Shown here one piece after another: positions 1-64,000 of a DNA stretch of 64,000 nt. Position numbers and translations under genes: made by a program. The notes beneath the pieces are model-generated. The model did not search any database, was not told where the DNA came from, and worked only from the letters and a program-made list of their open reading frames with translations. Each line of letters begins with the position of its first letter. The stretch's first letter is position 1. The stretch is taken from contig FP929140.1 in the NCBI GenBank assembly GCA_000198515.1, forward strand, positions 1,710,527 to 1,774,526. The letters run 5' to 3'. The stretch comes from a gamma proteobacterium HdN1. Its GTDB lineage: Bacteria; Pseudomonadota; Gammaproteobacteria; Pseudomonadales; Ketobacteraceae.

Positions 1-335
1 ATGAGCTTGCTAAAATCATCCTTGTATAAAATCGAAAAAGTCGATTTTTCGGTGGTGATCACCGACGCCGAACGTGTCTCGTCATCCAAGAGAGAAAGTT
101 CGCCGAAGTATTCGCCTGGCCCCATAGAATTTAAAATAAACTCCTTGCCGGCACCGTCACTCACATAAACACGCACCTTGCCTGACACCATCATATACAT
201 GGCATTCGCCTGATCACCTTCGTTGATGATCAATGTATTTCTTGGATAGGTGCGCGTGATGCAGCGCGACTCGATGACTTGTCGATCGCTGTCGCTGAGC
301 CCTGCAAAGATAGAGATTTTCCCTAGTTCCGCCAT
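1..335 (-). CDS. Cyclic nucleotide-binding domain protein (3' end outside window)
   Basis: The minus strand from an ATG at 335 reads without a stop to the window edge. The first 111 residues form one cNMP-binding (CRP-like) domain: an N-terminal helix (MAELGKISIFAGLSDSDR), a beta roll, and the phosphate-binding-cassette-like stretch PGEYFGELSLLDDETRSASV. Whether a CRP-type helix-turn-helix follows cannot be seen, so this may be a transcription factor or a stand-alone sensor. It lies 35 bases downstream of the TesB gene on the same strand. The GELSLLDDETRSA form keeps the cassette's Glu and Arg, which is compatible with real nucleotide binding. Confidence 0.85.
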   Translation of the reverse strand, partial: MAELGKISIFAGLSDSDRQVIESRCITRTYPRNTLIINEGDQANAMYMMVSGKVRVYVSDGAGKEFILNSMGPGEYFGELSLLDDETRSASVITTEKSTFSILYKDDFSKL

Positions 336-370
336 GGTGCTGCTACTCCGTTTCTGCGCGTGCTGTGAAC

Positions 371-1330
371 TTAGATCCTTCTTCTTGCACGCATAAGTCC
401 TTCTTGACAGACGGATGCAACTAGGCGTCCGTCGCGGGTAAAAATTTGAGCGCGATTATAGCTGCGAGCTTGCCCCGCGCATGGGCTTTCCATTGCGTAG
501 AGCAGCCATTCGTCTACGCGAAAAGGTTGGTGGAACCAAATCGCGTGGTCAATGCTTGCCGCGTGAACATTGGGGTCTACGAAAGACAAACCGTGTGGCA
601 GCATCCCTGTGCCCAGTAGGGCAAAGTCGGATGCGTAAGCCAAAATCGCGTGATGCAATCCACGATTGTCTCCAAGCGTTTGCGGTACTCGAAACCAAAG
701 CTGTTTGATCGGATCCCGTGGTTCAGGATTAAAAAGATCGACGGGGTCGATCGGTCGAATTTCAATAGGTCGAAGTTGCAAGAACAGTGCCCGCACGCGT
801 TCGTCGATCCGGTTGGCCATGCGGCAACGAATCTGATGCTCGGATTCCAAGTTTTCGGGTGGAGGCACATCCGGCATCTGCGAAAGTTGGTGTTCTAAGC
901 CTTTTTCGGCACGATGAAACGAGGCTGACATTGAGAAAATGGCTTCGCCGTGCTGGATAGCAATCACACTTCGTGTGGTAAAGCTCCCGCCGTCGCGAAT
1001 TCTTGCTACTTCGTAGACGATGGGGGCGCGCATATCTCCAGGGCGGAGAAAATAGGCGTGTAGCGAATGCGTGAGTCGGTTTTCATCGAGCGTTCTAAGC
1101 GCTGCAATGAGCGCTTGTCCAATGACTTGCCCCCCAAAAACGCTACGCCCCCCAATGTCGCAGTTCTGGCCGCGGAACAGGTTGTGCTCAATCGTCTCAA
1201 GGTTTAGGAGTTCAACGAGCTCTTGAACCGTGTGTTCTTGATTCGCTTGGCTCTGCTGTGTGCTCATAGAGTCCGCTTGTTGCTGTGTTGGGAGATCTTG
1301 TGCAGATACTTTTTGTCTACTCTCTGCCAT
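371..1330 (-). CDS. tesB: Acyl-CoA thioesterase II
   Basis: Hydrolyses acyl-CoA to free fatty acid and CoA in the cytoplasm. The double hot-dog fold is clear: FRGQNCDIGGRSVFGGQVIGQAL near the start, the SLHAYFLRPGD motif, and a C-terminal half with ASDFALLGTG. Catalytic residues known in E. coli TesB are recognisable: Asp (ASDF), Gln (CQEGLMR), and a Ser in SIDHAIWFH where E. coli has Thr. The open frame extends to a TTG at 1363; I chose the first ATG at 1330, and an ATG at 1267 (MSTQQ) is also possible. The N-terminal 40 residues before the fold are Gln-rich and unlike E. coli TesB, so the start is uncertain while the function is not. Confidence 0.93.
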   Translation of the reverse strand: MAESRQKVSAQDLPTQQQADSMSTQQSQANQEHTVQELVELLNLETIEHNLFRGQNCDIGGRSVFGGQVIGQALIAALRTLDENRLTHSLHAYFLRPGDMRAPIVYEVARIRDGGSFTTRSVIAIQHGEAIFSMSASFHRAEKGLEHQLSQMPDVPPPENLESEHQIRCRMANRIDERVRALFLQLRPIEIRPIDPVDLFNPEPRDPIKQLWFRVPQTLGDNRGLHHAILAYASDFALLGTGMLPHGLSFVDPNVHAASIDHAIWFHQPFRVDEWLLYAMESPCAGQARSYNRAQIFTRDGRLVASVCQEGLMRARRRI

Positions 1331-1458
1331 GCTGATGTTTTCTCGGTCGCGCCTTTGGAGCAAATAAAATAGCGTTGAGTCAAGTAAAACACCAAAATGA
1401 GAAAGTTTCCAATTTGGAGGAGCTGGCCTTCACTGGCCCTAGTGGCTGCGCAAGCGCC

Positions 1459-1485
1459 AAAAACGCGCCTTGCGGCGCGTTTTTG
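1459..1485 (-). terminator. Rho-independent terminator of the TRAP permease gene
   Basis: An 11-bp perfect stem (AAAAACGCGCC / GGCGCGTTTTT) with a 4-base loop lies just past the permease stop codon. It has a T run on both strands, so it can act in both directions. Confidence 0.85.
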
Positions 1486-1495
1486 TCAGGCTGAC

Positions 1496-3583
1496 TTATT
1501 GGATGAACTCTTTGTAGATGATTGGCCCATACCCTACGAGCAGCATGGAAATGAACATGACTGTGATTGGGAACAGGTAGCGTTCGTTGCGGTACCAGAA
1601 ACTCTTGTCACGAGATTCTTCTCTTGCAATGTCAGTTTCCTTCTCACCCACCGTATGTCGCGTAAGCAGGTGGTTCAAGCCGATAACAGGCGCCAAGAAT
1701 GCCATCTCAAACGAAATCAATACGAGCATCCAGAAGTGAACAGGATCAATGCCGAACTTGTAAGCCACCTGTGCGACTGAGCCAGACACCAGAATTACTG
1801 CGCCAAAGGGTTCAAGGCCGCTCATTCCGATCAGGGTAAGCAGGACGATAAGCGCGGTTGTGGCAGTCCAGATGTTGTGGAAAAGGTCGCCCTGATCCGC
1901 AGCAGATTGAATAATGTGTGATTCTTCCACTACGCCGCTGAATGCCATGGATAGCGCAATCAGAATCAACAACCCACCCATAAGCTCAGAAGTTGCCGTG
2001 GTCGCTTGGCGCACGGAGCCTTCTACTGTGAACTGGCGATCTTCGTCGTGGTGTGCATCGGTGAGCTTTTCATGCGGTTTGCCGATTAATTTCTCGTAGA
2101 TCACGATCAGAAACACGGCCACAGGGATAATGGTTGCAGCGCTGTGCTCGTCCAGCTGTACGTTGAGTACCAAGCGGAAGAAATAAACCGTGGTGACAAT
2201 GATAATCGCGTACGGAATCAGCGGGATAAATGCACGCAGGCTGGGCACCAAGGCATCGCGGGCAGGGGCCACTTTCAGCGAGCCTTCACGAGCGATAATC
2301 GCCACAATCAAGAAGATCACCGAAGTCATCAGGAACACACGTGTGCCCCAAGTGAACAATATGTCAGTCGTGACTTCTTTGTTCAACACGGCGATGATTA
2401 AAACAAGTAGGCAGGGGCGCAGAACCACGCCGAGGCTTCCGGTCATTGCCGTAGCTGCTAATGCGAGGTTGCGACGAGCGCCAGCGCGACGTAATTCGGT
2501 ATAGATTACGCCACCCATGGCAACGATGATCGCACCTGATGCGCCCGTATAAGCGGTGGGTACGGCCATAAGGAAGATTGCAAAGCATGCCAGCAGCTCT
2601 GCAGGCATCTGCCACGGTTTGAAAATCCGGAACACAAGTTCGCCAATATAGGTTTGCTTGAGCAACAAGCCAGCCCAGATGAACAGCGCAATCTTGGTGA
2701 ACAGGTCTGCCACATCCATCATTTTATCGACATACAGCACGAGCCCTTGGGTGTTGCTGTGTAGCAGCAGGAAGTAATTGGCCGAACCGAGTGTTAGGAA
2801 GACATAGAGGGGTACGGAGAGAATGGCTTTTCCGAAAGAGCCGCCCTTTGGAGCGTCTTTTGGCACGATGAATACGCGTGACAAGGTAAAGAGCGACATG
2901 ATGCTGAATACGATCAGGTAACCCCAGCGCGTGTGCTCGTTAAGAATTGCAACGCCTGACCCATAGCCAACTTCAAGATAGCCCCACGAGGAATAGGCGA
3001 GGGCGATGTTTGCAGCGAACTGGAAGCCTGCGGATACCCGATAATCAATTGCGTAGTGAAGTGCACGCAGGCTGATGTGGTGATTGGTAAAGGTGGCCGT
3101 AAGCACGCAGACAAAAATCAACGCCAATAAAATTACCTGTGCGTTGTCGCGCCCCCAGCCGGCAAGGCCCAGCATTCCGTAATCAAGTAAACGGAAGGCG
3201 CGTACTGCGGGCGTCACTTTCTCTTGGTTCAGCTCATACATGCTGTGCTTTTGTTTGCACAAGTCGATCTGGCCTTCCAGAGATTTACGGATGGCACCTT
3301 CATCGACATCGGAACCAAATAGGCCGCCGAATTCATCGTTTGCGAGCGCGGCGCGTTGCTTTTCAACCTCGGCCTTTAAGGCGACGTCAATATTTTGGTT
3401 TACATCACAGCTGGGCTTTGGATTATCGCCGCGCAGGAGGTAGTAGTCGCCAAACATGTGCTCCCCAAGCACCAACAACTGGGAGTACACCTTCTCGTTT
3501 ATGCTGATGGTCATGACAAGCAGCATGATCGTCAGTACCGGCAGTGAAGATATCCATTCTCGCAACGAGCGTTTCGGTAACAT
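1496..3583 (-). CDS. TRAP-type transporter large permease with fused DctQ-like N-terminus
   Basis: Inner-membrane permease of a tripartite (TRAP-like) importer. The protein has 695 residues against about 430 for a stand-alone DctM. The C-terminal 400 residues are DctM-like, with many membrane helices and the Gly-rich stretch MAVPTAYTGASGAIIVAMGG. The N-terminal 290 residues carry a first helix, a soluble Cys-containing stretch (about residues 30-130), then further helices, as expected for a fused small-subunit part. The next gene upstream on the same strand encodes the AdeT-type binding protein, separated by a terminator at 3786, so the pair may be separately transcribed. Substrate unknown. 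Fusion of the two membrane subunits is known in several TRAP families. Confidence 0.85.
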   Translation of the reverse strand: MLPKRSLREWISSLPVLTIMLLVMTISINEKVYSQLLVLGEHMFGDYYLLRGDNPKPSCDVNQNIDVALKAEVEKQRAALANDEFGGLFGSDVDEGAIRKSLEGQIDLCKQKHSMYELNQEKVTPAVRAFRLLDYGMLGLAGWGRDNAQVILLALIFVCVLTATFTNHHISLRALHYAIDYRVSAGFQFAANIALAYSSWGYLEVGYGSGVAILNEHTRWGYLIVFSIMSLFTLSRVFIVPKDAPKGGSFGKAILSVPLYVFLTLGSANYFLLLHSNTQGLVLYVDKMMDVADLFTKIALFIWAGLLLKQTYIGELVFRIFKPWQMPAELLACFAIFLMAVPTAYTGASGAIIVAMGGVIYTELRRAGARRNLALAATAMTGSLGVVLRPCLLVLIIAVLNKEVTTDILFTWGTRVFLMTSVIFLIVAIIAREGSLKVAPARDALVPSLRAFIPLIPYAIIIVTTVYFFRLVLNVQLDEHSAATIIPVAVFLIVIYEKLIGKPHEKLTDAHHDEDRQFTVEGSVRQATTATSELMGGLLILIALSMAFSGVVEESHIIQSAADQGDLFHNIWTATTALIVLLTLIGMSGLEPFGAVILVSGSVAQVAYKFGIDPVHFWMLVLISFEMAFLAPVIGLNHLLTRHTVGEKETDIAREESRDKSFWYRNERYLFPITVMFISMLLVGYGPIIYKEFIQ

Positions 3584-3785
3584 AATGCCTAGCCTTGGTT
3601 GTTGTTAGTATCCACGTGAATGCTTGTAAATCAGCGTACCGATCCGGCCTTCCACATACTTCGTAGATAACTTGGGTAAAATTACGCGATGATTATAAGG
3701 GGCGGGGGGGGGATAGGCCAGCGATCGCATAAGCGTTTTGTGAGTAATCGTGTAACAGTGCGTATACTGCTTGCAAACCAAAAAT
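3584..3785. other. Intergenic region with a poly-G tract upstream of the TRAP permease
   Basis: No gene seen. The region contains a run of nine G at 3704-3712, about 120 bases upstream of the permease start, in the position of a promoter or leader for that minus-strand gene. Promoter elements are not distinct enough to call. Confidence 0.4.
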
Positions 3786-3810
3786 AAAAAGCGGGCATCA
3801 GCCCGCTTTT
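3786..3810 (-). terminator. Rho-independent terminator after the AdeT-type binding protein
   Basis: A stem AAAAAGCGGGC / GCCCGCTTTTT with the 4-base loop ATCA lies 40 bases beyond the stop codon of the minus-strand gene. T runs flank it on both strands. It suggests that the binding protein can be made independently of the permease. Confidence 0.88.
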
Positions 3811-3850
3811 TATTTTACAGCAACAAGTTATCGCCGAAATTTTCGCGTGA

Positions 3851-4870
3851 TTATTCGCGATCTTTCGCGGTGCACTCGGTGAGGGATGCGTCTAGCTCAC
3901 AGCGCACGCGGCTCAGGAATTTAAGCATTTTACCGTCATAAATTCCTTCGTCGCGAAGCTTCAAACGCGACTGGCGCAGCATCTCTTGGTAGCCGATTTT
4001 GTCTTTGTCAGAAATTTTTACCCAGTATTCCGGCTTGATTGCCTCAGTGCTTTTTGTGATTTCTGCCATGTTGCGATCGTATTGGCTGTACACATATTCA
4101 CGAGATTTTTGGCCAAATCCTTCTGGGAATTTTGAAGGGCGAATTAGCACTTGCAGCGTTAGTTGGACGAGTGCGTAATCAATTACACCGCCTTTGGTGC
4201 CGATTCCTTTGTAGAGTTCAAGTGGTTGAAACGCAACGGCAGGAGCGCCAATTACATCAACTGCACCGTTGTTAAACATGCTGCCGAAGTTTGCGATCGT
4301 CGCGGTCACTGGAGACGCGCCGATGGATTCGACCATCACCGCTTGTGATTTGTCAAAATCGAGAACTGCGATTTTTTTGCCGGAAAGTGCGTTGACCGTG
4401 TTGATGTTGCGGTCGTTCACCATCAGATAGGCGCCGCCCGCAGGCGCAATGCCCACAACTTCATAGTCGCCGCTCTTCATTAGCGGCGCGAGTTGGGGGG
4501 ACGCCAGTTTTTCAAGGACTGCGTGAAGAATGCTGTAATCAGGGATGCTACCGATTGAGTCGAGGGTGCCGGTGAATGGGTTAAAACCACGCCCGCGTAG
4601 GCCGGTGATTGCTGCCATATCGCAGGTGCCGGCTTTAAATTCTTCGGCAACGATTTTCTCGTCGCTGTAGGGGCGAAGTTCTAGGTCTACACCCCAGTTC
4701 AGCGCCTGTAAGCGGTAGTCTTGCATTGCGCTATAAACGGGGCCGCTTTTGCCAATCAAATCAAAAACGCAGAAAACGCGCTTTTGAAGATCTGCGGCGC
4801 CAGCTTGCATAGAAACCGCCATAGCGCCGATTGCGAGAGGTGCAACAAGTTTTTTTAGTATTTTTTTCAT
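3851..4870 (-). CDS. AdeT1/2-family putative solute-binding protein
   Basis: Periplasmic binding protein of 339 residues with a signal peptide ending near residue 25 (MQAGAADLQKRVF). The opening of the mature protein (FCVFDLIGKSGPVYSAMQDY) and the ITGLRGRGFNPFTGTLDSIG motif mark the AdeT1/AdeT2 family. Family members are often annotated as RND efflux components linked to aminoglycoside resistance. The fold reads as a TRAP DctP-like binding protein, and the fused TRAP permease next door supports uptake. I therefore infer the extracytoplasmic receptor for the permease at 1496-3583. Four Cys residues in the mature part could form disulfides. The ligand is not evident. Confidence 0.87.
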   Translation of the reverse strand: MKKILKKLVAPLAIGAMAVSMQAGAADLQKRVFCVFDLIGKSGPVYSAMQDYRLQALNWGVDLELRPYSDEKIVAEEFKAGTCDMAAITGLRGRGFNPFTGTLDSIGSIPDYSILHAVLEKLASPQLAPLMKSGDYEVVGIAPAGGAYLMVNDRNINTVNALSGKKIAVLDFDKSQAVMVESIGASPVTATIANFGSMFNNGAVDVIGAPAVAFQPLELYKGIGTKGGVIDYALVQLTLQVLIRPSKFPEGFGQKSREYVYSQYDRNMAEITKSTEAIKPEYWVKISDKDKIGYQEMLRQSRLKLRDEGIYDGKMLKFLSRVRCELDASLTECTAKDRE

Positions 4871-5129
4871 AGCCTTGTCCCAAAGGTATGCAGTGTAAAA
4901 AAAACCGAACCGGCGCAGCGCCTACCCATCCGTGATCTGTAGTGCCAATCGCCTAATCTTCGGCGTTGAAGGAAATGTGTTTTTGTAGTATTGATTTACG
5001 TGTTTTTGGAAAAAATAATCCACCAGCAGCGCACCGTAACAAGGTGCGCCGCTAAGGTTTTATCAAAAGCTAAAGCGTTATCAAAATTAGTGTTTCACCT
5101 AAATTTGATTCGCGCGCTTGGTTCGGCGG
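4871..5129. other. Intergenic region with an inverted repeat
   Basis: No coding potential seen. An inverted repeat AGCAGCGCACC / GGTGCGCCGCT lies around 5024-5052 without a clear T run. It sits between the stop of the lipoprotein gene and the start of the binding protein gene, and could be a weak terminator or processing site. Confidence 0.35.
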
Positions 5130-6176
5130 TTAAAGGAGGTCATCCAGTTTGATGTCGATCTGTTTGACTTCGGTTTTATCGTCCCAGAATTTGCCAAAGG
5201 AGCCAATCGGGGTGCGAGCGCCAGTGGCTTCCGTCCATAGGCGATCAGATGTGAGTGTCAGCATGTCGGTGGCCATCGTATCGACCATCCGGTATTCACG
5301 GTTGGCAGCGACGGTTTTGATGCTGTTGGCTTGGCGGCGGATCACGTCTTTGGTTAGCGGAATGTTGTCGCTGTTGTAGGCGATGATGCCGACTAATGCG
5401 CTGGCTAGGCGTACGCCTTGGTTTTCACCCAAGGTCATGGCTTGGTCTAGGCGTTTCCATGGGTCTTGCCCAGCGGGGGTAATGCCAGGTACCACGGTCC
5501 AGATGGCGCTGCGAATTGCCATCGGCAGCCCCCACCATTTGCCGTTGCCTTCGGCATTATCCAGGCACGCAGCAGCACGCTCTGCCTTGGGCGCGATGTC
5601 CATCGGCACACCAACGACGCCACCGGATTGTGCGTCGCTCAGTACGCTCATCAGGCCAACGGCGGAGCCGAGCAACCAGATCATCTGTTGATCTTCATTG
5701 CGGAAGTTGGGGCATTTTCCACCGGGTTCGCCCATGGCGCGGCTAAGTGCTTGATAGCCAAGATATTGGCGCTGTGCTGCAATCGCGTGCCAGCGCTTGG
5801 AGCGAACGCGCGCGTCGGTCGCGGCTTCGATGCGGTGCTCGCGGCTCATGCGGATGTATTCGAGGTTTGCTTCTTCGGCGCGCTGGGTGGCGCAGGTGCC
5901 GTCAACGAGATAGATCAGGACAGACAGCTCATCCGGCGGAGTGGTTACGGTGCCGAAAGACATGAACAGTGGGGTCATGGCTTCACCCATGGCGCAACCC
6001 ATGGATGTATCGTCAGTCGATAACAGGTACGGTACCATGTAATCCTTACCGAAGGTAATGGTGCCATCCCCAACGACCTTGTAGATCAGGCTGCTGCATC
6101 CGGTGGTGAGGAGGGTGGTTGCGGCTATGGCTACGGCACTGGATAACTTTGTGCGGCGGGTCAGACGACCTGTCAT
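5130..6176 (-). CDS. Lipoprotein of unknown function next to the TRAP-like importer
   Basis: The protein has 348 residues and a lipobox LLTTGC, so lipidation is predicted at Cys27 after a Lys/Arg-containing signal. The mature protein is mostly helical with conserved-looking Cys (MGCAMGEAMTPLFMSF, GTCATQRAEE, GKCPNF, AACLDN). It sits upstream of the AdeT-type binding protein and TRAP permease on the same strand. Outer-membrane helical lipoproteins (TatT) accompany some TRAP systems, and this could play that role. Sequence similarity to TatT is not clear to me, so the assignment rests on position. Expected to face the periplasm. Confidence 0.65.
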   Translation of the reverse strand: MTGRLTRRTKLSSAVAIAATTLLTTGCSSLIYKVVGDGTITFGKDYMVPYLLSTDDTSMGCAMGEAMTPLFMSFGTVTTPPDELSVLIYLVDGTCATQRAEEANLEYIRMSREHRIEAATDARVRSKRWHAIAAQRQYLGYQALSRAMGEPGGKCPNFRNEDQQMIWLLGSAVGLMSVLSDAQSGGVVGVPMDIAPKAERAAACLDNAEGNGKWWGLPMAIRSAIWTVVPGITPAGQDPWKRLDQAMTLGENQGVRLASALVGIIAYNSDNIPLTKDVIRRQANSIKTVAANREYRMVDTMATDMLTLTSDRLWTEATGARTPIGSFGKFWDDKTEVKQIDIKLDDLL

Positions 6177-6211
6177 GAATGGCTCCCTGTTACGATCGGT
6201 GTTGTTGTTGT

Positions 6212-6283
6212 GTACGGCGCTGCTGTTTAATACGGCATTGTTATCTGATATAGCATTGCTGACTGATATCGCATTGTTGTACT
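6212..6283. repeat. Four degenerate 18-bp tandem units
   Basis: Units start at 6212, 6230, 6248 and 6266 and follow the pattern rTAyvGCrbTGyTr plus four variable bases. They lie 36 bases upstream of the lipoprotein start, in the divergent promoter region shared with dinG. Copies differ at several positions, so this is an old duplication. Confidence 0.55.
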
Positions 6284-6520
6284 AGCGTTTTTGCGCCGAT
6301 TTGCGGAAAAACGCTGAACTTTCGAGTCATGTTGTGCGTGGACGTACGGTACCTAAGAGTGTTTTCCACTGCAAGTAATCTATGACAAATCGACGCGAAA
6401 CGTCACAAAACGATACGTTACGCAGGAAAAATGCGTGGAGTTTCCATGCCCTATGCTGCCGGTGCTGGCGCATAGGGGGTCCGTTTGGATGTGTGGCATT
6501 AGGGTAGTGAAAAAATCAAG
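6284..6520. promoter_or_regulatory. Divergent intergenic region between lipoprotein gene and dinG
   Basis: About 240 bases without genes. I find no LexA-type CTGT-N8-ACAG box in front of dinG, unlike SOS-regulated dinG of E. coli. No other element is clear. Confidence 0.35.
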
Positions 6521-8662
6521 ATGTTAAACGATGAGTTAAAGGAAGTCATACAATCGGCGTATCGGCGTTTTTTGGCTGGGCGGGGCTTGTCTGCGCGCTG
6601 GGGGCAGCGTTTGATGATTGCTGAGATTGCGAAAACGATTGGCGCAATTGAGGTTGATGAGGAAGGCGTAAGGCGTTCGACTGGGCCGCATTTAGTCGTG
6701 GTCGAGGCAGGTACTGGGACTGGCAAAACGGTTGCCTACTTAATCGCAGCGATTCCATTGGCGCGTGCGTCTGGAAAAACGCTGGTGGTTTCTACTGCAA
6801 CGATTTCTCTGCAGGAACAGTTGTTATATAAGGACATCCCTGAGCTGCAAAAGCATACGGGCTTACAATTTACGGTTGGAATTGCGAAAGGGCGAGCGCG
6901 GTATGTTTGTTTGGCGCGCTTGAATCGCCTGCTTTCTTACACTAGCGATAATTCTCAGAATATGTCCTTGTGGGAGGAGTATTCGCAATTGCCGAGCACG
7001 CCGGAAAGCGCGCGTTTTTTTAGCCAGATTCATGATGCGCTAGAGACGAACACGTGGGACGGTGATCGAGATTCTTGGCCTGACGCAATTCGTGATGATG
7101 ATTGGCGTAAGGTGGCCGCAGAATTTAATGGGTGTACCGCTCGCAAATGTGCCTTCTATCAACAGTGCGCGTTTTTTAAGGCGCGAGAAGCATTGCAGGA
7201 TACCGAGGTTGTCATTGCAAATCATGATCTCGTGTTGGCAGATCTTGTGCGCGGTGGAAATACTGTGTTATCTGCGCCGGAGAAGACGATTTATATCTTT
7301 GATGAAGGCCATCACCTTCCGGATAAAGCGTTAGCTCATTTTGCAGGTTCCGTACAAATCCGGGGCACGCAGCAGTGGCTAAAGGAGCGTGCGCGTTGGT
7401 TGGGCGCGGCGAGCAAGGCGCTGGACTCTGAGAGCTTAAAGCGTTGGTGCGCCGAATTTCCAGAGATTGCGCAGCAATTGCATCAAAGCCTTGATGATTT
7501 GTTTTTGGCGCTTGAACCTTTCGCAGAAAAGGCGCCTCATTTGGCCGCAGAGGGATCGCGTTTTCAGTATCGGTTTGGGTTGAATGAGGATTTGTCTGGC
7601 CTTGATGAAATATGGCGTCAATTGGGAAAAGCCCTAGACCCTCTTGTGCGTTGGAATCGCGGCGTGTTGATGCTCGTTCAGGATTGTGTGGAGGAGAAAC
7701 GCAGCGATCTTGCCAAAGGAGATGCGGAAGCATGGTTTGCTGCGTTGATGCCTGATAGCACGCGAATCAAAGCGTTACAAGAGTTAGTGACGGCAATGTC
7801 GCGAGAGGCGGATATCAATAAGCCTTGGGTGCGCTGGCTGGATGTCATTGGCGCAGGCGGTAAGCAGGATATCGAGCTTTGCAATAGCCCAATGTTGCCA
7901 GGGCCGTTGCTGAAATTTGCTCTGTGGGATCGTTGCTTTGCGGGTGTAATTGCGAGTGCCACGTTGACGGCGCTTGGCAGTTTTGCTCGGTTTCAGGAGC
8001 GGGCAGGGGTGAGAGCGGACGCGCATTATTGCGAGGTGCCTAGCCCCTTTGATTATCCTTCGATTGCAACGCTGTGGGTGAGTGACGCACCGTTTGGGCC
8101 GGAGGATAGTTTGCGCCATAATATGTTGGTGGTTGACACGCTGGTGGATCAGCAAGAACGCGCTGGAATTTTGGCGTTATTCACTTCGCGAAAACAGATG
8201 GAGGAAGTGTACTCGCTGCTGCCGGTTAATTTTGCGGCGCGAGTATTGGTTCAGGGGAGAGAGAGTAAGCAAAAGTTGATCGAAAAGCACCAGCAGGCCG
8301 TTGATGCCAAAGAGTTGAGCGTGATTTTCGGGCTTGCAAGTTTTGCCGAAGGGGTGGATTTGCCGGGGGATTATTGCGATGCGCTCATCATTGCTCGGCT
8401 ACCTTTTTCGGTTCCTGATGCGCCCGTGGATGCGGCGTTATCGGAATGGGTGGAAGCACGCGGCGGGCGGCCGTTTTTTGAGATTTCCGTTCCTGATACG
8501 GCGATCCGCTTAAAACAGATGATTGGACGATTGATCCGTACTGAGCAAGACCGCGGCGATGTCTATCTGTTGGATTCGCGAGCGCTAAAAAAGGGCTACG
8601 GAAAGATGCTTTTGAAGTCTTTGCCACCGATGGCGATGCGTGTGCTCAAATCGGAGCGCTAG
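6521..8662 (+). CDS. dinG: DinG-type iron-sulfur ATP-dependent DNA helicase
   Basis: A 5'-3' superfamily 2 helicase of the XPD/DinG type, 713 residues against 716 in E. coli DinG. Walker A is GTGTGKT at residues 64-70. The Fe-S cluster cysteines fit C130 (RYVC), C205, C210 and C216 (C-TARKC-x5-C spacing). The Walker B box is DEGH at 261-264. Motif VI at the C-terminus is IGRLIRTEQDRGD. It acts in DNA repair and in clearing R-loops and structured DNA ahead of replication. It stands alone, divergent from the lipoprotein gene. No SOS box is visible upstream. Confidence 0.93.
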   Translation: MLNDELKEVIQSAYRRFLAGRGLSARWGQRLMIAEIAKTIGAIEVDEEGVRRSTGPHLVVVEAGTGTGKTVAYLIAAIPLARASGKTLVVSTATISLQEQLLYKDIPELQKHTGLQFTVGIAKGRARYVCLARLNRLLSYTSDNSQNMSLWEEYSQLPSTPESARFFSQIHDALETNTWDGDRDSWPDAIRDDDWRKVAAEFNGCTARKCAFYQQCAFFKAREALQDTEVVIANHDLVLADLVRGGNTVLSAPEKTIYIFDEGHHLPDKALAHFAGSVQIRGTQQWLKERARWLGAASKALDSESLKRWCAEFPEIAQQLHQSLDDLFLALEPFAEKAPHLAAEGSRFQYRFGLNEDLSGLDEIWRQLGKALDPLVRWNRGVLMLVQDCVEEKRSDLAKGDAEAWFAALMPDSTRIKALQELVTAMSREADINKPWVRWLDVIGAGGKQDIELCNSPMLPGPLLKFALWDRCFAGVIASATLTALGSFARFQERAGVRADAHYCEVPSPFDYPSIATLWVSDAPFGPEDSLRHNMLVVDTLVDQQERAGILALFTSRKQMEEVYSLLPVNFAARVLVQGRESKQKLIEKHQQAVDAKELSVIFGLASFAEGVDLPGDYCDALIIARLPFSVPDAPVDAALSEWVEARGGRPFFEISVPDTAIRLKQMIGRLIRTEQDRGDVYLLDSRALKKGYGKMLLKSLPPMAMRVLKSER

Positions 8663-8689
8663 TAGATATTTTTGATTTGTCCAGCAAAT

Positions 8690-8718
8690 GAGTTATCCAC
8701 TAATGCTGTGGATAACTC
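8690..8718. promoter_or_regulatory. Inverted repeat containing two DnaA-box-like sequences
   Basis: Perfect 11-bp arms (GAGTTATCCAC / GTGGATAACTC) enclose a 7-base loop. The left arm includes TTATCCACT (8693-8701) and the right arm is an exact DnaA box on the minus strand (TGTGGATAA, 8707-8715). There is no T run, so it is not a classical terminator although it follows dinG directly. Confidence 0.55.
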
Positions 8719-9048
8719 TGTGAATATCCTTCGGAAAATAGGTGAAAAACGGTAAGTGAAGCACCCTCTTTTGATTGTTTGGTTTTTGCGCACAAATAAA
8801 AAATGTCTTAAAAATCAATGAGATATAAAAAAGTAAATATTTTCATTGCTATTGCGCCGGAAGTTTGGGCTTGAAGGGTGGGGGTGTGAATAAGTGTATA
8901 AGGTATCGCGCAAGCGGGAGTGTGTGCGGGCTGGCGTGCGTCGGGAGGGGGGGGCGTGCGGTAATTCGCCCGCAGAATAGCGGAGGATTGTGCGGGCTGC
9001 GGGGCTTAGTGAATGGCAAAGGCTTTTGCGTGGCGCCGGTGTTTGCGT
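8719..9048. other. Gene-free region between dinG and the TetR gene
   Basis: AT-rich for the first 130 bases, then abruptly G-rich on the plus strand (8870-9010). Open frames across the G-rich part have biased low-complexity translations and no start signal, and I reject them as genes. Confidence 0.4.
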
Positions 9049-9663
9049 TTAGGCAGGGGGCTGGGCGGGTTGGAAGCCAAAGGAGCTCGCCTTGGTTCTC
9101 CATAAGGTGAAGAGTTGGACGATTTCATTGCGCAGATCTTGGCCGTCACTTAGCGTCCAAGTGTAGATCGTGCCGATGGAGAGGTTCATCAGCATCTCCA
9201 GCATGAGCTGATTGGGTAAATCAGGGAGCAGATGTTCTTCTTTGAGAGCATTGAAAAATGCGTCGGCAAAGGGAAGGTTCTGCTTGACGATCGCGCGGTG
9301 GATTCGCTGAATTTCGGGCATAAATTCGCCGGCTTCGCGGATCAGTACCTTGGAAAACTCGCGGTTCTCGGTTAGAAATTCCCCAATGGCAAGGCAGGTG
9401 CGCTCAAAGCGCTCTAACGGATGGCCCGCACCGATGAGGTGGCGAAGGGCGAGATCGCGGATTGCCTTGAAGTTTTCATCGACGATGGTGAGCAGGATCT
9501 GGTCTTTGCTTTCGAAATGTTTATAAATCGTCGCTTTGCCAACACCTGCGCGCCGTGCGATCGAGGTTACTTCGGCATTGCGAAAGCCTTCCGTGGCGAA
9601 TGTATCTTGCGCTGCTTCCAGAATGCGCTTGCGGCGCTCTAGGTTCTCCGTTTTTTCGCTCAT
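9049..9663 (-). CDS. TetR/AcrR family transcriptional regulator
   Basis: The protein has 204 residues from the ATG at 9663 (MSEKTENLERRKRILEAAQ); the open frame runs further upstream but would enter the next gene. The N-terminal HTH is textbook: ILEAAQDTFATEGFRNAEV, then SIARRAGVGKATIYKHFESKD. The C-terminal ligand domain is helical (TENREFSKVLIREAG, LMLEMLMNLSIGTIY), close to the TetR_C type of stress and efflux repressors. It follows the three-gene ATP-grasp operon on the same strand with a 34-base gap and could be cotranscribed. Ligand and targets unknown. Confidence 0.9.
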   Translation of the reverse strand: MSEKTENLERRKRILEAAQDTFATEGFRNAEVTSIARRAGVGKATIYKHFESKDQILLTIVDENFKAIRDLALRHLIGAGHPLERFERTCLAIGEFLTENREFSKVLIREAGEFMPEIQRIHRAIVKQNLPFADAFFNALKEEHLLPDLPNQLMLEMLMNLSIGTIYTWTLSDGQDLRNEIVQLFTLWRTKASSFGFQPAQPPA

Positions 9664-9697
9664 CCTGCGCCATGTCCTAGTAGGGTGATAGAGAAGC

Positions 9698-10678
9698 TTA
9701 GCTGCGCCTTGCTGCAGCTTCGGCAATTTTGCGCTTACGCACAAATTCTAGCGCCATACTAACACGCTCTTCGGCAGAATCGGGAATTGGGCCTGAGTTA
9801 CCGATTTGTTCTAGGATCGGAGCAAGGCCCTCGCGGTTGGACATTTGAATGTTTAGCCCAGGGCGCGCGTTAATCTCTAACATCATCGGGCCAAAATCAC
9901 GATCCAGCACGATATCGACGCCCATATAGCCAAGTTTTGCGATCTCATAGCAGCGAGAAGCGAGGAGCAGGATTTTATCCCAGTGTGGGATGCTGTGCCC
10001 TTTGATGGCTACGCCGGTGTCTGGGTGATGGTCAATGATCAGGTTTTTCCAGACGCCGCGCCGAGTGATGCCGCTCTCAAGGTCAATTCCCGCGCCTACT
10101 GCACCTTGATGCAGGTTCGCTCGACCGTCGGATTCGCGGGTTGGCAGGCGAATCATCGCCATGACAGGAAAGCCGCGGAATACGATTGTGCGGATGTCGG
10201 GTACGCCGCGAAAACTGATCGGTTCGAATACAGGATCGAATTTTACTCGGTATTCGATGATGCAGGCGTCTGCCGAACCACCCAAGCTGTGCATGCCGCT
10301 GAGGATGTTCGATATATGGTGGTGTAGCTCGCCGGGCGACACCAGCGTGTCGTTGGACTTGCGGTAGAAGCCGTTGTGCCCACGCCCGGTGATGACCACG
10401 ATGCCGTTTCCGCCGGAGCCGTTGGCCGGTTTGATCACGAAGTCTTCGTGCTGCGCTACGATTTTTTCGAGGTTGGGAATATCGTGCTCGGTTTCGATCG
10501 TTCCATACAGTTCTGGCACAGGGATGCCGGCTTTGATCGCCTCGCGTTTGGTGGTGCGCTTGTCGTCCACGATGGGGTAGAACTTGCGTTCATTGAATTT
10601 GGAAATGAACTGCGCGTTGCGCTGGTTCATTCCCAAAATGCCTTTGTCGCGTAGGACAGTCCAGGGCATGCGTATCAT
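9698..10678 (-). CDS. Alpha-L-glutamate ligase-like ATP-grasp protein
   Basis: ATP-grasp amide ligase of the RimK-related class, 326 residues. ATP-binding signatures are DFVIKPANGSGGNGIVVI and, near the C-terminus, GVDIVLDRDFGPMMLEINARPGLNIQ, giving the Mg-binding E-x-N. The start is the ATG at 10678, which overlaps the TGA of the upstream 7TM gene as ATGA; the longer open frame would run inside that gene. With the inactive-transglutaminase 7TM protein and the retropepsin-like protein it forms a conserved three-gene set known from many gammaproteobacteria. RimK relatives add glutamate or similar residues to peptides or proteins. The acceptor here is unknown. Confidence 0.9.
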   Translation of the reverse strand: MIRMPWTVLRDKGILGMNQRNAQFISKFNERKFYPIVDDKRTTKREAIKAGIPVPELYGTIETEHDIPNLEKIVAQHEDFVIKPANGSGGNGIVVITGRGHNGFYRKSNDTLVSPGELHHHISNILSGMHSLGGSADACIIEYRVKFDPVFEPISFRGVPDIRTIVFRGFPVMAMIRLPTRESDGRANLHQGAVGAGIDLESGITRRGVWKNLIIDHHPDTGVAIKGHSIPHWDKILLLASRCYEIAKLGYMGVDIVLDRDFGPMMLEINARPGLNIQMSNREGLAPILEQIGNSGPIPDSAEERVSMALEFVRKRKIAEAAARRS

Positions 10679-12213
10679 GTGCTTTCTTTCTCCCGAATCA
10701 TGGCTCGGAAGCGCCACAGTTCCGTGAGGCGATAGCCGGTGTAACGGCCCAGCATCAGGTTGGCGGAGAGTACGACCAAGAGCAGTTCAGGGAATACGAA
10801 GATCAAGTGAACAAGGTAGGCGTTATTCATCACGAGGTAGCCAATGCTTGCCGCAAACAGGCTGCCAGTGCCGCGCAGAATAGCATCTTTGGCGCCGCTC
10901 TCTTCCCAAATAACGGACATCCGCTCAATGGTCATGGCCATGATGACGACGGGGAACAGCGCAATGGATAGCCCTCGCTCAATATTGAGGCGAACGGACA
11001 GAATGCTGAAGAGCGCGATTAGAATGATGACAATCGTCAGAACCGCAGCGAGACGAGGAACAAGCAAGAGCTTTAATCGTTCCAGATAGAGCCGTATCAT
11101 CAGGCCGACCGCGACGAGTGTGCTAAACAGGATAATGCCCCACATCAGCTCGGTTTCGCGGAAGGCAAGTGCAACCAAGATGGGCATGAAGGTGCCGAAG
11201 GTGCGCAGGCCGATGATGTTCCGCAGCACTACCACGACCAATGCCCCTAAGGGTAAGGTTAGAAGGACGCGGTAGACGTTCTGTGCCTGCACAGGGAGAG
11301 CAAAGAGGGAAAATTCAACGAGTGGTGAACGGGCTTTGGTGGCAAGGCCTGTTGCGAGCGCGACCTGGTTGCGGGAGTGGCGTGCAATTGAAAACTCTAC
11401 TTCCGGTGGTTTGCCACCTTGCACTTCAACCAGTGCGGAATCGCCAGCGCGCCAAACTAATACATTTTCGTCGAAGCCGCGTTGGCCGTTGCGGGGATTA
11501 AAGGCAATCCATTCCTGATCGTTAAAGACTTCGATCCAAGGTTCCAACTGGCCGTGGCGAATGCGGTCTTGCAGAGGCAGAACGTAGACGATGCGGCTTG
11601 GAATGCGAGCACCCGCGAGAATGTTCACGATTTCACGCACGCCTTCAACGCTGTCTTTTGCGTTTTTAGCGAGCATCGCGATGTTTTCATCTGGGGTGGG
11701 TGAGTTGATCTTTTGCAGCAATGCTTGGGTGAATGAGGTGATGTCGGCAGAATGGGCGCGCGCGTCTTCTAGGATGCCGCGAACTGCTGCGCCAACGGGC
11801 TCGTCGTATTCCGGCACCTTCGGATAGGTGGGGCGTGGAATCATGCGCGGTTCTGCTGAACGAGTAGAAGGGGCCAGTTCTACGCGGTAGTACAGCACCT
11901 GCTTCCCTTGTGCGCGGCGTACCGCCCAGAGGGCTTTGCGGTTGACTTCATCCTGTTCGGTGGCAAGCCCATAGTTGGAAGAAATAAAATCTTCGTTCAG
12001 GAGGGCGTATCCTGGGGGATTGCTAGGAATGTAAAACTGTACCTTGGCGGGGCCGCCGGTGGCTCGGAAGCTGATTTTGGCTTCTACCGTCCAGACTTCG
12101 GCACTGTCTGTGGGTAGGAGCGGCATACCAAGTTTGCTGACTTTGTAGTAGCAAAGCGTGAGCGCGATTGCGGTTAGAAAAAGCGCCGCGATATTGATGT
12201 GCAGGTTTTTCAC
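10675..12213 (-). CDS. Inactive transglutaminase-fused 7TM membrane protein
   Basis: The protein has 512 residues. One N-terminal helix (residues 4-24) precedes a periplasmic region with a transglutaminase-like fold (about 170-260: PTPDENIAML to EWIAFNPRN), and seven membrane helices fill residues 320-500. The expected catalytic Cys and His are absent: the helix preceding ARIPSRIVYVLPL lacks Cys, and EPWIEV replaces the usual His-x-Trp motif. This fits the UUP1/7TM_transglut family, thought to be a sensor or scaffold. It starts with GTG at 12213, overlapping the upstream TGA by four bases, and its own TGA overlaps the ATP-grasp ATG, so the three genes are translationally coupled. Confidence 0.88.
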   Translation of the reverse strand: MKNLHINIAALFLTAIALTLCYYKVSKLGMPLLPTDSAEVWTVEAKISFRATGGPAKVQFYIPSNPPGYALLNEDFISSNYGLATEQDEVNRKALWAVRRAQGKQVLYYRVELAPSTRSAEPRMIPRPTYPKVPEYDEPVGAAVRGILEDARAHSADITSFTQALLQKINSPTPDENIAMLAKNAKDSVEGVREIVNILAGARIPSRIVYVLPLQDRIRHGQLEPWIEVFNDQEWIAFNPRNGQRGFDENVLVWRAGDSALVEVQGGKPPEVEFSIARHSRNQVALATGLATKARSPLVEFSLFALPVQAQNVYRVLLTLPLGALVVVVLRNIIGLRTFGTFMPILVALAFRETELMWGIILFSTLVAVGLMIRLYLERLKLLLVPRLAAVLTIVIILIALFSILSVRLNIERGLSIALFPVVIMAMTIERMSVIWEESGAKDAILRGTGSLFAASIGYLVMNNAYLVHLIFVFPELLLVVLSANLMLGRYTGYRLTELWRFRAMIREKEST

Positions 12214-12866
12214 TTAGCTTTCCTTGCCTCGGACTTGGAGGTGAGGGAGTCGGATGAGGGTTGATCAGCTGCTGGGTAGCCGCTGATGTGCATGTGGGAG
12301 GCGTCTACGGCGGTATGGGTCGCTTCAAGAAAACGCCTGCCCAACAGTACAGGGTAGTTGAAGGCGGAGCGGTCGGTCAGGGTAAATTCAGTCAGGAAGG
12401 TGTTGCCGCCGATGTGGATTTCCATGTCGATTGCGGGGCGCTCAACGAAATCAACGGTGTGTTGTTTGATGCGAACCATGCGCTTGAGGGGAGCTTCGAA
12501 TACGTGTTTTTGATGGGGGATGCCAGGCATGCCGAATTCTGCACGGGCGCGACGACGGTGGTAGGTGAAGCGCACCCATTTTTTGCCACCACGAGTGAAA
12601 ATTTCGATGTCGTCTGCTTGTAGCGATGAAGTTTTCGCGCCGGTGTCTAGCTTGGCTTTGGCAATGACGCCGTGCTTGTGATCGGCTGGAAGAAGCGTTA
12701 CGAATTCCACCCAGCCGAGGATGTTGTGGCATGGTGGCAGCGAGCTGACGCTTTCGGCCTTTGGGGGCGTGTTTGCAGTTTTGGAGGTTGCGGCGTTGTC
12801 GTTAGCGTAGCTGTTGCCAATGGCTAACAACAGACAGAGAGGAATCAGTCTGGCAAAAGGCATCAT
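12210..12866 (-). CDS. Retropepsin-like aspartyl protease (RimK/LysX-type, PF05618)
   Basis: The protein has 218 residues with an N-terminal signal segment (FARLIPLCLLLAIGNSYA). The core has GWVEFVTLL and the catalytic KLDTGAKTSSL, with the Asp at residue 74 in D-T-G-A, as in retroviral-type aspartyl proteases; the family was first annotated as zinc protease. DRSAFNYPVLLGRRFL is the C-terminal family signature. First gene of the three-gene operon with the 7TM protein and ATP-grasp ligase. Related gene sets in Pseudomonas have been linked to osmotic stress tolerance, to my recollection. Location is probably periplasmic. Confidence 0.88.
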   Translation of the reverse strand: MMPFARLIPLCLLLAIGNSYANDNAATSKTANTPPKAESVSSLPPCHNILGWVEFVTLLPADHKHGVIAKAKLDTGAKTSSLQADDIEIFTRGGKKWVRFTYHRRRARAEFGMPGIPHQKHVFEAPLKRMVRIKQHTVDFVERPAIDMEIHIGGNTFLTEFTLTDRSAFNYPVLLGRRFLEATHTAVDASHMHISGYPAADQPSSDSLTSKSEARKAK

Positions 12867-12994
12867 GATAGTATGGAATCGTCTGGTTCAAACGGGGTGG
12901 ATAGGAGCAAGGCCGCCATTCTACCGATACTGGAGGCTGCTCCGCCAGTTCAACATTTTGTGGTGATTTGTGCGGCTGGCGGCGTAATTCAGGC

Positions 12995-15865
12995 TCAATT
13001 AATTGTGATCATCAGGCGCAGCGCGTCAAGCTGAACGCGTGTGCGTTCGCGGAGTAAGTCAAGCCCTTGTCTTTGCAGCTCGCGGCGTTCGTGGATGTCG
13101 CGGTCGCTGATGGGAGCCTGTTCGCGTTGTAGTGCTTCCATCCTTTCGATTTCTTCAGAAGTTGATTGGCTGAAGTTTTTCAGTGTGCTTTCGATGATGG
13201 CTCGGCTACGTTGCTCTGCAATTTTTTGGCAATCGTCTAGCAGCGGCTGGAGTTCGCTTTTGACTTGCTGGATGAGTGGTCCGGCGATTTCGCCTTTGAC
13301 GTTTTTGAGTTGCTTATCCAGCATCGCACTTTTTACGGTTGCGGAGAGGTCGCGCTTTTGCGGATCGAGCAGGATTCGTATGGGAGTTGCTGGCAGGTAG
13401 CGGTGCAGTTGAAGGGCGACGGGGGCTACACATTCGAGCACAAAGATGGCCTCTATGAGGAGCGTGCCTTCACGGATCTGGCGGTTTTTGAGTAGCGCAA
13501 GACTTGCGCTGCCGCGCCTGCTGGTGATGATCAGATCTTGGGCTGCTTGCACTAAGGGGTGATCCCACGTAAAAAACGCGACGTCATCGCGTGCGAGCGC
13601 TGTATCACGATCGTAGGTTGCGCTGAGCCCTTCTTCGTTGAGGAAGCCAAATTGGCTTTCTTCAAAATGGGTGCCGGGCCGTAGGATGAAGTGGCGGTCG
13701 GAGAGTTCTTCTTCCTCGATGCCGAATTGCGTGAAGACGCAATCCATGTAGTGTGCAAGCTGAGCGCTTTCGTCTTCGTCGCGGATGGTGTCTAGCAAGG
13801 CTTCGGTAACTTCTGGGTCGCCTTTCGAGTGGAAGGCCAGCAGGCGGTTGCGGCCGCGCTGGAATTGTTCGTCGAGGTCTGCGACACGCGCGTGGGTCTT
13901 TTCGATCAGCGGGTTTATGTCGGTTTCGTCACGGATGGCGAGCGCGATGTCGCCGCAGAATTCGTCGTAAACCACGGTGTGGGAGGCTTTGCTGAGCAGG
14001 AATGCGTTGAACCCTTCATGGTACCAGCGAAATACCTGTGCCTGTGGGCTGCCTTCCAGTACAGGGATGTGAATCTGGATGTCGTGTTGCTGACCGATCC
14101 GGTCTAAGCGGCCGATGCGCTGTTCCAGAAGGTCGATAGGTACAGGAAGGTCGAACATGATCAGGTGGTGGCAGAACTGAAAGTTGCGGCCTTCGCTGCC
14201 GATTTCGGAGCAGATCAGCACCTGTGCACCGCACTCAAGATCGGCAAACCACGCTGCCGCGCGGTCGCGCTCAATCAGTGTGAGCCCTTCCTGGAAGGTG
14301 GTGGCGCGAATGCCTGCGCGGAGGCTGAGGTGTTCGCCTAGCGCGAGGGCTGTGTCGGCATGGTGGCACAGCACAAGGAATTTCTGGGTGCGGTGTTTTT
14401 TGAGCAATTCGATGAGCCACGGTACGCGCGGGTCGAACGTAAGCCATTCTTCGCTGGCGTAGCGATCTTCTGGGTAGAGCAGTGTGGGTAGGTTGTCGTT
14501 AGGCCGCTGCATGCGCCGATACTCATCGGGCCATGGCAGCATTTCTGGCAAGGCTTTGCGTGTTGGAAACCCTGGGATGGTGGCGCGGGTGTTGCGGTAG
14601 AGGGCGCGGCCTGTGCCGTGTCGGTCGATGAGGCGCTGAACCAATAAGCGTTGTAGGCGAGCGTCGTCTTCGGAGCTGTCTGGCGCCATGAGCTGTTCGA
14701 TCAGGTCTTGGCTGGTGGCGTCGGGTAGTAGCTTTCGTAGGCTTTTTTGCTCTGTTTCGGAAAGGAGCTGGCTGTCAAATAGCTTTTCGGTGAGCTCCGC
14801 AATTTTGCCAAATTGTTGCTGGCCGGCGACGAAGGCGTCGAAGTCGTGGTAACGCTGCGGGTCTACTAAATGGAGCTGTGCGAAGTGGCTGGCGTGACCT
14901 TCTTTCTCGGGGGTGGCGGTCAGCAGTAATAGGCCGGGGATTTGCGTGGAAAGCTGTTCGGCGAGGGTGTATTTTTCGCTGGCGCCATCGGGGTGCCAAG
15001 CAAGGTGGTGTGCTTCATCAATGATCAGGAGATCCCACGGAGTTTCCATCACCTGTTTTTGGCGTTCTGGGTTTTCAAGCAAAAAATCCAGCGAACAGAG
15101 TACAAGTTGTTCGGCGTTGAAGGGGTTGTCGGTGGATTCGCTTTCGCAGATGGCTTCACATTGCTCGGGGTTGAGTAGGCGCACCCGTAGGTTGAAGCGC
15201 CGTAGCATCTCAACGAGCCATTGGTGGGTGAGGCTTTCGGGTACCAGAATCAGCATGCGCTGGATCTGGCCGTTGAGCAGAAGGCGGTGTGCAATCAAGC
15301 CGGCTTCGATGGTTTTGCCTAGGCCGACTTCGTCTGCGAGCATTACGCGCGGATAGCGGGATTGCGTTACCGTATGTGCGATGTTGTATTGATGTGGAAT
15401 TAGTTGGGTGCGTGTGCCGATGAGGCCAGCAATTGCGAGCTTTTGATAATGGTGACGCGCTTCCCAAGTTGCGAGGCGTAAGCTGAAGTTCTGATAGCTG
15501 TCGTTTTGACCCTGTAACAGGCGCGTTAGTGGTTCAGAGTGCTGGCGGCTGCTTTTAAGTTGTGTTTCTGCGTAGGAGCTGCTTTCACCGGCGTCATTCT
15601 GTACTTGATAGAAAAATAAGCCGTTGCGTTCTTCAACGCTCGTGATTAGATGCTTTTGGCCATCGGGACTTTCGACCAAGTCACCGACTTGGTATTCAAT
15701 GCGCACAAGGGGGGCGCCACGTGTGGCGTATTGGCGCGAAGTTTCAGCTTCTGGGAAGAATACAGCCACGGTGCGGGTGTTAATCTGGGTGACGATGCCA
15801 ACGCCAAGTTCGGTTTCTGCTGTGTTGGCCCACCGTTGTCCTACCTGAAACGTTTGCCCTGCCAT
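12995..15865 (-). CDS. rapA: RNA polymerase-associated SNF2 ATPase RapA
   Basis: RapA recycles RNA polymerase after transcription. The protein has 956 residues against 968 in E. coli. N-terminal Tudor-like domains (residues 1-105, starting MAGQTFQVGQRW) are followed by the SNF2 helicase core with Walker A DEVGLGKT near 178-185 and the DEAH box near 280. The second lobe contains EGRNFQFCHHLIMFDLP and RIGRLDRIGQ. A long Glu/Arg-rich C-terminal helical region closes the protein (ISDRDIHERRELQRQGLDLL). It is monocistronic as far as can be seen. Presence of RapA is typical of gammaproteobacteria. Confidence 0.96.
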   Translation of the reverse strand: MAGQTFQVGQRWANTAETELGVGIVTQINTRTVAVFFPEAETSRQYATRGAPLVRIEYQVGDLVESPDGQKHLITSVEERNGLFFYQVQNDAGESSSYAETQLKSSRQHSEPLTRLLQGQNDSYQNFSLRLATWEARHHYQKLAIAGLIGTRTQLIPHQYNIAHTVTQSRYPRVMLADEVGLGKTIEAGLIAHRLLLNGQIQRMLILVPESLTHQWLVEMLRRFNLRVRLLNPEQCEAICESESTDNPFNAEQLVLCSLDFLLENPERQKQVMETPWDLLIIDEAHHLAWHPDGASEKYTLAEQLSTQIPGLLLLTATPEKEGHASHFAQLHLVDPQRYHDFDAFVAGQQQFGKIAELTEKLFDSQLLSETEQKSLRKLLPDATSQDLIEQLMAPDSSEDDARLQRLLVQRLIDRHGTGRALYRNTRATIPGFPTRKALPEMLPWPDEYRRMQRPNDNLPTLLYPEDRYASEEWLTFDPRVPWLIELLKKHRTQKFLVLCHHADTALALGEHLSLRAGIRATTFQEGLTLIERDRAAAWFADLECGAQVLICSEIGSEGRNFQFCHHLIMFDLPVPIDLLEQRIGRLDRIGQQHDIQIHIPVLEGSPQAQVFRWYHEGFNAFLLSKASHTVVYDEFCGDIALAIRDETDINPLIEKTHARVADLDEQFQRGRNRLLAFHSKGDPEVTEALLDTIRDEDESAQLAHYMDCVFTQFGIEEEELSDRHFILRPGTHFEESQFGFLNEEGLSATYDRDTALARDDVAFFTWDHPLVQAAQDLIITSRRGSASLALLKNRQIREGTLLIEAIFVLECVAPVALQLHRYLPATPIRILLDPQKRDLSATVKSAMLDKQLKNVKGEIAGPLIQQVKSELQPLLDDCQKIAEQRSRAIIESTLKNFSQSTSEEIERMEALQREQAPISDRDIHERRELQRQGLDLLRERTRVQLDALRLMITIN

Positions 15866-15963
15866 GTGTCCTCGCTTTTGGAATCAAAAATACTTTGCAA
15901 TTGCTGCAAGGTAAGAACTGCCTAGTAGCAAGATGGTATCCAAAATTTCGCCAAATTGCACGG

Positions 15964-17538
15964 TTAGAGTATACCTTCCCAGAGTTTTCGGGTGAGGCTC
16001 ACCGGATCTTTGCCCATGTGTGCTGTGCGGGAAAAAATAAGGGTGCTGGGTGCGCCGGCGAGCCAAGGCGACCAGCAGCCGATTGCGTCGGAGCTTGGGT
16101 TGCCGGAGCGCGCAAAGGCGATCCATGCGCCCTGTACCTGCTCGCTGAGGCGTTGATTCGCGGTATTGTTGCCGATGAGTGCGGTGCCCATGGGTGTTTG
16201 GGTGTGACCGAAAACAAGGGGAAGGTCGATGCCGTGACAGGCTCCCATGGGGCCTTCGTCGAAATCGAAGTGCGCCATGTAGACGTCTTTGCGGAAATTC
16301 GCCTGCGCTTCGGCGATGCGGATGCTGGGGATGCGAAACAGTCGATCGGATTCGAATGCGCTGAAGATGTCGAGCGCCGTCGGTGTGTCGATCCAACGGG
16401 GCACCATCTCTTCGTAGAGATTCGCTGCGCGTTCGCCGAGGCCGGGTAGGCGACGTTCGCAGAGGCTAATCAGCCTAGATTTGTCAAGGTGGGCATAACG
16501 CCGCTTCGCAAGGGTCGTTCCATCAGCTTCGGGGGCGTGCAGAAATAAATTCCATTCGTCGCGGGTGCAGCTGATGAGCAAGGGGATTTCTTTCGCTACG
16601 CCTTCCTGCAGGGCTTTGAGTGGCGCTTGTGGTAAAAAATCGCCGTCGATGACGGGGATTAGAGTCATTCCGCGCTGGATAACCTGCTGGAGGTAGGGGC
16701 CACGGTTGTAGTAGAGAAGCTGGCAGGCCTGTTGGCCTTTTAGGAGCGTTTCAACGCTGAGGTTGCGAAGCAGCGCAAGTGCGGCGCTGCCGCTGGCTGT
16801 GCCGAGTACCTGTGCGATTGGCTCACTCTTTAGAAAGTGCCGGGCGATTTCGTCGGCTTCGTCGCGGGTAAGAATGAAATCAGCACCGCCACTTTGGAGG
16901 ATGGCGCGCTTGAAAAGTCCTTTTGCGTAAGGGCTGGTTAATAGGCAGGTGATGGCCATCGCACCTGCGGATTCACCGAATAACGTTACTTGTGAGGGGT
17001 CTCCGCCAAAGGCTTCGATATTTTCCTGTACCCATTTTAATGCGACAACGATATCGCGAAGGCCAACGTTACTGGCTGGCGGAAACTCGTTATCTGTACC
17101 AGAGAGCAGGTGGTCCAGGTGTAAAAATCCAAAAACGCCAAGCCTGTAGTTGAGAGTAATGACAATGGTATCGCCGTGTAGGGCAAGGTCTTTGCCGTGG
17201 TACATCAATTGGCTGCCTGCACCAGAGCTGAAACCGCCGCCGTGTATCCAGACCATCACGGGTTTGTTGTGACCGTTGAGTGGTGGCGCCCAGATGTTGA
17301 GGCTTAGGCAGTCTTCGCTGGTGCGGGTGATGCCGTGTAGTGGGTTGAGCGCTTGTGGACAGGGGTCTGTGAAGCGGTCGGCGCGTAGGATGCCTTCCCA
17401 TGCGGGAATGGGTTGTGGTGCGGAAAGGCGCAGCCTGCCGAGCGGAGGGAGAGCGTAGGGGATGCCTCGAAACTCAAGGTGGTCTGCATGCGCGATACCC
17501 TGCAGGCGACCGTTGCGGGTCTCGACGATAGCATTCAT
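15964..17538 (-). CDS. Type B carboxylesterase
   Basis: Alpha/beta-hydrolase of the cholinesterase / para-nitrobenzyl esterase family, 524 residues, no signal peptide. The family signature EDCLSLNIWAP is at 75-85, the oxyanion loop WIHGGGFSSG at 97-106, and the nucleophile elbow GESAGAMA places Ser at about 190. The acid probably lies in the TRDEWNLFL region and the His in GACHGIDLPLVFG. It hydrolyses carboxylic esters; the natural substrate cannot be predicted. It sits between rapA and ispB on the same strand without an evident operon. Confidence 0.92.
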   Translation of the reverse strand: MNAIVETRNGRLQGIAHADHLEFRGIPYALPPLGRLRLSAPQPIPAWEGILRADRFTDPCPQALNPLHGITRTSEDCLSLNIWAPPLNGHNKPVMVWIHGGGFSSGAGSQLMYHGKDLALHGDTIVITLNYRLGVFGFLHLDHLLSGTDNEFPPASNVGLRDIVVALKWVQENIEAFGGDPSQVTLFGESAGAMAITCLLTSPYAKGLFKRAILQSGGADFILTRDEADEIARHFLKSEPIAQVLGTASGSAALALLRNLSVETLLKGQQACQLLYYNRGPYLQQVIQRGMTLIPVIDGDFLPQAPLKALQEGVAKEIPLLISCTRDEWNLFLHAPEADGTTLAKRRYAHLDKSRLISLCERRLPGLGERAANLYEEMVPRWIDTPTALDIFSAFESDRLFRIPSIRIAEAQANFRKDVYMAHFDFDEGPMGACHGIDLPLVFGHTQTPMGTALIGNNTANQRLSEQVQGAWIAFARSGNPSSDAIGCWSPWLAGAPSTLIFSRTAHMGKDPVSLTRKLWEGIL

Positions 17539-17663
17539 AAGGTTCTCCCTCTTTTTATTGATGGAGGCCTAGTTTCCGTGAAGCTTCCCTAAACTGCAAG
17601 CATGTTGCGTGTGTTTGCGTGTGTTGCACTAGATGGAATGTTGAATATGCGCGATTTACCGCA

Positions 17664-18632
17664 TTAGTGGCTGCGCGCAACGGCAAAATGGCTTAAGTCG
17701 TGCAGGGCTTGGCGGTAAGGCGAATCGGGCAGTGCGTCAAGGTGGTGGCAGGCAAGCAGTGCATGTTCGTGCGCTTTGTTTGCTGTGTATTCTAGCCCGC
17801 CTGCGGTTTCTACGGCGCTTCGAATGGCTTCGATGTCGGGGCTTCCGCCCTCAAGGATCGCGTTATGAATGAGTTTTGCGCTTTCTGCATTTCCTTCGCG
17901 CATGGTAAAAATGAGAGGCAGTGTGGGTTTTCCTTCTGCGAGATCATCACCGATGTTTTTTCCAAGTGCTTGGCTGTCGCCGCGGAAATCAAGCACGTCA
18001 TCAATCAGTTGGAAGGCGATACCAAGATGTTCTCCGAATCCCCGCAGGGCATGGCGCTCGTAATCGGTAGCGCTAGCGAGTACCGCAGCGCTGTGGCTGG
18101 ATGCCTCAAGCAATACGGAGGTTTTGCTGCGAATGATCTGCATATAGGTTTCTTCGCTGGTGCTCACGTCTCGAACGCGTGAAAGTTGCAGCGCTTCGCC
18201 TTCTGCCATGATGCGTGTAGCTTGGGAGAGGATTTTCATAACGGGCATGTTGCCAAGGCCGACCATCATTTCGAAAGAACGCGAATAGAGGTAATCGCCG
18301 ACCAGTACGCTCGGAGCGTTTCCCCACTGTGCATTTGCGGTAGCACGACCTCTGCGTAGGCCGGATTTATCTACGACATCATCATGTAGCAGGGTTGCTG
18401 TATGTAGTAGTTCAATCGTGGCAGCTAATATGCGCAGATCTTCTTTGTGATAACCAACGGCACGTCCGCCTAATAATACCAATAATGGCCGCAAGCGCTT
18501 TCCGCCTGCTGAAATAATGTAGTCACCAATGGTTTGTACGAGCGCAACTTTCGATTGAATTTGTTGCCTGATGATTTCGTCAACCGCAATAAAGTCGTCT
18601 GCTACGAGTGCACGCATGGAAAGGGACTGCAT
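17664..18632 (-). CDS. ispB: Octaprenyl (polyprenyl) diphosphate synthase
   Basis: Trans-prenyltransferase that makes the side-chain precursor of ubiquinone, 322 residues against 323 in E. coli IspB. The first Asp-rich motif is LLHDDVVD (D84, D85, D88) with the following RRGRATAN, and the second is FQLIDDVLDF (D211, D212, D215). In many gammaproteobacteria ispB is divergent from rplU-rpmA. Here it is divergent from the LuxS/cyclase/UbiA cluster, whose prenyltransferase could use its product. A second ATG five codons in (MRALVADDF) is an alternative start. Confidence 0.94.
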   Translation of the reverse strand: MQSLSMRALVADDFIAVDEIIRQQIQSKVALVQTIGDYIISAGGKRLRPLLVLLGGRAVGYHKEDLRILAATIELLHTATLLHDDVVDKSGLRRGRATANAQWGNAPSVLVGDYLYSRSFEMMVGLGNMPVMKILSQATRIMAEGEALQLSRVRDVSTSEETYMQIIRSKTSVLLEASSHSAAVLASATDYERHALRGFGEHLGIAFQLIDDVLDFRGDSQALGKNIGDDLAEGKPTLPLIFTMREGNAESAKLIHNAILEGGSPDIEAIRSAVETAGGLEYTANKAHEHALLACHHLDALPDSPYRQALHDLSHFAVARSH

Positions 18633-18976
18633 AGTGGAGTTCCATTCTGTAAAGTGCCTGAATCGTAGGGAGCCTATTGGTTAATGTCAATGGCTTGTAA
18701 GATACAAAAACGACGTAAAATACAGTGCGGAACTCGCGGTTCTTGGTTGTTTATATAGTGCCATTGGTTTGTGGAAACTCGCGGTTACCGGTTTGATTAT
18801 TTTTGATTGCTAGGTTGCTTGTTCGTACTAGGTGTGACGCACTTTTGTTGAAATTGCGGTCTACTTATTCTGTCTAGATTGTTGAGACTCTTTGGTTCTG
18901 CGGCGATTTTTTGTTGAAAAACACCCAGAAATGCTCAACTATTTCTCCGCCATTTAGATCGTGGGGAGAGTGTAAG
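18633..18976. promoter_or_regulatory. Divergent regulatory region with a repeated AACTCGCGGTT motif
   Basis: A 344-base gap between ispB (minus) and the cyclitol-type cluster (plus). The 11-mer AACTCGCGGTT occurs exactly at 18731-18741 and again at 18776-18786, a centre distance of 45 bases. Flanks are partly conserved (GGA before, GGTT after). This spacing suits two sites for a regulator on the same helix face. No promoter boxes are clear. Confidence 0.45.
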
Positions 18977-20230
18977 GTGGGGAGAATTCAGCTCAGCTAT
19001 AGTACCTTTGGGCTTACGAATCTTGGGTTTAACGAGGCGCTCAGCGAGGTGGATCGGGCGGGCTACGAGGGAGTTGAAATTTCGTTCCACCGTCGGCAGT
19101 TCAATCCCTATAATTTATCCTGTGCGGATCTCGATGCGATCCGTGATCACCTTGCTGCTTTGCGCGTTAAGCCGGCCTGTGTGGCAACCGCGTCCCACTT
19201 TTTTACACCCAGTAGACCCCATGAGCCTTCTCTGTTAACGCTCGACCTAGCGGGGAGAAAGCGCCGTTGGGATCTGATTCGACGTGGTATTCAGGTTGCC
19301 CGTCATCTCAACGTAAATCTTGTGACGTTCGGTAGCGGATTTTTGCGTGATGATCATGTGGCGAATCCGAGTGTAGATCCAATGGAATTGCTGGTGGAAG
19401 GGATTCACCATTGTCTTGCGGAGATTCGTAGCGATGAGGATATTACGCTGTTGATTGAGCCAGAGCCTGGTATGTATATCGAAACCTTGGCGCAGGGGCT
19501 TGCGCTAATGGATGCTGTGGGCTCCCCAAAGTTTCGATTGCATATTGATATTTGCCACGCGTATTGCTCGGAGCTCGATTATATTTCTGCCTTGGGCCGA
19601 GCCGCACCTTTCGCGAGGTATTTGCATATTTCTGATGCGCGGGTGGGCTATAACTTGAAGCTGATGCAAGATTGTAGTGGCATGGAGATTGATCTGGACT
19701 TTGCCAGCGCTCTGGTCTATTTCCAAGATACTGCCGAGTTTCTCTTGGTAGACCGTGAACGGCCCTATTATTTTTGTAATCAAACTCCATCACCTGCGCG
19801 CGCGCAAAGGCTAAGGGAGATTCTAAATCATTCCGGGGTTTCGAGGCCCTTTGTTTGCATAGATTATTCCGCGCTTTTTGCCGGAAGTACGCATTTGGAT
19901 GATGAGATCTTCACGTATTCGATTTCTGTTCCTCGCCTTAGCTATGACGTTCTGGAGCGGGCAGCGCCGATCCTTGCGTGGCTGCGCGGGATCAAATCGA
20001 CGTCTGGCGTGATTCCTGCTCCAGTGAATAGTTTGCTAGCCAATACCTTGACTGGCGTAGCCCATTTTCATGAAATTCCCGGAGAGGGGAGCTTGGATTT
20101 TTCTGCGAGTTTTCGTGCCTTGACTGAAAATGGATTCTCGGGGTTTGGCTCTGTTGAGCTTTATCATCATGTTGGTTCGTGGAAGAAGGCTTTGGTTGAT
20201 AGCCACACGCATCTTTCCAGGTTTTTATAG
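18977..20230 (+). CDS. Sugar phosphate isomerase/epimerase-like TIM barrel protein with a large insertion
   Basis: Xylose-isomerase-like TIM barrel (AP_endonuc_2 class), 417 residues from GTG at 18977, with GGGGAGAG six bases upstream; the open frame extends to TTG at 18911. The N-terminal strand IQLSYSTFGL and GYEGVEISFH are typical. Metal-site residues are in TLLIEPEPGMYI, RLHIDICHAY and RYLHISDAR. The closing block HFHEIPGEGSLDFSASFRAL and SVELYHH normally follows directly, but here about 140 residues intervene. The insertion contains FLLVDRERPYYFCNQTP. First gene of a five-gene cluster. It probably isomerises or epimerises a sugar or cyclitol that the cyclase two genes on makes or uses. 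Confidence 0.8.
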   Translation: MGRIQLSYSTFGLTNLGFNEALSEVDRAGYEGVEISFHRRQFNPYNLSCADLDAIRDHLAALRVKPACVATASHFFTPSRPHEPSLLTLDLAGRKRRWDLIRRGIQVARHLNVNLVTFGSGFLRDDHVANPSVDPMELLVEGIHHCLAEIRSDEDITLLIEPEPGMYIETLAQGLALMDAVGSPKFRLHIDICHAYCSELDYISALGRAAPFARYLHISDARVGYNLKLMQDCSGMEIDLDFASALVYFQDTAEFLLVDRERPYYFCNQTPSPARAQRLREILNHSGVSRPFVCIDYSALFAGSTHLDDEIFTYSISVPRLSYDVLERAAPILAWLRGIKSTSGVIPAPVNSLLANTLTGVAHFHEIPGEGSLDFSASFRALTENGFSGFGSVELYHHVGSWKKALVDSHTHLSRFL

Positions 20231-20299
20231 ATTGTTATAGATTTTGATCGTTTTTTGATGGCTTTTTTTGTGAGGCTGAGTTTAGGTGCTGGGGGAGAT

Positions 20300-20785
20300 A
20301 TGAAGGGGTTTGACGTTGCGCTAGGCTGGCCTTCCGGAACGGTAGGGGAGCTTGATCATCGACGCCTGAAAACTCCGAGCGTGAAGTTGAGATCTGCTAC
20401 CGTAGGTGCGGCTGGCGATGTTGTCTATTGCATAGATTTTCGAGTGCGTTCTCCTAATGCGAACTGCTATCTAAGTTCGACGGAACTGCATTCTCTTGAG
20501 CATTTTTTACTTGAAGGAGCACAGCGGTTATTGCCTGACAATTTTCTATCTATAGGCGTTATGGGTTGCCAGACAGGATTTTATTTGACGCTATTGAATG
20601 AAGGCCGGGCAGGGCGAGTTTGTGAGGTGATTGCCGCTATTTTGGAGGGCATACTGGAGGCGAGGTGTGTTCCGTATGCGTGCATTGAACAGTGTGGTAA
20701 TTTTGAGAATCACAGTGTTGAGCTCGCCCAGCAGGTTGCAAAGGAAGTATTGGCCGAGCGTGGGCGCTGGTTGGAAGTGTTATGA
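20300..20785 (+). CDS. luxS: LuxS-family S-ribosylhomocysteine lyase homologue
   Basis: The protein has 161 residues from ATG 20300, preceded by GGGGGAG with ideal spacing; upstream in-frame starts at 20255 and 20258 have no such site. All LuxS active-site elements are present: LDHRRLKTP (H20), DFRVRSPN (R48), the metal site HSLEH (H64, E67, H68), MGCQTGFYL (C90) and QCGNFENHS (C132). LuxS cleaves S-ribosylhomocysteine to homocysteine and DPD, the autoinducer-2 precursor. Its stop overlaps the cyclase start (ATGA), so it belongs to this operon. It may recycle SAH made by the neighbouring methyltransferase, or have been recruited to a new sugar rearrangement. No MTA/SAH nucleosidase is nearby. 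Divergence from E. coli LuxS outside the motifs is considerable. Confidence 0.88.
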   Translation: MKGFDVALGWPSGTVGELDHRRLKTPSVKLRSATVGAAGDVVYCIDFRVRSPNANCYLSSTELHSLEHFLLEGAQRLLPDNFLSIGVMGCQTGFYLTLLNEGRAGRVCEVIAAILEGILEARCVPYACIEQCGNFENHSVELAQQVAKEVLAERGRWLEVL

Positions 20786-21966
20786 GAACTCTTGAGAATC
20801 GTAGTACGTTGAGAGCAAATGTAGCTAGCTTGGAAGCTCGCCAGTGGCGCGTATCTGCGCAACGTCCAATCTCTTACGATATCCTTAGTTCATACGATTT
20901 ATTTCATCCTGAAAACGATACCTTGCTTTCGTTCGGCCGTGTGGTTGGGGCAAAGCGGTTTGTGGTTGTGGATTCTAACGTCTACCAGATGCACCACGAA
21001 CGAATTGGGGCGTGGTTTGAGACGCGTAAAATTGAGGCAAAAATAGTTCCTTTTGTGGCGGGGGAAGAGCACAAGACGTTGGAATCTTGGCAGGCGATTT
21101 TAGCTGAGCTGGATAAGTTTCCGATTCATCGGCGTGATGACCCAATCATTGCGATTGGCGGTGGAGTTCTGACCGATGTCGTGGGTTTTGCTGCAGGATG
21201 CTATCGGCGTGGTGTTCCGCATATTAAAATTCCGACCACGCTGATGGGGTATGTGGATGCTTCGGTTGGAATCAAGACGGGCATTAATTTTCAGCAGAAT
21301 AAGAATCGTGTGGGAAATTTTGAGGTTCCACTTGCGGTGCTGTTGGATCGGCGCTTTCTTGCCACCCAGTCGCGTCGCCATCTGCTGAATGGGATTTGCG
21401 AAATCCTTAAACTGGCGATCGTATGTAGTGAGCCGTTGTTCAGTAGCTTGGAATGCTTTGGGCGTGAGAGTGTGGACGCGGCATTTCAGAACGCTTCCGC
21501 GAGCGGAATTCTGACTGCTGCAATTACCGAGATGATCAAGGAATTAGAGCCAAATTTATTCGAAAGTGAACTCTCGCGGCGGGTAGATTTTGGGCATACG
21601 TTTAGCTATGGGCTAGAAGCGGCATATCCTTTGAAGTTGCTGCATGGCGAAGCGGTTCTTCTGGATATTCTCGCCTCTGTTTTTCTTGCGAAAGAGCGTG
21701 GTCTTCTCTCCGGTGCAGAGTTAGCGCGGATCTGTTCACTCGTGAAGGTGCTTGGAATTGAGCCTGAGCTTCCGCTGTTAAACGCACCGCTTGCGTGGCG
21801 CACCTTGCAGGAGAGAATGATACACCGAAATGGAAGGCAGCACGTTCCTGTTCCGAAGGGCATCGGCAATTGTGTCTTTCTTGAGGATGTTTCCGAAGGA
21901 GAGATTGCCATTGCGATAAAATCGCTCCATCAATGTTTTGAAGGTTTCTATGAACCAAGCATTTGA
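20782..21966 (+). CDS. Sugar phosphate cyclase, 2-epi-5-epi-valiolone synthase-like
   Basis: 3-dehydroquinate synthase superfamily, 394 residues. NAD-binding is shown by IAIGGGVLTDVVGFAAGCYRR (126-144). Metal ligands match E207 (GICEILKLAI), H272 (DFGHTFSYG) and H288 (LHGEAV). The active-site loop reads DASVGIKTGINF followed by KNRVGNF; KNR in place of the KNMIG of true DHQ synthase resembles cyclases that act on sedoheptulose 7-phosphate (EEVS/DDGS group). So a C7 cyclitol product is the best guess, not shikimate. It overlaps luxS by four bases and the methyltransferase by 17. About 35 residues precede the usual domain start. Confidence 0.82.
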   Translation: MRTLENRSTLRANVASLEARQWRVSAQRPISYDILSSYDLFHPENDTLLSFGRVVGAKRFVVVDSNVYQMHHERIGAWFETRKIEAKIVPFVAGEEHKTLESWQAILAELDKFPIHRRDDPIIAIGGGVLTDVVGFAAGCYRRGVPHIKIPTTLMGYVDASVGIKTGINFQQNKNRVGNFEVPLAVLLDRRFLATQSRRHLLNGICEILKLAIVCSEPLFSSLECFGRESVDAAFQNASASGILTAAITEMIKELEPNLFESELSRRVDFGHTFSYGLEAAYPLKLLHGEAVLLDILASVFLAKERGLLSGAELARICSLVKVLGIEPELPLLNAPLAWRTLQERMIHRNGRQHVPVPKGIGNCVFLEDVSEGEIAIAIKSLHQCFEGFYEPSI

Positions 21967-22687
21967 AGTACAAGATTCAGCCAACGTTGATCCTAAGGAA
22001 ATCGCCCACTTTGACCGGATTGCAAATCTATGGTGGGATGAGCGTGGAAAAATGGGAAATTTGCACGTAATCAACCCGCTGCGAAGGGCCTATATTTTTG
22101 AAAACATCTCCATAGAATCACCAAAGATGCTGGATGTTGGTTGTGGCGGAGGAATTCTTACAGAGGCATTGGTTCGTTCCGGCGCAGAAGTTACGGGTAT
22201 TGATCAGTCGACTCTTACTCTTGAAATTGCGCGCCGTCACGCGAAAAGTGAGGGGCTTTCCATTGATTATCGCTGTCAAAGAATTGAAGAGCTCGCGGTT
22301 TTGGAGCCAGAAATGTACGACGCGATCTGCTGTATGGAAATGCTTGAACATGTGCCTGATCCAAATAGCACCATCCACGCGTGTGCGCATGCATTAAAGC
22401 CAGGTGGAAAGCTATTTTTTTCGACCATCAATCGCTCTGCGAAGGCGTGGCTGTTTGCCATTATCATCGGCGAATATGTGCTGGGCCTCTTGCCGCGTGG
22501 GACACATCAATATCAAAAGTTGATACGCCCCCAAGAGTTGTACGGCTGGGCAAACGCAGCGGGCCTTGATTTTGTGAGTGTTGCGAGCTTGCTATACAAC
22601 CCGATCACCCGGGGGTTCAAGGTAAAGGCGGGCGTTGAGGACATCAATTACATGGCGTGCTTCGTGAAGCGTGGTGCCGAGAAATAG
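21950..22687 (+). CDS. ubiG: UbiG-like SAM-dependent O-methyltransferase
   Basis: The protein has 245 residues from the ATG at 21950, which lies inside the cyclase gene. Very close to UbiG: DPKEIAHFDRIANLWWDERG, the SAM motif MLDVGCGGGIL (60-70), CCMEMLEHVPDP (128-138), PGGKLFFSTINR and the C-terminal YNPITRGFKVKAGVEDINYM. UbiG performs both O-methylations in ubiquinone synthesis. Because the match is so close this could be the cell's only UbiG, drawn into the cluster, or a paralogue acting on the cluster's product. The 17-base overlap implies coupled translation. It releases SAH, a precursor of the LuxS substrate. Confidence 0.85.
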   Translation: MNQAFEVQDSANVDPKEIAHFDRIANLWWDERGKMGNLHVINPLRRAYIFENISIESPKMLDVGCGGGILTEALVRSGAEVTGIDQSTLTLEIARRHAKSEGLSIDYRCQRIEELAVLEPEMYDAICCMEMLEHVPDPNSTIHACAHALKPGGKLFFSTINRSAKAWLFAIIIGEYVLGLLPRGTHQYQKLIRPQELYGWANAAGLDFVSVASLLYNPITRGFKVKAGVEDINYMACFVKRGAEK

Positions 22688-22759
22688 CGCGCAGGTTGCG
22701 GGTCGGTTGAGTGATCGCCGCACTTTTTTGGGAATAAAATTTCTGCTGGGATCTCCAAA

Positions 22760-23704
22760 ATGCTAAAAAAATTTCTTGCGCTTTCCCGTTCTACGCACGG
22801 CATCCTAGATGTTGCCATGCCGGGTTTTGTTGCGCTGTTGTGGGCGGGTGGCTTTCCCACCGTATCGGTTCTTGCGCTTTCTCTCGTTACTGCGGTCGCC
22901 GGATACACAGCGATTTACGCTTTGAATGATTTGGTTGGAGTCTCTGTAGATCGCGAAAAGTTTGCGGGCGCGGCATTGCCTCAAGGGTATTCGGTTGAAG
23001 CTTCGGCTTTGCGCTACCCGCTTGCGCAGGGTGTGTTAAGTATGCGAAGCGGAATGGTGTGGTTTGCGGTTTGGTACGCGATCACGCTAGTGGGAGCATG
23101 GTTGCTGAATCCGCCGATCGTTTTGATTGTGATTGCGGCAGCGCTTCTTGAAGTTCTCTATTGCAAACTGCTTCGCGTAACTTGGTGGCGTACCGTGGTA
23201 GGTGGGTTGGTGAAATCTGCGGGGCCGATTGCTGCGATTTTTGTTGTGGTACCTGCACCATCCTTGCCCTTGTTAGGTTTGGTTCTGGCTTGGCTGATTT
23301 GTTGGGAGATTGGCGGCCAGAACATTCCAGCGGATTGGAATGATTTGGAGGAGGATCGGCGTGTGGGCGCAAAAACGATTCCTCTGGTATTTGGAACGCA
23401 GCGTGCTGCGCTTGTGATTCTAGCGGCATTGATCGTAACCGTAAGCCTTAGCCTGTTTTTGCCTGTACTGTCACCTCTGGCGCTGGGCTTCCCTTTTGTG
23501 GCGGCGGTCTTGGTGATCGGGTTTTGGTTGCTGTTAAAACCTGCGTGGGATCTTTGGCTAGCACAGGTAGGTACGGGTGCCCTAGGAGCGAAAGAGGTCG
23601 GCCGAGAGGCTGCGCGATTGTTTGATCACGCGAGCCTTTATCCGCTGGCGCTGCTTGTTTTGATGACGATCGTGGTGGTTTTCCACGAATTTTTGCGCTC
23701 GTGA
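22760..23704 (+). CDS. UbiA-family prenyltransferase
   Basis: Integral membrane prenyltransferase, 314 residues, about eight or nine helices. The two Asp-rich motifs that bind prenyl diphosphate through Mg are present: N56-D57 with D64 (ALNDLVGVSVD) and D192, D195, D199 (ADWNDLEEDRRVGAKTIP). The first lacks the usual middle Asp of NDxxD. It differs from UbiA of ubiquinone synthesis at the N-terminus (LSRSTHGILDVAMPG). It lies 72 bases after the methyltransferase and ends the cluster. Likely transfers a polyprenyl chain to an aromatic or cyclitol acceptor; IspB, divergent from the cluster, could supply the chain. Confidence 0.85.
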   Translation: MLKKFLALSRSTHGILDVAMPGFVALLWAGGFPTVSVLALSLVTAVAGYTAIYALNDLVGVSVDREKFAGAALPQGYSVEASALRYPLAQGVLSMRSGMVWFAVWYAITLVGAWLLNPPIVLIVIAAALLEVLYCKLLRVTWWRTVVGGLVKSAGPIAAIFVVVPAPSLPLLGLVLAWLICWEIGGQNIPADWNDLEEDRRVGAKTIPLVFGTQRAALVILAALIVTVSLSLFLPVLSPLALGFPFVAAVLVIGFWLLLKPAWDLWLAQVGTGALGAKEVGREAARLFDHASLYPLALLVLMTIVVVFHEFLRS

Positions 23705-23870
23705 TGTAGAGCCAAAGCGCTCTTTGTCGCGCTGCCAATGAGCGTCGTACTGTGACGAATTGCACATCCTGTGTACAATAAGTATATGGGGCTCGCGCGT
23801 GGCTGTGTGCGAGTGGTTGTCACAAGAGTAGCGCTGTGCGGGTTTGTATGGCGCTGTGGTGGTTTTTTTC

Positions 23871-25436
23871 ATGTCCTTTAAGACCTTGCGACGCGTTTCG
23901 CGATTTCCTAGCGTTTTTACTGCTGGTTTTCTGCTGATTTCAGGCTTCCTCTTGGTCGGTGGCGCGACGTATGCCGTGCGCGCTCACGCTGCGGTGGACT
24001 ATGTGGGGGAGCGAAATTCATTCAATCGCTTTCACGGGCAGGGGACGTATACCTATCGTAATGGTACTGTTTACGAGGGGCAGTGGGTGGACGGTCGCAA
24101 GCAGGGGCAGGGGCGTCAAACCAATCCGGATGGCAGCGTTTATAATGGCCAATGGCGAGATAATGAGCAAAACGGCCAAGGGCGGATGCGTTTTGCGAAT
24201 GGCGACACCTACGAAGGTGGGTGGAGTGCTGGGCGTATGCACGGTAAGGGCGTTTTTACATTTGCGAACGGCGATCGCTACGAGGGAAGCTTTATTGGCG
24301 GTAAGCAAGAAGGAACAGGCGTTTTTACGCGCAAGAATGGTGAGCACTACGAAGGCCAATGGAAGTCAGGTCGGCGTGATGGTAGCGGAACGCTTGTTCG
24401 TCCTAGTGTAGGTAGCATTGCTGGAACTTGGCGGGCCGATGCGCCGGTTGCGCCAATGACGGTCACCTTTTCAAACGGTGATCAGTTTATCGGAAACTTG
24501 CAAAACCTTGCTCCGAACGGCAAGGGTACCTGCAAGACCAAAGGCGCGACCAGCGAATGTGAGTATCGTAACGGTAAGCGGGTGGAGCCGGTCGTCGCTC
24601 CTGTAGCCAAGGCCATGACGCCAGAAGCACCCAAGGCAAAGCCGGTAGAAAAGCCTGTAGAAAAGCCTGTAGAGAAAGTGCTTGCGCCCGCTGCGCCTGT
24701 GGAACAGGCGGCGGTGAGCGTGTCTGATAAACCTGTAGTGCCTCCGGCGCCGGCGGTCGTTTCCAAAGCCGATGAGAAAGCAGCCGCGAAGGCGATTGCG
24801 AAGGCTGAGAGTGGTGGCAGAAAGCTCACCGGAGTGCTGTCTGAGGGGATGGGGATCGCGGCAGCGGACGGTGCTAAAGCGCTGAAAGACGCATCTAGCG
24901 CGAGAGAAGGTTCGAAGCCTGCGGCGGTACCGGCGACAAAAGAGCCAAACCCGCTGCTAAAGGCGGATATTGTCCGAAGCACTTCCGTGGCGAACGGTGT
25001 GCCGATGCCGCTTGCGAGCAGCCTTGCTGCGACGGTACTCGCGAGTGGCAATCCACGCGTTGTTTTCAAGCAAGATTGGTCGGGTGCGGCCGTGTTGGTG
25101 GATGAAAGCGCCGGATTTTACGCGAAAAAAGACAACGTGCAGATTGGTGATTTGCGCATCTATGCGGAGAGCAAAGGCGTTTCGGTGACTTTGATGGTGG
25201 ATGAGTATCTCGGCCCTGGGGTCTACCCGCTCAAATACTTCAAAGCGTCGATCACCAAAGACGGAGCATCCTCTTATCGGACGGCGGCGGCACAGCCCGG
25301 TGAGCTGGTTGTGACGCAAGATGATGGCAAAGTGATCAAGGGCACCTTCCGGTTTGTCGGCTATCCAACGGGCAATCTTGCGGCGGGAAACGGTAGAACG
25401 GTCAGCGACGGCGCTTTTGTCATTCCGCTGAAGTGA
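23871..25436 (+). CDS. MORN-repeat protein, probably envelope anchored
   Basis: The protein has 521 residues from ATG 23871 (MSFKTLRRVSRF); the open frame begins at a TTG at 23844. An N-terminal hydrophobic segment (FTAGFLLISGFLLVGGATYA) is a signal anchor or signal peptide. Five or six MORN repeats cover about residues 45-165 (pattern YEGQWxDGRKQGQG). A Pro/Ala/Lys-rich linker follows, including a short KPVE repeat. The last 130 residues form a separate beta-rich domain of unknown type (VVFKQDWSGAAVLVDESAG to SDGAFVIPLK). MORN repeats mediate lipid or protein contacts. Function unknown. Confidence 0.8.
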   Translation: MSFKTLRRVSRFPSVFTAGFLLISGFLLVGGATYAVRAHAAVDYVGERNSFNRFHGQGTYTYRNGTVYEGQWVDGRKQGQGRQTNPDGSVYNGQWRDNEQNGQGRMRFANGDTYEGGWSAGRMHGKGVFTFANGDRYEGSFIGGKQEGTGVFTRKNGEHYEGQWKSGRRDGSGTLVRPSVGSIAGTWRADAPVAPMTVTFSNGDQFIGNLQNLAPNGKGTCKTKGATSECEYRNGKRVEPVVAPVAKAMTPEAPKAKPVEKPVEKPVEKVLAPAAPVEQAAVSVSDKPVVPPAPAVVSKADEKAAAKAIAKAESGGRKLTGVLSEGMGIAAADGAKALKDASSAREGSKPAAVPATKEPNPLLKADIVRSTSVANGVPMPLASSLAATVLASGNPRVVFKQDWSGAAVLVDESAGFYAKKDNVQIGDLRIYAESKGVSVTLMVDEYLGPGVYPLKYFKASITKDGASSYRTAAAQPGELVVTQDDGKVIKGTFRFVGYPTGNLAAGNGRTVSDGAFVIPLK

Positions 25437-25483
25437 GTTAAGCCACGATTTTGAAGTGTGTGGGCCATGCAGAGGGGCTGCGG

Positions 25484-26713
25484 CTAGCCTGCAAGCATGT
25501 GGCGCACCTCGACCACTTGCTCGTGAGCTTCCTGCAATAGCGCAAGGCTTTTCTCTGCGTCTGGTTCTCCGGGTAGCACGCGTTGCATGGCGGGCACGGC
25601 ATTTAGCGCGGGAAGGGCTTCACCTTGGCCTTGCACGAGTAGATGGTAGTACTGTGCTACGATCACGAAGTCGGCGAGATCGGCTTCGCCAGTGTGGTCG
25701 CGCTGCCAGTTTTCGGCTTCGCGCGCTGCGTTAATCATGTCTTCATCAAAGCCCCAACGCTGCAGGATGATACCGCCGACTTCGCCGCGAAACTCGCGCA
25801 CTGCCTCGGCAAGTGCAGCGGGGGAGTCTTGCAGGTGTGGGTAGTTTTCAGCGTAGGCTAAGATTGGGATGGCGCCGATGTCGTGTAGCAGCCCTGCGAG
25901 CATGGCTTGTTCCGGGTCAACGGTGCGGGTTTTGCTGGCGAGCACATAGCAGATCGCGGCGATTTCGATGCTGTGGTTCCACAAATCGGCCATGTGCTTG
26001 CGGGTGCTGGGGCGCTTTGCGTGGAACAGTTCCTTGACGGTAAATGTCATCACGAGCTGTTTTGTAGTTTTGAGGCCGATCCGTACGATGGCCTGCGTGC
26101 AGGTGGTAAATTCGCGCAGGCCGCGAAATAGCGGGCTGTTCGCAGCACGCAACAGTTTGGCGGCGATGACCGGATCTGCGGTGACGGCTTTTGCGATGGT
26201 GGCAGCGCTGTTGCCTGCGTCGATTAGTTTGCGAATCTTGAGCGCAACTTCGGGGATACTGGGCAGTGTTAAGCGGTTGTTGCGTAGATCTTCGTAGATA
26301 TCAAAGAACACTTGGCGCGATTCGGGTTGATCCTCGCGCAGCACTCGTTTGACTTCGAAGCTATCTGTGGGTGCTTCGCGCAGCAGGGCTTTCAAATCCT
26401 CCAGTTTGACCTTTAGGACGGCTGCGGGAGAATGCGCGGCAATCGTGTAGGGGCGCGGGCGCTCGCGCGTGAGGGGGCGATATGCGTCGGGCGAGCTGGC
26501 GTGCAGAGTTCGCATAGGGGTACGCTTGTTGGCCTCGTGGAAATCGAGTTCGCCGGCCAGCAGAAAAAACTCTTCGTCATCCTCATCGCCCGCCTGAATC
26601 AGTGTGTCGCCAGGCTTGAGCTTTAGGAGTTCTGCCTTGCTCAGCAAGACGATAATCTGGTCTTGCGTTAAATGGCGGAGGTATTCGTAATCTTTGAGCC
26701 TAGAAATATCCAT
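25484..26713 (-). CDS. cNMP-binding domain plus HDOD domain signalling protein
   Basis: The protein has 409 residues. Residues 1-120 form a cyclic-nucleotide-binding-like domain (LLKLKPGDTLIQAGDEDDEEFFLLAGELDF). Residues 150-345 form an HDOD domain (LPSIPEVALKIRKLIDAG, DPVIAAKLLRAANSPLFRG, GLLHDIGAIPIL). HDOD proteins are usually non-catalytic relatives of HD phosphohydrolases that link second-messenger signalling to motility or biofilm control. Some HD-type residues remain (LLHDIG). It converges on the MORN gene with a 47-base gap and no clear terminator between them. Confidence 0.87.
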   Translation of the reverse strand: MDISRLKDYEYLRHLTQDQIIVLLSKAELLKLKPGDTLIQAGDEDDEEFFLLAGELDFHEANKRTPMRTLHASSPDAYRPLTRERPRPYTIAAHSPAAVLKVKLEDLKALLREAPTDSFEVKRVLREDQPESRQVFFDIYEDLRNNRLTLPSIPEVALKIRKLIDAGNSAATIAKAVTADPVIAAKLLRAANSPLFRGLREFTTCTQAIVRIGLKTTKQLVMTFTVKELFHAKRPSTRKHMADLWNHSIEIAAICYVLASKTRTVDPEQAMLAGLLHDIGAIPILAYAENYPHLQDSPAALAEAVREFRGEVGGIILQRWGFDEDMINAAREAENWQRDHTGEADLADFVIVAQYYHLLVQGQGEALPALNAVPAMQRVLPGEPDAEKSLALLQEAHEQVVEVRHMLAG

Positions 26714-26928
26714 CAGAAGTCCTCAAGAGAAGCGTGCGATTCGGTGCGTTGAGCGCAATCGCTGAGATTCTTCCAAGTATAGAAAGGATTTGCGTGTCTG
26801 GTGGCGTTTCCGTGCGCAAGGTCTAACGGGCAACGTTGACTGTGCCGCGGAATAGACTGTTCGCGGAATGGGGGCTAGCCATCATTTCATGTATTCTACC
26901 GTCGAATTTCACTTTCATGAGGAACCGG

Positions 26929-28113
26929 ATGCATTCTGCACTTCAGCGATTTTTTCAGCAGGAATCCGCGAGCGGTATCTTACTGATTCTAGCGACAGCG
27001 CTCGCGCTGGCCGCAGCCAACAGCCCGCTCTCGCACTTTTATGCAGCCCTTCTTGACACTCCGATGGCGGTTGTCATTGGCAGTTTCAGTATTCACAAGC
27101 CGCTGCTGCTCTGGATTAACGATGGTTTGATGGCGGTGTTTTTCTTTGCCGTGGGGATTGAGATTAAACGCGAGGTGCTGCACGGGGAGCTGTCTTCGCC
27201 TGCAAAGGTCGCCTTGCCGATTGTGGGTGCCATCGGTGGTATGGCGGTTCCTGCATTGATCTATACCGTGGTCAACCACGGAGATCCAACCGCGATGCGT
27301 GGTTGGGCCATTCCTTCAGCTACGGATATTGCGTTTGCGCTTGGGGTGCTGTCGTTGCTGGGCAATCGGGTTCCAGCTTCGCTGAAGATTTTCCTGCTCA
27401 CCCTCGCGATTGCGGATGATCTAGGTGCGATCATCATCATCGCCCTGTTTTATACGGCAGAACTTTCTACCGTATCGCTTGCGATTGCAGGTGCCGCCAT
27501 CGCCGTTCTCTTGGCGATGAACCTGCGCGGCGTAAAGGGAATTTCGCCCTATATACTGGTGGGACTTGTGTTGTGGGCGGCGGTGCTCAAGTCGGGCGTA
27601 CATGCCACGCTGGCCGGTGTTGTACTTGGCCTGATTATCCCGGCAACGGGGCGTGAGTTAGGCAGTGACAACCTCGGCCGGTTGCAGTCCGACCTGCATG
27701 GGCCGGTATCGTTTGTAATCTTACCGTTGTTCGCCTTTGCGAATACGGGGCTTTCGCTGGCAGGGCTTTCGTTTGCATCTCTGTTACAGCCGGTGCCTGC
27801 GGGAATCGTGCTGGCGTTGTTTCTTGGGAACCAGATCGGGGTCTTCGGTGGCTGTTTTCTGGCGGTAAAGGCGGGGCTGGTGCGTCTGCCGACGGGGGTG
27901 CGTTGGCGGGAGTTGTACGGAGTTTCGATTCTTTGCGGCATCGGTTTCACGATGAGCCTGTTTATCAGCTCGCTCGCATTTGTGCAGGGCGACAGCCATT
28001 TTGCATTGAATGATCGGCTCGGTATCCTGACCGGCAGCCTGCTGTCAGCCGTGTGTGGTTGGTGCTGGTTGAATTGGGTGCTTCCAAGATCAGAGCCCAG
28101 CCGTGGATATTGA
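26929..28113 (+). CDS. nhaA: Na+/H+ antiporter NhaA
   Basis: Inner-membrane antiporter that exchanges sodium for protons at alkaline pH. The protein has 394 residues from ATG 26929 (MHSALQRFFQQESASG), with GAGGA five bases upstream. With this start the key aspartates fall exactly at the E. coli numbers: D133 (SATDIAFALG) and D163-D164 (LAIADDLGAIIII). The open frame extends to a TTG at 26836, but that adds residues not found in the family. Twelve helices expected. Monocistronic. Confidence 0.95.
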   Translation: MHSALQRFFQQESASGILLILATALALAAANSPLSHFYAALLDTPMAVVIGSFSIHKPLLLWINDGLMAVFFFAVGIEIKREVLHGELSSPAKVALPIVGAIGGMAVPALIYTVVNHGDPTAMRGWAIPSATDIAFALGVLSLLGNRVPASLKIFLLTLAIADDLGAIIIIALFYTAELSTVSLAIAGAAIAVLLAMNLRGVKGISPYILVGLVLWAAVLKSGVHATLAGVVLGLIIPATGRELGSDNLGRLQSDLHGPVSFVILPLFAFANTGLSLAGLSFASLLQPVPAGIVLALFLGNQIGVFGGCFLAVKAGLVRLPTGVRWRELYGVSILCGIGFTMSLFISSLAFVQGDSHFALNDRLGILTGSLLSAVCGWCWLNWVLPRSEPSRGY

Positions 28114-28149
28114 TTGCGGCATTGGAACGCCCACTGGTGCGGCGTGGTT

Positions 28150-28914
28150 TCAGTCTCCGAAATAAACGGCCACGCCGATGCCGCCTTGCCAAGAATCAGC
28201 GTGGCCGCCTAAACGATGGCGGACGCTGGCGTCCAGCTGCACGCGCGGAGTGACTTCCCAAGTTAAGCCAGCGCCGCCCATACTGCCATGACCGATACCG
28301 TCGAGATGTTGGGCTGCGAGTTCTATATACATGCCCAGTTCAGGAGTGAGCGTCCAGCCATCGTTGATTGCAAGTAGCTGGCTGTTGGCGTCGCCGTGAT
28401 TTGCCTCCATGTAAATGCCTAGCGCATGATCCTCATTACGCTGCCAGTTGATGCTGGCTCCGAGCAGGTATTGATCTCGCTCCGCACGAAAAGCCTGTGC
28501 CCCATCGGTGAGCTCAATGCTGGCGAGCACCCCCCAACTGACATCCCCTGCTGCGGTAGGCGCGAATTTTACCGCTAGTGAAGTATCGGAACGGCCATCC
28601 GTGGAAGGGCCGGCGCCTTCGAGCCGGTTCCAGCCTGTACCCAGTTGCAGCTCAAGCGATTGCCCAACACCGAGCCGCAGTAGAGTGCCCGCGTTATACA
28701 GCGAGACTCCATTATCACGGCTAAAGTCCGGCAAGCCCTGTTCCAGCATAAAATCCCCTGCCTGAAGAACGGACGGCGTGAAGCCGAGCCCAGGGCGATC
28801 ATATCCAGGGTTGTGATCCACCTGCGCCTGTATCGGTGCGCTGATCAGGGAGCCGAAAAATAGCGCGAAGGCGGTGATTTGGCCCACGCGGTTCCATCTT
28901 GTGGTTAGGCGCAT
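28150..28914 (-). CDS. Outer-membrane beta-barrel protein of the phenol_MetA_deg (transporter) type
   Basis: The protein has 254 residues from ATG 28914 with a signal peptide (ITAFALFFGSLISAPIQAQ). The mature part begins VDHNPGYDRPGLGFTPSVL and contains alternating amphipathic strands, for example SVRHRLGG and SWQGGIGVAVYFGD ending in an aromatic-Gly-Asp terminus. The pattern fits PF13557-like barrels annotated as putative transporters. A longer start at 28947 is possible. It lies next to the APC permease on the same strand, but 73 bases separate it from that gene's stop. Confidence 0.72.
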   Translation of the reverse strand: MRLTTRWNRVGQITAFALFFGSLISAPIQAQVDHNPGYDRPGLGFTPSVLQAGDFMLEQGLPDFSRDNGVSLYNAGTLLRLGVGQSLELQLGTGWNRLEGAGPSTDGRSDTSLAVKFAPTAAGDVSWGVLASIELTDGAQAFRAERDQYLLGASINWQRNEDHALGIYMEANHGDANSQLLAINDGWTLTPELGMYIELAAQHLDGIGHGSMGGAGLTWEVTPRVQLDASVRHRLGGHADSWQGGIGVAVYFGD

Positions 28915-28986
28915 TTTTCTTTTTAGATGCACGGTGTTTCCATCCAAGCGTTATTGGTCCGTGGAGCGCAGCGGCTAAGGCTGGCG

Positions 28987-30633
28987 TTACGACTGACTTG
29001 CCGATAGGTGGCTGCGGGCTTGCTCATCTGGAAGCCGATGGCAAATTGCCATCCAGAGAATCGCAGCGGAAAATACCGCCATTACAGCGGTAGAGGTGAT
29101 GCCGTTGAGCAGGCCGATATTGCCCGCTTCCGCGGAAATGTCAGGGTAGCTACCAAAGTAGCTGATCAGGGTGAGACCTGCTAGCCACGCGATTACCCAG
29201 CTGCCGTGTTTAAGGTCGAGACTTGGGGTTTTGTCACCGTAGAACCATTCGTGCCAGATCAGCACACCATAGCCGAGGCTGGTTGCCAGCATTAGTTTCC
29301 AAACGGTATCCCAGCCTGACCAATATACGATCAAATTGGCCGACAGAAAGGCAAGATAGCTGATGAAGGTGGCATAGGGCAGCCGGAAAGGCCGTTTCAG
29401 ATCGGGCAATTGCTTACGCATGGCGAGCAGAGCCAGCGGCCCGGAACCGAAGGAGAGCACGGTTGCAGAAGTCACAAACCCTACCAGCTTCTGCCAGCCT
29501 GGAAAGGGGAGCAGAAATACGGTGCCCGCAACGAAGGTGAGGATCACGCTTACCCACGGAACGCCTCGCCGGTTGACTTTGGCGAGGGAAGCGGGCGCGT
29601 TGGTGTTTTTGCCCATCGCGTAGGAAATTCGAGCGGTAACGGTTGCGAAAATCAGCCCAGTATCGGCTGGGGATATGAAGGCGTCGATGTATAGCAGAAT
29701 GGCCAGCCATGAAAGCCCAAGGATGCCCGCCAGAGCGGCCAGCGGCCCGAATGTGGCGGCAACATCGCCATGAACCCCCTGAAAACTTTCACCGATATGT
29801 GCCCAACCGTTGGCGAGAGCCTCTGGCGGTAATGCTCCAATGAATGCAATTTGCAGGGCAACGTAAATCAGAAAGGTGATCACCACGGATCCGATAATGG
29901 CGAAGGGCACGCTTCGCTGCGGATTTTTGGTCTCGCCAGCCAGCTCCACGCCTTGGCGGAATCCAAGGTACGAAAAAATAATCCCAGCGCCCGCAACCGA
30001 GGAAAACACGCCGCTCCAGCCGTTGGGTAAGAACCCGCCTTCTACGGTTTGGAAAAAATGTGCGGGGCTGAATGCGGCCGCAAAAAACGCGATTACTACG
30101 ATAACGACGACAATCAGCTTCCACCACACCAACACATTGTTGAGCTTGGCAAATAGGCCGATGCCCACCACGTTTACGAGGCTGAACAGCGCCAGCATGC
30201 AGATGGCCACGACAAAACCGGGCAGGGTAAGTACTGGGCTGCCGCCGGCGTCCAGTTTTTGCAGCCAAGGGAGATAGTTGTTGGCATACTGGAGGGCGGC
30301 GACCACTTCAATGGATGTAACCGATGCAGCGGCCAGCCAAGTGATCCAGCCAAGGGTGTAGCTGGCGAAAGAGCCAAAGGCAAAATGTGGGAACCGCACC
30401 ACGCCACCGGATACCGGCAGCATGGTACCGAGTTCCGCATAGCAGAGGCCAATCAAGATGATCAATATGGCGCCAATGGCCCAAGCGATAATGGAGGCTG
30501 GGCCGGCAGCTTGGGCAGCATTCAGGGCTCCAAACAGCCAGCCTGATCCGATAATAGAGCCGACCGCAGTAAAGAGCAGGCCAATATGGCCGATTTCGCG
30601 AAGCAGGTTCTGATCGTTTTGGCTGGCTTGCAT
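28987..30633 (-). CDS. APC-superfamily amino acid permease
   Basis: Inner-membrane amino acid/polyamine/organocation transporter, 548 residues, twelve or more helices. The first helix contains the substrate/ion-binding break AVGSIIGSGWLFG, and the second ends LCYAELGTMLPVSGG, both diagnostic of APC family transporters. FSYLGFRQGVELAGETKNPQRSVPFAI matches the helix 6-7 region. The substrate cannot be read from sequence. The gene probably has its own promoter, since an inverted repeat lies upstream at 30709-30742. Confidence 0.88.
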   Translation of the reverse strand: MQASQNDQNLLREIGHIGLLFTAVGSIIGSGWLFGALNAAQAAGPASIIAWAIGAILIILIGLCYAELGTMLPVSGGVVRFPHFAFGSFASYTLGWITWLAAASVTSIEVVAALQYANNYLPWLQKLDAGGSPVLTLPGFVVAICMLALFSLVNVVGIGLFAKLNNVLVWWKLIVVVIVVIAFFAAAFSPAHFFQTVEGGFLPNGWSGVFSSVAGAGIIFSYLGFRQGVELAGETKNPQRSVPFAIIGSVVITFLIYVALQIAFIGALPPEALANGWAHIGESFQGVHGDVAATFGPLAALAGILGLSWLAILLYIDAFISPADTGLIFATVTARISYAMGKNTNAPASLAKVNRRGVPWVSVILTFVAGTVFLLPFPGWQKLVGFVTSATVLSFGSGPLALLAMRKQLPDLKRPFRLPYATFISYLAFLSANLIVYWSGWDTVWKLMLATSLGYGVLIWHEWFYGDKTPSLDLKHGSWVIAWLAGLTLISYFGSYPDISAEAGNIGLLNGITSTAVMAVFSAAILWMAICHRLPDEQARSHLSASQS

Positions 30634-30708
30634 GGAGCGTGCCTATTTTTGGTCGTTTTTAGTGGTTTTCGTTTTATTGTTCTTGAACCGAGGTTTTTTC
30701 TGATATCC

Positions 30709-30742
30709 GGCGTTCTTGCGTCAACCTAGATGCAAGAACGCC
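30709..30742. terminator. Strong inverted repeat between the ABC1 kinase and permease genes
   Basis: Perfect 11-bp arms GGCGTTCTTGC and GCAAGAACGCC enclose a 12-base loop. It lies 35 bases beyond the kinase stop codon. No T run follows on either strand, so it is either a Rho-assisted terminator or an operator for the permease gene. Confidence 0.5.
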
Positions 30743-30776
30743 ACTTTGTAGAAAGATCTAAACATAGTACGAGGAT

Positions 30777-32171
30777 CTAAACATACGGCTCAAGAATTTC
30801 TCGCCCCTTGAGCTCCGCACTCAATACCGACAGGAAGGTATACGCGCCCATAATCTTGCGTATTAGGAACATCACTTCACGCGGGGGAAGGATGAAGGTG
30901 CGGCTGGCGGCTCCGGTGGTGGCACCCGCAGTGGCCTTCAATGCGATACGTCCAGGTAGATCGCTCTTGCCCCAGAGGTATTCGCCTTTTTCGTTCAGCA
31001 CGAAGCTGGGGGGCGGGTTGGCTTCGTTGTCGTTAAAGGGTTCGATGGCCAAAAACACCACTTTTGCGAGGCTACGTTTGACCTCGATTGGCGTGGATTC
31101 TTCCAGAAAGCCGAGTTCCACCAGCCCTTCAAAAAGCAGCGGTTCGTTGTGCTCAAACGCGGCTCGTACAATTTTGCGCCCCGGTTCGATGGTGCTGGCG
31201 GAGAATTCACGCACCGCACCGAAGTCGAGCAGAATCATGCGGTCTGGAACGGATTCGCCATCGCCCAAGCGGATGAAGTAGTTGCCGAAATTGGGGTCGG
31301 TCTGCATTTCGCCCCAGCGAAATACTTCGCTCCAGCAGAGATCCAGTGCCGCGCGGCAGATAAGGTTACGGCGCTCTTGGGAAAGGTTCAGGGCAGTTTC
31401 CGAATCTACGCCGATGCCGGGTTCGTAGGCGGTGGCCAAGATATGGGGGGTGGAAAATTCAGGGTAAACCTTTGGCACGATGTAACGATCATCATGCTTG
31501 AGGCGCTCGCGAAAGAGTGCGGTTTTTTCGAGCTCGTGGCCGTAATCAACTTCGCGGTGCATCATGTCGCGAATTTCTTGGTACCAGGTGTGAAATTCGT
31601 CGGTGATGGGGATGATTTTCAGCACCCGTAAGAGGGTTTCTACTGCGTTCAGGTCGCTGTCTACGGCGTCTGCAACGCCGGGGTATTGGACTTTGAGGCA
31701 GATTTGTTCACCCGTCGCGCGAATCGTGGCGCGGTGAACTTGGCCAATGGACGCGCAACCGATGGGATTTTCGTCGATTTCCAGTTGAGCGAGGCGATCT
31801 TCGCCTAATTCGTCTTCAATGGTTTCGTAGATGGTTGTCCAGTCGAGGGCAGTGGTGTCGTCTTCGAGGGTGTGCAGAGCGTCGGTGACTTCTTTGGGAA
31901 GGAAGTGCTCGCCGTAGAGGGCCATCATTTGGCCGATTTTGACGATGCTGCCTTTCAACTTGCCGATCTCGTCAGCAAGGTACTGGGCTTGGCGGGCGAG
32001 GATTTCCTTTTGTTTGGCTTCGCGGTGCTCCTTCGCGGTGAATACGTTGCCTGCAGATTGTGCGACAAGGCGAGTCCCTGCAACAAAACCGGCTTTGGCC
32101 ACACTAAAACGGCGCTCGAATGCGCCGGTCTTGATACGTTTGATCGTCTTCCGTTGATCGCTCTCTGACAT
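30777..32171 (-). CDS. ABC1/AarF-family atypical kinase
   Basis: UbiB/ADCK-like protein, 464 residues from ATG 32171 (MSESDQRKT). Signature elements in order: KIGQ in SIVKIGQMMALYGEHF, the Ala-rich loop CASIGQVHRATI, the invariant Lys in CLKVQYPG, MQTDPNFGNYF, and LDFGAVREF as the DFG. It lacks the C-terminal membrane helices of UbiB, so it resembles the soluble ABC1 group of Pseudomonas-type genomes. A second family member with membrane helices lies at 59663. Family proteins influence ubiquinone synthesis or lipid homeostasis; the specific role is unknown. Confidence 0.88.
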   Translation of the reverse strand: MSESDQRKTIKRIKTGAFERRFSVAKAGFVAGTRLVAQSAGNVFTAKEHREAKQKEILARQAQYLADEIGKLKGSIVKIGQMMALYGEHFLPKEVTDALHTLEDDTTALDWTTIYETIEDELGEDRLAQLEIDENPIGCASIGQVHRATIRATGEQICLKVQYPGVADAVDSDLNAVETLLRVLKIIPITDEFHTWYQEIRDMMHREVDYGHELEKTALFRERLKHDDRYIVPKVYPEFSTPHILATAYEPGIGVDSETALNLSQERRNLICRAALDLCWSEVFRWGEMQTDPNFGNYFIRLGDGESVPDRMILLDFGAVREFSASTIEPGRKIVRAAFEHNEPLLFEGLVELGFLEESTPIEVKRSLAKVVFLAIEPFNDNEANPPPSFVLNEKGEYLWGKSDLPGRIALKATAGATTGAASRTFILPPREVMFLIRKIMGAYTFLSVLSAELKGREILEPYV

Positions 32172-32287
32172 GCCTACTCCCCCAGCGACGCAATGCATCG
32201 CTTACTGCTCGTTTCAAACATTGGTTGTGCCGATATTGGGCAACGAATGGTAACTGATTTGCGGAGTCAAGGACACAATTTAACGAG

Positions 32288-32343
32288 CTAACGCCCCGCG
32301 AGAAAATCGCGGATATTGTTTGCTGTGTGATCTAGCAGGCGTT
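32288..32343 (-). repeat. Direct repeat, left copy: 3' end of a hydroxyacid dehydrogenase gene
   Basis: These 56 bases match 37108-37163 at 53 positions. Read on the minus strand they encode RLLDHTANNIRDFLAGR and a TAG stop, the exact C-terminus of the dehydrogenase at 37108-38079. All three differences are in third codon positions and synonymous. With the right copy they bound a 4.8 kb island and look like attachment-site duplicates, or the orphaned former gene end. Confidence 0.8.
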
Positions 32344-32363
32344 CTCATGCTGAAGGCGCGATT

Positions 32364-32395
32364 GTTTCAATCCGCGCGCTCGCGAAGAGCGCGAC
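32364..32395 (-). CRISPR. Type I-C CRISPR repeat (single copy)
   Basis: A 32-base unit reading GTCGCGCTCTTCGCGAGCGC then GCGGATTGAAAC on the minus strand, the length and ends of a type I-C repeat with the internal palindrome. It is followed on the plus strand by a 35-base spacer-sized stretch (32396-32430). Between it and the direct repeat only 20 bases remain, probably a truncated second spacer. Array orientation matches the cas3 remnant at 35089. Confidence 0.8.
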
Positions 32396-32435
32396 ATCCC
32401 AATCAAGTAGATACAGACGCGGAAGAGGCTGTTAT

Positions 32436-32654
32436 CTAACTCTCAACGTCATCGAGTTTATCGAGCAACTCAAGCCCTTTTTTCCTTGAGCCTTTAGCTG
32501 CAAGCGCACGAAAATGAGTTTCTGAATCGAATTCAACAAGAGCAATTGTTGAAAGTTCTTCCATCAATTTGTTTACACTGATGTTCCTGCACCGTGCGAG
32601 CTCTCTGAGGCGAGTATGTTTGTCGTTTGGCAAACGAATTGTTAGTGTTCCCAT
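32436..32654 (-). CDS. Ribbon-helix-helix antitoxin
   Basis: The protein has 72 residues from ATG 32654, preceded by GGGAGGTAAATGAC with a near-perfect Shine-Dalgarno site; the longer frame to 32750 lies inside the toxin gene. The N-terminal strand GTLTIRLPNDKHTRLRELA and helix-turn-helix CRNISVNKLMEELS fit CopG/Arc-type antitoxins. The C-terminal part (FRALAAKGSRKKGLELLDKLD) would wrap the toxin. It follows the toxin with one base between, the reverse of the common order. It probably represses its own promoter through the palindrome at 33089-33108. Confidence 0.85.
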   Translation of the reverse strand: MGTLTIRLPNDKHTRLRELARCRNISVNKLMEELSTIALVEFDSETHFRALAAKGSRKKGLELLDKLDDVES

Positions 32655-32655
32655 G

Positions 32656-33081
32656 TCATTTACCTCCCAGAATTTGTTCTGGTTTGAGTATAGCCAGTCC
32701 CGGAAAATGTAATTCAGTGTTGGAAAAATCGGAAATATTGTTTGTGGCAATCACGCTAGCGTTTGCTGCAACGGCGAGTTCTATGACGTGGTTGTCACCT
32801 TCATCTTTAAGGTTTGGGCGCCACAAATAGAAAATGGAAATCCATTCGCATATGCTGTAAAACGAGCAAGTTAGCTCCTCGATTTCTATGGGTTCTAGCT
32901 TGCATTTGCTAATAATTTCACCGCGTGAACGCACGGCTTCATATTCATTGAAAAGTGCATTACCCATAACAGGTAAGTATTCACCTTTAAAACAGCGACG
33001 AAGTAACTCACGCGACGGCCCTTTGGGGCCAATGAGCGCGCTAATGAATACGCTGGTATCTACAACGATTTTATTGGTCAT
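32656..33081 (-). CDS. PIN-domain toxin (putative RNase)
   Basis: The protein has 141 residues from ATG 33081 (a GTG at 33087 is also in frame). PIN-domain acidic residues are visible: VVDTSVFISALIGP (first Asp), FNEYEAVRSRGE (Glu), and DEGDNHVIELAVAANASVIATNNISDF (last Asp cluster). It belongs to the PIN family of putative toxins paired with RHH antitoxins rather than to VapC proper. Such toxins cleave RNA until bound by the antitoxin. The pair sits in a cassette inside a CRISPR remnant. Confidence 0.85.
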   Translation of the reverse strand: MTNKIVVDTSVFISALIGPKGPSRELLRRCFKGEYLPVMGNALFNEYEAVRSRGEIISKCKLEPIEIEELTCSFYSICEWISIFYLWRPNLKDEGDNHVIELAVAANASVIATNNISDFSNTELHFPGLAILKPEQILGGK

Positions 33082-33088
33082 GCGCACA

Positions 33089-33108
33089 TGATAGCGTATA
33101 TGCTATCA
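33089..33108. promoter_or_regulatory. Palindromic operator upstream of the PIN/RHH operon
   Basis: TGATAGC and GCTATCA arms separated by six bases (GTATAT), an almost complete palindrome, lie seven bases upstream of the toxin ATG. RHH antitoxins commonly bind such sites to autoregulate. It probably overlaps the promoter. Confidence 0.6.
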
Positions 33109-33145
33109 TTCTGGCAACATCGGTAATTTTTAATCTAAAACAATG

Positions 33146-33219
33146 AGTTAGATAACAAGTCACAACACTTGCACGCAAGCGTGCGCGGACGTCGTTGCGC
33201 GCCGCCGGTGTGCTCTGCG
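33146..33219 (+). other. attC-like recombination site of the toxin-antitoxin cassette
   Basis: About 74 bases begin GTTAGATAACAAGTCACAAC and end GGTGTGCTCTGCG before TT. AAC pairs with the terminal GTT, a five-base unpaired spacer follows (AAGTC / TCTGC), then CACA(A)C pairs with GTGTG with one extra-helical A, as in integron attC sites. Box consensus is imperfect at the left end. If real, the crossover points G^TT are 32431/32432 and 33219/33220. Confidence 0.45.
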
Positions 33220-33220
33220 T

Positions 33221-35064
33221 GTGTGCCAGGCATGGCAGTTAACTCGTCGGGTGAAAGTCCCGATACCAGGTATTCGCAGAGCCGAAGGTTAGCCAAAGGG
33301 CAAGGGCGTCATCGCGAGGTGAGGTCTAAAGGAAGCCCACGGCAAAATCGCGGGGCGATGAACAAAAACCGGATATGAGGTGTGACATGAGCGGGGCGTA
33401 TGGGCACGTGACCATCAAGCCCTCCATCTGCAATTGGCTTGTGTTTTATAAATCCGGCGCCTACGCGAGGAACGTTAACTGTCTTACCCTGGGAGATCTG
33501 CTTTGTGTTAACGGACTAACTGAGGGTGAAGAGATTCACTTGATCGCAAAGTAGAAGTCAGCAGAGAGAATAGTACCGGTGATTACTCGGTTAGTTGAAA
33601 AAAATAGCCGTGCATGTCTAAGGGAAGGCTCGAACGATGGTGAGGCGATGTGGGAAGGCGGGGTTTAGGTAAGGCATCCGAAATTGAAAAGGGATGAAAC
33701 ACAAACCGGAAAATTCATGACATCAGACCTCAATTTATCTTTATCACTCTTGGAGCGCGCCCTAGAAAAGGAAAATCTTCAGCGCGCGTTCAACCAAGTG
33801 GTACGCAACAAAGGCGCTCCCGGAATAGACGGCATGCCCGTCGAAGATCTGGAAAGCCACTTGCGGCATCACTGGCCAACGCTCCGACAATCATTACTCG
33901 ATGGAACCTACCAACCCAAACCGGTAAAACGGGTTGAAATACCCAAAGGCGACGGCACTAAGCGCGCACTTGGAATTCCGACCGTGATCGACCGGTTTGT
34001 GCAGCAAATCATAGCGCAAGCACTTTCAGCGTTATGGGAGCCGCACTTCCACCCCAGCAGTTTTGGTTTTCGCCCAGCACGCTCGGCACAACAAGCGGTA
34101 AAATACGTGCAAACGTTACAACGCGAGAAGTACGAGTGGGTCGTCGATCTCGATCTGAAATCCTTCTTCGATGAAGTGAATCACGATCGTTTAATCGCGC
34201 GACTGAAAACCAGAGTTGAAGACAAAGTCCTGTTGCGATTGATCAACAAATTCCTGCATGCGGGAATTAATGCAAACGGGATATTGTTACGAAGTGAGAA
34301 AGGGGTGCCGCAAGGAGGCCCGCTCTCACCGATTCTGGCCAATATCGTACTGGACGAACTAGATTGGGAATTGGAACATAGAGGGCATAAATTCGCACGC
34401 TATGCTGATGACTGCAATATCATGGTCAAAAGCAAGGCGGCAGGCGAACGAGTAATGAAAAGTATCCGGCGCTTTCTTGAAACGACACTTCGGCTCAGGG
34501 TGAACGACCAGAAAAGCGCGGTGGATCGTCCGACAAAACGAAATTTCCTTGGATTTACATTTAGCGCGCACTCGCAACGCATTAAAGTGAGCGATAAGTC
34601 ATTATCCAGACTTCGGGATAAGGTGAGAGTGCTCACCCGACGGACGCGTGGGCACACATTTGAAACCATTATTGCAGAGCTGACCTTTTACCTGCTTGGT
34701 TGGAAAGCATACTTCGGCTTGGCTGAAGTATTGAGCCCGCTGCGCGATGTGGATAAATGGATACGAAGGAAATTACGGTGCTATCTGTGGAAGCAATGGG
34801 GTCAAAGTGGATATCGTAAACTCAGACGCCATGGCGTCAGCGTGGAACTGGCGTGGAATACCTCTAAGTCGGCCCACGGCCCGTGGCGCTTGAGCAACAG
34901 CCCCGCATTGACGCAGGCACTACCGAGAAAGTACTTTAAAGGCATTGGGCTGCCGGAATTGGCAGGGGGATAAAATAAATCAACCAACGAACCGCCGTGG
35001 TACGTGATCCGTATGCCCGGTGGTGTGGGAGGGGTGGCGCTGCGAGGCGCCCCTCTATCCCGAT
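33221..35064 (+). mobile_element. Group IIC intron inserted in a CRISPR repeat
   Basis: The 5' end fits GTGYG (GTGTGCCAGG at 33221). The early ribozyme segment has GGTGAAAGTCCCGATACC. The reverse transcriptase gene lies inside domain IV. Domain V runs from about 34988 (GAACCGCCGTGG, with GGTGGTGTGGGAGGGG closing it), and the 3' end is CTATCCCGAT at 35064. Length 1,844 bases is normal for class C. Joining the flanks (GT ending at 33220, TTCAATCCACG from 35065) rebuilds 26 bases of the type I-C CRISPR repeat. Boundaries are inferred from consensus ends and that restored repeat. Confidence 0.85.
33717..34973 (+). CDS. ltrA: Group II intron reverse transcriptase/maturase (class C)
   Basis: The protein has 418 residues from ATG 33717; a TTG at 33684 is also in frame. 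RT domains are complete: NKGAPGIDGMPVEDL, RALGIPTVIDRFVQQ, SSFGFRPARSAQQAV, VDLDLKSFFDEVNHD, GVPQGGPLSPILANI and the catalytic FARYADDCNIMV. The maturase X domain follows (LTFYLLGWKAYFGLAE). No HNH endonuclease domain is present, as usual for class C introns, which insert beside DNA hairpins or attC sites. The frame is intact, so the intron may still be mobile. Confidence 0.95.
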   Translation: MTSDLNLSLSLLERALEKENLQRAFNQVVRNKGAPGIDGMPVEDLESHLRHHWPTLRQSLLDGTYQPKPVKRVEIPKGDGTKRALGIPTVIDRFVQQIIAQALSALWEPHFHPSSFGFRPARSAQQAVKYVQTLQREKYEWVVDLDLKSFFDEVNHDRLIARLKTRVEDKVLLRLINKFLHAGINANGILLRSEKGVPQGGPLSPILANIVLDELDWELEHRGHKFARYADDCNIMVKSKAAGERVMKSIRRFLETTLRLRVNDQKSAVDRPTKRNFLGFTFSAHSQRIKVSDKSLSRLRDKVRVLTRRTRGHTFETIIAELTFYLLGWKAYFGLAEVLSPLRDVDKWIRRKLRCYLWKQWGQSGYRKLRRHGVSVELAWNTSKSAHGPWRLSNSPALTQALPRKYFKGIGLPELAGG

Positions 35065-35088
35065 TTCAATCCACGCGCTCGCGAAGAG
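35065..35088 (-). CRISPR. Interrupted type I-C CRISPR repeat fused to cas3
   Basis: TTCAATCCACGCGCTCGCGA and four further bases match the repeat at 32364-32395 with one difference. Its first two bases (GT) are 33219-33220, split off by the intron. Its last six bases are gone, replaced by cas3 coding sequence. On the minus strand it becomes the out-of-place tail SAWIEIG of the cas3 frame. Confidence 0.8.
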
Positions 35089-35967
35089 ATCGCCAAAGGC
35101 TTCGCGAAATACCTGCGCATTCTGTTCGACGATACTGGTAAACGGAATCACATAGATCACGCGGCGCAATCCATGGGCGATGGCATGGTCGAGTGCGAAG
35201 GCAAGTGACGCCAGCGTCTTGCCGCCGCCTGTCGGCACTGTTAACGAGAACAAACCCGGTGGTTGAGCAGCTTGTTCACGCACATGCGCGAGAATGTCTG
35301 CACGAAGTTGATTGACTGCGGTATCCGCACTAAAACCAGCAAGCTTCGCATCAAGTCGCTCCCGCAATCGTTCCAAACTCGGCAATGATTCAGCGCGACG
35401 CGGTGGACGATTGTCGATGCGGCGATAGAACTCATCGGTATCGATAAAATCAGCATCGACCAGACAGGAGAAGAGCATGCGAACCAGCACTGACAACTGG
35501 AACATGCCGCGTTCGCGACATGGCTTGAAGTCGGCTATCGGCCACAGCGCCGACTTATCGGGTAACGCCAGCTCTCGACGCCAGTCCGGCAGCAATTCCG
35601 GCAGCGTCGTTTTCAGACGATCCTCTAGGGCCGTACGCACTTCACCGCCTCTGCCATTGGCCAGCCCAGCGTGGTGACCGGCGATGCCGTATGCCAGCAA
35701 TATTCCAGCCTGCCCGAACAACTCCAACGCAACGTGAGCACCCCATGTGGCGTGATCGACCTTTGCCCCGCCCTCCAGACGACTCTGAAACTCTCGCGTG
35801 TATTTACCCAGGTCATGTAGCAACCCCGCTGCTTGAGCCAACGAATGTGCGCCGAAATCGCTGGCGAAGGTCGCAGCCAAATCACCGACCGACGTCAGAT
35901 GTTCTGCCAGCGATTGCCAGTCTGATTTGTCAGTACGCTGTGTCGAATGAGCAAAGAATGCGTTCAC
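35089..35967 (-). pseudogene. cas3: Truncated type I-C cas3 (HD nuclease and start of helicase)
   Basis: From GTG 35967 (VNAFFAHSTQ) about 293 residues of Cas3 are intact. The HD domain has GLLHDLGKYTREFQSRL and GIAGHHAGLANG. The helicase begins with LTVPTGGGKTLASLAFALDHA (Walker A) and VIYVIPFTSIVEQNAQVFR. It then runs straight into a CRISPR repeat after GDLF, and the frame continues through intron sequence to a stop at 34936. More than half of the expected protein, all other cas genes and the leader are missing. The HD nuclease part alone might still fold, but no interference complex exists here. Confidence 0.9.
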
Positions 35968-36315
35968 GGCTTGCAACCAACCGCTCTCACCAATCAGAGA
36001 CAAAAACTTTCAGTAAACTTATCTGTATAGTCACGGTATCCTGGTATTTCCAATCGTATCCTTCTTATTCCGGCGACTATTTGTCACAAGAGGCGGCATG
36101 ATCGTCGGAATATTCGGCGGTTCGAGCTTCGTCGCATTGAGCGAGGGAGTTCTGAGCAATTTATGCCGATTGCGCTGCTTCATGCAAATGACCGCTGACG
36201 CGGCCCGTTCAGAAGTCGGCGACACACTGGGCGCTGGGCACAAAAATAGCTATCACGGTGCCTCAAACCCCGTAACCATGCGGCTTTGTTAACAGAAGCC
36301 GGAGCAGTCTGAACG
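35968..36315. other. Gene-free stretch inside the island
   Basis: About 350 bases between cas3 and vapC. Short frames on both strands show no recognisable family or start signal. It probably holds debris of older insertions. Confidence 0.4.
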
Positions 36316-36738
36316 CTAATTGGGCGGAGATTCATTCGTCCAATCTTCGAGATGCAAGCCAACTACTTGATTAAAAGCGCGATCATTTGTTACCAGCACC
36401 ACGTCTGCACTCAACGCATGCGTAGTAATCAGCAGATCAAGCGGCGCAAGTCCCTTGCCTTGCCCCTCCATATAGGCTCGCACAGTTCCATAACGCGTTG
36501 CAGCGGCAGTATCCCAAGGTAACACGTCAACGCGCCGTAGGAACTCCCGCACAGCCATATGGAGTCGCGTTGCATCAGGCCGCTTTGCTAATCCAAAAAG
36601 TAACTCACCCTCAGTAATCGCAGAAATGCATAGAGACGCCATTGGCACGGCCACTATATGTCGAGCAACCGTCGGATGCGACTTAATCAAATGACTCACC
36701 GTGTTGGTATCGAGCATGTATCGTTTCACTCGCCCCAT
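36316..36738 (-). CDS. vapC: VapC-type PIN toxin
   Basis: The protein has 140 residues. PIN catalytic pattern: YMLDTNTVSHLIK (first Asp), AITEGELLFGLAKRP (Glu), PLDLLITTHALSADVVLVTNDRAF (Asp residues). FitB/VapC-like tRNA or rRNA nuclease. Its ATG at 36738 lies 13 bases inside the antitoxin gene, the standard vapBC arrangement. Part of the island bounded by direct repeats. Confidence 0.92.
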   Translation of the reverse strand: MGRVKRYMLDTNTVSHLIKSHPTVARHIVAVPMASLCISAITEGELLFGLAKRPDATRLHMAVREFLRRVDVLPWDTAAATRYGTVRAYMEGQGKGLAPLDLLITTHALSADVVLVTNDRAFNQVVGLHLEDWTNESPPN

Positions 36739-36986
36739 CCCTCGAAAGGGGCGCGGTTTTGAGCTCCTTGGACGCGCTCCTTTTCGCTCAAAAAGTCAAC
36801 GGGTATGTCGGCATCCTTGAGCGCGAAGAAAAAATCATCCCAAGTTGCGGGTCTGCGAGACAAAATTACATCCCCCGTTTCCGGGTCTTGGCGGATGAAA
36901 ACTTCCTTGGTATCGAAGCGATAGGCGGCAGGCAAGCGCACCGCCTGACTGCGCCCGTTGATGAATAGTTTGGCTACTTGGCTCAT
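36726..36986 (-). CDS. vapB: VapB-type antitoxin (AbrB/SpoVT fold)
   Basis: The protein has 86 residues from ATG 36986 (MSQVAKLFINGRSQAVRLPA), with GAGG seven bases upstream; the frame reaches further to 37037. The swapped-hairpin DNA-binding domain is typical (AKLFINGRSQAVRLPAAYRF, EVFIRQDPETGDVIL). The tail WDDFFFALKDADIPVDFL binds the toxin. It is the first gene of the vapBC operon. Confidence 0.92.
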   Translation of the reverse strand: MSQVAKLFINGRSQAVRLPAAYRFDTKEVFIRQDPETGDVILSRRPATWDDFFFALKDADIPVDFLSEKERVQGAQNRAPFEGWGE

Positions 36987-37107
36987 GATCATTCCCTCGC
37001 CTTGGTAGATACCAAAGCATAGGCCGCATTTTTGCATAGATCAAGGCATATGCCTAACGCTTACTACCAAGGTGAGCACACGGAGTTTTGCCGCTGTGTT
37101 GGTGTGC

Positions 37108-37163
37108 CTATCGCCCCGCAAGAAAATCGCGGATATTGTTTGCGGTGTGATCTAGCAGGCGTT
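37108..37163 (-). repeat. Direct repeat, right copy, at the dehydrogenase 3' end
   Basis: Matches 32288-32343 at 53 of 56 positions. It forms the functional end of the dehydrogenase gene. The island between the copies includes both toxin-antitoxin pairs, the intron and the CRISPR relics. Confidence 0.8.
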
Positions 37164-38079
37164 GGCGAGCCTCGCAACTGCCCCAGGCGCAGTGCGGCGT
37201 GATGATCAGATTGGGAAGGTCGCCGCTAAGGAGCGGGTTAGGGTGGGTGGGCGGCTCCTCGCTTAATACATCTAGGCCAGCACCGCCGATTCTTCGCTCG
37301 CGCAGCGCGTCGGCAAGTGCTTGCTCGTCGATCAGGCCGCCGCGCGCTGTGTTGATCAGGAGAGAATCGCGGCGCATGAGGCGCAGTTGTGGCGCACCGA
37401 TTAGGCGCTCGGTTGCTGGGCTTAGGAGACAATGAAGGCTAAGTACGTCCACCTGCGGAAGCAACTGCATGAGTGGGATGCGCTCTACTTGTGAGTCTGT
37501 TGATTCGAGTACCGCTGGGGTATCCGTAGAATAGTGAGCGCCGGGGCGGGCGGCGATTTTTACGTGCATGCCGAACGCACTGGCGGCGCGGGCTACGCCT
37601 TGGCCAAGGTCGCCATGGCCAACAATGCCGAGCGTTTTGCCGGATAATTCCCGAATGGGGTGATGCAACAGGCAAAAGTTGCTGCTGCGTGCCCATTCGC
37701 CCGAACGCACGTCGTTGTGATAGTCCACCAAGCGAGTGGTGAGGGCGAGCATCAGCGAAAACGTGTGTTGCACGATGCTCGGTGTGGCATAGTGCTGAAC
37801 GTTTGCTACTTGGATTCCGTGGCGGTGCGCGGCTTCCATGTCGATATTGTTGAGGCCAGTGGCGGTAACTGCGATCAGCTTTAGCTGTTTGCAGCGTGCC
37901 ATTGTCTCGGCGCAAATCCGTGACTTGTTGGTGATGGCAATGTCATGATCGGCAATGCGCTCGGCAACTTGTTCCGGCGCGGTATAGTCGTATTCGGTGA
38001 GTGCGGGTGCGGCAGCGCGTAGGCGATCCAAGTGGATGCCATCACCCATACTGGCGCGATCTAGGAATACTGATTTCAC
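37108..38079 (-). CDS. D-2-hydroxyacid dehydrogenase (glycerate dehydrogenase-like)
   Basis: NAD-dependent dehydrogenase, 323 residues. The Rossmann motif is GIVGHGDLGQGVA near 155. Catalytic residues: Arg in INTARGGLID, Glu in DVLSEEPP, His in TPHCAWGS. Closest in type to HprA, which reduces hydroxypyruvate or oxidises glycerate. Its last 19 codons are also present at 32288-32343, marking an integration point at its 3' end. The MBL hydrolase and Nudix genes upstream share its strand, with short gaps. Confidence 0.9.
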   Translation of the reverse strand: MKSVFLDRASMGDGIHLDRLRAAAPALTEYDYTAPEQVAERIADHDIAITNKSRICAETMARCKQLKLIAVTATGLNNIDMEAAHRHGIQVANVQHYATPSIVQHTFSLMLALTTRLVDYHNDVRSGEWARSSNFCLLHHPIRELSGKTLGIVGHGDLGQGVARAASAFGMHVKIAARPGAHYSTDTPAVLESTDSQVERIPLMQLLPQVDVLSLHCLLSPATERLIGAPQLRLMRRDSLLINTARGGLIDEQALADALRERRIGGAGLDVLSEEPPTHPNPLLSGDLPNLIITPHCAWGSCEARQRLLDHTANNIRDFLAGR

Positions 38080-38107
38080 AGCGTGACTCCTACAGTGAGC
38101 CCATCAT

Positions 38108-38947
38108 TCAAGGCAAAGACCACACTTCATTTTGGTAGAGGGCACGGCCTTCGTCGCGCAATTTATACAAGTGTGCGGTGAGAGAGAGGCGCGCAAGCCC
38201 GTGAAGCCATGCGGGTACTTCGTCGTATACGGCAGGCGTTAGCGTTTCTAGCGTGCTGGGGCCGAGCGATTGCAAGCGGGCAAGTGTTTTATTTTCGCGC
38301 ATCAGGCGGTGTTCGATCAGCCCTTCGATGACTTCTAGCGGATTCTGGATGATTTCGCCGTGGCCAGGAGCGAGTGCCGCGATGTCCATTGGCTTGAGCT
38401 TTTCCAAGGACTGGAGGTAGTGGCTCATATTGCCATCGGGTGGTGCGATGACTACGGTGGAGCCTTGCATGATGTGGTCGCCGGTATAGAGCAGTTTTTC
38501 TTCAGGCTGATAAAAACACAGGTGGTTAGAGGCATGCCCTGGCGTGTGTACGGCTACGAGAGAAAACTCGTCAGTGTCCAATCGGCTGCCTTCGGCCCAG
38601 ACTTCGTCGGGTGCGAATTCGTGATCCTGCGAAGGCCCCGCGGGTGCCAAAGCGCCGAGCAGGCGAGCGCCGGTTCGGTGCTTCAAAAGCGCGGCACCGG
38701 GCGAGTGGTCTGGATGGGTGTGGGTGCACAGAATCCAGCGGATGGTTGCGCCGAGAGTTTGGGTGATGCGGATCAGCGTTTCCGTGTGTTCGGGGTTCGC
38801 TGGACCGGGGTCGATGACTGCAAGCTGATGGTTGCCGATCAGATAAGTGTTGGTGCCCGGCCCAGTCATGAAGCTTGCGTTGGGGGCCACTACACGCCGC
38901 ACGCTAAGGCGAATCGGGCAAGGCTTTCCAGGCGTTAGGTTGGACAT
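38108..38947 (-). CDS. MBL-fold metallo-hydrolase, LACTB2-like
   Basis: The protein has 279 residues. Metal-site motif CTHTHPDHSPGA (HxHxDH), then VHTPGHASNHLCFY, YTGDHIM and LAPGHGEII supply the remaining ligands. The C-terminal 80 residues (RLMRENKTLARL to EVWSLP) form the winged-helix-like domain seen in LACTB2, an RNase-like hydrolase. The substrate in bacteria is uncertain. It probably forms an operon with the Nudix gene upstream and the dehydrogenase downstream. Confidence 0.9.
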   Translation of the reverse strand: MSNLTPGKPCPIRLSVRRVVAPNASFMTGPGTNTYLIGNHQLAVIDPGPANPEHTETLIRITQTLGATIRWILCTHTHPDHSPGAALLKHRTGARLLGALAPAGPSQDHEFAPDEVWAEGSRLDTDEFSLVAVHTPGHASNHLCFYQPEEKLLYTGDHIMQGSTVVIAPPDGNMSHYLQSLEKLKPMDIAALAPGHGEIIQNPLEVIEGLIEHRLMRENKTLARLQSLGPSTLETLTPAVYDEVPAWLHGLARLSLTAHLYKLRDEGRALYQNEVWSLP

Positions 38948-39001
38948 GGGCTGTAGATCCGTGCAAGTTGAGTTGTCGTATTGGATTGACGTGGTTTGAT
39001 C

Positions 39002-39721
39002 TTATTGTAAGCCGGGTGGACGCCTTTTTGCTCGCGCCTGTCGTTCGGTAGGTGAGGTCATCTTCTCAATCAGTATCTCACAAGTCGGGTGGCCGACCAT
39101 TTGTTGTAGCGTGATGAGTGTGGGGAGGATCAATACCATCTTTTTCTCGCGATTGCGCTCTAGAGCCTGCTCCGGCCGTATCCATTCGGTATTAATCGCT
39201 TCAAACATATCGTGATGCGGTGTTTGGCCGACGGGCGCGCGGGTGATAAAAAAGCGGGTGTCAAAGCGCATCGGCAACGGTTCCGGCGTAATCCAATGGC
39301 TTAGATACTGGATGCCGTGGGCGTCTAGGTACAGCGACTCGTTCGCGCAAAGCTGTGCAAAGCTCTGTTGGCCTTGGGTGAGTTTGTGCCGCCACTCGTT
39401 TAAGGTGTTGGCGGCGCGTGGCTCCGTATCCAGCAGCGCAATGAGGCCGGCTTCTTCAAAGCACTCCCGAATTGCAGCTACCCAATAGGCAAGCCCTCCA
39501 TGCTTTATGCCAAGGCGCGCACTCGCCTCAAGATCGCTGATTCCGCAGCGGTCTTCCCATGCGGGCAGGTGATCGTCAGAATCAACGCGCCCGCCTGGAA
39601 ACACCCATGCCCCGCCCACAAACCGCGCATCTTTGCTGCGCTGCTGGAGGAGCACTTCGGGCCCGTATTCAGTGTCTCGTACAACCACGAGGGTGGCGGC
39701 GGGCTGAGGGGTTACTGCCAT
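39002..39721 (-). CDS. Nudix hydrolase, NUDT19-like
   Basis: The protein has 239 residues. The Nudix box is split: WVFPGGRVD and RECFEEAGLIALL are separated by about 30 residues (DHLPAWEDRC to AYWVAA). That insertion is characteristic of the NUDT19/CoA-diphosphatase group, so CoA or acyl-CoA hydrolysis is a reasonable guess. The tail is basic (RQARAKRRPPGL). It is 54 bases upstream of the MBL hydrolase gene. Confidence 0.85.
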   Translation of the reverse strand: MAVTPQPAATLVVVRDTEYGPEVLLQQRSKDARFVGGAWVFPGGRVDSDDHLPAWEDRCGISDLEASARLGIKHGGLAYWVAAIRECFEEAGLIALLDTEPRAANTLNEWRHKLTQGQQSFAQLCANESLYLDAHGIQYLSHWITPEPLPMRFDTRFFITRAPVGQTPHHDMFEAINTEWIRPEQALERNREKKMVLILPTLITLQQMVGHPTCEILIEKMTSPTERQARAKRRPPGLQ

Positions 39722-39938
39722 AATGAGCCTCTATCTTGTCGTCTTAAGCCTGTACTCTTAAGCGTGGTGGAAGCAACGGAGCGGAGAACGATGCAGAGAA
39801 TGATGCTTTTTGCCTCCGCCCGCGCGTTCAACTGGCCGGTCGGTGAATCTTTCGCTATACCTTATAATACAACTCGGCAAAATTCTGCATCCCACACGTT
39901 TCTGCATTCCACACATTAGAGCTTATAAGACTGCTGCT

Positions 39939-41438
39939 ATGCCCAATACGATCTGGACGGAGCTCGTCAAGGCGCACATTGAAGTGCTGAAATCATCCTG
40001 CCCGCAGGATGCCATTGATTTTATTTTACTAGAAAGTGGCCTCACGCATAGCAGCGCCAGCAATTTTGCTGTGAGCGGCCTTACTGGGATCATGCACTAT
40101 CTAGATGCAGTCGAGAACTACATGGGCGCGCTCTATCGTGAAAGAGCAGAGCAAGTGTTTGAGGAATTGCTAACGCGCAGTGGCACGCAAGCACCGCAGC
40201 AAAGCGATATCATGCACCGGCTGGAGCTGGAACTTGCTGATAAAATGCAGCTTGCGCATGACGTGAGGCGGCTCAATAAGGATCTTTTGCGTGCGCGCGA
40301 ATCAGCAGAAGTTGCATCGCGTGCAAAGGCGAGTTTTCTTTCGAATATGAGCCATGAGATCCGCACCCCCATGAACGGTGTGATCGCGAGTGCGCAACTG
40401 TTGGCAGACACGCCTCTGGATGCCGAACAAAAGGATCTTGTGGGCTTGATCAACCGGTCGGCAAATACCCTGTTGGCAGTTCTTAACGACCTGCTGGATC
40501 TTTCCAAGATCGAAACCGGTACGATGACCTTGGAAAAACGTTCTTTTGATTTGAACGAGATTCTCCAAGAAGCCTGCGATCTATGCATCCCTCAGGCAGA
40601 GGAGCGTGGCGTAAATGTTTGCTTAACGATAGAAGAGGGAACGCCTCTCTCGATGTTTGCCGATCCGGTGCGTATTCGTCAGGTCGTTATGAATCTTGTC
40701 GCGAATGCAGTCAAATTTACGCCCGAAGGAAGTGTAACGGTTGAAGTGGGGCATGATCAGATCGACGAGCAGCGATTTAACGTGATTGTTGAAATCAACG
40801 ATACGGGAATTGTGATTCCGAAAGACCGAATCGACAAATTGTTTGATGAAGGGGACGTGGACGCCGCATCCTCTGCTCGACACTTTGGCAGCACCGGCCT
40901 TGGCTTGACGATTTGCAAAAGCCTTGTGGATCTCATGGATGGAGTGATTGAAGTCGATAGCGGAGCAGGAAAGGGCGCCTCATTCATTGTTACTCTGCCT
41001 ATGACGGTGGCCGCTTTGCAAGCCGCGCCGGTAGAGCCGGTATCGCCGGGGCGCTGTTATGGAAAGCGCGTGTTGGTGGCCGAGGATAACGTCGTAAATC
41101 AGCGAGTTGCGCAGAAGGTTCTTGCACGGATTGGAATTGATGCCGACATCGTATTTGACGGCGAAGCAGCGATTGATGCCGCGAATAACCGCAAGTACGA
41201 CTTGATTATGATGGACATTGAAATGCCCGTAATCGACGGCTTGGACGCAACGCGCGCCATTCTCGCCGGAAATGGGCCGAATCGGAACACGCCAATCCTT
41301 GCGCTAACTGCGAGCGTTATGGAGGATGATCGACGCCGCATTCTGGATGCAGGGATGGTCGGCGTGGTCGGAAAACCGATTCAGATTGCGGCACTAACGA
41401 GCGAACTTGATCGCTGGTTTAGCGAAACGAGCACTTAA
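39939..41438 (+). CDS. Hybrid histidine kinase with receiver domain
   Basis: The protein has 499 residues from ATG 39939 ([10 protein letters not shown]); the open frame reaches back to 39810. No membrane segment. An N-terminal helical region of about 80 residues is followed by a coiled coil, HisKA ([16 protein letters not shown]), the ATPase domain (N box [11 protein letters not shown]2 GSTGLGLTI) and a receiver domain ([14 protein letters not shown], phospho-Asp in [13 protein letters not shown], Lys in VGKPIQ). The G1 box is DTGIVIPKD where DTGIGIP is expected. Cytoplasmic sensor; the input signal and output partner are unknown. Confidence 0.9.
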
Positions 41439-42211
41439 TTTCCGGCTTGTGCGTTGACGGTTTGCACGTTGAGCGGCGACGATGCCTGCCCCTTGGGTTG
41501 CTTTTGTTCGGATAGGATTGCAGCGTTGAAGCGTTCAACGGTCGTTTGATCTACGGATTTCGAAAACATCAGCCGTACCGATTCAGCTTTTAAGTCGGGC
41601 AAGTGGTTGAGTTGAACTTTTGCGAGCCGTGAGAGTTTGTCTGCGACGTGCGCCTCTAACAGATAGCCGTCGATCCGGCGATGCAATAATAGCGCGAGCA
41701 GTTGCTCATCCCAGCGGACTTCAATGCTGCGCGCGGCTCGTTTGGAATCTCGCAATACGTCATTATTCAGCACGCCGTAATAGTAGCCACGAATGACGCC
41801 GAACCTGCGGCGCGGATCGCCGTCCAGCCAGCTTGTCAGGTTGGCAATTTCCGCTTCATTGAATTCGCCTTGGCGCGTTACCAGCACAAATTCTTCCAAG
41901 CGATAGGGTTCGGAGAACTGTGCATAGGCTTCGCGGTCTGGTGATCGACTCGCGGAATAGAGCATGTCGATTTTGCCTTGGTGCAGCTCTTGAAGCGCCC
42001 GAACCCACGGCCGTTCAACGAATTCCAATTGGCAGCCTGCCTGCTTCGCAAGGCGCTGTAAAGTCGCGTATTCTGGGCCCGTAAAATGCTCGTTTTCGGT
42101 ATAAAACATTGGATACTATTCTTCCCAGCCAACGCGAAGCAGGCAGTTTGCCTGTGCAAACAGTGGTAGCGTAAAAAGCAAAAGCGCGGGAAGTATCGTT
42201 TTTGCGAGCAT
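41435..42211 (-). pseudogene. Type 3 periplasmic solute-binding protein with in-frame amber codon
   Basis: A reading frame starts at ATG 42211 with a good signal peptide (MLAKTILPALLLFTLPLFAQ, then AN) and continues CLLRVGWEE, then TAG at 42116-42118, then YPMFYTENEHFTGPEYATL and 220 more residues of an amino-acid-binding-type domain (DMLYSASRSPDREAYAQFSEPYRLEEFVLV). The stop falls at the first beta strand of the mature protein, where relatives read VGWEEYPP. So the gene is either inactivated or read through. Translation from the internal ATG at 42109 would give a cytoplasmic fragment. Its stop overlaps the kinase stop by four bases. Confidence 0.8.
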
Positions 42212-42230
42212 ATTTACGATCTATCTGTAA

Positions 42231-42644
42231 TTAGGCATTGCCGTGTTGGTTGCGATATGCCGAGTTTTCGTAAGAAATCTGTTCGTTGAGCGTGAGGTAG
42301 TCATACAGCACGCCAAGCAGGAAAACTCCGCCTGTGCATAAGTATAGAAGCCCCGTGAGCCACTTGCCCATGTAGAAGCGGTGAACCCCGAAAATCCCAA
42401 GAAACGTTAATAGGATCCAAGAGAGAGAATAATCGTACCGCCCAGGTCGAAAGCGAATATCTGCTTTTCGATCCATTGAAGGAATCAGAAATAAATCAAT
42501 CAGCCAGCCCACGCCGAGCAGGCCAAGCGTAAAGAACCAGATGCAGCCGGTGATCTGTTTGCCGTAATAGAAGCGGTGGGCCCCCATAAAGCCAAATATC
42601 CATAGCAGATACCCGATGGTCTTGCTATGAGTGTCTTCGTACAT
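42231..42644 (-). CDS. TM2-domain membrane protein (two TM2 units)
   Basis: The protein has 137 residues with two copies of a TM2 pair: IGYLLWIFGFMGAHRFYYGKQ with ITGCIWFFTLGLLGVGWLIDLFL, and SWILLTFLGIFGVHRFYMGK with LTGLLYLCTGGVFLLGVLYDYL. Each has the G-x-H-R-F-Y-x-G-K turn. Four membrane helices. The internal duplication is clear. Function of bacterial TM2 proteins is unknown. Confidence 0.9.
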   Translation of the reverse strand: MYEDTHSKTIGYLLWIFGFMGAHRFYYGKQITGCIWFFTLGLLGVGWLIDLFLIPSMDRKADIRFRPGRYDYSLSWILLTFLGIFGVHRFYMGKWLTGLLYLCTGGVFLLGVLYDYLTLNEQISYENSAYRNQHGNA

Positions 42645-42845
42645 GATGTGTCCTCAAAAGGTGTGTGCCGATTTGGCGGTAACTCGTTGGCAAACTAACA
42701 TAAAACCCCAGAGCGCGTAAGAGAACCTGCCGACAAGATGAGCACGAATCGCCGAGTGTAGACACCGCTCGAAGTTATCGCTTGATATTCCGGCGCGTTT
42801 TCTGAATGATGGCGGCCCTGAGGCCACTTTTGATGAGGTTTTTCG

Positions 42846-43304
42846 ATGACTTCTCAACCTAATAAGGAGCTTCGTGCTTGGCTGGATCGAGCGCGAATTG
42901 AGAACTATGAGTGTGGCCACTGCGATGGAGTCCACTTGAGCGCACTAGATCCTGGTGAGGGCCCGATGGAATGTCGGATCATGCCCAGCCCAAATAGCTT
43001 GCTTTTGCTGACTCAAATTGAACTGCGCCCCTCTGCAATCCTACCGATGGGCGCGTTTGTGAACGTCCTCAATAGCGAATATGCGGAAATTAAAGTGCAT
43101 GTAGAGTGCCCAGACGAAGAAATGCCCAGTTTGGTCATCAGCCATGCGCTGCCCCATTTTCTCAATTTGGTTGAGCCTGCATTTGTTGCGTGGGTGCAAT
43201 GGTATCTTGCGTTTACCCAGCAGATCATCGACGAGGTGCGGCAGTCGGGGCTGCTTGAGACTCCGCCCAATCAAGCTTCTGAGAACGGGAGTGCGCTACA
43301 TTGA
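42846..43304 (+). CDS. YbjN-domain-like protein
   Basis: The protein has 152 residues, cytoplasmic. It has a chaperone-like alpha/beta layout similar to YbjN and type III secretion chaperones: NKELRAWLDRARIENYECGHCDG, RIMPSPNSLLLLTQIELRP, VISHALPHFLNLVEPAFVAWVQWY. The Cys pair CGHC is notable. It is followed by the DUF4202 gene with overlapping TTGA, so the two are coupled. The family assignment is moderate. Confidence 0.55.
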   Translation: MTSQPNKELRAWLDRARIENYECGHCDGVHLSALDPGEGPMECRIMPSPNSLLLLTQIELRPSAILPMGAFVNVLNSEYAEIKVHVECPDEEMPSLVISHALPHFLNLVEPAFVAWVQWYLAFTQQIIDEVRQSGLLETPPNQASENGSALH

Positions 43305-43918
43305 TCGAGGTTCCATTGGCTAAAAGCGTTCGGCTGGAGCGCGCTTTAAGCGCGATTGACCAAGCAAATCAGCAAGATCCAAATTTTGAAGTGGTGAATG
43401 GGCAGAGCATTGCGCGCGAATACGCCTATAGCCTGCACATGACGCGCTGGCTCGCAGCTTTAGAACCCAATGCTGATGAGTTAATGCAAATTGCCTGCCG
43501 CGCTCAGCACCTTGAGCGCTGGACAATGCCGCGCAGCGATTACGGCGAGGGGCGTAAGGCTTATTATCAGTGGCGCCAAGCGTGTGGCGTAATGCACGGT
43601 CGGCGTGCAGCGGAGTTGATGGCCAGCTGCGGCTATTCGCAATCAGAATGTGAGCGGGTGGAGCAGATCATTACCAAGCGGAAACTGCGGGAGGATGCCA
43701 ATACGCAATTGCTAGAGGATGTGGCTTGTATGGTGTTCCTTGAGCGCTATTTTGCCCAATTTTTTGAGGATAACCCTGATTATGACCAAGAGAAGTGGCT
43801 GCGCATCGTGCGCCGCACTTGGGAGAAAATGACCCCGAGAGCTCATCAAGCAGCGCTACAGCTTGCCAACGAAATGCCCGCGCATCTGTTAGCGTTGCTA
43901 CGCGAGGCGCTTGATTGA
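43301..43918 (+). CDS. DUF4202 family protein
   Basis: The protein has 205 residues with a TTG start overlapping the upstream TGA. Family features: SAIDQANQQDPN, YSLHMTRWLAALEP, ARAQHLERWTMPRSDYGEGRKAYYQWR, and LEDVACMVFLERYFAQF. Acidic and His residues (AQHLERW, LEDVACMVFLE) suggest an HD-like helical metal site, though no activity is known to me. Cytoplasmic. Confidence 0.88.
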   Translation: MIEVPLAKSVRLERALSAIDQANQQDPNFEVVNGQSIAREYAYSLHMTRWLAALEPNADELMQIACRAQHLERWTMPRSDYGEGRKAYYQWRQACGVMHGRRAAELMASCGYSQSECERVEQIITKRKLREDANTQLLEDVACMVFLERYFAQFFEDNPDYDQEKWLRIVRRTWEKMTPRAHQAALQLANEMPAHLLALLREALD

Positions 43919-44058
43919 TGTTTGGTGTTTGATAGGCGCTTGGCGTTTGTTTTCGAGCGCCACGCCTTCAACTTTTTAGCTGCGCCGGCTACTGTATTAG
44001 CTACTGCCGGCTACTGGTGGGCTACTGATTTGGCGTCATGCGATTGCATGATAAAGAA

Positions 44059-44134
<76 letters not shown>

Positions 44135-44418
44135 AAGAGCCGCGTATATTACGGATTCTATTGGTGGAGTCAAGACTTTTTTGAAGTGTCTGAGCGAGTG
44201 GGCATCATGTGTTTTTATGCCGCGTGTTCGTCCACCTAAACAACATGTATCAAGGTATGCGGGAGATACGGCGGTAAGCTTCGACTTGTGCTATTGTTTA
44301 ATAGTAGAGGATCCGGCTTTTATGCAATATAGCCGTTACAACGTGATCTATCTGTTAGATAACATTGGCCGTAAAATTGTGATGCAATCCGTGGATAGGG
44401 TAGAGTGAGGCGCAATCA
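44135..44418. promoter_or_regulatory. Region upstream of the RstA-like regulator gene
   Basis: About 280 bases hold the tRNA promoter (minus) and the promoter for the two-component operon (plus). No coding signal. A candidate -10 region (TATTGTTTAATA) is around 44293, but it is not secure. Confidence 0.35.
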
Positions 44419-45159
44419 ATGCATACAGATGGAATAGGAAACACCCAAGCCCGCGTAATGATTGTCGAAGACGATGATCGCTTGGCACAGCTTACTGCAG
44501 ACTATCTTTTGAATAATGGGATGGCTGTGGAAATCATTCGGGATGGCATCACAGCGATTAGCGCCATTGTAGAAAAACAACCAGACATTGTCGTGTTGGA
44601 TCTTATGTTGCCCGGCGCAGACGGTTTGGAGGTTTGCAAAGCGGTTCGCGACCGTTATAAAAAACCGATCCTGATGCTTACCGCGCGTACTGACGACGTG
44701 GATCAGGTGTTGGGTTTGGAAATGGGTGCTGATGACTATGTTCCAAAGCCTGCAAAGCCGCGAGTGCTGCTGGCGCGAATCCGCGCGTTATTGCGGCGTG
44801 CAGACGGCCAAGACAACGACGATGCTGGCCGTGGTAAAGGTGATGACGGGACGCGCCTTGAGTTTGGTGATCTGATCATAGATAACGGAGCGCGTGAGGT
44901 TTGGCTGCGAGGCGAAACGGTTGACCTGACGAGCGCAGAATACGACTTACTTTGGCTGTTGGCCTCGAACGCAGGAACGATTTTGTCGCGCGAAGAGATT
45001 TTTGAGCGTCTGCGTGGCATTCAGTATGATGGCCAAGATCGCTCTATTGACGTTCGCGTGTCCAGAATCCGCCCCAAAGTCGGCGATGATCCCATGAATC
45101 CGAGGCGCATCAAAACGGTGCGCAGCAAAGGCTATCTTTTCGTAAAAGAAATTAGCTAA
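44419..45159 (+). CDS. OmpR-family response regulator, RstA-like
   Basis: The protein has 246 residues. Receiver domain with phospho-acceptor Asp at 61 (VVLDLMLPGADG), acidic pair VEDDD, Thr in MLTARTDD and Lys in VPKPAK. After an Asp/Gly-rich linker (GQDNDDAGRGKGDDG) a winged-helix DNA-binding domain ends in RSIDVRVSRIRPKVGDD and RIKTVRSKGYLF, a pattern close to RstA. It is paired with the sensor kinase 81 bases downstream. Confidence 0.92.
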   Translation: MHTDGIGNTQARVMIVEDDDRLAQLTADYLLNNGMAVEIIRDGITAISAIVEKQPDIVVLDLMLPGADGLEVCKAVRDRYKKPILMLTARTDDVDQVLGLEMGADDYVPKPAKPRVLLARIRALLRRADGQDNDDAGRGKGDDGTRLEFGDLIIDNGAREVWLRGETVDLTSAEYDLLWLLASNAGTILSREEIFERLRGIQYDGQDRSIDVRVSRIRPKVGDDPMNPRRIKTVRSKGYLFVKEIS

Positions 45160-45240
45160 GGCTTTGCCAAGGCCGCTTGCCATCGCTGTCTTGGCGATTC
45201 AAATTGCCCTCAGAAGCATCCCTTCAGGAGCGCTTGGCGA

Positions 45241-46863
45241 TTGAACAGTATTTTTGTAAGAATCTACGCGGGCATGATTCTGGCCTGCTGTTTGATTGGC
45301 TTTGCAGCCTATCTGTCCATTGAGACTGCCAACTACTTTCGCATTGAATTTTATCGCACCCGCCTTTCCGCCGGCCCCATGACGCTGATTTCGGATATGG
45401 TCGCGCGGCAGCCACCCGATCAGCGTGTGGCTTATCTTGAGCGCATTGCGCGTAGCATGGATACGGAACTGGGGCTAAGATCCGCAGAAACTCTTAAGCT
45501 TCGCCCAGAAGAAAAAAAGAAACTGGATCGGGGTGGCATGGTGCTGCGTGGCGGGGATGGCAGAAAGAAGGCCATTGTGCTGACCCAGATTCCAGGCGTT
45601 CCAGACCAGTACCTCTATGGCGTTGGTGAGCACATAACGGAATCACAGGCGCGTGGGCTTGCGTTATTAATGGTGGACTATCTTTCCAGCGAAGCGCCTA
45701 GTCAGTGGGATGCGATGCTGAAAGCTGTGAATGCACGCTTTGGTTTTCCTGTGAAACGTGTCGCTCCACATTTATTGGAGTTGGAGCCTGATAAGCGCGA
45801 TCAGCTTTTTAACAAACACGAGCCGATTGTGTTGTTTTCGCAGCGCAGAGGCAGCGGTACCTATGTAACGTCCATGGTGCTTTTACCCAAGACCGGCGAA
45901 GTGTTGGTGTTAGGTCCGCAGGATATGTTTAATTGGTATCCGCTGGAAATGCTGGTCGTGATCGTTCTGTTTTGTTTGCTTGCGGTAGGCTTGGCAGCGT
46001 ACGGGCTTGTCAAACCGTTGGAGCTGCGATTAAGCACCTTGGAAAAAACCGTACTCCGAATGCGCGGCGGCGATTTAAGCGCGCGCGTTGAAACGGACGG
46101 GCGCCGCGACGCGATCGGCCAGCTTGCGGTAACGCTGAACGGTATGGCTGAGCATATCCAGCGCCTGTTAAGTGCGCAGAAGGAGTTAACCCGCGCAGTT
46201 TCCCACGAGCTGCGTACACCCGTTGCGCGAATCCGCTTTGGCCTTGAAATGATGGTGGATGAGGAAAACGTTGAACGGCGTGAGAAGCATTTTGAAGATA
46301 TCGACCGCGATATTGACCAGTTGGATAAATTGATCGACGAAATTCTTACTTATTCCAAACTGGAAGAGGGCACTCCGGTGCTGAATTTCACGATGATTGA
46401 TTTGGACGCGCTGCTTAGACGCATTGAGCAAGAAAGTCGCGCACTTGGAAAGCCCATCGCGGTGGATTATGTTGCCCCTGATCTTTCTGCCGAGAAGCGA
46501 TTCGCAGAGGGAGAAGAGCGTTATATTCACCGGATTGTGCAGAATTTTGTGGGGAACGCGATGCGCTACGCAAACTCCCACGTTCGAATCACTTACGAAG
46601 TGATCGGCGATTTGTTCCGAATCGATGTGGACGATGATGGCCCAGGAATTCCACCGGAAGATCGTCAGCGCGTATTTCAACCCTTCACCCGCCTCGATGA
46701 TAGCCGCACGCGCACTTCTGGAGGTTATGGGTTGGGACTGTCGATTGTTGCGCGGATTGCTTTCTGGCACGGAGGTAAAGCGAAGGTCGGTGAGAGCGAT
46801 ATGGGAGGCGCACGCTTTAGTTTTTACTGGCCGAGGCTGCAAAGTTTGCGGGAATCGAGTTAG
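45241..46863 (+). CDS. Membrane sensor histidine kinase, RstB/EnvZ-like
   Basis: The protein has 540 residues, with a TTG start (MNSIFVRIYAGMILACCLIG). Two membrane helices (about 8-28 and 237-258) flank a periplasmic sensor domain of about 200 residues. HAMP follows (LVKPLELRLSTLEKTVLRMRGGDLSARV), then HisKA with RAVSHELRTPVARIRFG, and the ATPase domain with NFVGNAMRYA, DVDDDGPGIPPEDR and GGYGLGLSIV. Cognate partner is the upstream regulator. The signal is unknown; RstB relatives respond to envelope or acid conditions. Confidence 0.92.
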   Translation: MNSIFVRIYAGMILACCLIGFAAYLSIETANYFRIEFYRTRLSAGPMTLISDMVARQPPDQRVAYLERIARSMDTELGLRSAETLKLRPEEKKKLDRGGMVLRGGDGRKKAIVLTQIPGVPDQYLYGVGEHITESQARGLALLMVDYLSSEAPSQWDAMLKAVNARFGFPVKRVAPHLLELEPDKRDQLFNKHEPIVLFSQRRGSGTYVTSMVLLPKTGEVLVLGPQDMFNWYPLEMLVVIVLFCLLAVGLAAYGLVKPLELRLSTLEKTVLRMRGGDLSARVETDGRRDAIGQLAVTLNGMAEHIQRLLSAQKELTRAVSHELRTPVARIRFGLEMMVDEENVERREKHFEDIDRDIDQLDKLIDEILTYSKLEEGTPVLNFTMIDLDALLRRIEQESRALGKPIAVDYVAPDLSAEKRFAEGEERYIHRIVQNFVGNAMRYANSHVRITYEVIGDLFRIDVDDDGPGIPPEDRQRVFQPFTRLDDSRTRTSGGYGLGLSIVARIAFWHGGKAKVGESDMGGARFSFYWPRLQSLRESS

Positions 46864-47090
46864 CGAATGAGTAAGTAGACATCCGCGGCAGGATTTGTGC
46901 GCGAGTGCTGCCAACGCGTTCGCAGTGTTACGTTTGAGAAACATGGAGTTACTGAAACAATACAGGTATTCCCAGCGAAGCGGCTAAAGTGGGCAAAACG
47001 GCGTGCTGGGATACCAGTGAGTCAGGTTTGGACTACTTGTTCACAAAATAATTAAAAACACTCGATAAAAATAAGCAAAGGACGACATTT

Positions 47091-48776
47091 ATGACGAGTC
47101 TGCGAGCCGCCACTCTGGCGCCGATCTGTGCTGCCCTACTGACCAGTGCTTTCAGTGTTGCGCACGCAACCCCTTCGGCCGCTTCTTCTGATCCTTTGAC
47201 CGCAGCTTCTGCACCATCGACAGTTTCTTCTGATCGTAGCGCAACCGAAAGTACGCCAGCGAGTACCTCCACTTCAGAATCTACAGCGTCGGATGCCGCT
47301 CTTTCGGGTTCTTCTGATCCGGTTTCTCAGGTCGTTCTCCGCGGTTGGCAGCCACCGGTCGCGTTTGCGGGGGATGGCGATAGCCGACGTGCGGTTAGCG
47401 CGCTTCGCGAGATTAATACGCTACAGAACGTGGTGCTACGATCCACTCGCATGGATAAGCAAACCAGCCAGTTTGTAGACAATCTTTGGGCGTCATTTGA
47501 GCGCTTTGACCTACGCAAGTTCTACGAAATGCTGCCTGAAAAGGAAGGAGATTGGCGCTATTTGAAGGTCAACGGGCTCGTAAATGATGGCTATTTCGAC
47601 GTGGGTGCGCCCACTGCGGCGACTTCCTCCGTGGGCTTTCCAAACGACTTTGGCCAGCTTGCCATTCAGGTAAAAGCACGTGAGAACAAGGGAGATCGCA
47701 CCACTTATCTGGTAGATTCCAAGGTGCAGGTGGGGATGGGGTCGGTTACATGGCCGGCGGTGTCGAACGCTGTGGAGCAGACCTTACGAATCGTCGTCAA
47801 AGGCGACAAAGCCTTTACGGAAGGGCGGGCCGCATCGGAGCTGTCGCAATACCGTGAGCGCGTGCAAGCGATGAATGCCGGCTTGGGCAAGGAAGACGTC
47901 GAGGTGCTTGCGCCGCTCTGGGCGGCATTCCCCGCGCAGTGGGATTTACTTGCCTCGATCGGCCAGTTTGATGATGTGGTGATGGAGGACGTTGCCGGTG
48001 CAGACTACAAAAAGCTGAACGCTACCTTTGTGGTTGATCCTAATCGCATGAGCAAGCGCTATCCTGCGCTTGCGAAACATATGGCCGAATTTGCGAGCCT
48101 GAACAAAAGCGATATTCGCGCGGTAAGTGAGCAGGGTGACGTGTTTCACCTGTCGATTGACTCCGAAAAGCTGATGGGGCGTTTTGAAGCCTACGTGAAA
48201 GACGGCTATCTGGTTCCGGTAAAGAATGGCAAAGAGGTTGGCGAACCGCTGGTGGGGATGTTTGCTAAACCTTGGCACCTAGATCTGGTGGGCGAATCGA
48301 GGATGGACATTCTGGGTGTCATCACGGATATGCGGAACCTGAAATTGTCCTTAGATTTTGCGCCGCAAACGGGTGGAGCCAAAACGGTCGCTTCGCTGCG
48401 AACCATGCCGGAAGTCACAGTCTCCGGCCGTGCGCTGGGGCTGATTCCTACGGGCTTTATCGACGCATTCATGCCGTCCAATATTGAATCTGTCATGCAG
48501 GAATTTTTGCAGGTTCTCTGTGAAGGTAACGATGGGCGTGGGCTGGTGGCCTCAATGGAGTTTCGCCAACCGGCGACGGGCGGGCTTGCTACTTTGGAGA
48601 CACATACCACGTTTGAAGGGTTGAACAACTTTTTCGTTCAGTTCGGCATGGGAATCGTGAATCACCGTTTGGTACCGAACCCCGACGTTTCACGCGATCT
48701 TCGTCGCTTGCTTTTTGACACTCAGCAAGCATTCTCGGTGGATCTGGAAACGTTCTCACGGGTTGCTGCTCTGTAG
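47091..48776 (+). CDS. Secreted protein with Ser/Thr/Ala-rich linker, unknown function
   Basis: The protein has 561 residues with a signal peptide cut near residue 26 (AFSVAHATPSA). Residues 27-78 form a low-complexity linker (SSDPLTAASAPSTVSSDRSA and similar). The remaining 480 residues are a folded mixed alpha/beta region without a motif I recognise (ERFDLRKFYEMLPEKEGDWRY, EVTVSGRALGLIPTGFIDAF). A linker of this kind suits a cell-surface or periplasmic protein tethered away from the membrane. It stands alone between the two-component genes and an XRE gene. Confidence 0.75.
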   Translation: MTSLRAATLAPICAALLTSAFSVAHATPSAASSDPLTAASAPSTVSSDRSATESTPASTSTSESTASDAALSGSSDPVSQVVLRGWQPPVAFAGDGDSRRAVSALREINTLQNVVLRSTRMDKQTSQFVDNLWASFERFDLRKFYEMLPEKEGDWRYLKVNGLVNDGYFDVGAPTAATSSVGFPNDFGQLAIQVKARENKGDRTTYLVDSKVQVGMGSVTWPAVSNAVEQTLRIVVKGDKAFTEGRAASELSQYRERVQAMNAGLGKEDVEVLAPLWAAFPAQWDLLASIGQFDDVVMEDVAGADYKKLNATFVVDPNRMSKRYPALAKHMAEFASLNKSDIRAVSEQGDVFHLSIDSEKLMGRFEAYVKDGYLVPVKNGKEVGEPLVGMFAKPWHLDLVGESRMDILGVITDMRNLKLSLDFAPQTGGAKTVASLRTMPEVTVSGRALGLIPTGFIDAFMPSNIESVMQEFLQVLCEGNDGRGLVASMEFRQPATGGLATLETHTTFEGLNNFFVQFGMGIVNHRLVPNPDVSRDLRRLLFDTQQAFSVDLETFSRVAAL

Positions 48777-48901
48777 AGGTAGGGAGCAACTCCTCTCGCT
48801 GCAAGATTAAAGATGATACACGCTGTGTATGGAGGCAGGATGGCTGTGCGGCTATACTGCATAGCACTGAAACCAAATGGTTTGCACTTGGCGGGCGATG
48901 C

Positions 48902-49717
48902 TTGCTAGATCGCCGGCCTGCTCGCCCAACCGTGTTTCTTCATGACACATCTTCGCAGCGGGTGCTCGCTTTGAATATCAATCCGAAACGTGGAAAAAAA
49001 TCTCGTCCAGCTCGCACCGTAACCAAGTTCAAGGAAGACTCCTCTTTACTGCTCCAGCTCACCGATCTTGTAGGCACTGTAAGAGACAAGGTAGTGACGT
49101 GGGGGCGCTGGCCGCTCCGCATGGTGGGCGTTGTAGTGCTTAGCGCGGAGCAAATGGCTGTCTTGAGCCCCGAGCAGAGCCGCTTGCTAAAAGAGGCAGG
49201 AAACTACCTGCATGAGTTACGCGAGCTGGCAGGTTTGACGAGCAACGAGCTGGCGGACGCGCTGGATGTTGAAGATCGCTCCATTATGGACGCCTTGGAG
49301 CAAGGCACTGCGACGCTCTCCTTTGAACTGATCTTACGGCTTTCCAGTATTCTTGCGCGCCATGACCCTTTGCCGTTTGTAATTCGGATGGTGCGAACCT
49401 ACGACCCAGATGTTTGGCAGTTTCTGCATGATTGGGGAATCGGGCGAATTCCGCTTCAGTATGAGCGCGAGCGTTCTTTTGTAAACATTATGCGTTCGCG
49501 CGATCAAGCTCGCTCGCTGACGGACGAGGAGTTCGCTTCGTTAGTGAAATTGGCCGATAGCGCTTTTGATCTTGGCTTGCAGTTTATTGTGCGCGAAAAA
49601 GTGCGAACTGAGGCGGCGCTTAAAAAGAGTCTCCCTGACGCAGAGGCGGCGCGAGAGGCCGCAAAAGATGTGCCGAAAGAGGGTTCACGAGACCGCTCGA
49701 ATAGCGATCGAGATTAG
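48902..49717 (+). CDS. XRE-family helix-turn-helix protein
   Basis: The protein has up to 271 residues. The HTH is central, not N-terminal: YLHELRELAGLTSNELADALDVEDRSIMDALEQGTATLSF. A basic N-terminal region precedes it, and a helical tail rich in Lys/Glu/Asp ends in charged residues. No ATG is found before residue 74, so the start is probably TTG: 48902 or 48971 (MNINPKRGKK). The stop overlaps the convergent RMD1-type gene end by four bases. Probably a transcription regulator; targets unknown. Confidence 0.75.
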   Translation: MLDRRPARPTVFLHDTSSQRVLALNINPKRGKKSRPARTVTKFKEDSSLLLQLTDLVGTVRDKVVTWGRWPLRMVGVVVLSAEQMAVLSPEQSRLLKEAGNYLHELRELAGLTSNELADALDVEDRSIMDALEQGTATLSFELILRLSSILARHDPLPFVIRMVRTYDPDVWQFLHDWGIGRIPLQYERERSFVNIMRSRDQARSLTDEEFASLVKLADSAFDLGLQFIVREKVRTEAALKKSLPDAEAAREAAKDVPKEGSRDRSNSDRD

Positions 49718-50538
49718 TGTCGTGCAAAAACAAAATCGTTAAAAAGAAAGATAAAAATTTCTACGGCAATCAACCAGATAATGATCCATTCGAGTGTGGA
49801 TGAATGTTTGTGCTTTTGTTCGTCAGCCAGCATCTCGAATAATTCGCGTATCGTCTCAAGGCGCTGTGAAAGCACATTTGTGCGGCTGCGAATTTCGAGG
49901 TAGTTGGCAAAGATCTGATAGGTGGCGTCGAGTTCTGGGTATTCCCAAAAGAATTCGGGCGTGTCTAATAGGTCGTATTTCAGGATGATGTCGCTTTTGG
50001 TGAGGAACAGCTTGCCGCGAATTTTGGCAGTTTCGCGGCGCGGTAGTTCAATGCGCCCAGTTTCGGCTAGTGCGCGCGGAATGTGTGCAGTGTCTCGAAT
50101 GGTTTGCAGCGCTTGTTCTTCGAAGGTGCCGAGCTTGATGGACTGCGCCAGCGCGTGCGAAATCGCAATCATCGGCATCGGTTGAATCGACGGAATTTCA
50201 ATATGGTCACGTGTGATCCGAAAGTGTGAATAGCCTTCACTGAAACTGTAGATTTCCGTTGCGGGCGGTTGTGTACTTTGGTTCACGAAGGGTAAAAACT
50301 CATTGCGAAGACGCTTTTTCAGGTCTTCAGGAATGTCCCAATGAACAATGACGCCGTAGGGAAAAACAAAGCAATGGCCTGATTGTAGTTCGATTCCGAG
50401 CACATCACGATAGAGCGTGCAGCGGTAATTTGCCATCAGGTGTTCATGCAGTGCCTTGAAATCAAAACGATCCCCAAGGCAGACGGCTTCGCAGAGCAGC
50501 CTGCGCGATACCAGATCATTGTCTTCCGCGCGACTCAT
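49714..50538 (-). CDS. RMD1/YagE-family (DUF155) protein with C-terminal membrane helix
   Basis: The protein has 274 residues. The DUF155 core includes GHCFVFPYGVIVHWDIPED, SFSEGYSHFRITRDHIEIPS, IAISHALAQSIKLGTFEE and FWEYPELDATYQIFANYLEIRSR. The C-terminus has a single helix (LEWIIIWLIAVEIFIFLFN). Eukaryotic RMD1 is mitochondrial and linked to division or meiosis; the bacterial role is unknown. It lies six bases after the GNAT-C39 gene on the same strand and so is probably part of the same operon. Confidence 0.9.
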   Translation of the reverse strand: MSRAEDNDLVSRRLLCEAVCLGDRFDFKALHEHLMANYRCTLYRDVLGIELQSGHCFVFPYGVIVHWDIPEDLKKRLRNEFLPFVNQSTQPPATEIYSFSEGYSHFRITRDHIEIPSIQPMPMIAISHALAQSIKLGTFEEQALQTIRDTAHIPRALAETGRIELPRRETAKIRGKLFLTKSDIILKYDLLDTPEFFWEYPELDATYQIFANYLEIRSRTNVLSQRLETIRELFEMLADEQKHKHSSTLEWIIIWLIAVEIFIFLFNDFVFARH

Positions 50539-50543
50539 AACGG

Positions 50544-51704
50544 CTAGTCCTTGTAAATGATCACGGCGGTTCTTAACCGGCTCTGGCCAAAGTGGGTGAT
50601 TTTGCTAAATGCGGCCGTTGAAATCGGCAGGTATTGCAGGTCGATCGGCAGGGTGCCTGACTCTAAGTCGAGCTCAGGATCATTGATGTAGAAAAAACGC
50701 TGGTCAAACGCCGTAACCACGACCCAGTGGGGAGCTTTTTTCTTCCACATACGATAGGTGCTGATTAAAATGATGGGTACTCCACCATTGGCAATATGCT
50801 CACGCAGCTCATCTTGCGAAATATCGGTTTTGTGGACCTCAATACCCGCTTTTTTAGTCTGGTCGGAAAAGTCTTCGTGCACCATCGTCATCACTGCTTT
50901 TTTATCGGCAGTGCGAACGCTGTCTAAAAAGAGTGGGCCTTCCTGGTTTACATAAATGACAGGCCGAAAGCCTCGGCGCTTGGCCGCTAACGCGAGTCCG
51001 TAGGGGCCGCAGCCGCCATGGCCGGAAGTCATGTAAATCGTGGTCGCTTCGCGCCAGATTTGCAGTTCTTCGCGCGGGTTAAGATTGTAGTTTTCCGACA
51101 GGCAGTTCATTGCCATCATGAGTGCAGCAGATCCGCAAGTGAACCCGGTATTTTGCGAAAAATATGGGACGAGGCGCAGTGTAGGGGAGCCGTCATAGTG
51201 AAAAATGCGCTTCTCATAACGGAGCGCATCGGTGTGGTCTTCGTAGTAGTCTTCGTATTCGCCGAATTGCCGATAGCCCATTTTCTCGTAAAGGCGAATT
51301 GCCGCGACGTTATCTTCGCGGACTTCCAGGCGCATATAGATTCGTCCGTTTTCGGTGGCAATTTCTTCGCCATGTTCGAGCAGTTTTTTAGCAATACCGC
51401 GCCCTTGATAGCTGGGCGCGGTTGCGATGGAATATAAACGTGCGAGGCTGGTGCCTCGGTGCATAAAAAAAATCGCGTAGCCGGCGATGTCGGCCCCTAC
51501 GGTGGCGACCAAAAAGCAGCTAGTCTCGGATTCGACTTGGTGGCGCATACTGCGCCGGCTCATTCGGTCGGTTTCAAAAACGGTTCTTTCAATGACGAGC
51601 ATAGCGCCGACGTCGTTGAGCGTTGCGCGGCGTATCTCTACGGAGAGCTCGCTTGTGAGAGGGGCGGAAAAAGCTGCCGGCGTAGTAGGAAGAGCGTTAT
51701 TCAC
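50544..51704 (-). CDS. GNAT acetyltransferase fused to a C39-like cysteine peptidase
   Basis: The protein has 386 residues from GTG 51704 (VNNALPTTPAAF), overlapping the end of the M14-type gene by eight bases. Residues 25-170 are a RimI-like GNAT domain with acetyl-CoA loop APSYQGRGIAKKLLEHGEE and VREDNVAAIRLYEKMGY. Residues 180-385 are a papain/C39-like domain: catalytic Cys in QNTGFTCGSAALMMA, His in KAPHWVVVTAFDQ, Asp in YINDPELDL. This fusion occurs beside RLAN/RimK ATP-grasp proteins, as here. I infer a peptide modification and processing function. Confidence 0.88.
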   Translation of the reverse strand: MNNALPTTPAAFSAPLTSELSVEIRRATLNDVGAMLVIERTVFETDRMSRRSMRHQVESETSCFLVATVGADIAGYAIFFMHRGTSLARLYSIATAPSYQGRGIAKKLLEHGEEIATENGRIYMRLEVREDNVAAIRLYEKMGYRQFGEYEDYYEDHTDALRYEKRIFHYDGSPTLRLVPYFSQNTGFTCGSAALMMAMNCLSENYNLNPREELQIWREATTIYMTSGHGGCGPYGLALAAKRRGFRPVIYVNQEGPLFLDSVRTADKKAVMTMVHEDFSDQTKKAGIEVHKTDISQDELREHIANGGVPIILISTYRMWKKKAPHWVVVTAFDQRFFYINDPELDLESGTLPIDLQYLPISTAAFSKITHFGQSRLRTAVIIYKD

Positions 51705-52839
51705 GGACAAGGCCTCGAATTGCCATATCAATCGTCTGCCGCCCCTGAAAAAGCACCATTGCCTGCCATGCTTGGGTGCCAGGGTAAAAGTGACGGCGCA
51801 TGTTGGCTGTGTTTGCCTGAGCCGCCCGCGCTTGCCAATCAGGGGTATCGTTGTTGCTTCGAATGTTGCGTTGCGCGTGTAAGGCGTGGTCGTGGCGCAA
51901 CACGTTAAACAGATTGTCTACCGGGTAGGTGCCAAATTCCAGCGTAACAAAACAGCCAGCAGGTGCGTTCGGTGCGGTGTTCATGATGGCGTGCCAAGCG
52001 TAGTCTAGCAGACCACTCTTGGGTACGGAGCTGGAGGAGCCTATATCTGGCAGGGTAACTGCCTCACCATACCACAATGCGGCGACTTCGGCACCGCGCG
52101 TGTTGTGCGGGTGGTCGCAGATGATCTCGCCGTAACCGAAGGGACCTAAGCCAGTGTGCAGATCAATGACGGCAAGTGCACGCTCTGAAAGCTGGTGCTC
52201 GGCGATGAGCGCCTCGATGTGGTGGCGCGCTTGAGAGGCGTGTAAGCCGCCGAAAAACATGCCTGCGGGGTCGCTGTACTGGCCGCCACTGACGGCAATT
52301 TCGTAAGCGCGCTGGCCGTGTTGCGCAGCAAACTCGGAAAGCCGTTGGTTGGCGCTTTGCCAGTCGCCATCTGTTGGGATGAGTGCGGTGGCGAGTTCGG
52401 TGTAGCCGGAATTGGAGGGCGGCGGCGCGTAGCTATTGATAAAGTTGCGATTCAGGTCTATGCCTTCATGATCGCAGCGACGCAGCCAAGCAAATCCCCA
52501 CGGATTGAGTGCGTGTATGATCAGAATGGCGAAATTGTTTGGGAGATTGCCCACTTGCAGGCGCTGCAGGAGGTCTATCTGGATGGCCGAACCCGCAAAG
52601 CCTTCTACGCCGTGGGTGGCCGAAATGAGAACGAGTACGGAACTTGCGTCTGCAGGGCCAATCCATACGGTGTCTGTGTAGAGTGATTCGCCGTTAGGGG
52701 CTTGACCGATGCAAGGCAAGGCACGATGATTATACGCCGTCGGCAAGGCCTGTAAGATGGTCAAAAAGCGCGTGCGGGCGTCCGTATAGTTCTCTGCGAA
52801 ACTCTGAAGGCTGGCGTTGTTTAGGGTAGGTGCTAGCAT
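51697..52839 (-). CDS. DUF2817 M14-family zinc carboxypeptidase-like hydrolase
   Basis: The protein has 380 residues, no signal peptide. The zinc site reads SATHGVEGFAGS (HxxE) with the second His likely in AVIDLHTGLG; substrate-binding DHEGIDLNRNFINSY and the catalytic acid in VTLEFGTY fit the M14 fold. M14 relatives remove C-terminal residues or deacylate amino acids. It is the first gene of a three-gene minus-strand operon with the GNAT-C39 fusion and the RMD1 protein, divergent from the RLAN/RimK ligase. A hydrolase opposing or trimming the ligase product is plausible. Confidence 0.87.
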   Translation of the reverse strand: MLAPTLNNASLQSFAENYTDARTRFLTILQALPTAYNHRALPCIGQAPNGESLYTDTVWIGPADASSVLVLISATHGVEGFAGSAIQIDLLQRLQVGNLPNNFAILIIHALNPWGFAWLRRCDHEGIDLNRNFINSYAPPPSNSGYTELATALIPTDGDWQSANQRLSEFAAQHGQRAYEIAVSGGQYSDPAGMFFGGLHASQARHHIEALIAEHQLSERALAVIDLHTGLGPFGYGEIICDHPHNTRGAEVAALWYGEAVTLPDIGSSSSVPKSGLLDYAWHAIMNTAPNAPAGCFVTLEFGTYPVDNLFNVLRHDHALHAQRNIRSNNDTPDWQARAAQANTANMRRHFYPGTQAWQAMVLFQGRQTIDMAIRGLVRE

Positions 52840-53001
52840 ATTGCAAATACTCTGCTTGCAAATACTTTGCAGCGCTGGTCTGCAAAGCCTTGGTTGATCG
52901 TTGCCGTTGGCTGTAAATTGTTGCTGGTGAGCGCCACGCTTGCAAGCAGTTCTCTCTAACGTTTTCTTTACGCGGATATTTTTTCAGGAAGTGCTAGCCA
53001 C

Positions 53002-54480
53002 ATGGCGAGTTTGTATATTGTTGTTGACGATCTCAAGGATTGGGGTCCGTATTTTCCCAGTGATAACGTAATTACTTTTGAAGATTATCTGACGCAAGGC
53101 CACGGTAGCCGGCATGCGCGCACCCAAGTGATTAATCTTTGCCGCAGCTATCGCTACCTGAGCAAGGGCTATTACTGTTCGTTGCTGGCGGAGGCGCGCG
53201 GGCAGCGGGTTTTGCCTTCGGTGCGCACGCTCAATGACCTTGGCAGGCGCTCCCTGTATGTTTTACAGCTGGAAGGCCTTGACGATCTTGCTGATAAGTC
53301 TCTCTCGCGGGCTCATAAAGATGATGAAGAAGTGATCATTATCAAGAGTTATTTTGGCGAGACTGACAAAAAAGAATTTGAAGATTTCGCAAAATCGGTG
53401 TTCGAGCGCTTACCGTGCCCGATTCTGGAGATTGAACTTAAAAAGAGAAAAACTTGGCAGATTGTCGATTTAAAGCCGGTATCTCCCAAGGCGCTTACTG
53501 ATGAGGAGCAAACGCAGTTTGCGGATGCTTTGGATATTTTCAGTCGCAAGGTCTGGAAGGCTCCAAAGGCGCGCCGTAAGTTCCGTTACGACCTTGCGAT
53601 TCTGGTGAATCCAAAAGAAAAACTTCCCCCAAGCGATAACGGCGCACTTAAGAAATTCGTGAAAGCGGGGCGCGGTTTAGGTGTCGATGTAGAGCTGATC
53701 GATAAGCGCGATTTTATACGTTTAGCGGAATATGATGGCTTGTTCATTCGTGAGACGACGTCCATCGACCATCACACCTATAAATTTGCCAAAAAAGCCG
53801 AGTCGGAAGGGATGGTGGTGATTGATGATCCAACCTCGATCCTACGTTGTACCAATAAGGTCTATCTTGCAGATTTGCTGACAACCAACCGGGTTCCCGT
53901 GCCGAAAACGCATATCCTGATCAAGCACGATAAGGAACGGATGCATCGTGCCATTGAAGACCTTGGCTTTCCGCTGGTACTTAAAATCCCCGATGGTTCG
54001 TTCTCGCGCGGTGTTGTAAAGGTGCGTGATGAGAATGAGTTGATCGAACAGTCGAAAGTGCTGTTTCAGAAGTCTTCGCTGCTATTGGCGCAAGAGTTTA
54101 TGTACACCGAATTCGACTGGCGGATCGGGGTTCTGAATAATAAGCCCCTGTATGCATGCCGTTATTACATGGTGAAAAACCATTGGCAGATTTACCAACA
54201 TGGCGTGAGCCGTGTGGATGCAGGCGGCTACGATACGCTCCCCACTTACGAGGTTCCGAAGCCTGTGCTGGATGCTGCCTTGAAAGCAACCAAGCTGATC
54301 GGCAACAGTCTGTACGGGGTTGATCTGAAACAGGCGGGCGAGCGTGCCGTGGTCATTGAGGTGAATGACAACCCGAACGTAGATTCAGGGGTGGAAGACA
54401 AGTTTCTCGGCGACACAATCTACGAGCAAATCATGCAGGAGTTTGTGCGCCGGATGGAGGACAAGCGCAGCAGTAGCTAG
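53002..54480 (+). CDS. RLAN-domain RimK-type ATP-grasp ligase
   Basis: The protein has 492 residues. The N-terminal RLAN domain (residues 1-150: SLYIVVDDLKDWGPYFPSDN, LCRSYRYLSKGYYCSLLAEARG) is followed by a RimK-like pre-ATP-grasp region and the ATP-grasp fold (LVLKIPDGSFSRGVVKV, LLAQEFMYTEFDWRIGV, VVIEVNDNPNVDSGVED). The last block gives the Mg-binding E-x-N. Such enzymes form amide bonds on peptides or proteins. Divergent from the M14/GNAT-C39 operon, with about 160 bases between, so joint regulation is likely. Confidence 0.92.
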   Translation: MASLYIVVDDLKDWGPYFPSDNVITFEDYLTQGHGSRHARTQVINLCRSYRYLSKGYYCSLLAEARGQRVLPSVRTLNDLGRRSLYVLQLEGLDDLADKSLSRAHKDDEEVIIIKSYFGETDKKEFEDFAKSVFERLPCPILEIELKKRKTWQIVDLKPVSPKALTDEEQTQFADALDIFSRKVWKAPKARRKFRYDLAILVNPKEKLPPSDNGALKKFVKAGRGLGVDVELIDKRDFIRLAEYDGLFIRETTSIDHHTYKFAKKAESEGMVVIDDPTSILRCTNKVYLADLLTTNRVPVPKTHILIKHDKERMHRAIEDLGFPLVLKIPDGSFSRGVVKVRDENELIEQSKVLFQKSSLLLAQEFMYTEFDWRIGVLNNKPLYACRYYMVKNHWQIYQHGVSRVDAGGYDTLPTYEVPKPVLDAALKATKLIGNSLYGVDLKQAGERAVVIEVNDNPNVDSGVEDKFLGDTIYEQIMQEFVRRMEDKRSSS

Positions 54481-54486
54481 GGTACC

Positions 54487-55377
54487 TTAAAGGAGTTGTT
54501 TGAATGCGCTCGCCAAGAGGGGGGCGAGCGCGATGCGGTTCGATGCGTGCAAGATGCTATCGGTACTAATGAGCGGGGAAATTCCTACAGAGTCGAGCGC
54601 TTCGGCGGCGCCTGTTGCCAGTAATGGGTGCGTGCATAACGCAGAGACTGCGATGCAGCCACGCTCGCGCAGTTGTTCGGCGCAGCGCATCAGGGTGTGG
54701 CCGCTGCTGATGACGTCATCGACGAGCAATACGTGTTTGCCTTGATAATCATAATTGGGCAGCGTAATGGTGACGTTGCGGTCGCCTCTTCGTACTTTGC
54801 TGGCGATCACATATTCATATTCCCCCGGTGCTGCGACTTGTTTTACCCACTGTTCAGATTCGGAGTCGGGGCCAACAAGCAATAGGCGCGGGCTGTTTTG
54901 GCCAAGCAAGCCTTTTGCGAGCGCCACGCCCATGAGGTTTGCTGCGCTTATGCTGATGGCTTGTGCGTTGGGGATGGCTTCGCTGAGTTTGCTAATTCTG
55001 TGTAGATGTGGGTCAACCGTGATGACGCTATCAAAGGTTTCGCCCAGCAGTTTTCCAATGATTTTCTGGCTGATGGCTTCGCCTGCCGTGAATGCGATGT
55101 CTTGCCGCATATAGCACAGATAGGGGCTGATCAGGGTGATTTGTTTGGCTCCATTTTGACGCGCGGCCTGCGCGGCAATGAGGAGTTGTATCAGCTTTGC
55201 GTTTGGGTCGTTCAGTGTGCGAGCAAAAATCACGTGCTCTGGCAGTGGGGTTGGTAGTTTGACGCGCGTTTCACCATCGGGAAAGGTGTGTAGCTCTACT
55301 TCTCGGTATTCTACTTCAAGAAGTTGGGCGAGTGCTTGTGCAGGTGCTCGGTAGTCTTCAAAACCCAAAAGGAGCAT
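54487..55377 (-). CDS. Ribose-phosphate pyrophosphokinase (archaeal-like)
   Basis: PRPP synthetase type, 296 residues from ATG 55377 (MLLLGFEDYRAPAQAL), with GGAG upstream. The open frame to 55449 is created by the tandem repeats there. Motifs: HTFPDGETRVKL, SPYLCYMRQDIAF, DPHLHRI, and the PRPP loop VLLVDDVISSGHTL. Makes PRPP from ribose 5-phosphate and ATP. Paired with a thymidine phosphorylase homologue as in archaeal-type nucleotide salvage, so it may work in phosphorylase-linked salvage rather than as the main PrsA. Confidence 0.88.
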   Translation of the reverse strand: MLLLGFEDYRAPAQALAQLLEVEYREVELHTFPDGETRVKLPTPLPEHVIFARTLNDPNAKLIQLLIAAQAARQNGAKQITLISPYLCYMRQDIAFTAGEAISQKIIGKLLGETFDSVITVDPHLHRISKLSEAIPNAQAISISAANLMGVALAKGLLGQNSPRLLLVGPDSESEQWVKQVAAPGEYEYVIASKVRRGDRNVTITLPNYDYQGKHVLLVDDVISSGHTLMRCAEQLRERGCIAVSALCTHPLLATGAAEALDSVGISPLISTDSILHASNRIALAPLLASAFKQLL

Positions 55378-55433
55378 TCGTTGCTCTCCATGTGACAAAA
55401 GCGATGTTACAAAAGCCGTGTGACTAAAGCTGC

Positions 55434-55497
55434 GTGACGTTAAAGCCAAGTGACGTTAAAGCCAAGTGATGTTAAAGCCAAGTGACGTTAAAGCCAA
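55434..55497. repeat. Four 16-bp tandem repeats between phosphorylase and PRPP synthetase genes
   Basis: GTGACGTTAAAGCCAA occurs at 55434, 55450 and 55482, with one-base variant GTGATG at 55466. The last unit includes the phosphorylase stop codon and final codons. Two or three more decayed units extend down to 55391. The duplication fills the whole gap between the two genes. Confidence 0.9.
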
Positions 55498-57038
55498 GAG
55501 TAACTGGCAGGGGGTTGGTCTGTAATGCGGTAGACTGGGTGGGTGTTGAGCCAGCGAATGGCAAATTGCATATCCGCTGGAAACTGGGAGTGGATTCTAA
55601 ATAACGGCTCGCCTGCTTGTACAGGATCTCCGATGCGTTTCATTACGTAAACGCCTGAGCCTTTGTCCATGGGAGCACCGGCGAGGCGGGCGGCTCTGGA
55701 AAGCGCGAGATTGTCGATTCCCGCCACGTAGCCACTGCGTTTGGCGGTGAGCTCGTGGGTGAGTGCGCCCAGTGTCCATTTGCGAGATTGGGGGCCTTGT
55801 GCGTGGATGAGGGCGTTCATTTTTTCGAGTGCGCGCCCCGAATCCAGAATGTCGCGGGCAATGCTGTAGCCTTCGCCGCCGCGCACGTAGGTGTCGAATT
55901 CAATCATGCGGCCTGCGAGTTGCAGGCTTTTTTCGCGCAGGTCGTGCGGTGCATCGGGCGCGTTCTGTAGCACCTGCATCACATCTTGTGCTTCGAGCAA
56001 GGGGCCGATGCCTCGGCCAATGGGCTGGCGGCCATCGGTGATCACGATTTGCACCTGAAGGCCCATGCGTTCGCCCACGTATTCAAATAGTTTGCGAAGC
56101 TGGATGGCTTCACGGGCGGAGCGCACCTTGGCGGTGGGGCCGGTGGGGATGTCGATCAGCAGATGGGTGGAGCCGCAGGCGACTTTTTTGGAGAGGATGG
56201 AGGCCACCATCTGCGCTTGAGAGTCGATGTTGAGAGGGCGCTCTACAGAGATTAGAACGTCGTCAACGGGGGCGAGGCGCGCAGTGCCGCCCCAAGCAAG
56301 ACAGCCTTTTTCCTCGCGCACGATTTCGTGGAGGCGCTCGGGGGGGAGATCGACTTCTGCGAATACTTCCATGGTGTCGGCGGTGCCGGCGGGGGAAGTG
56401 ATTGCGCGGCTGGAGGTTTTGGGGCAGAGCAGCCCGTAGGCAGCAACAATAGGCACGACGATCATGGAGGTGCGGTTGCCGGGGATGCCGCCGATGCAGT
56501 GTTTGTCTACCACAATGGGGTCGTGCCAGTTCAGGCGATGGCCGGATTCCACCATGGCGCGCGTTAGAAACAGGATCTCGTCGCGATCTAGGCCGGCTTC
56601 GGCTACGGTAACGAGAAAGGCGGCAATTTCGGGTTTGGAGTAGCGGTTTTCTGCAATGTCGCTAACGATCGCTTTGAGTTGCGCTTGCGAGAGGCGTTCC
56701 CCCGAGAGCTTGGCGCGAACGTGTTCCATGGATTGCGGCGGTTCTGCGTGAGCGACGCTGACTTCTGTGCCTTCTGCTAGGCCGAGTTGATCGAAGCTCT
56801 GTTCGGACAGGCCGAGCTCACACGGGGCGACGATGTTGCGATCATCCACTACGTTGAGCGACGCAAGAATACGGTGGCTGTTGCTGCTGACTTCGATTTT
56901 GCTGAGCGCCTGAAAGCCTTCCGCTTTGTAGATCTCGCATTCGCGATGGAGGTAGGCGACGTTTTCGTGGTAGGTGTCGATGGCGATTCGTTTAAGGCGC
57001 AGTGTTGAGAACGTGTTGGGCGGGTTGGTTTCCGTCAT
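55488..57038 (-). CDS. Thymidine/AMP phosphorylase-like protein (archaeal family)
   Basis: The protein has 516 residues, the length of the archaeal phosphorylase family (about 500) rather than of E. coli DeoA (440). An N-terminal extra domain (residues 1-95) precedes the glycosyltransferase-3-type core: [70 protein letters not shown]. It splits nucleosides or nucleoside monophosphates with phosphate. Together with the PRPP synthetase homologue it suggests pentose salvage from nucleotides. Confidence 0.9.
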
Positions 57039-57138
57039 GCAGGATTCTCGTCAAGGAAACAGGGCGGCTTCGCCGGTATAATGGTGTTTTTTGCAGCCAA
57101 AAAACCTAGGTTGTAGATCGTAAAAAAGAGGCAAGCGG

Positions 57139-57339
57139 ATGGATGTTGAATTGTTTGAGACGATTTCCCTGTATGTGTGCGTATCGGGGCTGATTTTGTA
57201 CATGTTTTACATTATGTACAAGCTTTCGCGGGAGTCAAAAGCCGGCAAGTTTGGCACGTTTGCTATTTTTTTAACACTGGGCCTTGGGATCTTTGGTTTT
57301 ATTGCCAAAGAAATCATTACCTTGATTCTGGATTATTGA
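57139..57339 (+). CDS. DUF2788 small membrane protein
   Basis: The protein has 66 residues with two membrane helices (ISLYVCVSGLILYMFYIMYKL and FGTFAIFLTLGLGIFGFIAK) joined by a basic loop SRESKAGK. Matches DUF2788 in length and layout. GAGG lies upstream of the ATG, and a terminator follows at 57386. Function unknown. Confidence 0.9.
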   Translation: MDVELFETISLYVCVSGLILYMFYIMYKLSRESKAGKFGTFAIFLTLGLGIFGFIAKEIITLILDY

Positions 57340-57385
57340 TTCAGCTTGTGATCTTTGAGTTTGGGCAATTACGTTGGTATAGCGG

Positions 57386-57407
57386 GCGGGGCTTTCGCCC
57401 CGCTTTT
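57386..57407 (+). terminator. Rho-independent terminator after the DUF2788 gene
   Basis: Perfect 7-bp stem GCGGGGC / GCCCCGC with loop TTTC is followed by TTTT. The convergent cytochrome gene ends 30 bases further on. Confidence 0.85.
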
Positions 57408-57436
57408 GACGAGGATGTGGAGGGATTTACAGCCGT

Positions 57437-58675
57437 TCAGTCCGTCGGTAAAAATCGGGATTTCATGACGTCGTTGGCGCTGATGGCGCTTGCTTGGTTC
57501 CCCCAAGATTGGCGGATATAGTTCACTACTGCAGCGATTTCCTGGTCGTTCAGTTGATGAGCGAAGGGCGGCATGGAGTATGGCTGCGGGTTTCCCGGCG
57601 TAGCGGGAGGAAAGCCGCCAAGCAGTACGCTGCGTATCGCGTTCAGGGCTGTGGGGTCGGTGATGGAGGAGTTGCCGCCCAAGGGTGGATAGATCCCTTT
57701 GTGGCCTTGGCCGTCGTCGTTGTGGCAGCTTGAACAATGATTGCTATAGAGTTTTTCACCTGCCGCATAGTCGGGGGCTTTCTGGGTGTTGGCGGCGGGT
57801 TTTCCGGCGGGGGCGGGCAGGGATTGCAGGTACTCCGCAACGGCGGCGAGATCGGTATCGTTCATATGTTGTGTGCTATTGCGCACAACGTCGGCCATTG
57901 GGCCAAAGGCTCCGCCGCGCTCTGACATGCCGGTTTTCAGTAAGTCGATGATGTCTTTTGACGTCCAGCCTTCTAAGCCGCCACCTTTTTGTGTGCTGAG
58001 GTTTGGCGCATACCAGCCTTGCAGGGGAATTTCGCCACCCGTGAGTGGGTTCTCTTGGTTCATGGCGCCTAAGGCGTTACGGGTGGTGTGGCATTCGTTG
58101 CAGTGGCCTAAGCCTTCCACCAAGTAGGCGCCTCGGTTCCAAGATTCGCTTTTGCTGGCATTGGGCTGGTAGCTACCGGGGTTAAAGTACAAGAATCGCC
58201 ATGCGTACAGAAGTGGCCGAATGTTGTAGGGCATATCGAGGTTGGGGCTGCGATCGACTTGGCGAATGGCCGGAAGCGATTGCAGGTAAGCGAAAATTGC
58301 TTGCGCGTCTTCCCGAGTCGCTTTGGTGAAGGAGGTGTACGAGAATACGGGGTAGAGAAGTTCTCCGTCGCGGCCCGTGCCGTTGTGCAGCGCGTTCCAG
58401 AATTCCTCAAACTGCCAGTCACCGATGCCGGTTTCTTTGTCGGGGGTGATGTTGGGTGCGTAGACCGCACCGAAGGGGGTGGGGATGGCGCGGCCGCCTG
58501 CGAAGGGTTTGCTGCCGGTTGCAGTGTGGCAGGAGACGCAATCGCCCATTTGGGTGAGGTACTTTCCTTGGGTGATCAGAGCGCTTTCGTTGCTTTCAGC
58601 GGCCTGTGCCGTCTGGAGCGCTGTGAAGGGTAGAGAAAATACGATTGTTGCTAGGATGTTGGCAAGGGTTTTCAT
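57437..58675 (-). CDS. Triheme cytochrome c (dehydrogenase cytochrome-subunit type)
   Basis: The protein has 412 residues from ATG 58675, with a signal peptide (MKTLANILATIVFSLPFTAL, QTAQA). Three CxxCH sites: CVSCH at 46-50, CNECH about 195, CSSCH about 325. The layout matches cytochrome subunits of membrane alcohol, aldose or gluconate dehydrogenases (AdhB type). PFGAVYAPNITPDKETGIGDW is typical. No dehydrogenase subunit lies nearby, so it may serve a remote enzyme or a terminal oxidase. The start overlaps the stop of the diheme gene as ATGA. Confidence 0.92.
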   Translation of the reverse strand: MKTLANILATIVFSLPFTALQTAQAAESNESALITQGKYLTQMGDCVSCHTATGSKPFAGGRAIPTPFGAVYAPNITPDKETGIGDWQFEEFWNALHNGTGRDGELLYPVFSYTSFTKATREDAQAIFAYLQSLPAIRQVDRSPNLDMPYNIRPLLYAWRFLYFNPGSYQPNASKSESWNRGAYLVEGLGHCNECHTTRNALGAMNQENPLTGGEIPLQGWYAPNLSTQKGGGLEGWTSKDIIDLLKTGMSERGGAFGPMADVVRNSTQHMNDTDLAAVAEYLQSLPAPAGKPAANTQKAPDYAAGEKLYSNHCSSCHNDDGQGHKGIYPPLGGNSSITDPTALNAIRSVLLGGFPPATPGNPQPYSMPPFAHQLNDQEIAAVVNYIRQSWGNQASAISANDVMKSRFLPTD

Positions 58676-59418
58676 TGGGTGTCTACCCCGCTGTGTTCGA
58701 GCCTGCACCATTCGGGGAGTGGTTCGGATAATTCGTTGACGGTGATCGGGTGCGGATTTGCGGGTGGTTTTTGGCTGGCAAGCCAAGCCGATACCGCTTT
58801 TACGTCACTTTGTTTCATGCGGGTGGCGACCACCCACATGCAGTGGGTGCTTTGGATGGAGCGTGTGTTGCTGCGCCAAAGGTCGAGTTGTGCGTGGGTG
58901 TAATCGTAGGGTTGGTTGATGATGCCGGGGATCATCGGAGTTACGCCGGTAAGCGCATTGCCGTGGCAGCGTTGGCAGGCGGGTACACCATGTTCGGGGT
59001 CACCGTGTTTGGCGAGTTCTTCACCGCGTGCTAACTCTTGTTCAGTAATTTTCGGCAGCTTTTGCTCGGTATAGGGCACTTGCTGGCTTGCGTAGTAACG
59101 CGCAATGGTTTGCATGTATTCAGGGCTGAGCTGACGCACAACGTAGGCCATTGCGCTGTTGGGGCTTTGGCCGTTTTTGAAGGCTTGCAGTTGCTTGTAG
59201 AGATAACCTGCTGGCTTGCCGGCAAGACGTGGTACTTTGGGGTGTTCGGCGATGCCTCTGCCAGATTCGCCGTGGCATTCGGCGCAGGCGGCGAGGCGCT
59301 GTTCTAGCGTGTCGGGCACGCTTTTGACGGAGGTGGCGGCGGTGGCTTGCGTACCGATGACGGCGAACAAAAAACCGAATCCCCCCAATAGCAATTGAGA
59401 TCGTACTGATGGTTTCAT
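58672..59418 (-). CDS. Diheme cytochrome c, c4-like
   Basis: The protein has 248 residues with a signal peptide (LLLGGFGFLFAVIGTQATAA). Two class I haem sites: CAECHGESG and CQRCHGNAL, with methionines downstream for axial ligation (for example NSAMAYVVRQLSPEYMQ). The two-lobed shape fits cytochrome c4. It is cotranscribed with the triheme cytochrome; together they form a periplasmic electron wire. Confidence 0.92.
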   Translation of the reverse strand: MKPSVRSQLLLGGFGFLFAVIGTQATAATSVKSVPDTLEQRLAACAECHGESGRGIAEHPKVPRLAGKPAGYLYKQLQAFKNGQSPNSAMAYVVRQLSPEYMQTIARYYASQQVPYTEQKLPKITEQELARGEELAKHGDPEHGVPACQRCHGNALTGVTPMIPGIINQPYDYTHAQLDLWRSNTRSIQSTHCMWVVATRMKQSDVKAVSAWLASQKPPANPHPITVNELSEPLPEWCRLEHSGVDTQ

Positions 59419-59544
59419 GAGCGTTTTTCAGAGTACCAATAGGCTGTGCTAGGTATCAGGCGGCTGCGGGAGCCGTCGGCTTTGTAAAAGCGGTTTTTGC
59501 GAAGACGGGCGTGGTTCGCGGGGTTCGCAGAAGCGGCTTTTATG

Positions 59545-59583
59545 AAAACTGAACCGGCGCAGAGTGGGTCTGCGTCGGTTCAG
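59545..59583 (-). terminator. Terminator of the UbiB-like gene
   Basis: A stem CTGAACCGnCGCAGA / TCTGCGnCGGTTCAG (15 positions, one mismatch) at 59549-59583 is followed on the minus strand by TTTT. It lies 80 bases beyond the stop codon. Confidence 0.75.
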
Positions 59584-59662
59584 AAAGAGTAGATCCGGCA
59601 TCAACAGATGAGGATGTCATGGTGGGTCTAGACAAAGTGTAGCGCTTTTTGGGTAAGTTTTG

Positions 59663-61330
59663 CTATTCCCCGTTGCGATGGCTCCACCACATGAGGAATA
59701 GCTGCCAGTACAAAGCACCGACGGAACCGAGAAACCCTAGTAGCCCAATCACGGAAAAGCCGAGTAACTGCGGGCCTTTCTCGGCCAAGCAGAGCATAGC
59801 AAAGGCCACAACGAGGCAGCCGCAGGCAAATACGTTGGTTTGGCGATAGCGGAGCAGTTCGTGGTGCTTTACCAAGCGCTCTACGGTGGGGCGATCTAGG
59901 CCATTGGCGTTGCCCGCAGATTTTTGGGTGACGATAGGCGGTTTGGGCTCTTCGTAGATTTTATCGACGATGTTGAGTGCGCGGGTGGTGAGACGCTTGG
60001 CGAGTGTCACCGGGTTGTAATAATCCTTGCCCCACTGCTTGATGAGGGGTTCTGCCTCTTTCATGAGGTCAAAGTTGGGGTTTAGCAGCCGACCAAAGCC
60101 TTCTAATGTGAGGCACGCCTTGGAGAACATCGCAATGTCAGAGGGGAGAGTGATGTTGAAAGTGCGGAGGATGTCGGTGGCGTCGGCAATGACTTGCTGG
60201 ATGTTGATTTTGGAGAGTGGAACGCCGTAGTAGCGTGAGATAAAGTCTTCGGCTTCGCCATGAATGGTGTCGAAATCGGCGTTACCGTCCGACCATTCCA
60301 GCATCACGGCGGCAACTGCGGTTGTGTCTTGCAGGACGATGCTGCGGGTGAGTTTCATGAGCTGTTCGCGGCGCCCAACGCTTAACTTGCCGACCATGCC
60401 GAAGTCGAGCATGGCGATACGGTTGCGCGGTAAGATCAGAAAATTGCCCGGATGTGGGTCGGCGTGGAAAAATCCATCCACCAGCATGGTCTGCCAGACG
60501 ATTTTTGCGCCGCGTGTGGCGAGCAGTTGGCGATCCAGCCCAGCAGCTTCGAGCTCTTTGGTGTTTTTGGCAGAAATGCCGCGCACGAATTCCTGCACGT
60601 TCATGTCTTCGCCAGTCCATTCCCAGTAGACCTTGGGGATTTTGACGTAGGGGATGTGCTTGAGGCTTTCTGCAATGCGCTCGGCGTTTTTGGATTCGAT
60701 CGAGAAGTCGAGTTCGCGCAGCAGGGACTTTTCAAATTCGCGGACGATTTCAATCGGCCGATAGCGCCGCAGTTCTTGGCTTTGACTTTGCGCAATGCTG
60801 GCGAGGTAGTGCAGCAAGCGCAGGTCGGCTTCGATCTTTTCGCGGATGTTGGGTTTGCGAACTTTTAGGACGACTTCTTCGCCGTTCAGAGTTACTGCAC
60901 GGTGTACCTGAGCCATTGACGCGGTGCCCAGTGGTTTTTCGTCGATGTGGTGAAAGGCTTCGCTGGTGGGCTTTCCGATGGAGTTTTCGACCAGCGCTTG
61001 GATGACGCTAAAGGGCAGGGCGGTGTTGCTGTCCTGCATTTTTTCCAGCTCGCGTATCCAGTCGGGGGCGAATAGGTCAACGCGGGTGGCGAGAATTTGC
61101 CCCAGCTTGATAAACGTTGGCCCCATTTCTTCCATGGCGTGGCGCATACGCTCTGGAGGTTCCATGGACATAAAATCGGCAGAAATCTGGTAGCGAACGA
61201 GCTTTCCTGCTTTTTCGATGCTCTCTGCCAAACCGATTCGGCGGATCATATCTCCAAAGCCGTATTTGATCAGAATGTTGACGATTTCGTTCAGTCGCCG
61301 GATGTCCTTTCCTGTTTTTAGTATGTCCAT
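59663..61330 (-). CDS. UbiB/AarF-family atypical kinase with C-terminal membrane helices
   Basis: The protein has 555 residues. Motifs in order: KLGQ in TFIKLGQILATRVDLF, the Ala-rich loop GTASMAQVHRA, Lys in VLKVRKPN, the HADPHPGNFL loop, and LDFGMVGKL. Two C-terminal helices (FACGCLVVAFAMLC and LGFSVIGLLGFLGSVGALYW). Resembles UbiB (546 residues in E. coli), needed for ubiquinone synthesis or trafficking. It is not linked to ubiE/ubiJ as ubiB usually is, so it could be a paralogue. No gene lies close upstream. Confidence 0.88.
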   Translation of the reverse strand: MDILKTGKDIRRLNEIVNILIKYGFGDMIRRIGLAESIEKAGKLVRYQISADFMSMEPPERMRHAMEEMGPTFIKLGQILATRVDLFAPDWIRELEKMQDSNTALPFSVIQALVENSIGKPTSEAFHHIDEKPLGTASMAQVHRAVTLNGEEVVLKVRKPNIREKIEADLRLLHYLASIAQSQSQELRRYRPIEIVREFEKSLLRELDFSIESKNAERIAESLKHIPYVKIPKVYWEWTGEDMNVQEFVRGISAKNTKELEAAGLDRQLLATRGAKIVWQTMLVDGFFHADPHPGNFLILPRNRIAMLDFGMVGKLSVGRREQLMKLTRSIVLQDTTAVAAVMLEWSDGNADFDTIHGEAEDFISRYYGVPLSKINIQQVIADATDILRTFNITLPSDIAMFSKACLTLEGFGRLLNPNFDLMKEAEPLIKQWGKDYYNPVTLAKRLTTRALNIVDKIYEEPKPPIVTQKSAGNANGLDRPTVERLVKHHELLRYRQTNVFACGCLVVAFAMLCLAEKGPQLLGFSVIGLLGFLGSVGALYWQLFLMWWSHRNGE

Positions 61331-61677
61331 GCCTTACTGCCCTGTAGTTTTGTATTGGTATTGTCGCAATGATTTTGTCGTAGTGGCTTTTATTGTAGCG
61401 TAGCGTTTTTGAGGGTAGCGTAGCGATTGTGACGGTAGCGTAGCGGTCGCGGTGCGTTGGAGGCGGTGTTTTGCCTGCAGTGCGATGCCGTGTCCTGCGT
61501 TGCGTTCTGGATGAGTACCGTAGAGTATCGGCGCAGTGAAGGGGAAACAATGGGCTTTCGGTAACAGGCGTGAGGTGGCGTGTTTCAGGATGCGAGATGT
61601 GGGGGAACAGGTGATTCAGGTTGTGTGTAGGGGGCGCTCGCGGCACCCCATGTGTTGGTTAATTTTAGCAAACCTTT
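61331..61677. promoter_or_regulatory. Intergenic region with three GTAGCGTAGCG repeats
   Basis: The 11-mer GTAGCGTAGCG occurs at 61395-61405, 61415-61425 and 61435-61445, exactly 20 bases apart. They lie 65-115 bases upstream of the UbiB-like start. No gene is supported in the rest of the region. Confidence 0.6.
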
Positions 61678-63090
61678 TTAATCATAGTAAGCGCGTTCCC
61701 CGTGTGAGCTTAGATCTAGGCCCACAACTTCTTGCTCGTCGTCCACGCGCAACCCAATGGTTAGGTCTACGAGTTTGTATGCCGCTGCCGAGACCAGGCC
61801 GCAGATCCCGACGGTTATGAGGATACCTTGCGCTTGTATCCAGAGTTGCGAGGCAATGGAATACTCAGGCGCTACGCCGTTGCTCACATAATCCCAGACG
61901 CCAGTGCCGCCAAGGGAAGGTGCAGCAAATACAGCGGTTAGAAGGGCACCCAGAATGCCGCCAACGCCATGCACACCGAATACATCTAACGCATCGTCGG
62001 CACCGAGCAGTCTTTTTAAGCCTGTTACACCCCAGAGGCACACAAGACCAGCAGTCAAACCAATCGCTAGTGCACCACCTACCCCCACGAACCCACACGC
62101 GGGCGTGATGGCCACTAAGCCCGAGATGGCGCCCGAGGCTGCGCCTAAGAGTGAGGGATGTGATTTCAGCACCCATTCAGCAAGCATCCACGACAGTGCA
62201 GCAGCTGCGGTGGCAACCCACGTGTTAATAAAGGCAAGGCCCGCAACGCCATTTGCTTCTAGCGAAGAGCCGGCGTTGAAACCAAACCAGCCAAACCATA
62301 GCAGTGATGCGCCGATCATGGTCATCGTTAGGCTGTGGGGGTGCATTGCTTCCCTGCCAACACCGCGCCGTTTGCCAACAAAATAGGCGCCGATCAGCCC
62401 TGCAATTGCCGCGTTAATATGGACAACGGTGCCGCCTGCAAAATCCAATGCACCTTTTTGGAACATAAAGCCTGCTTTTGCGGTTGCGGCGGCGGCTGCC
62501 TCTGCGTCGGTGTATCCATTGGGGCCATCCCAGTACCAAACGATGTGTGCAATCGGCAGGTAGGCGAAGGTGAACCAGACCACGACAAACACCAGCAAGG
62601 CAGAGAATTTCACTCGCTCGGCAAAGGCTCCGATAATCAAACAACCGGTGATTGCGGCAAAGGCTCCCTGGAAAACTACATAGATAAATTCATGAATAAA
62701 AATCCCCTTGCTCCAAGTGCCGGCAAGCGAGTCCGGTGTTACACCTTGCAAGAAGAATTTTGAGAGTGAACCAATGAATGCATTCCCTTCGGTAAAGGCC
62801 AAGCTGTAACCGTAGATCACCCAAAGAACTGTGATGAGTGAAAAAATGGTAAGTACTTGCATAAGTACAGACAGCATGTTTTTTTTGCGCACCAGCCCGC
62901 CGTAAAACAGCGCAAGCCCAGGAAGCGACATCAAAATTACAAATGCTGCAGACATCATTAAAAATGCATCGTCGCCTTTTACGGCGATTGGGGCTACGGT
63001 GCTAGCCGCAGCGGTCGCAGCTTCTTCCGCGAAGGCGGGTAGAGACAGCGTGGGAACGAGTGCTCCTAAAGCGAGCCATTGTCTTTTCAC
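61678..63090 (-). CDS. amt: Ammonium transporter
   Basis: The protein has 470 residues with a cleavable signal-like N-terminus (LALGALVPTLSLPAFAE) and eleven core helices. Conserved features: DFAGGTVVHINAAIAGL, WFGWFGFNAGS, and GVHGVGGILGALLTA, which hold the twin-His pore. Imports ammonium and is blocked by GlnK, whose gene is directly upstream. The C-terminal tail LRVDDEQEVVGLDLSSHGE is the part that contacts GlnK. Confidence 0.95.
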   Translation of the reverse strand: MKRQWLALGALVPTLSLPAFAEEAATAAASTVAPIAVKGDDAFLMMSAAFVILMSLPGLALFYGGLVRKKNMLSVLMQVLTIFSLITVLWVIYGYSLAFTEGNAFIGSLSKFFLQGVTPDSLAGTWSKGIFIHEFIYVVFQGAFAAITGCLIIGAFAERVKFSALLVFVVVWFTFAYLPIAHIVWYWDGPNGYTDAEAAAAATAKAGFMFQKGALDFAGGTVVHINAAIAGLIGAYFVGKRRGVGREAMHPHSLTMTMIGASLLWFGWFGFNAGSSLEANGVAGLAFINTWVATAAAALSWMLAEWVLKSHPSLLGAASGAISGLVAITPACGFVGVGGALAIGLTAGLVCLWGVTGLKRLLGADDALDVFGVHGVGGILGALLTAVFAAPSLGGTGVWDYVSNGVAPEYSIASQLWIQAQGILITVGICGLVSAAAYKLVDLTIGLRVDDEQEVVGLDLSSHGERAYYD

Positions 63091-63179
63091 GGTAAACTCC
63101 AGAATAAAAAGGTGGGTTCTTTTGCCGCTATTTGGTTCTGTTAGAGAGTTGGATTGTGTTTAGGTGATTGCTTTGATGC

Positions 63180-64000
<821 letters not shown>

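Follow-up and report, generated by a model that had tools for sequence, protein, structure and literature searches.

In the genome of the gammaproteobacterium HdN1, five plus-strand open reading frames follow each other in a row, with gaps of 69, -4, -17 and 72 bases, within the stretch of 64,000 nucleotides analysed here (the window). An initial annotation, made from the sequence alone, had described the same five genes with these gaps, and the coordinates of the open reading frames match it exactly. A gene for an IspB-like polyprenyl diphosphate synthase adjoins the cluster as a divergent neighbour:

17664..18632, minus strand: IspB-like polyprenyl (octaprenyl) diphosphate synthase (PRK10888, 374 bits, cut-off 412)
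18977..20230, plus strand: TIM-barrel protein, 417 aa, GTG start (Pfam AP_endonuc_2)
20300..20785, plus strand: LuxS homologue, 161 aa (Pfam LuxS)
20782..21966, plus strand: sugar phosphate cyclase, 394 aa (Pfam DHQ_synthase)
21950..22687, plus strand: UbiG-type O-methyltransferase, 245 aa (Pfam methyltransferase)
22760..23704, plus strand: UbiA-superfamily prenyltransferase, 314 aa (Pfam UbiA)

The GTG start at 18977 agrees with the alignment of homologues of the TIM-barrel protein. Other neighbours of the cluster in the window encode MORN proteins and, judged by eye, a carboxylesterase.

Conservation of the cluster

The initial annotation had proposed a neighbourhood search for LuxS and cyclase genes, and the two do occur together elsewhere, more than chance would explain: the order TIM–LuxS–cyclase–UbiG–UbiA, all on the same strand, is intact in 16 of 80 LuxS loci (11 from Chloroflexi, 5 from Proteobacteria), counts that refer to the loci fetched from a longer listing and are not population frequencies. 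Flanks of up to 8 kb on either side of each LuxS gene were searched for the partner genes by tblastn at E 1e-4. All 16 intact loci outside HdN1 are titled as MAGs, and in one of them (L044) the contig ends within the TIM gene. LuxS is the only one of the five in 60 loci, and four are partial, with L034 and L049 being cut by contig ends and L048 and L050 having TIM and LuxS in one frame. Such sharing of a frame is seen in Desulforadius and Zooshikella and suggests that the two proteins act in consecutive steps. Beyond the five, no further gene family recurs in more than three of the compared loci; a chorismate synthase gene adjoins the cluster in two (L035 and L036).

Across 194 genomes the distribution is patchy, with any LuxS at all found in 18, HdN1 included. 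Surroundings were compared for 10 of the other 17, of which two are of the cluster type (G058 and G083) and eight have LuxS alone, while the remaining seven (LuxS 31–34% identical) lie outside this count. Trees with few outgroups were calculated for LuxS, the cyclase and UbiG. Most proteobacterial copies are nested among those of Chloroflexi in the LuxS and cyclase trees, with L046 and L047 branching outside, whereas the UbiG tree shows no such nesting. In our literature search, the only published mention of the cluster is a set of table rows: Table A1 of PMC8756737 lists a xylose isomerase-like protein, LuxS, EEVS, UbiG and UbiA in the same order for the Anaerolineales SURF MAG 42, in that table only as neighbours of nirS and without interpretation.

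Enzyme families and their divergence

The LuxS homologue of HdN1 has H64, E67, H68, C90 and C132, i.e. the intact active site noted in the initial annotation, and these five residues are found in 18 or 19 of the 19 cluster sequences, one of which stops short at a contig end, as well as in all 60 ordinary LuxS proteins compared. Different is the state of Asp78 and Arg65, which have been implicated in substrate binding by LuxS (B. subtilis numbering for Asp78; PMC2656534). At the position of Asp78, all 19 cluster proteins have Ser where 60/60 ordinary ones have Asp; Arg65 is invariant in the latter (60/60), but is kept in only 4 of 19 cluster proteins and changed in 15, being Gln in HdN1. The cluster proteins form their own clade, and with a best score of 104.6 do not reach the NCBIfam LuxS equivalog cut-off of 158; nine other listed models also stay below theirs. 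Thus, the HdN1 protein shares its family, metal site and catalytic Cys and Glu with S-ribosylhomocysteine lyase, but differs from it in lying in a biosynthetic operon, in its separate clade and in altered substrate-binding residues. Moreover, the HdN1 genome (G000) encodes SahH and has no match to the PF01048 nucleosidase (MTAN/Pfs), with which 13 of 14 controls were positive, so that there is no known source of S-ribosylhomocysteine in HdN1. As PF01048 proteins occur in other cluster hosts, this argument from substrate supply holds for the HdN1 genome only.

For the cyclase, the motifs KNRVG and GIKTGINF reported earlier are both present in the translation, and the assignment to the sedoheptulose-7-phosphate cyclases that had been based on them is borne out by sequence matches to PDB entries and by tree position. 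The best PDB matches are 4p53 (291 bits) and then 5tpr (221 bits), which we take to be ValA/EEVS and DDGS, respectively, with DHQS entries scoring 136 bits or less. In a tree calculated without EboD, in which the forks among cyclase types remain open, the cluster cyclases are a separate clade (100/100) beside the sedoheptulose-7-phosphate cyclases and apart from AroB. The AroB equivalog TIGR01357 is not reached (202.7 of 305 needed). The initial annotation had named as its counter-case a cyclase inside AroB in a genome with no other aroB; with this separation and a second, canonical-looking aroB elsewhere in the HdN1 genome, a true AroB is rejected. Judged by its sequence relatives, the enzyme appears to belong on the sedoheptulose-7-phosphate cyclase side, and its substrate would most likely be sedoheptulose 7-phosphate. 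In comparison with EEVS and DDGS, the motif HRxGxQHxPxPxGIG is common to the HdN1 cyclase and 4p53, whereas the Pro that follows GHxFS in 4p53 is Tyr in HdN1, which also has a Cys in NGICEILK.

The TIM-barrel protein combines a ketose-3-epimerase-like fold with a large insertion at about residues 226–368, and its candidate metal-site residues, including E161, E163, H189, D191, H194, H217 and E394, are invariant in 19/19 sequences. In a fold search with its model, the matches were ketose 3-epimerases and xylose isomerases; the dehydratase AsbF is a weak match in sequence only. UbiG exceeds the equivalog TIGR01983 (251.3, cut-off 102.95) and is the sole UbiG above cut-off in the HdN1 genome, with the cluster UbiGs forming their own clade (99/97) apart from six housekeeping UbiGs. 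UbiG elsewhere acts on precursors of respiratory quinones, and since the cluster enzyme is full-length and E. coli-like, a polyprenyl catechol-like substrate would be expected. The cluster UbiA, in which two Asp-rich stretches can be made out by eye, stays below the cut-offs of TIGR01475 (55.8 of 180.8), TIGR01474 (29 of 275.45) and the MqnP models (32.3 or less of 375–430), menA being absent among the models listed.

A UbiA protein, a cyclase and a TIM barrel also occur together in ebo (EDB) clusters, which have been linked to metabolite export. Unlike these, however, the HdN1-type cluster contains LuxS, absent from the ebo descriptions compared, and UbiG, absent from the ebo text of PMC5133447, whereas EboA, EboB and EboF partners were not seen beside its genes. 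With one Streptomyces ebo-like cluster, there is no real similarity between the prenyltransferases (E 0.24), and the TIM protein gives a match of only 43 residues to EboE. Simple membership in the ebo type is rejected because the EboA/B/F neighbours are missing, and the distinction from ebo drawn in the initial annotation holds for the texts compared.

Quinone genes in cluster-bearing genomes

The HdN1 genome is a single contig and 100% complete. Among its four PF01040 matches none is a UbiA, MenA, MqnP or CyoE over cut-off (the fourth, with 23 bits, was judged by eye), whereas 9 of 10 family genomes searched have two proteins at 227–241 bits in the PF01040/UbiA search, these nine genomes all being 96% or more and the tenth 54% complete. 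A Ubi hydroxylase was not found in HdN1 (best 37.9 bits, cut-off 224.65) but is present in 6/6 family genomes searched, and ubiJ-ubiB is missing from its usual place between ubiE and hisE. Here, the name UbiJ for a relative's protein (81.8 of 275 needed) derives from its place between ubiE and ubiB, and a divergent UbiB-like kinase in the window (445 bits, cut-off 487.55) weakens the reading of UbiB as gone. UbiE is present (241.9 bits, cut-off 158.35; 51% identical to a relative's). As HdN1 encodes two cbb3 oxidases and, besides a NirS and a two-subunit NO reductase, two fused NO reductases, a kind described as quinol-dependent (PMC8756737), a quinol is to be expected in this organism. With several usual quinone-making genes not found, in a search that covered UbiA-superfamily prenyltransferases, UbiG, UbiE, Ubi hydroxylases and the region between ubiE and hisE, the cluster may make the respiratory quinone of HdN1. 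What HdN1 has in common with the proteobacterial ubiquinone pathway is a UbiG over cut-off, a UbiA-superfamily protein, the IspB-like neighbour and UbiE; what differs is the lack of canonical UbiA and Ubi hydroxylases and a ring that apparently comes from a sugar cyclase.

That all cluster hosts lack canonical quinone genes was considered and rejected, because several have them. UbiA-type proteins in G194, G197, G208, G210 and G212 score 253–306 bits, calculated on the matched part only, two being over and three just under cut-off; G212 has canonical UbiA and hydroxylases. MenA is over cut-off in two of three Chloroflexi hosts checked (G195 and G206, not G200). Thus, the cluster does not stand in for the canonical genes in all of its hosts. 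UbiE/MenG over cut-off was not found in G198, G209, G200 and G212, which are MAGs and may be incomplete. Besides heme O synthase and the cluster UbiA, G198 and G209 have only low-scoring UbiA (137–148 bits of 275), and G209 also a weak MenA-like protein.

A proposed route to a quinone ring and its alternatives

Our preferred reading, to which we assign a probability of roughly 0.58, is that the five genes form a single, previously undescribed biosynthetic unit, a route to a polyprenylated, O-methylated benzoquinone or quinol whose ring would derive from a sugar phosphate and not from chorismate. Families, conserved order, clades, residues and genome content are observed, and from these sequence data we infer all of the reactions, their order and the compound made. 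The TIM-barrel enzyme would epimerise or isomerise the sugar or keto-cyclitol, and the cyclase would form a keto-cyclitol by ring closure of a seven-carbon sugar phosphate, for which sedoheptulose 7-phosphate is the most likely candidate. Using its metal, Cys and Glu, the LuxS homologue may shift the carbonyl group from carbon to carbon and remove water by beta-elimination, with the ring becoming aromatic, i.e. by the chemistry with which LuxS expels homocysteine. UbiA would then add a prenyl chain supplied by the neighbouring IspB-like synthase, the likely source of the donor, and UbiG would O-methylate. In HdN1 the product is probably the respiratory quinone, either ubiquinone or a compound similar to it. 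Loss of two H2O from a valiolone-type cyclitol, C7H12O6, would give C7H8O4, which corresponds to the tetrahydroxytoluene pattern in the head of ubiquinone. From the pathway suggested in the initial annotation we keep a single route, plausibly to a methylated, prenylated ring compound, but not the LuxS homologue recycling the SAH-derived product. Against our reading stand the retention of UbiE, for which there would be no need if the ring came with its methyl group, the UbiB-like kinase in the window, the canonical quinone genes of other hosts and the MAG origin of all 16 outside loci. Its full form is tentative and, on balance, doubtful: a chorismate- and O2-independent route to ubiquinone or a close relative, in which the TIM enzyme and a LuxS put to new use would dehydrate a cyclitol derived from sedoheptulose 7-phosphate twice and aromatise it to a tetrahydroxytoluene, with prenylation and O-methylation to follow. 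Such a route would have been transferred between Chloroflexi and Proteobacteria, and in HdN1 at least it would have taken the place of the classical pathway.

A rather unlikely alternative is that the cluster makes a specialised cyclitol or phenol, prenylated and methylated, such as a signal, an antioxidant or an exported metabolite, in ebo-like fashion and besides a normal quinone. The patchy distribution, the UbiA-type or MenA genes of several hosts and the related gene combination of the export-linked ebo clusters would all suit such a compound, yet HdN1 has quinol-type enzymes and no other known quinone prenyltransferase, and its UbiG resembles that of E. coli. Improbable is a scheme in which the cluster UbiA and UbiG replace missing enzymes of the 4-hydroxybenzoate pathway, with UbiUV-type O2-independent hydroxylation, while TIM, LuxS and cyclase make another product or the ring acid. 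UbiTUV would fit an organism with denitrification genes, which HdN1 has, and UbiE and the UbiB-like kinase are kept; however, the five genes occur as a set in two phyla, Chloroflexi included, and the cyclase and LuxS would be left without explanation. Finally, the complete set of catalytic and metal residues could point to an ordinary LuxS that makes AI-2 and recycles the SAH product of UbiG methylation. The presence of SahH, the missing nucleosidase, the changed residues, the separate clade and the low equivalog score make this very improbable, and we have rejected it.

To our knowledge, quinone rings begin at chorismate (ubiquinone, menaquinone) or homogentisate (plastoquinone of plants). 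If our preferred reading is true, a central electron carrier would have a new source, its ring being made from a sugar by a cyclase and a LuxS homologue, and the LuxS fold would take part in biosynthesis beyond the methyl cycle. In that case, the cluster would also be a candidate for those quinone pathways reported as missing in many Chloroflexota by a 2026 survey (PMC13386864), though MenA occurs in two of the three cluster-bearing Chloroflexi checked. Genomes with the cluster are, moreover, open to being misread as those of AI-2 producers or as carrying an ordinary ubiG.

A conserved five-gene cluster

Five genes follow one another on the plus strand of the window, separated by 69, −4, −17 and 72 bases, and a sixth gene is divergent from them:

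18977–20230, +: TIM-barrel protein (417 aa)
20300–20785, +: LuxS homologue (161 aa)
20782–21966, +: sugar phosphate cyclase (394 aa)
21950–22687, +: UbiG-type methyltransferase (245 aa)
22760–23704, +: UbiA-superfamily prenyltransferase (314 aa)
17664–18632, divergent from the cluster: IspB-like octaprenyl diphosphate synthase (PRK10888, 374 bits; cut-off 412)

Coordinates, gaps, LuxS residues and cyclase motifs in the initial annotation all proved correct on the sequence. A MORN-repeat protein is encoded directly 3' of the UbiA gene (23844–25436, +), and a group II intron reverse transcriptase/maturase at 33684–34973 (+).

The five genes are a conserved biosynthetic unit. When contigs of genomes were scanned with the window LuxS protein, the full set, in the same order and on the same strand, was present in 16 of the 80 LuxS loci among the matches listed, which bears out the expectation that LuxS and cyclase genes co-occur outside this genome. 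LuxS stands without any of the other four genes in 60 of these 80; the remaining four loci are partial, two ending at contig ends (L034, L049) and two having the TIM barrel and LuxS in one open frame, with the cyclase adjoining in Desulforadius (L048) and the contig stopping there in Zooshikella (L050). By their record titles, the hosts of the intact loci are 11 Chloroflexi and five Proteobacteria, all MAGs. Their proteins are 47–67% identical to those of the window, and no gene family other than the five recurs in more than three of the compared loci. Chorismate synthase directly adjoins the cluster in one Thermomonas and one Chloroflexi MAG (L035, 115–1425; L036, 3145–4323). Two Chloroflexi loci encode methyltransferases resembling the UbiE family (L032, 10861–11430; L038, 11299–11937), in each case convergently to UbiA. 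Among relatives, 18 of 194 genomes, this one included, encode any LuxS, and none of the other 14 listed members of the family (Ketobacteraceae) does. In ten of the 17 other LuxS-bearing relatives the surroundings were examined: LuxS is alone in eight, one has all five genes (G058) and one a fused TIM–LuxS (G083).

In trees, each of three cluster proteins forms a clade of its own: LuxS, including the two fused copies, to the exclusion of 16 ordinary LuxS; the cyclase, to the exclusion of AroB and further sugar phosphate cyclases; and UbiG, to the exclusion of six housekeeping UbiGs. Because most proteobacterial copies of LuxS and the cyclase, the window's included, nest among Chloroflexi copies (L046 and L047 branch outside), these phylogenies suggest lateral transfer of the cluster; the UbiG tree did not show this nesting.

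The same five genes appear in order, as uninterpreted nirS neighbours, in Table A1 for Anaerolineales SURF MAG 42 (PMC8756737). No published interpretation of the cluster was found, nor a paper treating the five genes as a pathway, in the open-access literature searched, preprints being outside its scope. The initial view that ebo clusters, the known UbiA/cyclase/TIM-barrel clusters tied to metabolite export, lack LuxS is in line with the texts of PMC5133447 and PMC6282210, from which the word is absent, whereas the window cluster has the gene. On a Streptomyces plasmid, an ebo-like cluster (L215) encodes inositol-3-phosphate synthase as well as another TIM barrel, its second, which is 31% identical to that of the window (E 9e-19). 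The listed annotations of the plasmid cluster include no DHQS-type cyclase.

The LuxS homologue, the cyclase and the TIM-barrel protein

The cluster LuxS is probably not in its textbook role. Metal ligands and the catalytic Cys and Glu are retained in 18 or 19 of 19 cluster rows (one row is cut). The Asp78 position (B. subtilis numbering), however, is Ser in 19/19 cluster proteins and Asp in 60/60 ordinary ones, and Arg65 is kept in 4/19 as against 60/60, the 60 being the nearest of their kind and no random sample; a more mixed set of ordinary LuxS keeps Asp78 in 16/16. Crystallography implicates both residues in substrate binding (PMC2656534). The N-terminal Ser-Phe pair is altered in nearly all cluster rows, and the canonical Ala at window LuxS position 126 is Tyr in 19/19. 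In addition, this genome encodes S-adenosylhomocysteine hydrolase and a profile search found no PF01048 nucleosidase in it, so that S-ribosylhomocysteine has no known source here; all six family members searched have such a nucleosidase. This argument is limited to this genome, since PF01048, a broad family, is represented in every genome that carries one of the 19 loci L031–L049 and in G083. Altered residues, the hydrolase and the nucleosidase result together speak against the earlier suggestion that LuxS recycles the SAH-derived product in the ordinary way; the protein has apparently been re-purposed. The search of this genome for PF01048 nucleoside phosphorylases and hydrolases gave no hit; a pyrimidine-nucleoside-phosphorylase-type protein is encoded at 55488–57038 (−).

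The best annotated plasmid matches of the window cyclase are named sedoheptulose 7-phosphate cyclase (36–39% identity), and the cluster clade (support 100/100) lies on that side of a tree in which the Nostoc row is long-branched and forks among cyclase types are uncertain. Together with a separate, genuine-looking AroB with the usual motifs in this genome, this clade upholds the initial distinction of the cyclase from AroB. For the TIM-barrel protein, the AlphaFold model (mean pLDDT 93) is structurally closest to ketose 3-epimerases (Z about 28–30, rmsd 2.1–2.8 Å over 251–267 residues), with xylose isomerases a close second; at the sequence level, L-ribulose 3-epimerase and AsbF are among its weak matches. 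The sequence alignment places a large insertion at about residues 226–368, and the candidate metal-site residues, whose role we presume from the fold family, are invariant (19/19).

Quinone genes and a candidate product

Our best reading, at a probability of roughly 0.58, is that the cluster product in this organism is a membrane quinone. The window UbiG scores 251 bits with its equivalog model (cut-off 103), aligns nearly full length with E. coli UbiG (49.8% identity), is 53–64% identical to five other cluster UbiGs and is the only UbiG over cut-off in this genome, a single contig, 100% complete. The window UbiA is under the cut-offs of all UbiA and MqnP models, in a list of models without MenA. 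This genome gave four matches to PF01040: the cluster UbiA, one protein each of PRK08238 (679 bits) and PRK05951 (407 bits), and a match of 23 bits within a GTPase (by eye). Two PF01040 proteins of 227–241 bits occur in nine of the ten family genomes searched, all nine at least 96% complete, and neither in the tenth (54% complete); two of these 18 were identified, as UbiA (L128) and heme O synthase (L136). The best match here to the Ubi hydroxylase model TIGR01988 reaches 37.9 against a cut-off of 224.65, whereas such hydroxylases exceed it in 6/6 family genomes searched. In one family member (G002), ubiE-ubiJ-ubiB is followed by hisE-tatABC (the latter by eye), and the stretches examined in two others (G004, G012) encode a protein 80–83% identical to G002 UbiB; here, hisE-tatABC (by eye) directly follows ubiE, and tblastn of that stretch found neither UbiB nor UbiJ. 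Quinol is nonetheless to be expected, because the genome encodes two cbb3 oxidases over cut-off, a two-subunit NO reductase (assigned by eye) and two NO reductases of the fused type, which is described as depending on quinol (PMC8756737). A cytochrome cd1 nitrite reductase is also present, and no cytochrome bd was found. In this survey, which covered PF01040 prenyltransferases, UbiG, UbiE, Ubi hydroxylases and oxidases, the cluster plus its IspB-like neighbour is the only set found of prenyl-donor enzyme, prenyltransferase and O-methyltransferase. According to a 2026 survey, many Chloroflexota have no known quinone pathway, and its authors suggest that some quinones are still to be discovered (PMC13386864).

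Against a replacement of the usual quinone route stand several observations. UbiE is retained (51% identical to a relative's), and the PRK05951 protein could be an unrecognised quinone prenyltransferase. The window encodes a UbiB-like ABC1 kinase (59663–61330, −; 445 bits to TIGR01982, cut-off 487.55), divergent at 28–30% identity from UbiB of three family members and possibly a UbiB serving the new pathway. Other hosts have UbiA-type proteins (253–306 bits in G194, G197, G208, G210 and G212, two over the cut-off of 275.45) or, in the Chloroflexi G195 and G206 though not G200, MenA over cut-off; the cluster and other quinone routes are thus not mutually exclusive.

The exact chemistry that we propose for a membrane quinone is tentative. 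LuxS performs an internal redox reaction without redox cofactor, via a 2-keto intermediate (PMC3907816). Loss of two waters from a valiolone-type cyclitol (C7H12O6) would give C7H8O4, a tetrahydroxytoluene whose four adjacent oxygens, methyl and free carbon match the ubiquinone-head pattern. Valienone would be the first dehydration product of such a cyclitol, and LuxS ordinarily goes on to move the carbonyl to C3 and β-eliminate homocysteine; LuxS-like carbonyl migration and β-elimination of the exocyclic hydroxyl would complete the ring. Once prenylated and twice methylated by UbiG, this ring would become a ubiquinol, made from sugar with no need for O2, UbiE or decarboxylation. The retention of UbiE here speaks for a variant with the ring made without its methyl. 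In four of ten cluster hosts searched (G198, G209, G200, G212), UbiE/MenG is not over cut-off, which would fit a built-in methyl, but these are MAGs, and G212 has canonical Ubi hydroxylases and UbiA.

Several further loci were noted. A second ABC1-domain protein (30777–32198, −; 168 bits) lies 7 kb downstream of the cluster, and a cluster-bearing Spongiibacteraceae MAG (G210, L201) has, by eye, menF-menD-like genes by menG/ubiE. Elsewhere in this genome (L177), the PRK05951-type UbiA-superfamily prenyltransferase adjoins an HMG-CoA reductase-domain protein (6672–7637 and 7702–10497), with an MMPL-type transporter nearby (by eye); this is another unexplained prenyl-lipid locus. In a further stretch (L175, 3617–5503 and 7787–10168), a 3-ketosteroid-dehydrogenase-like gene lies near a fused NO reductase gene, a proximity that perhaps reflects steroid use under denitrification.
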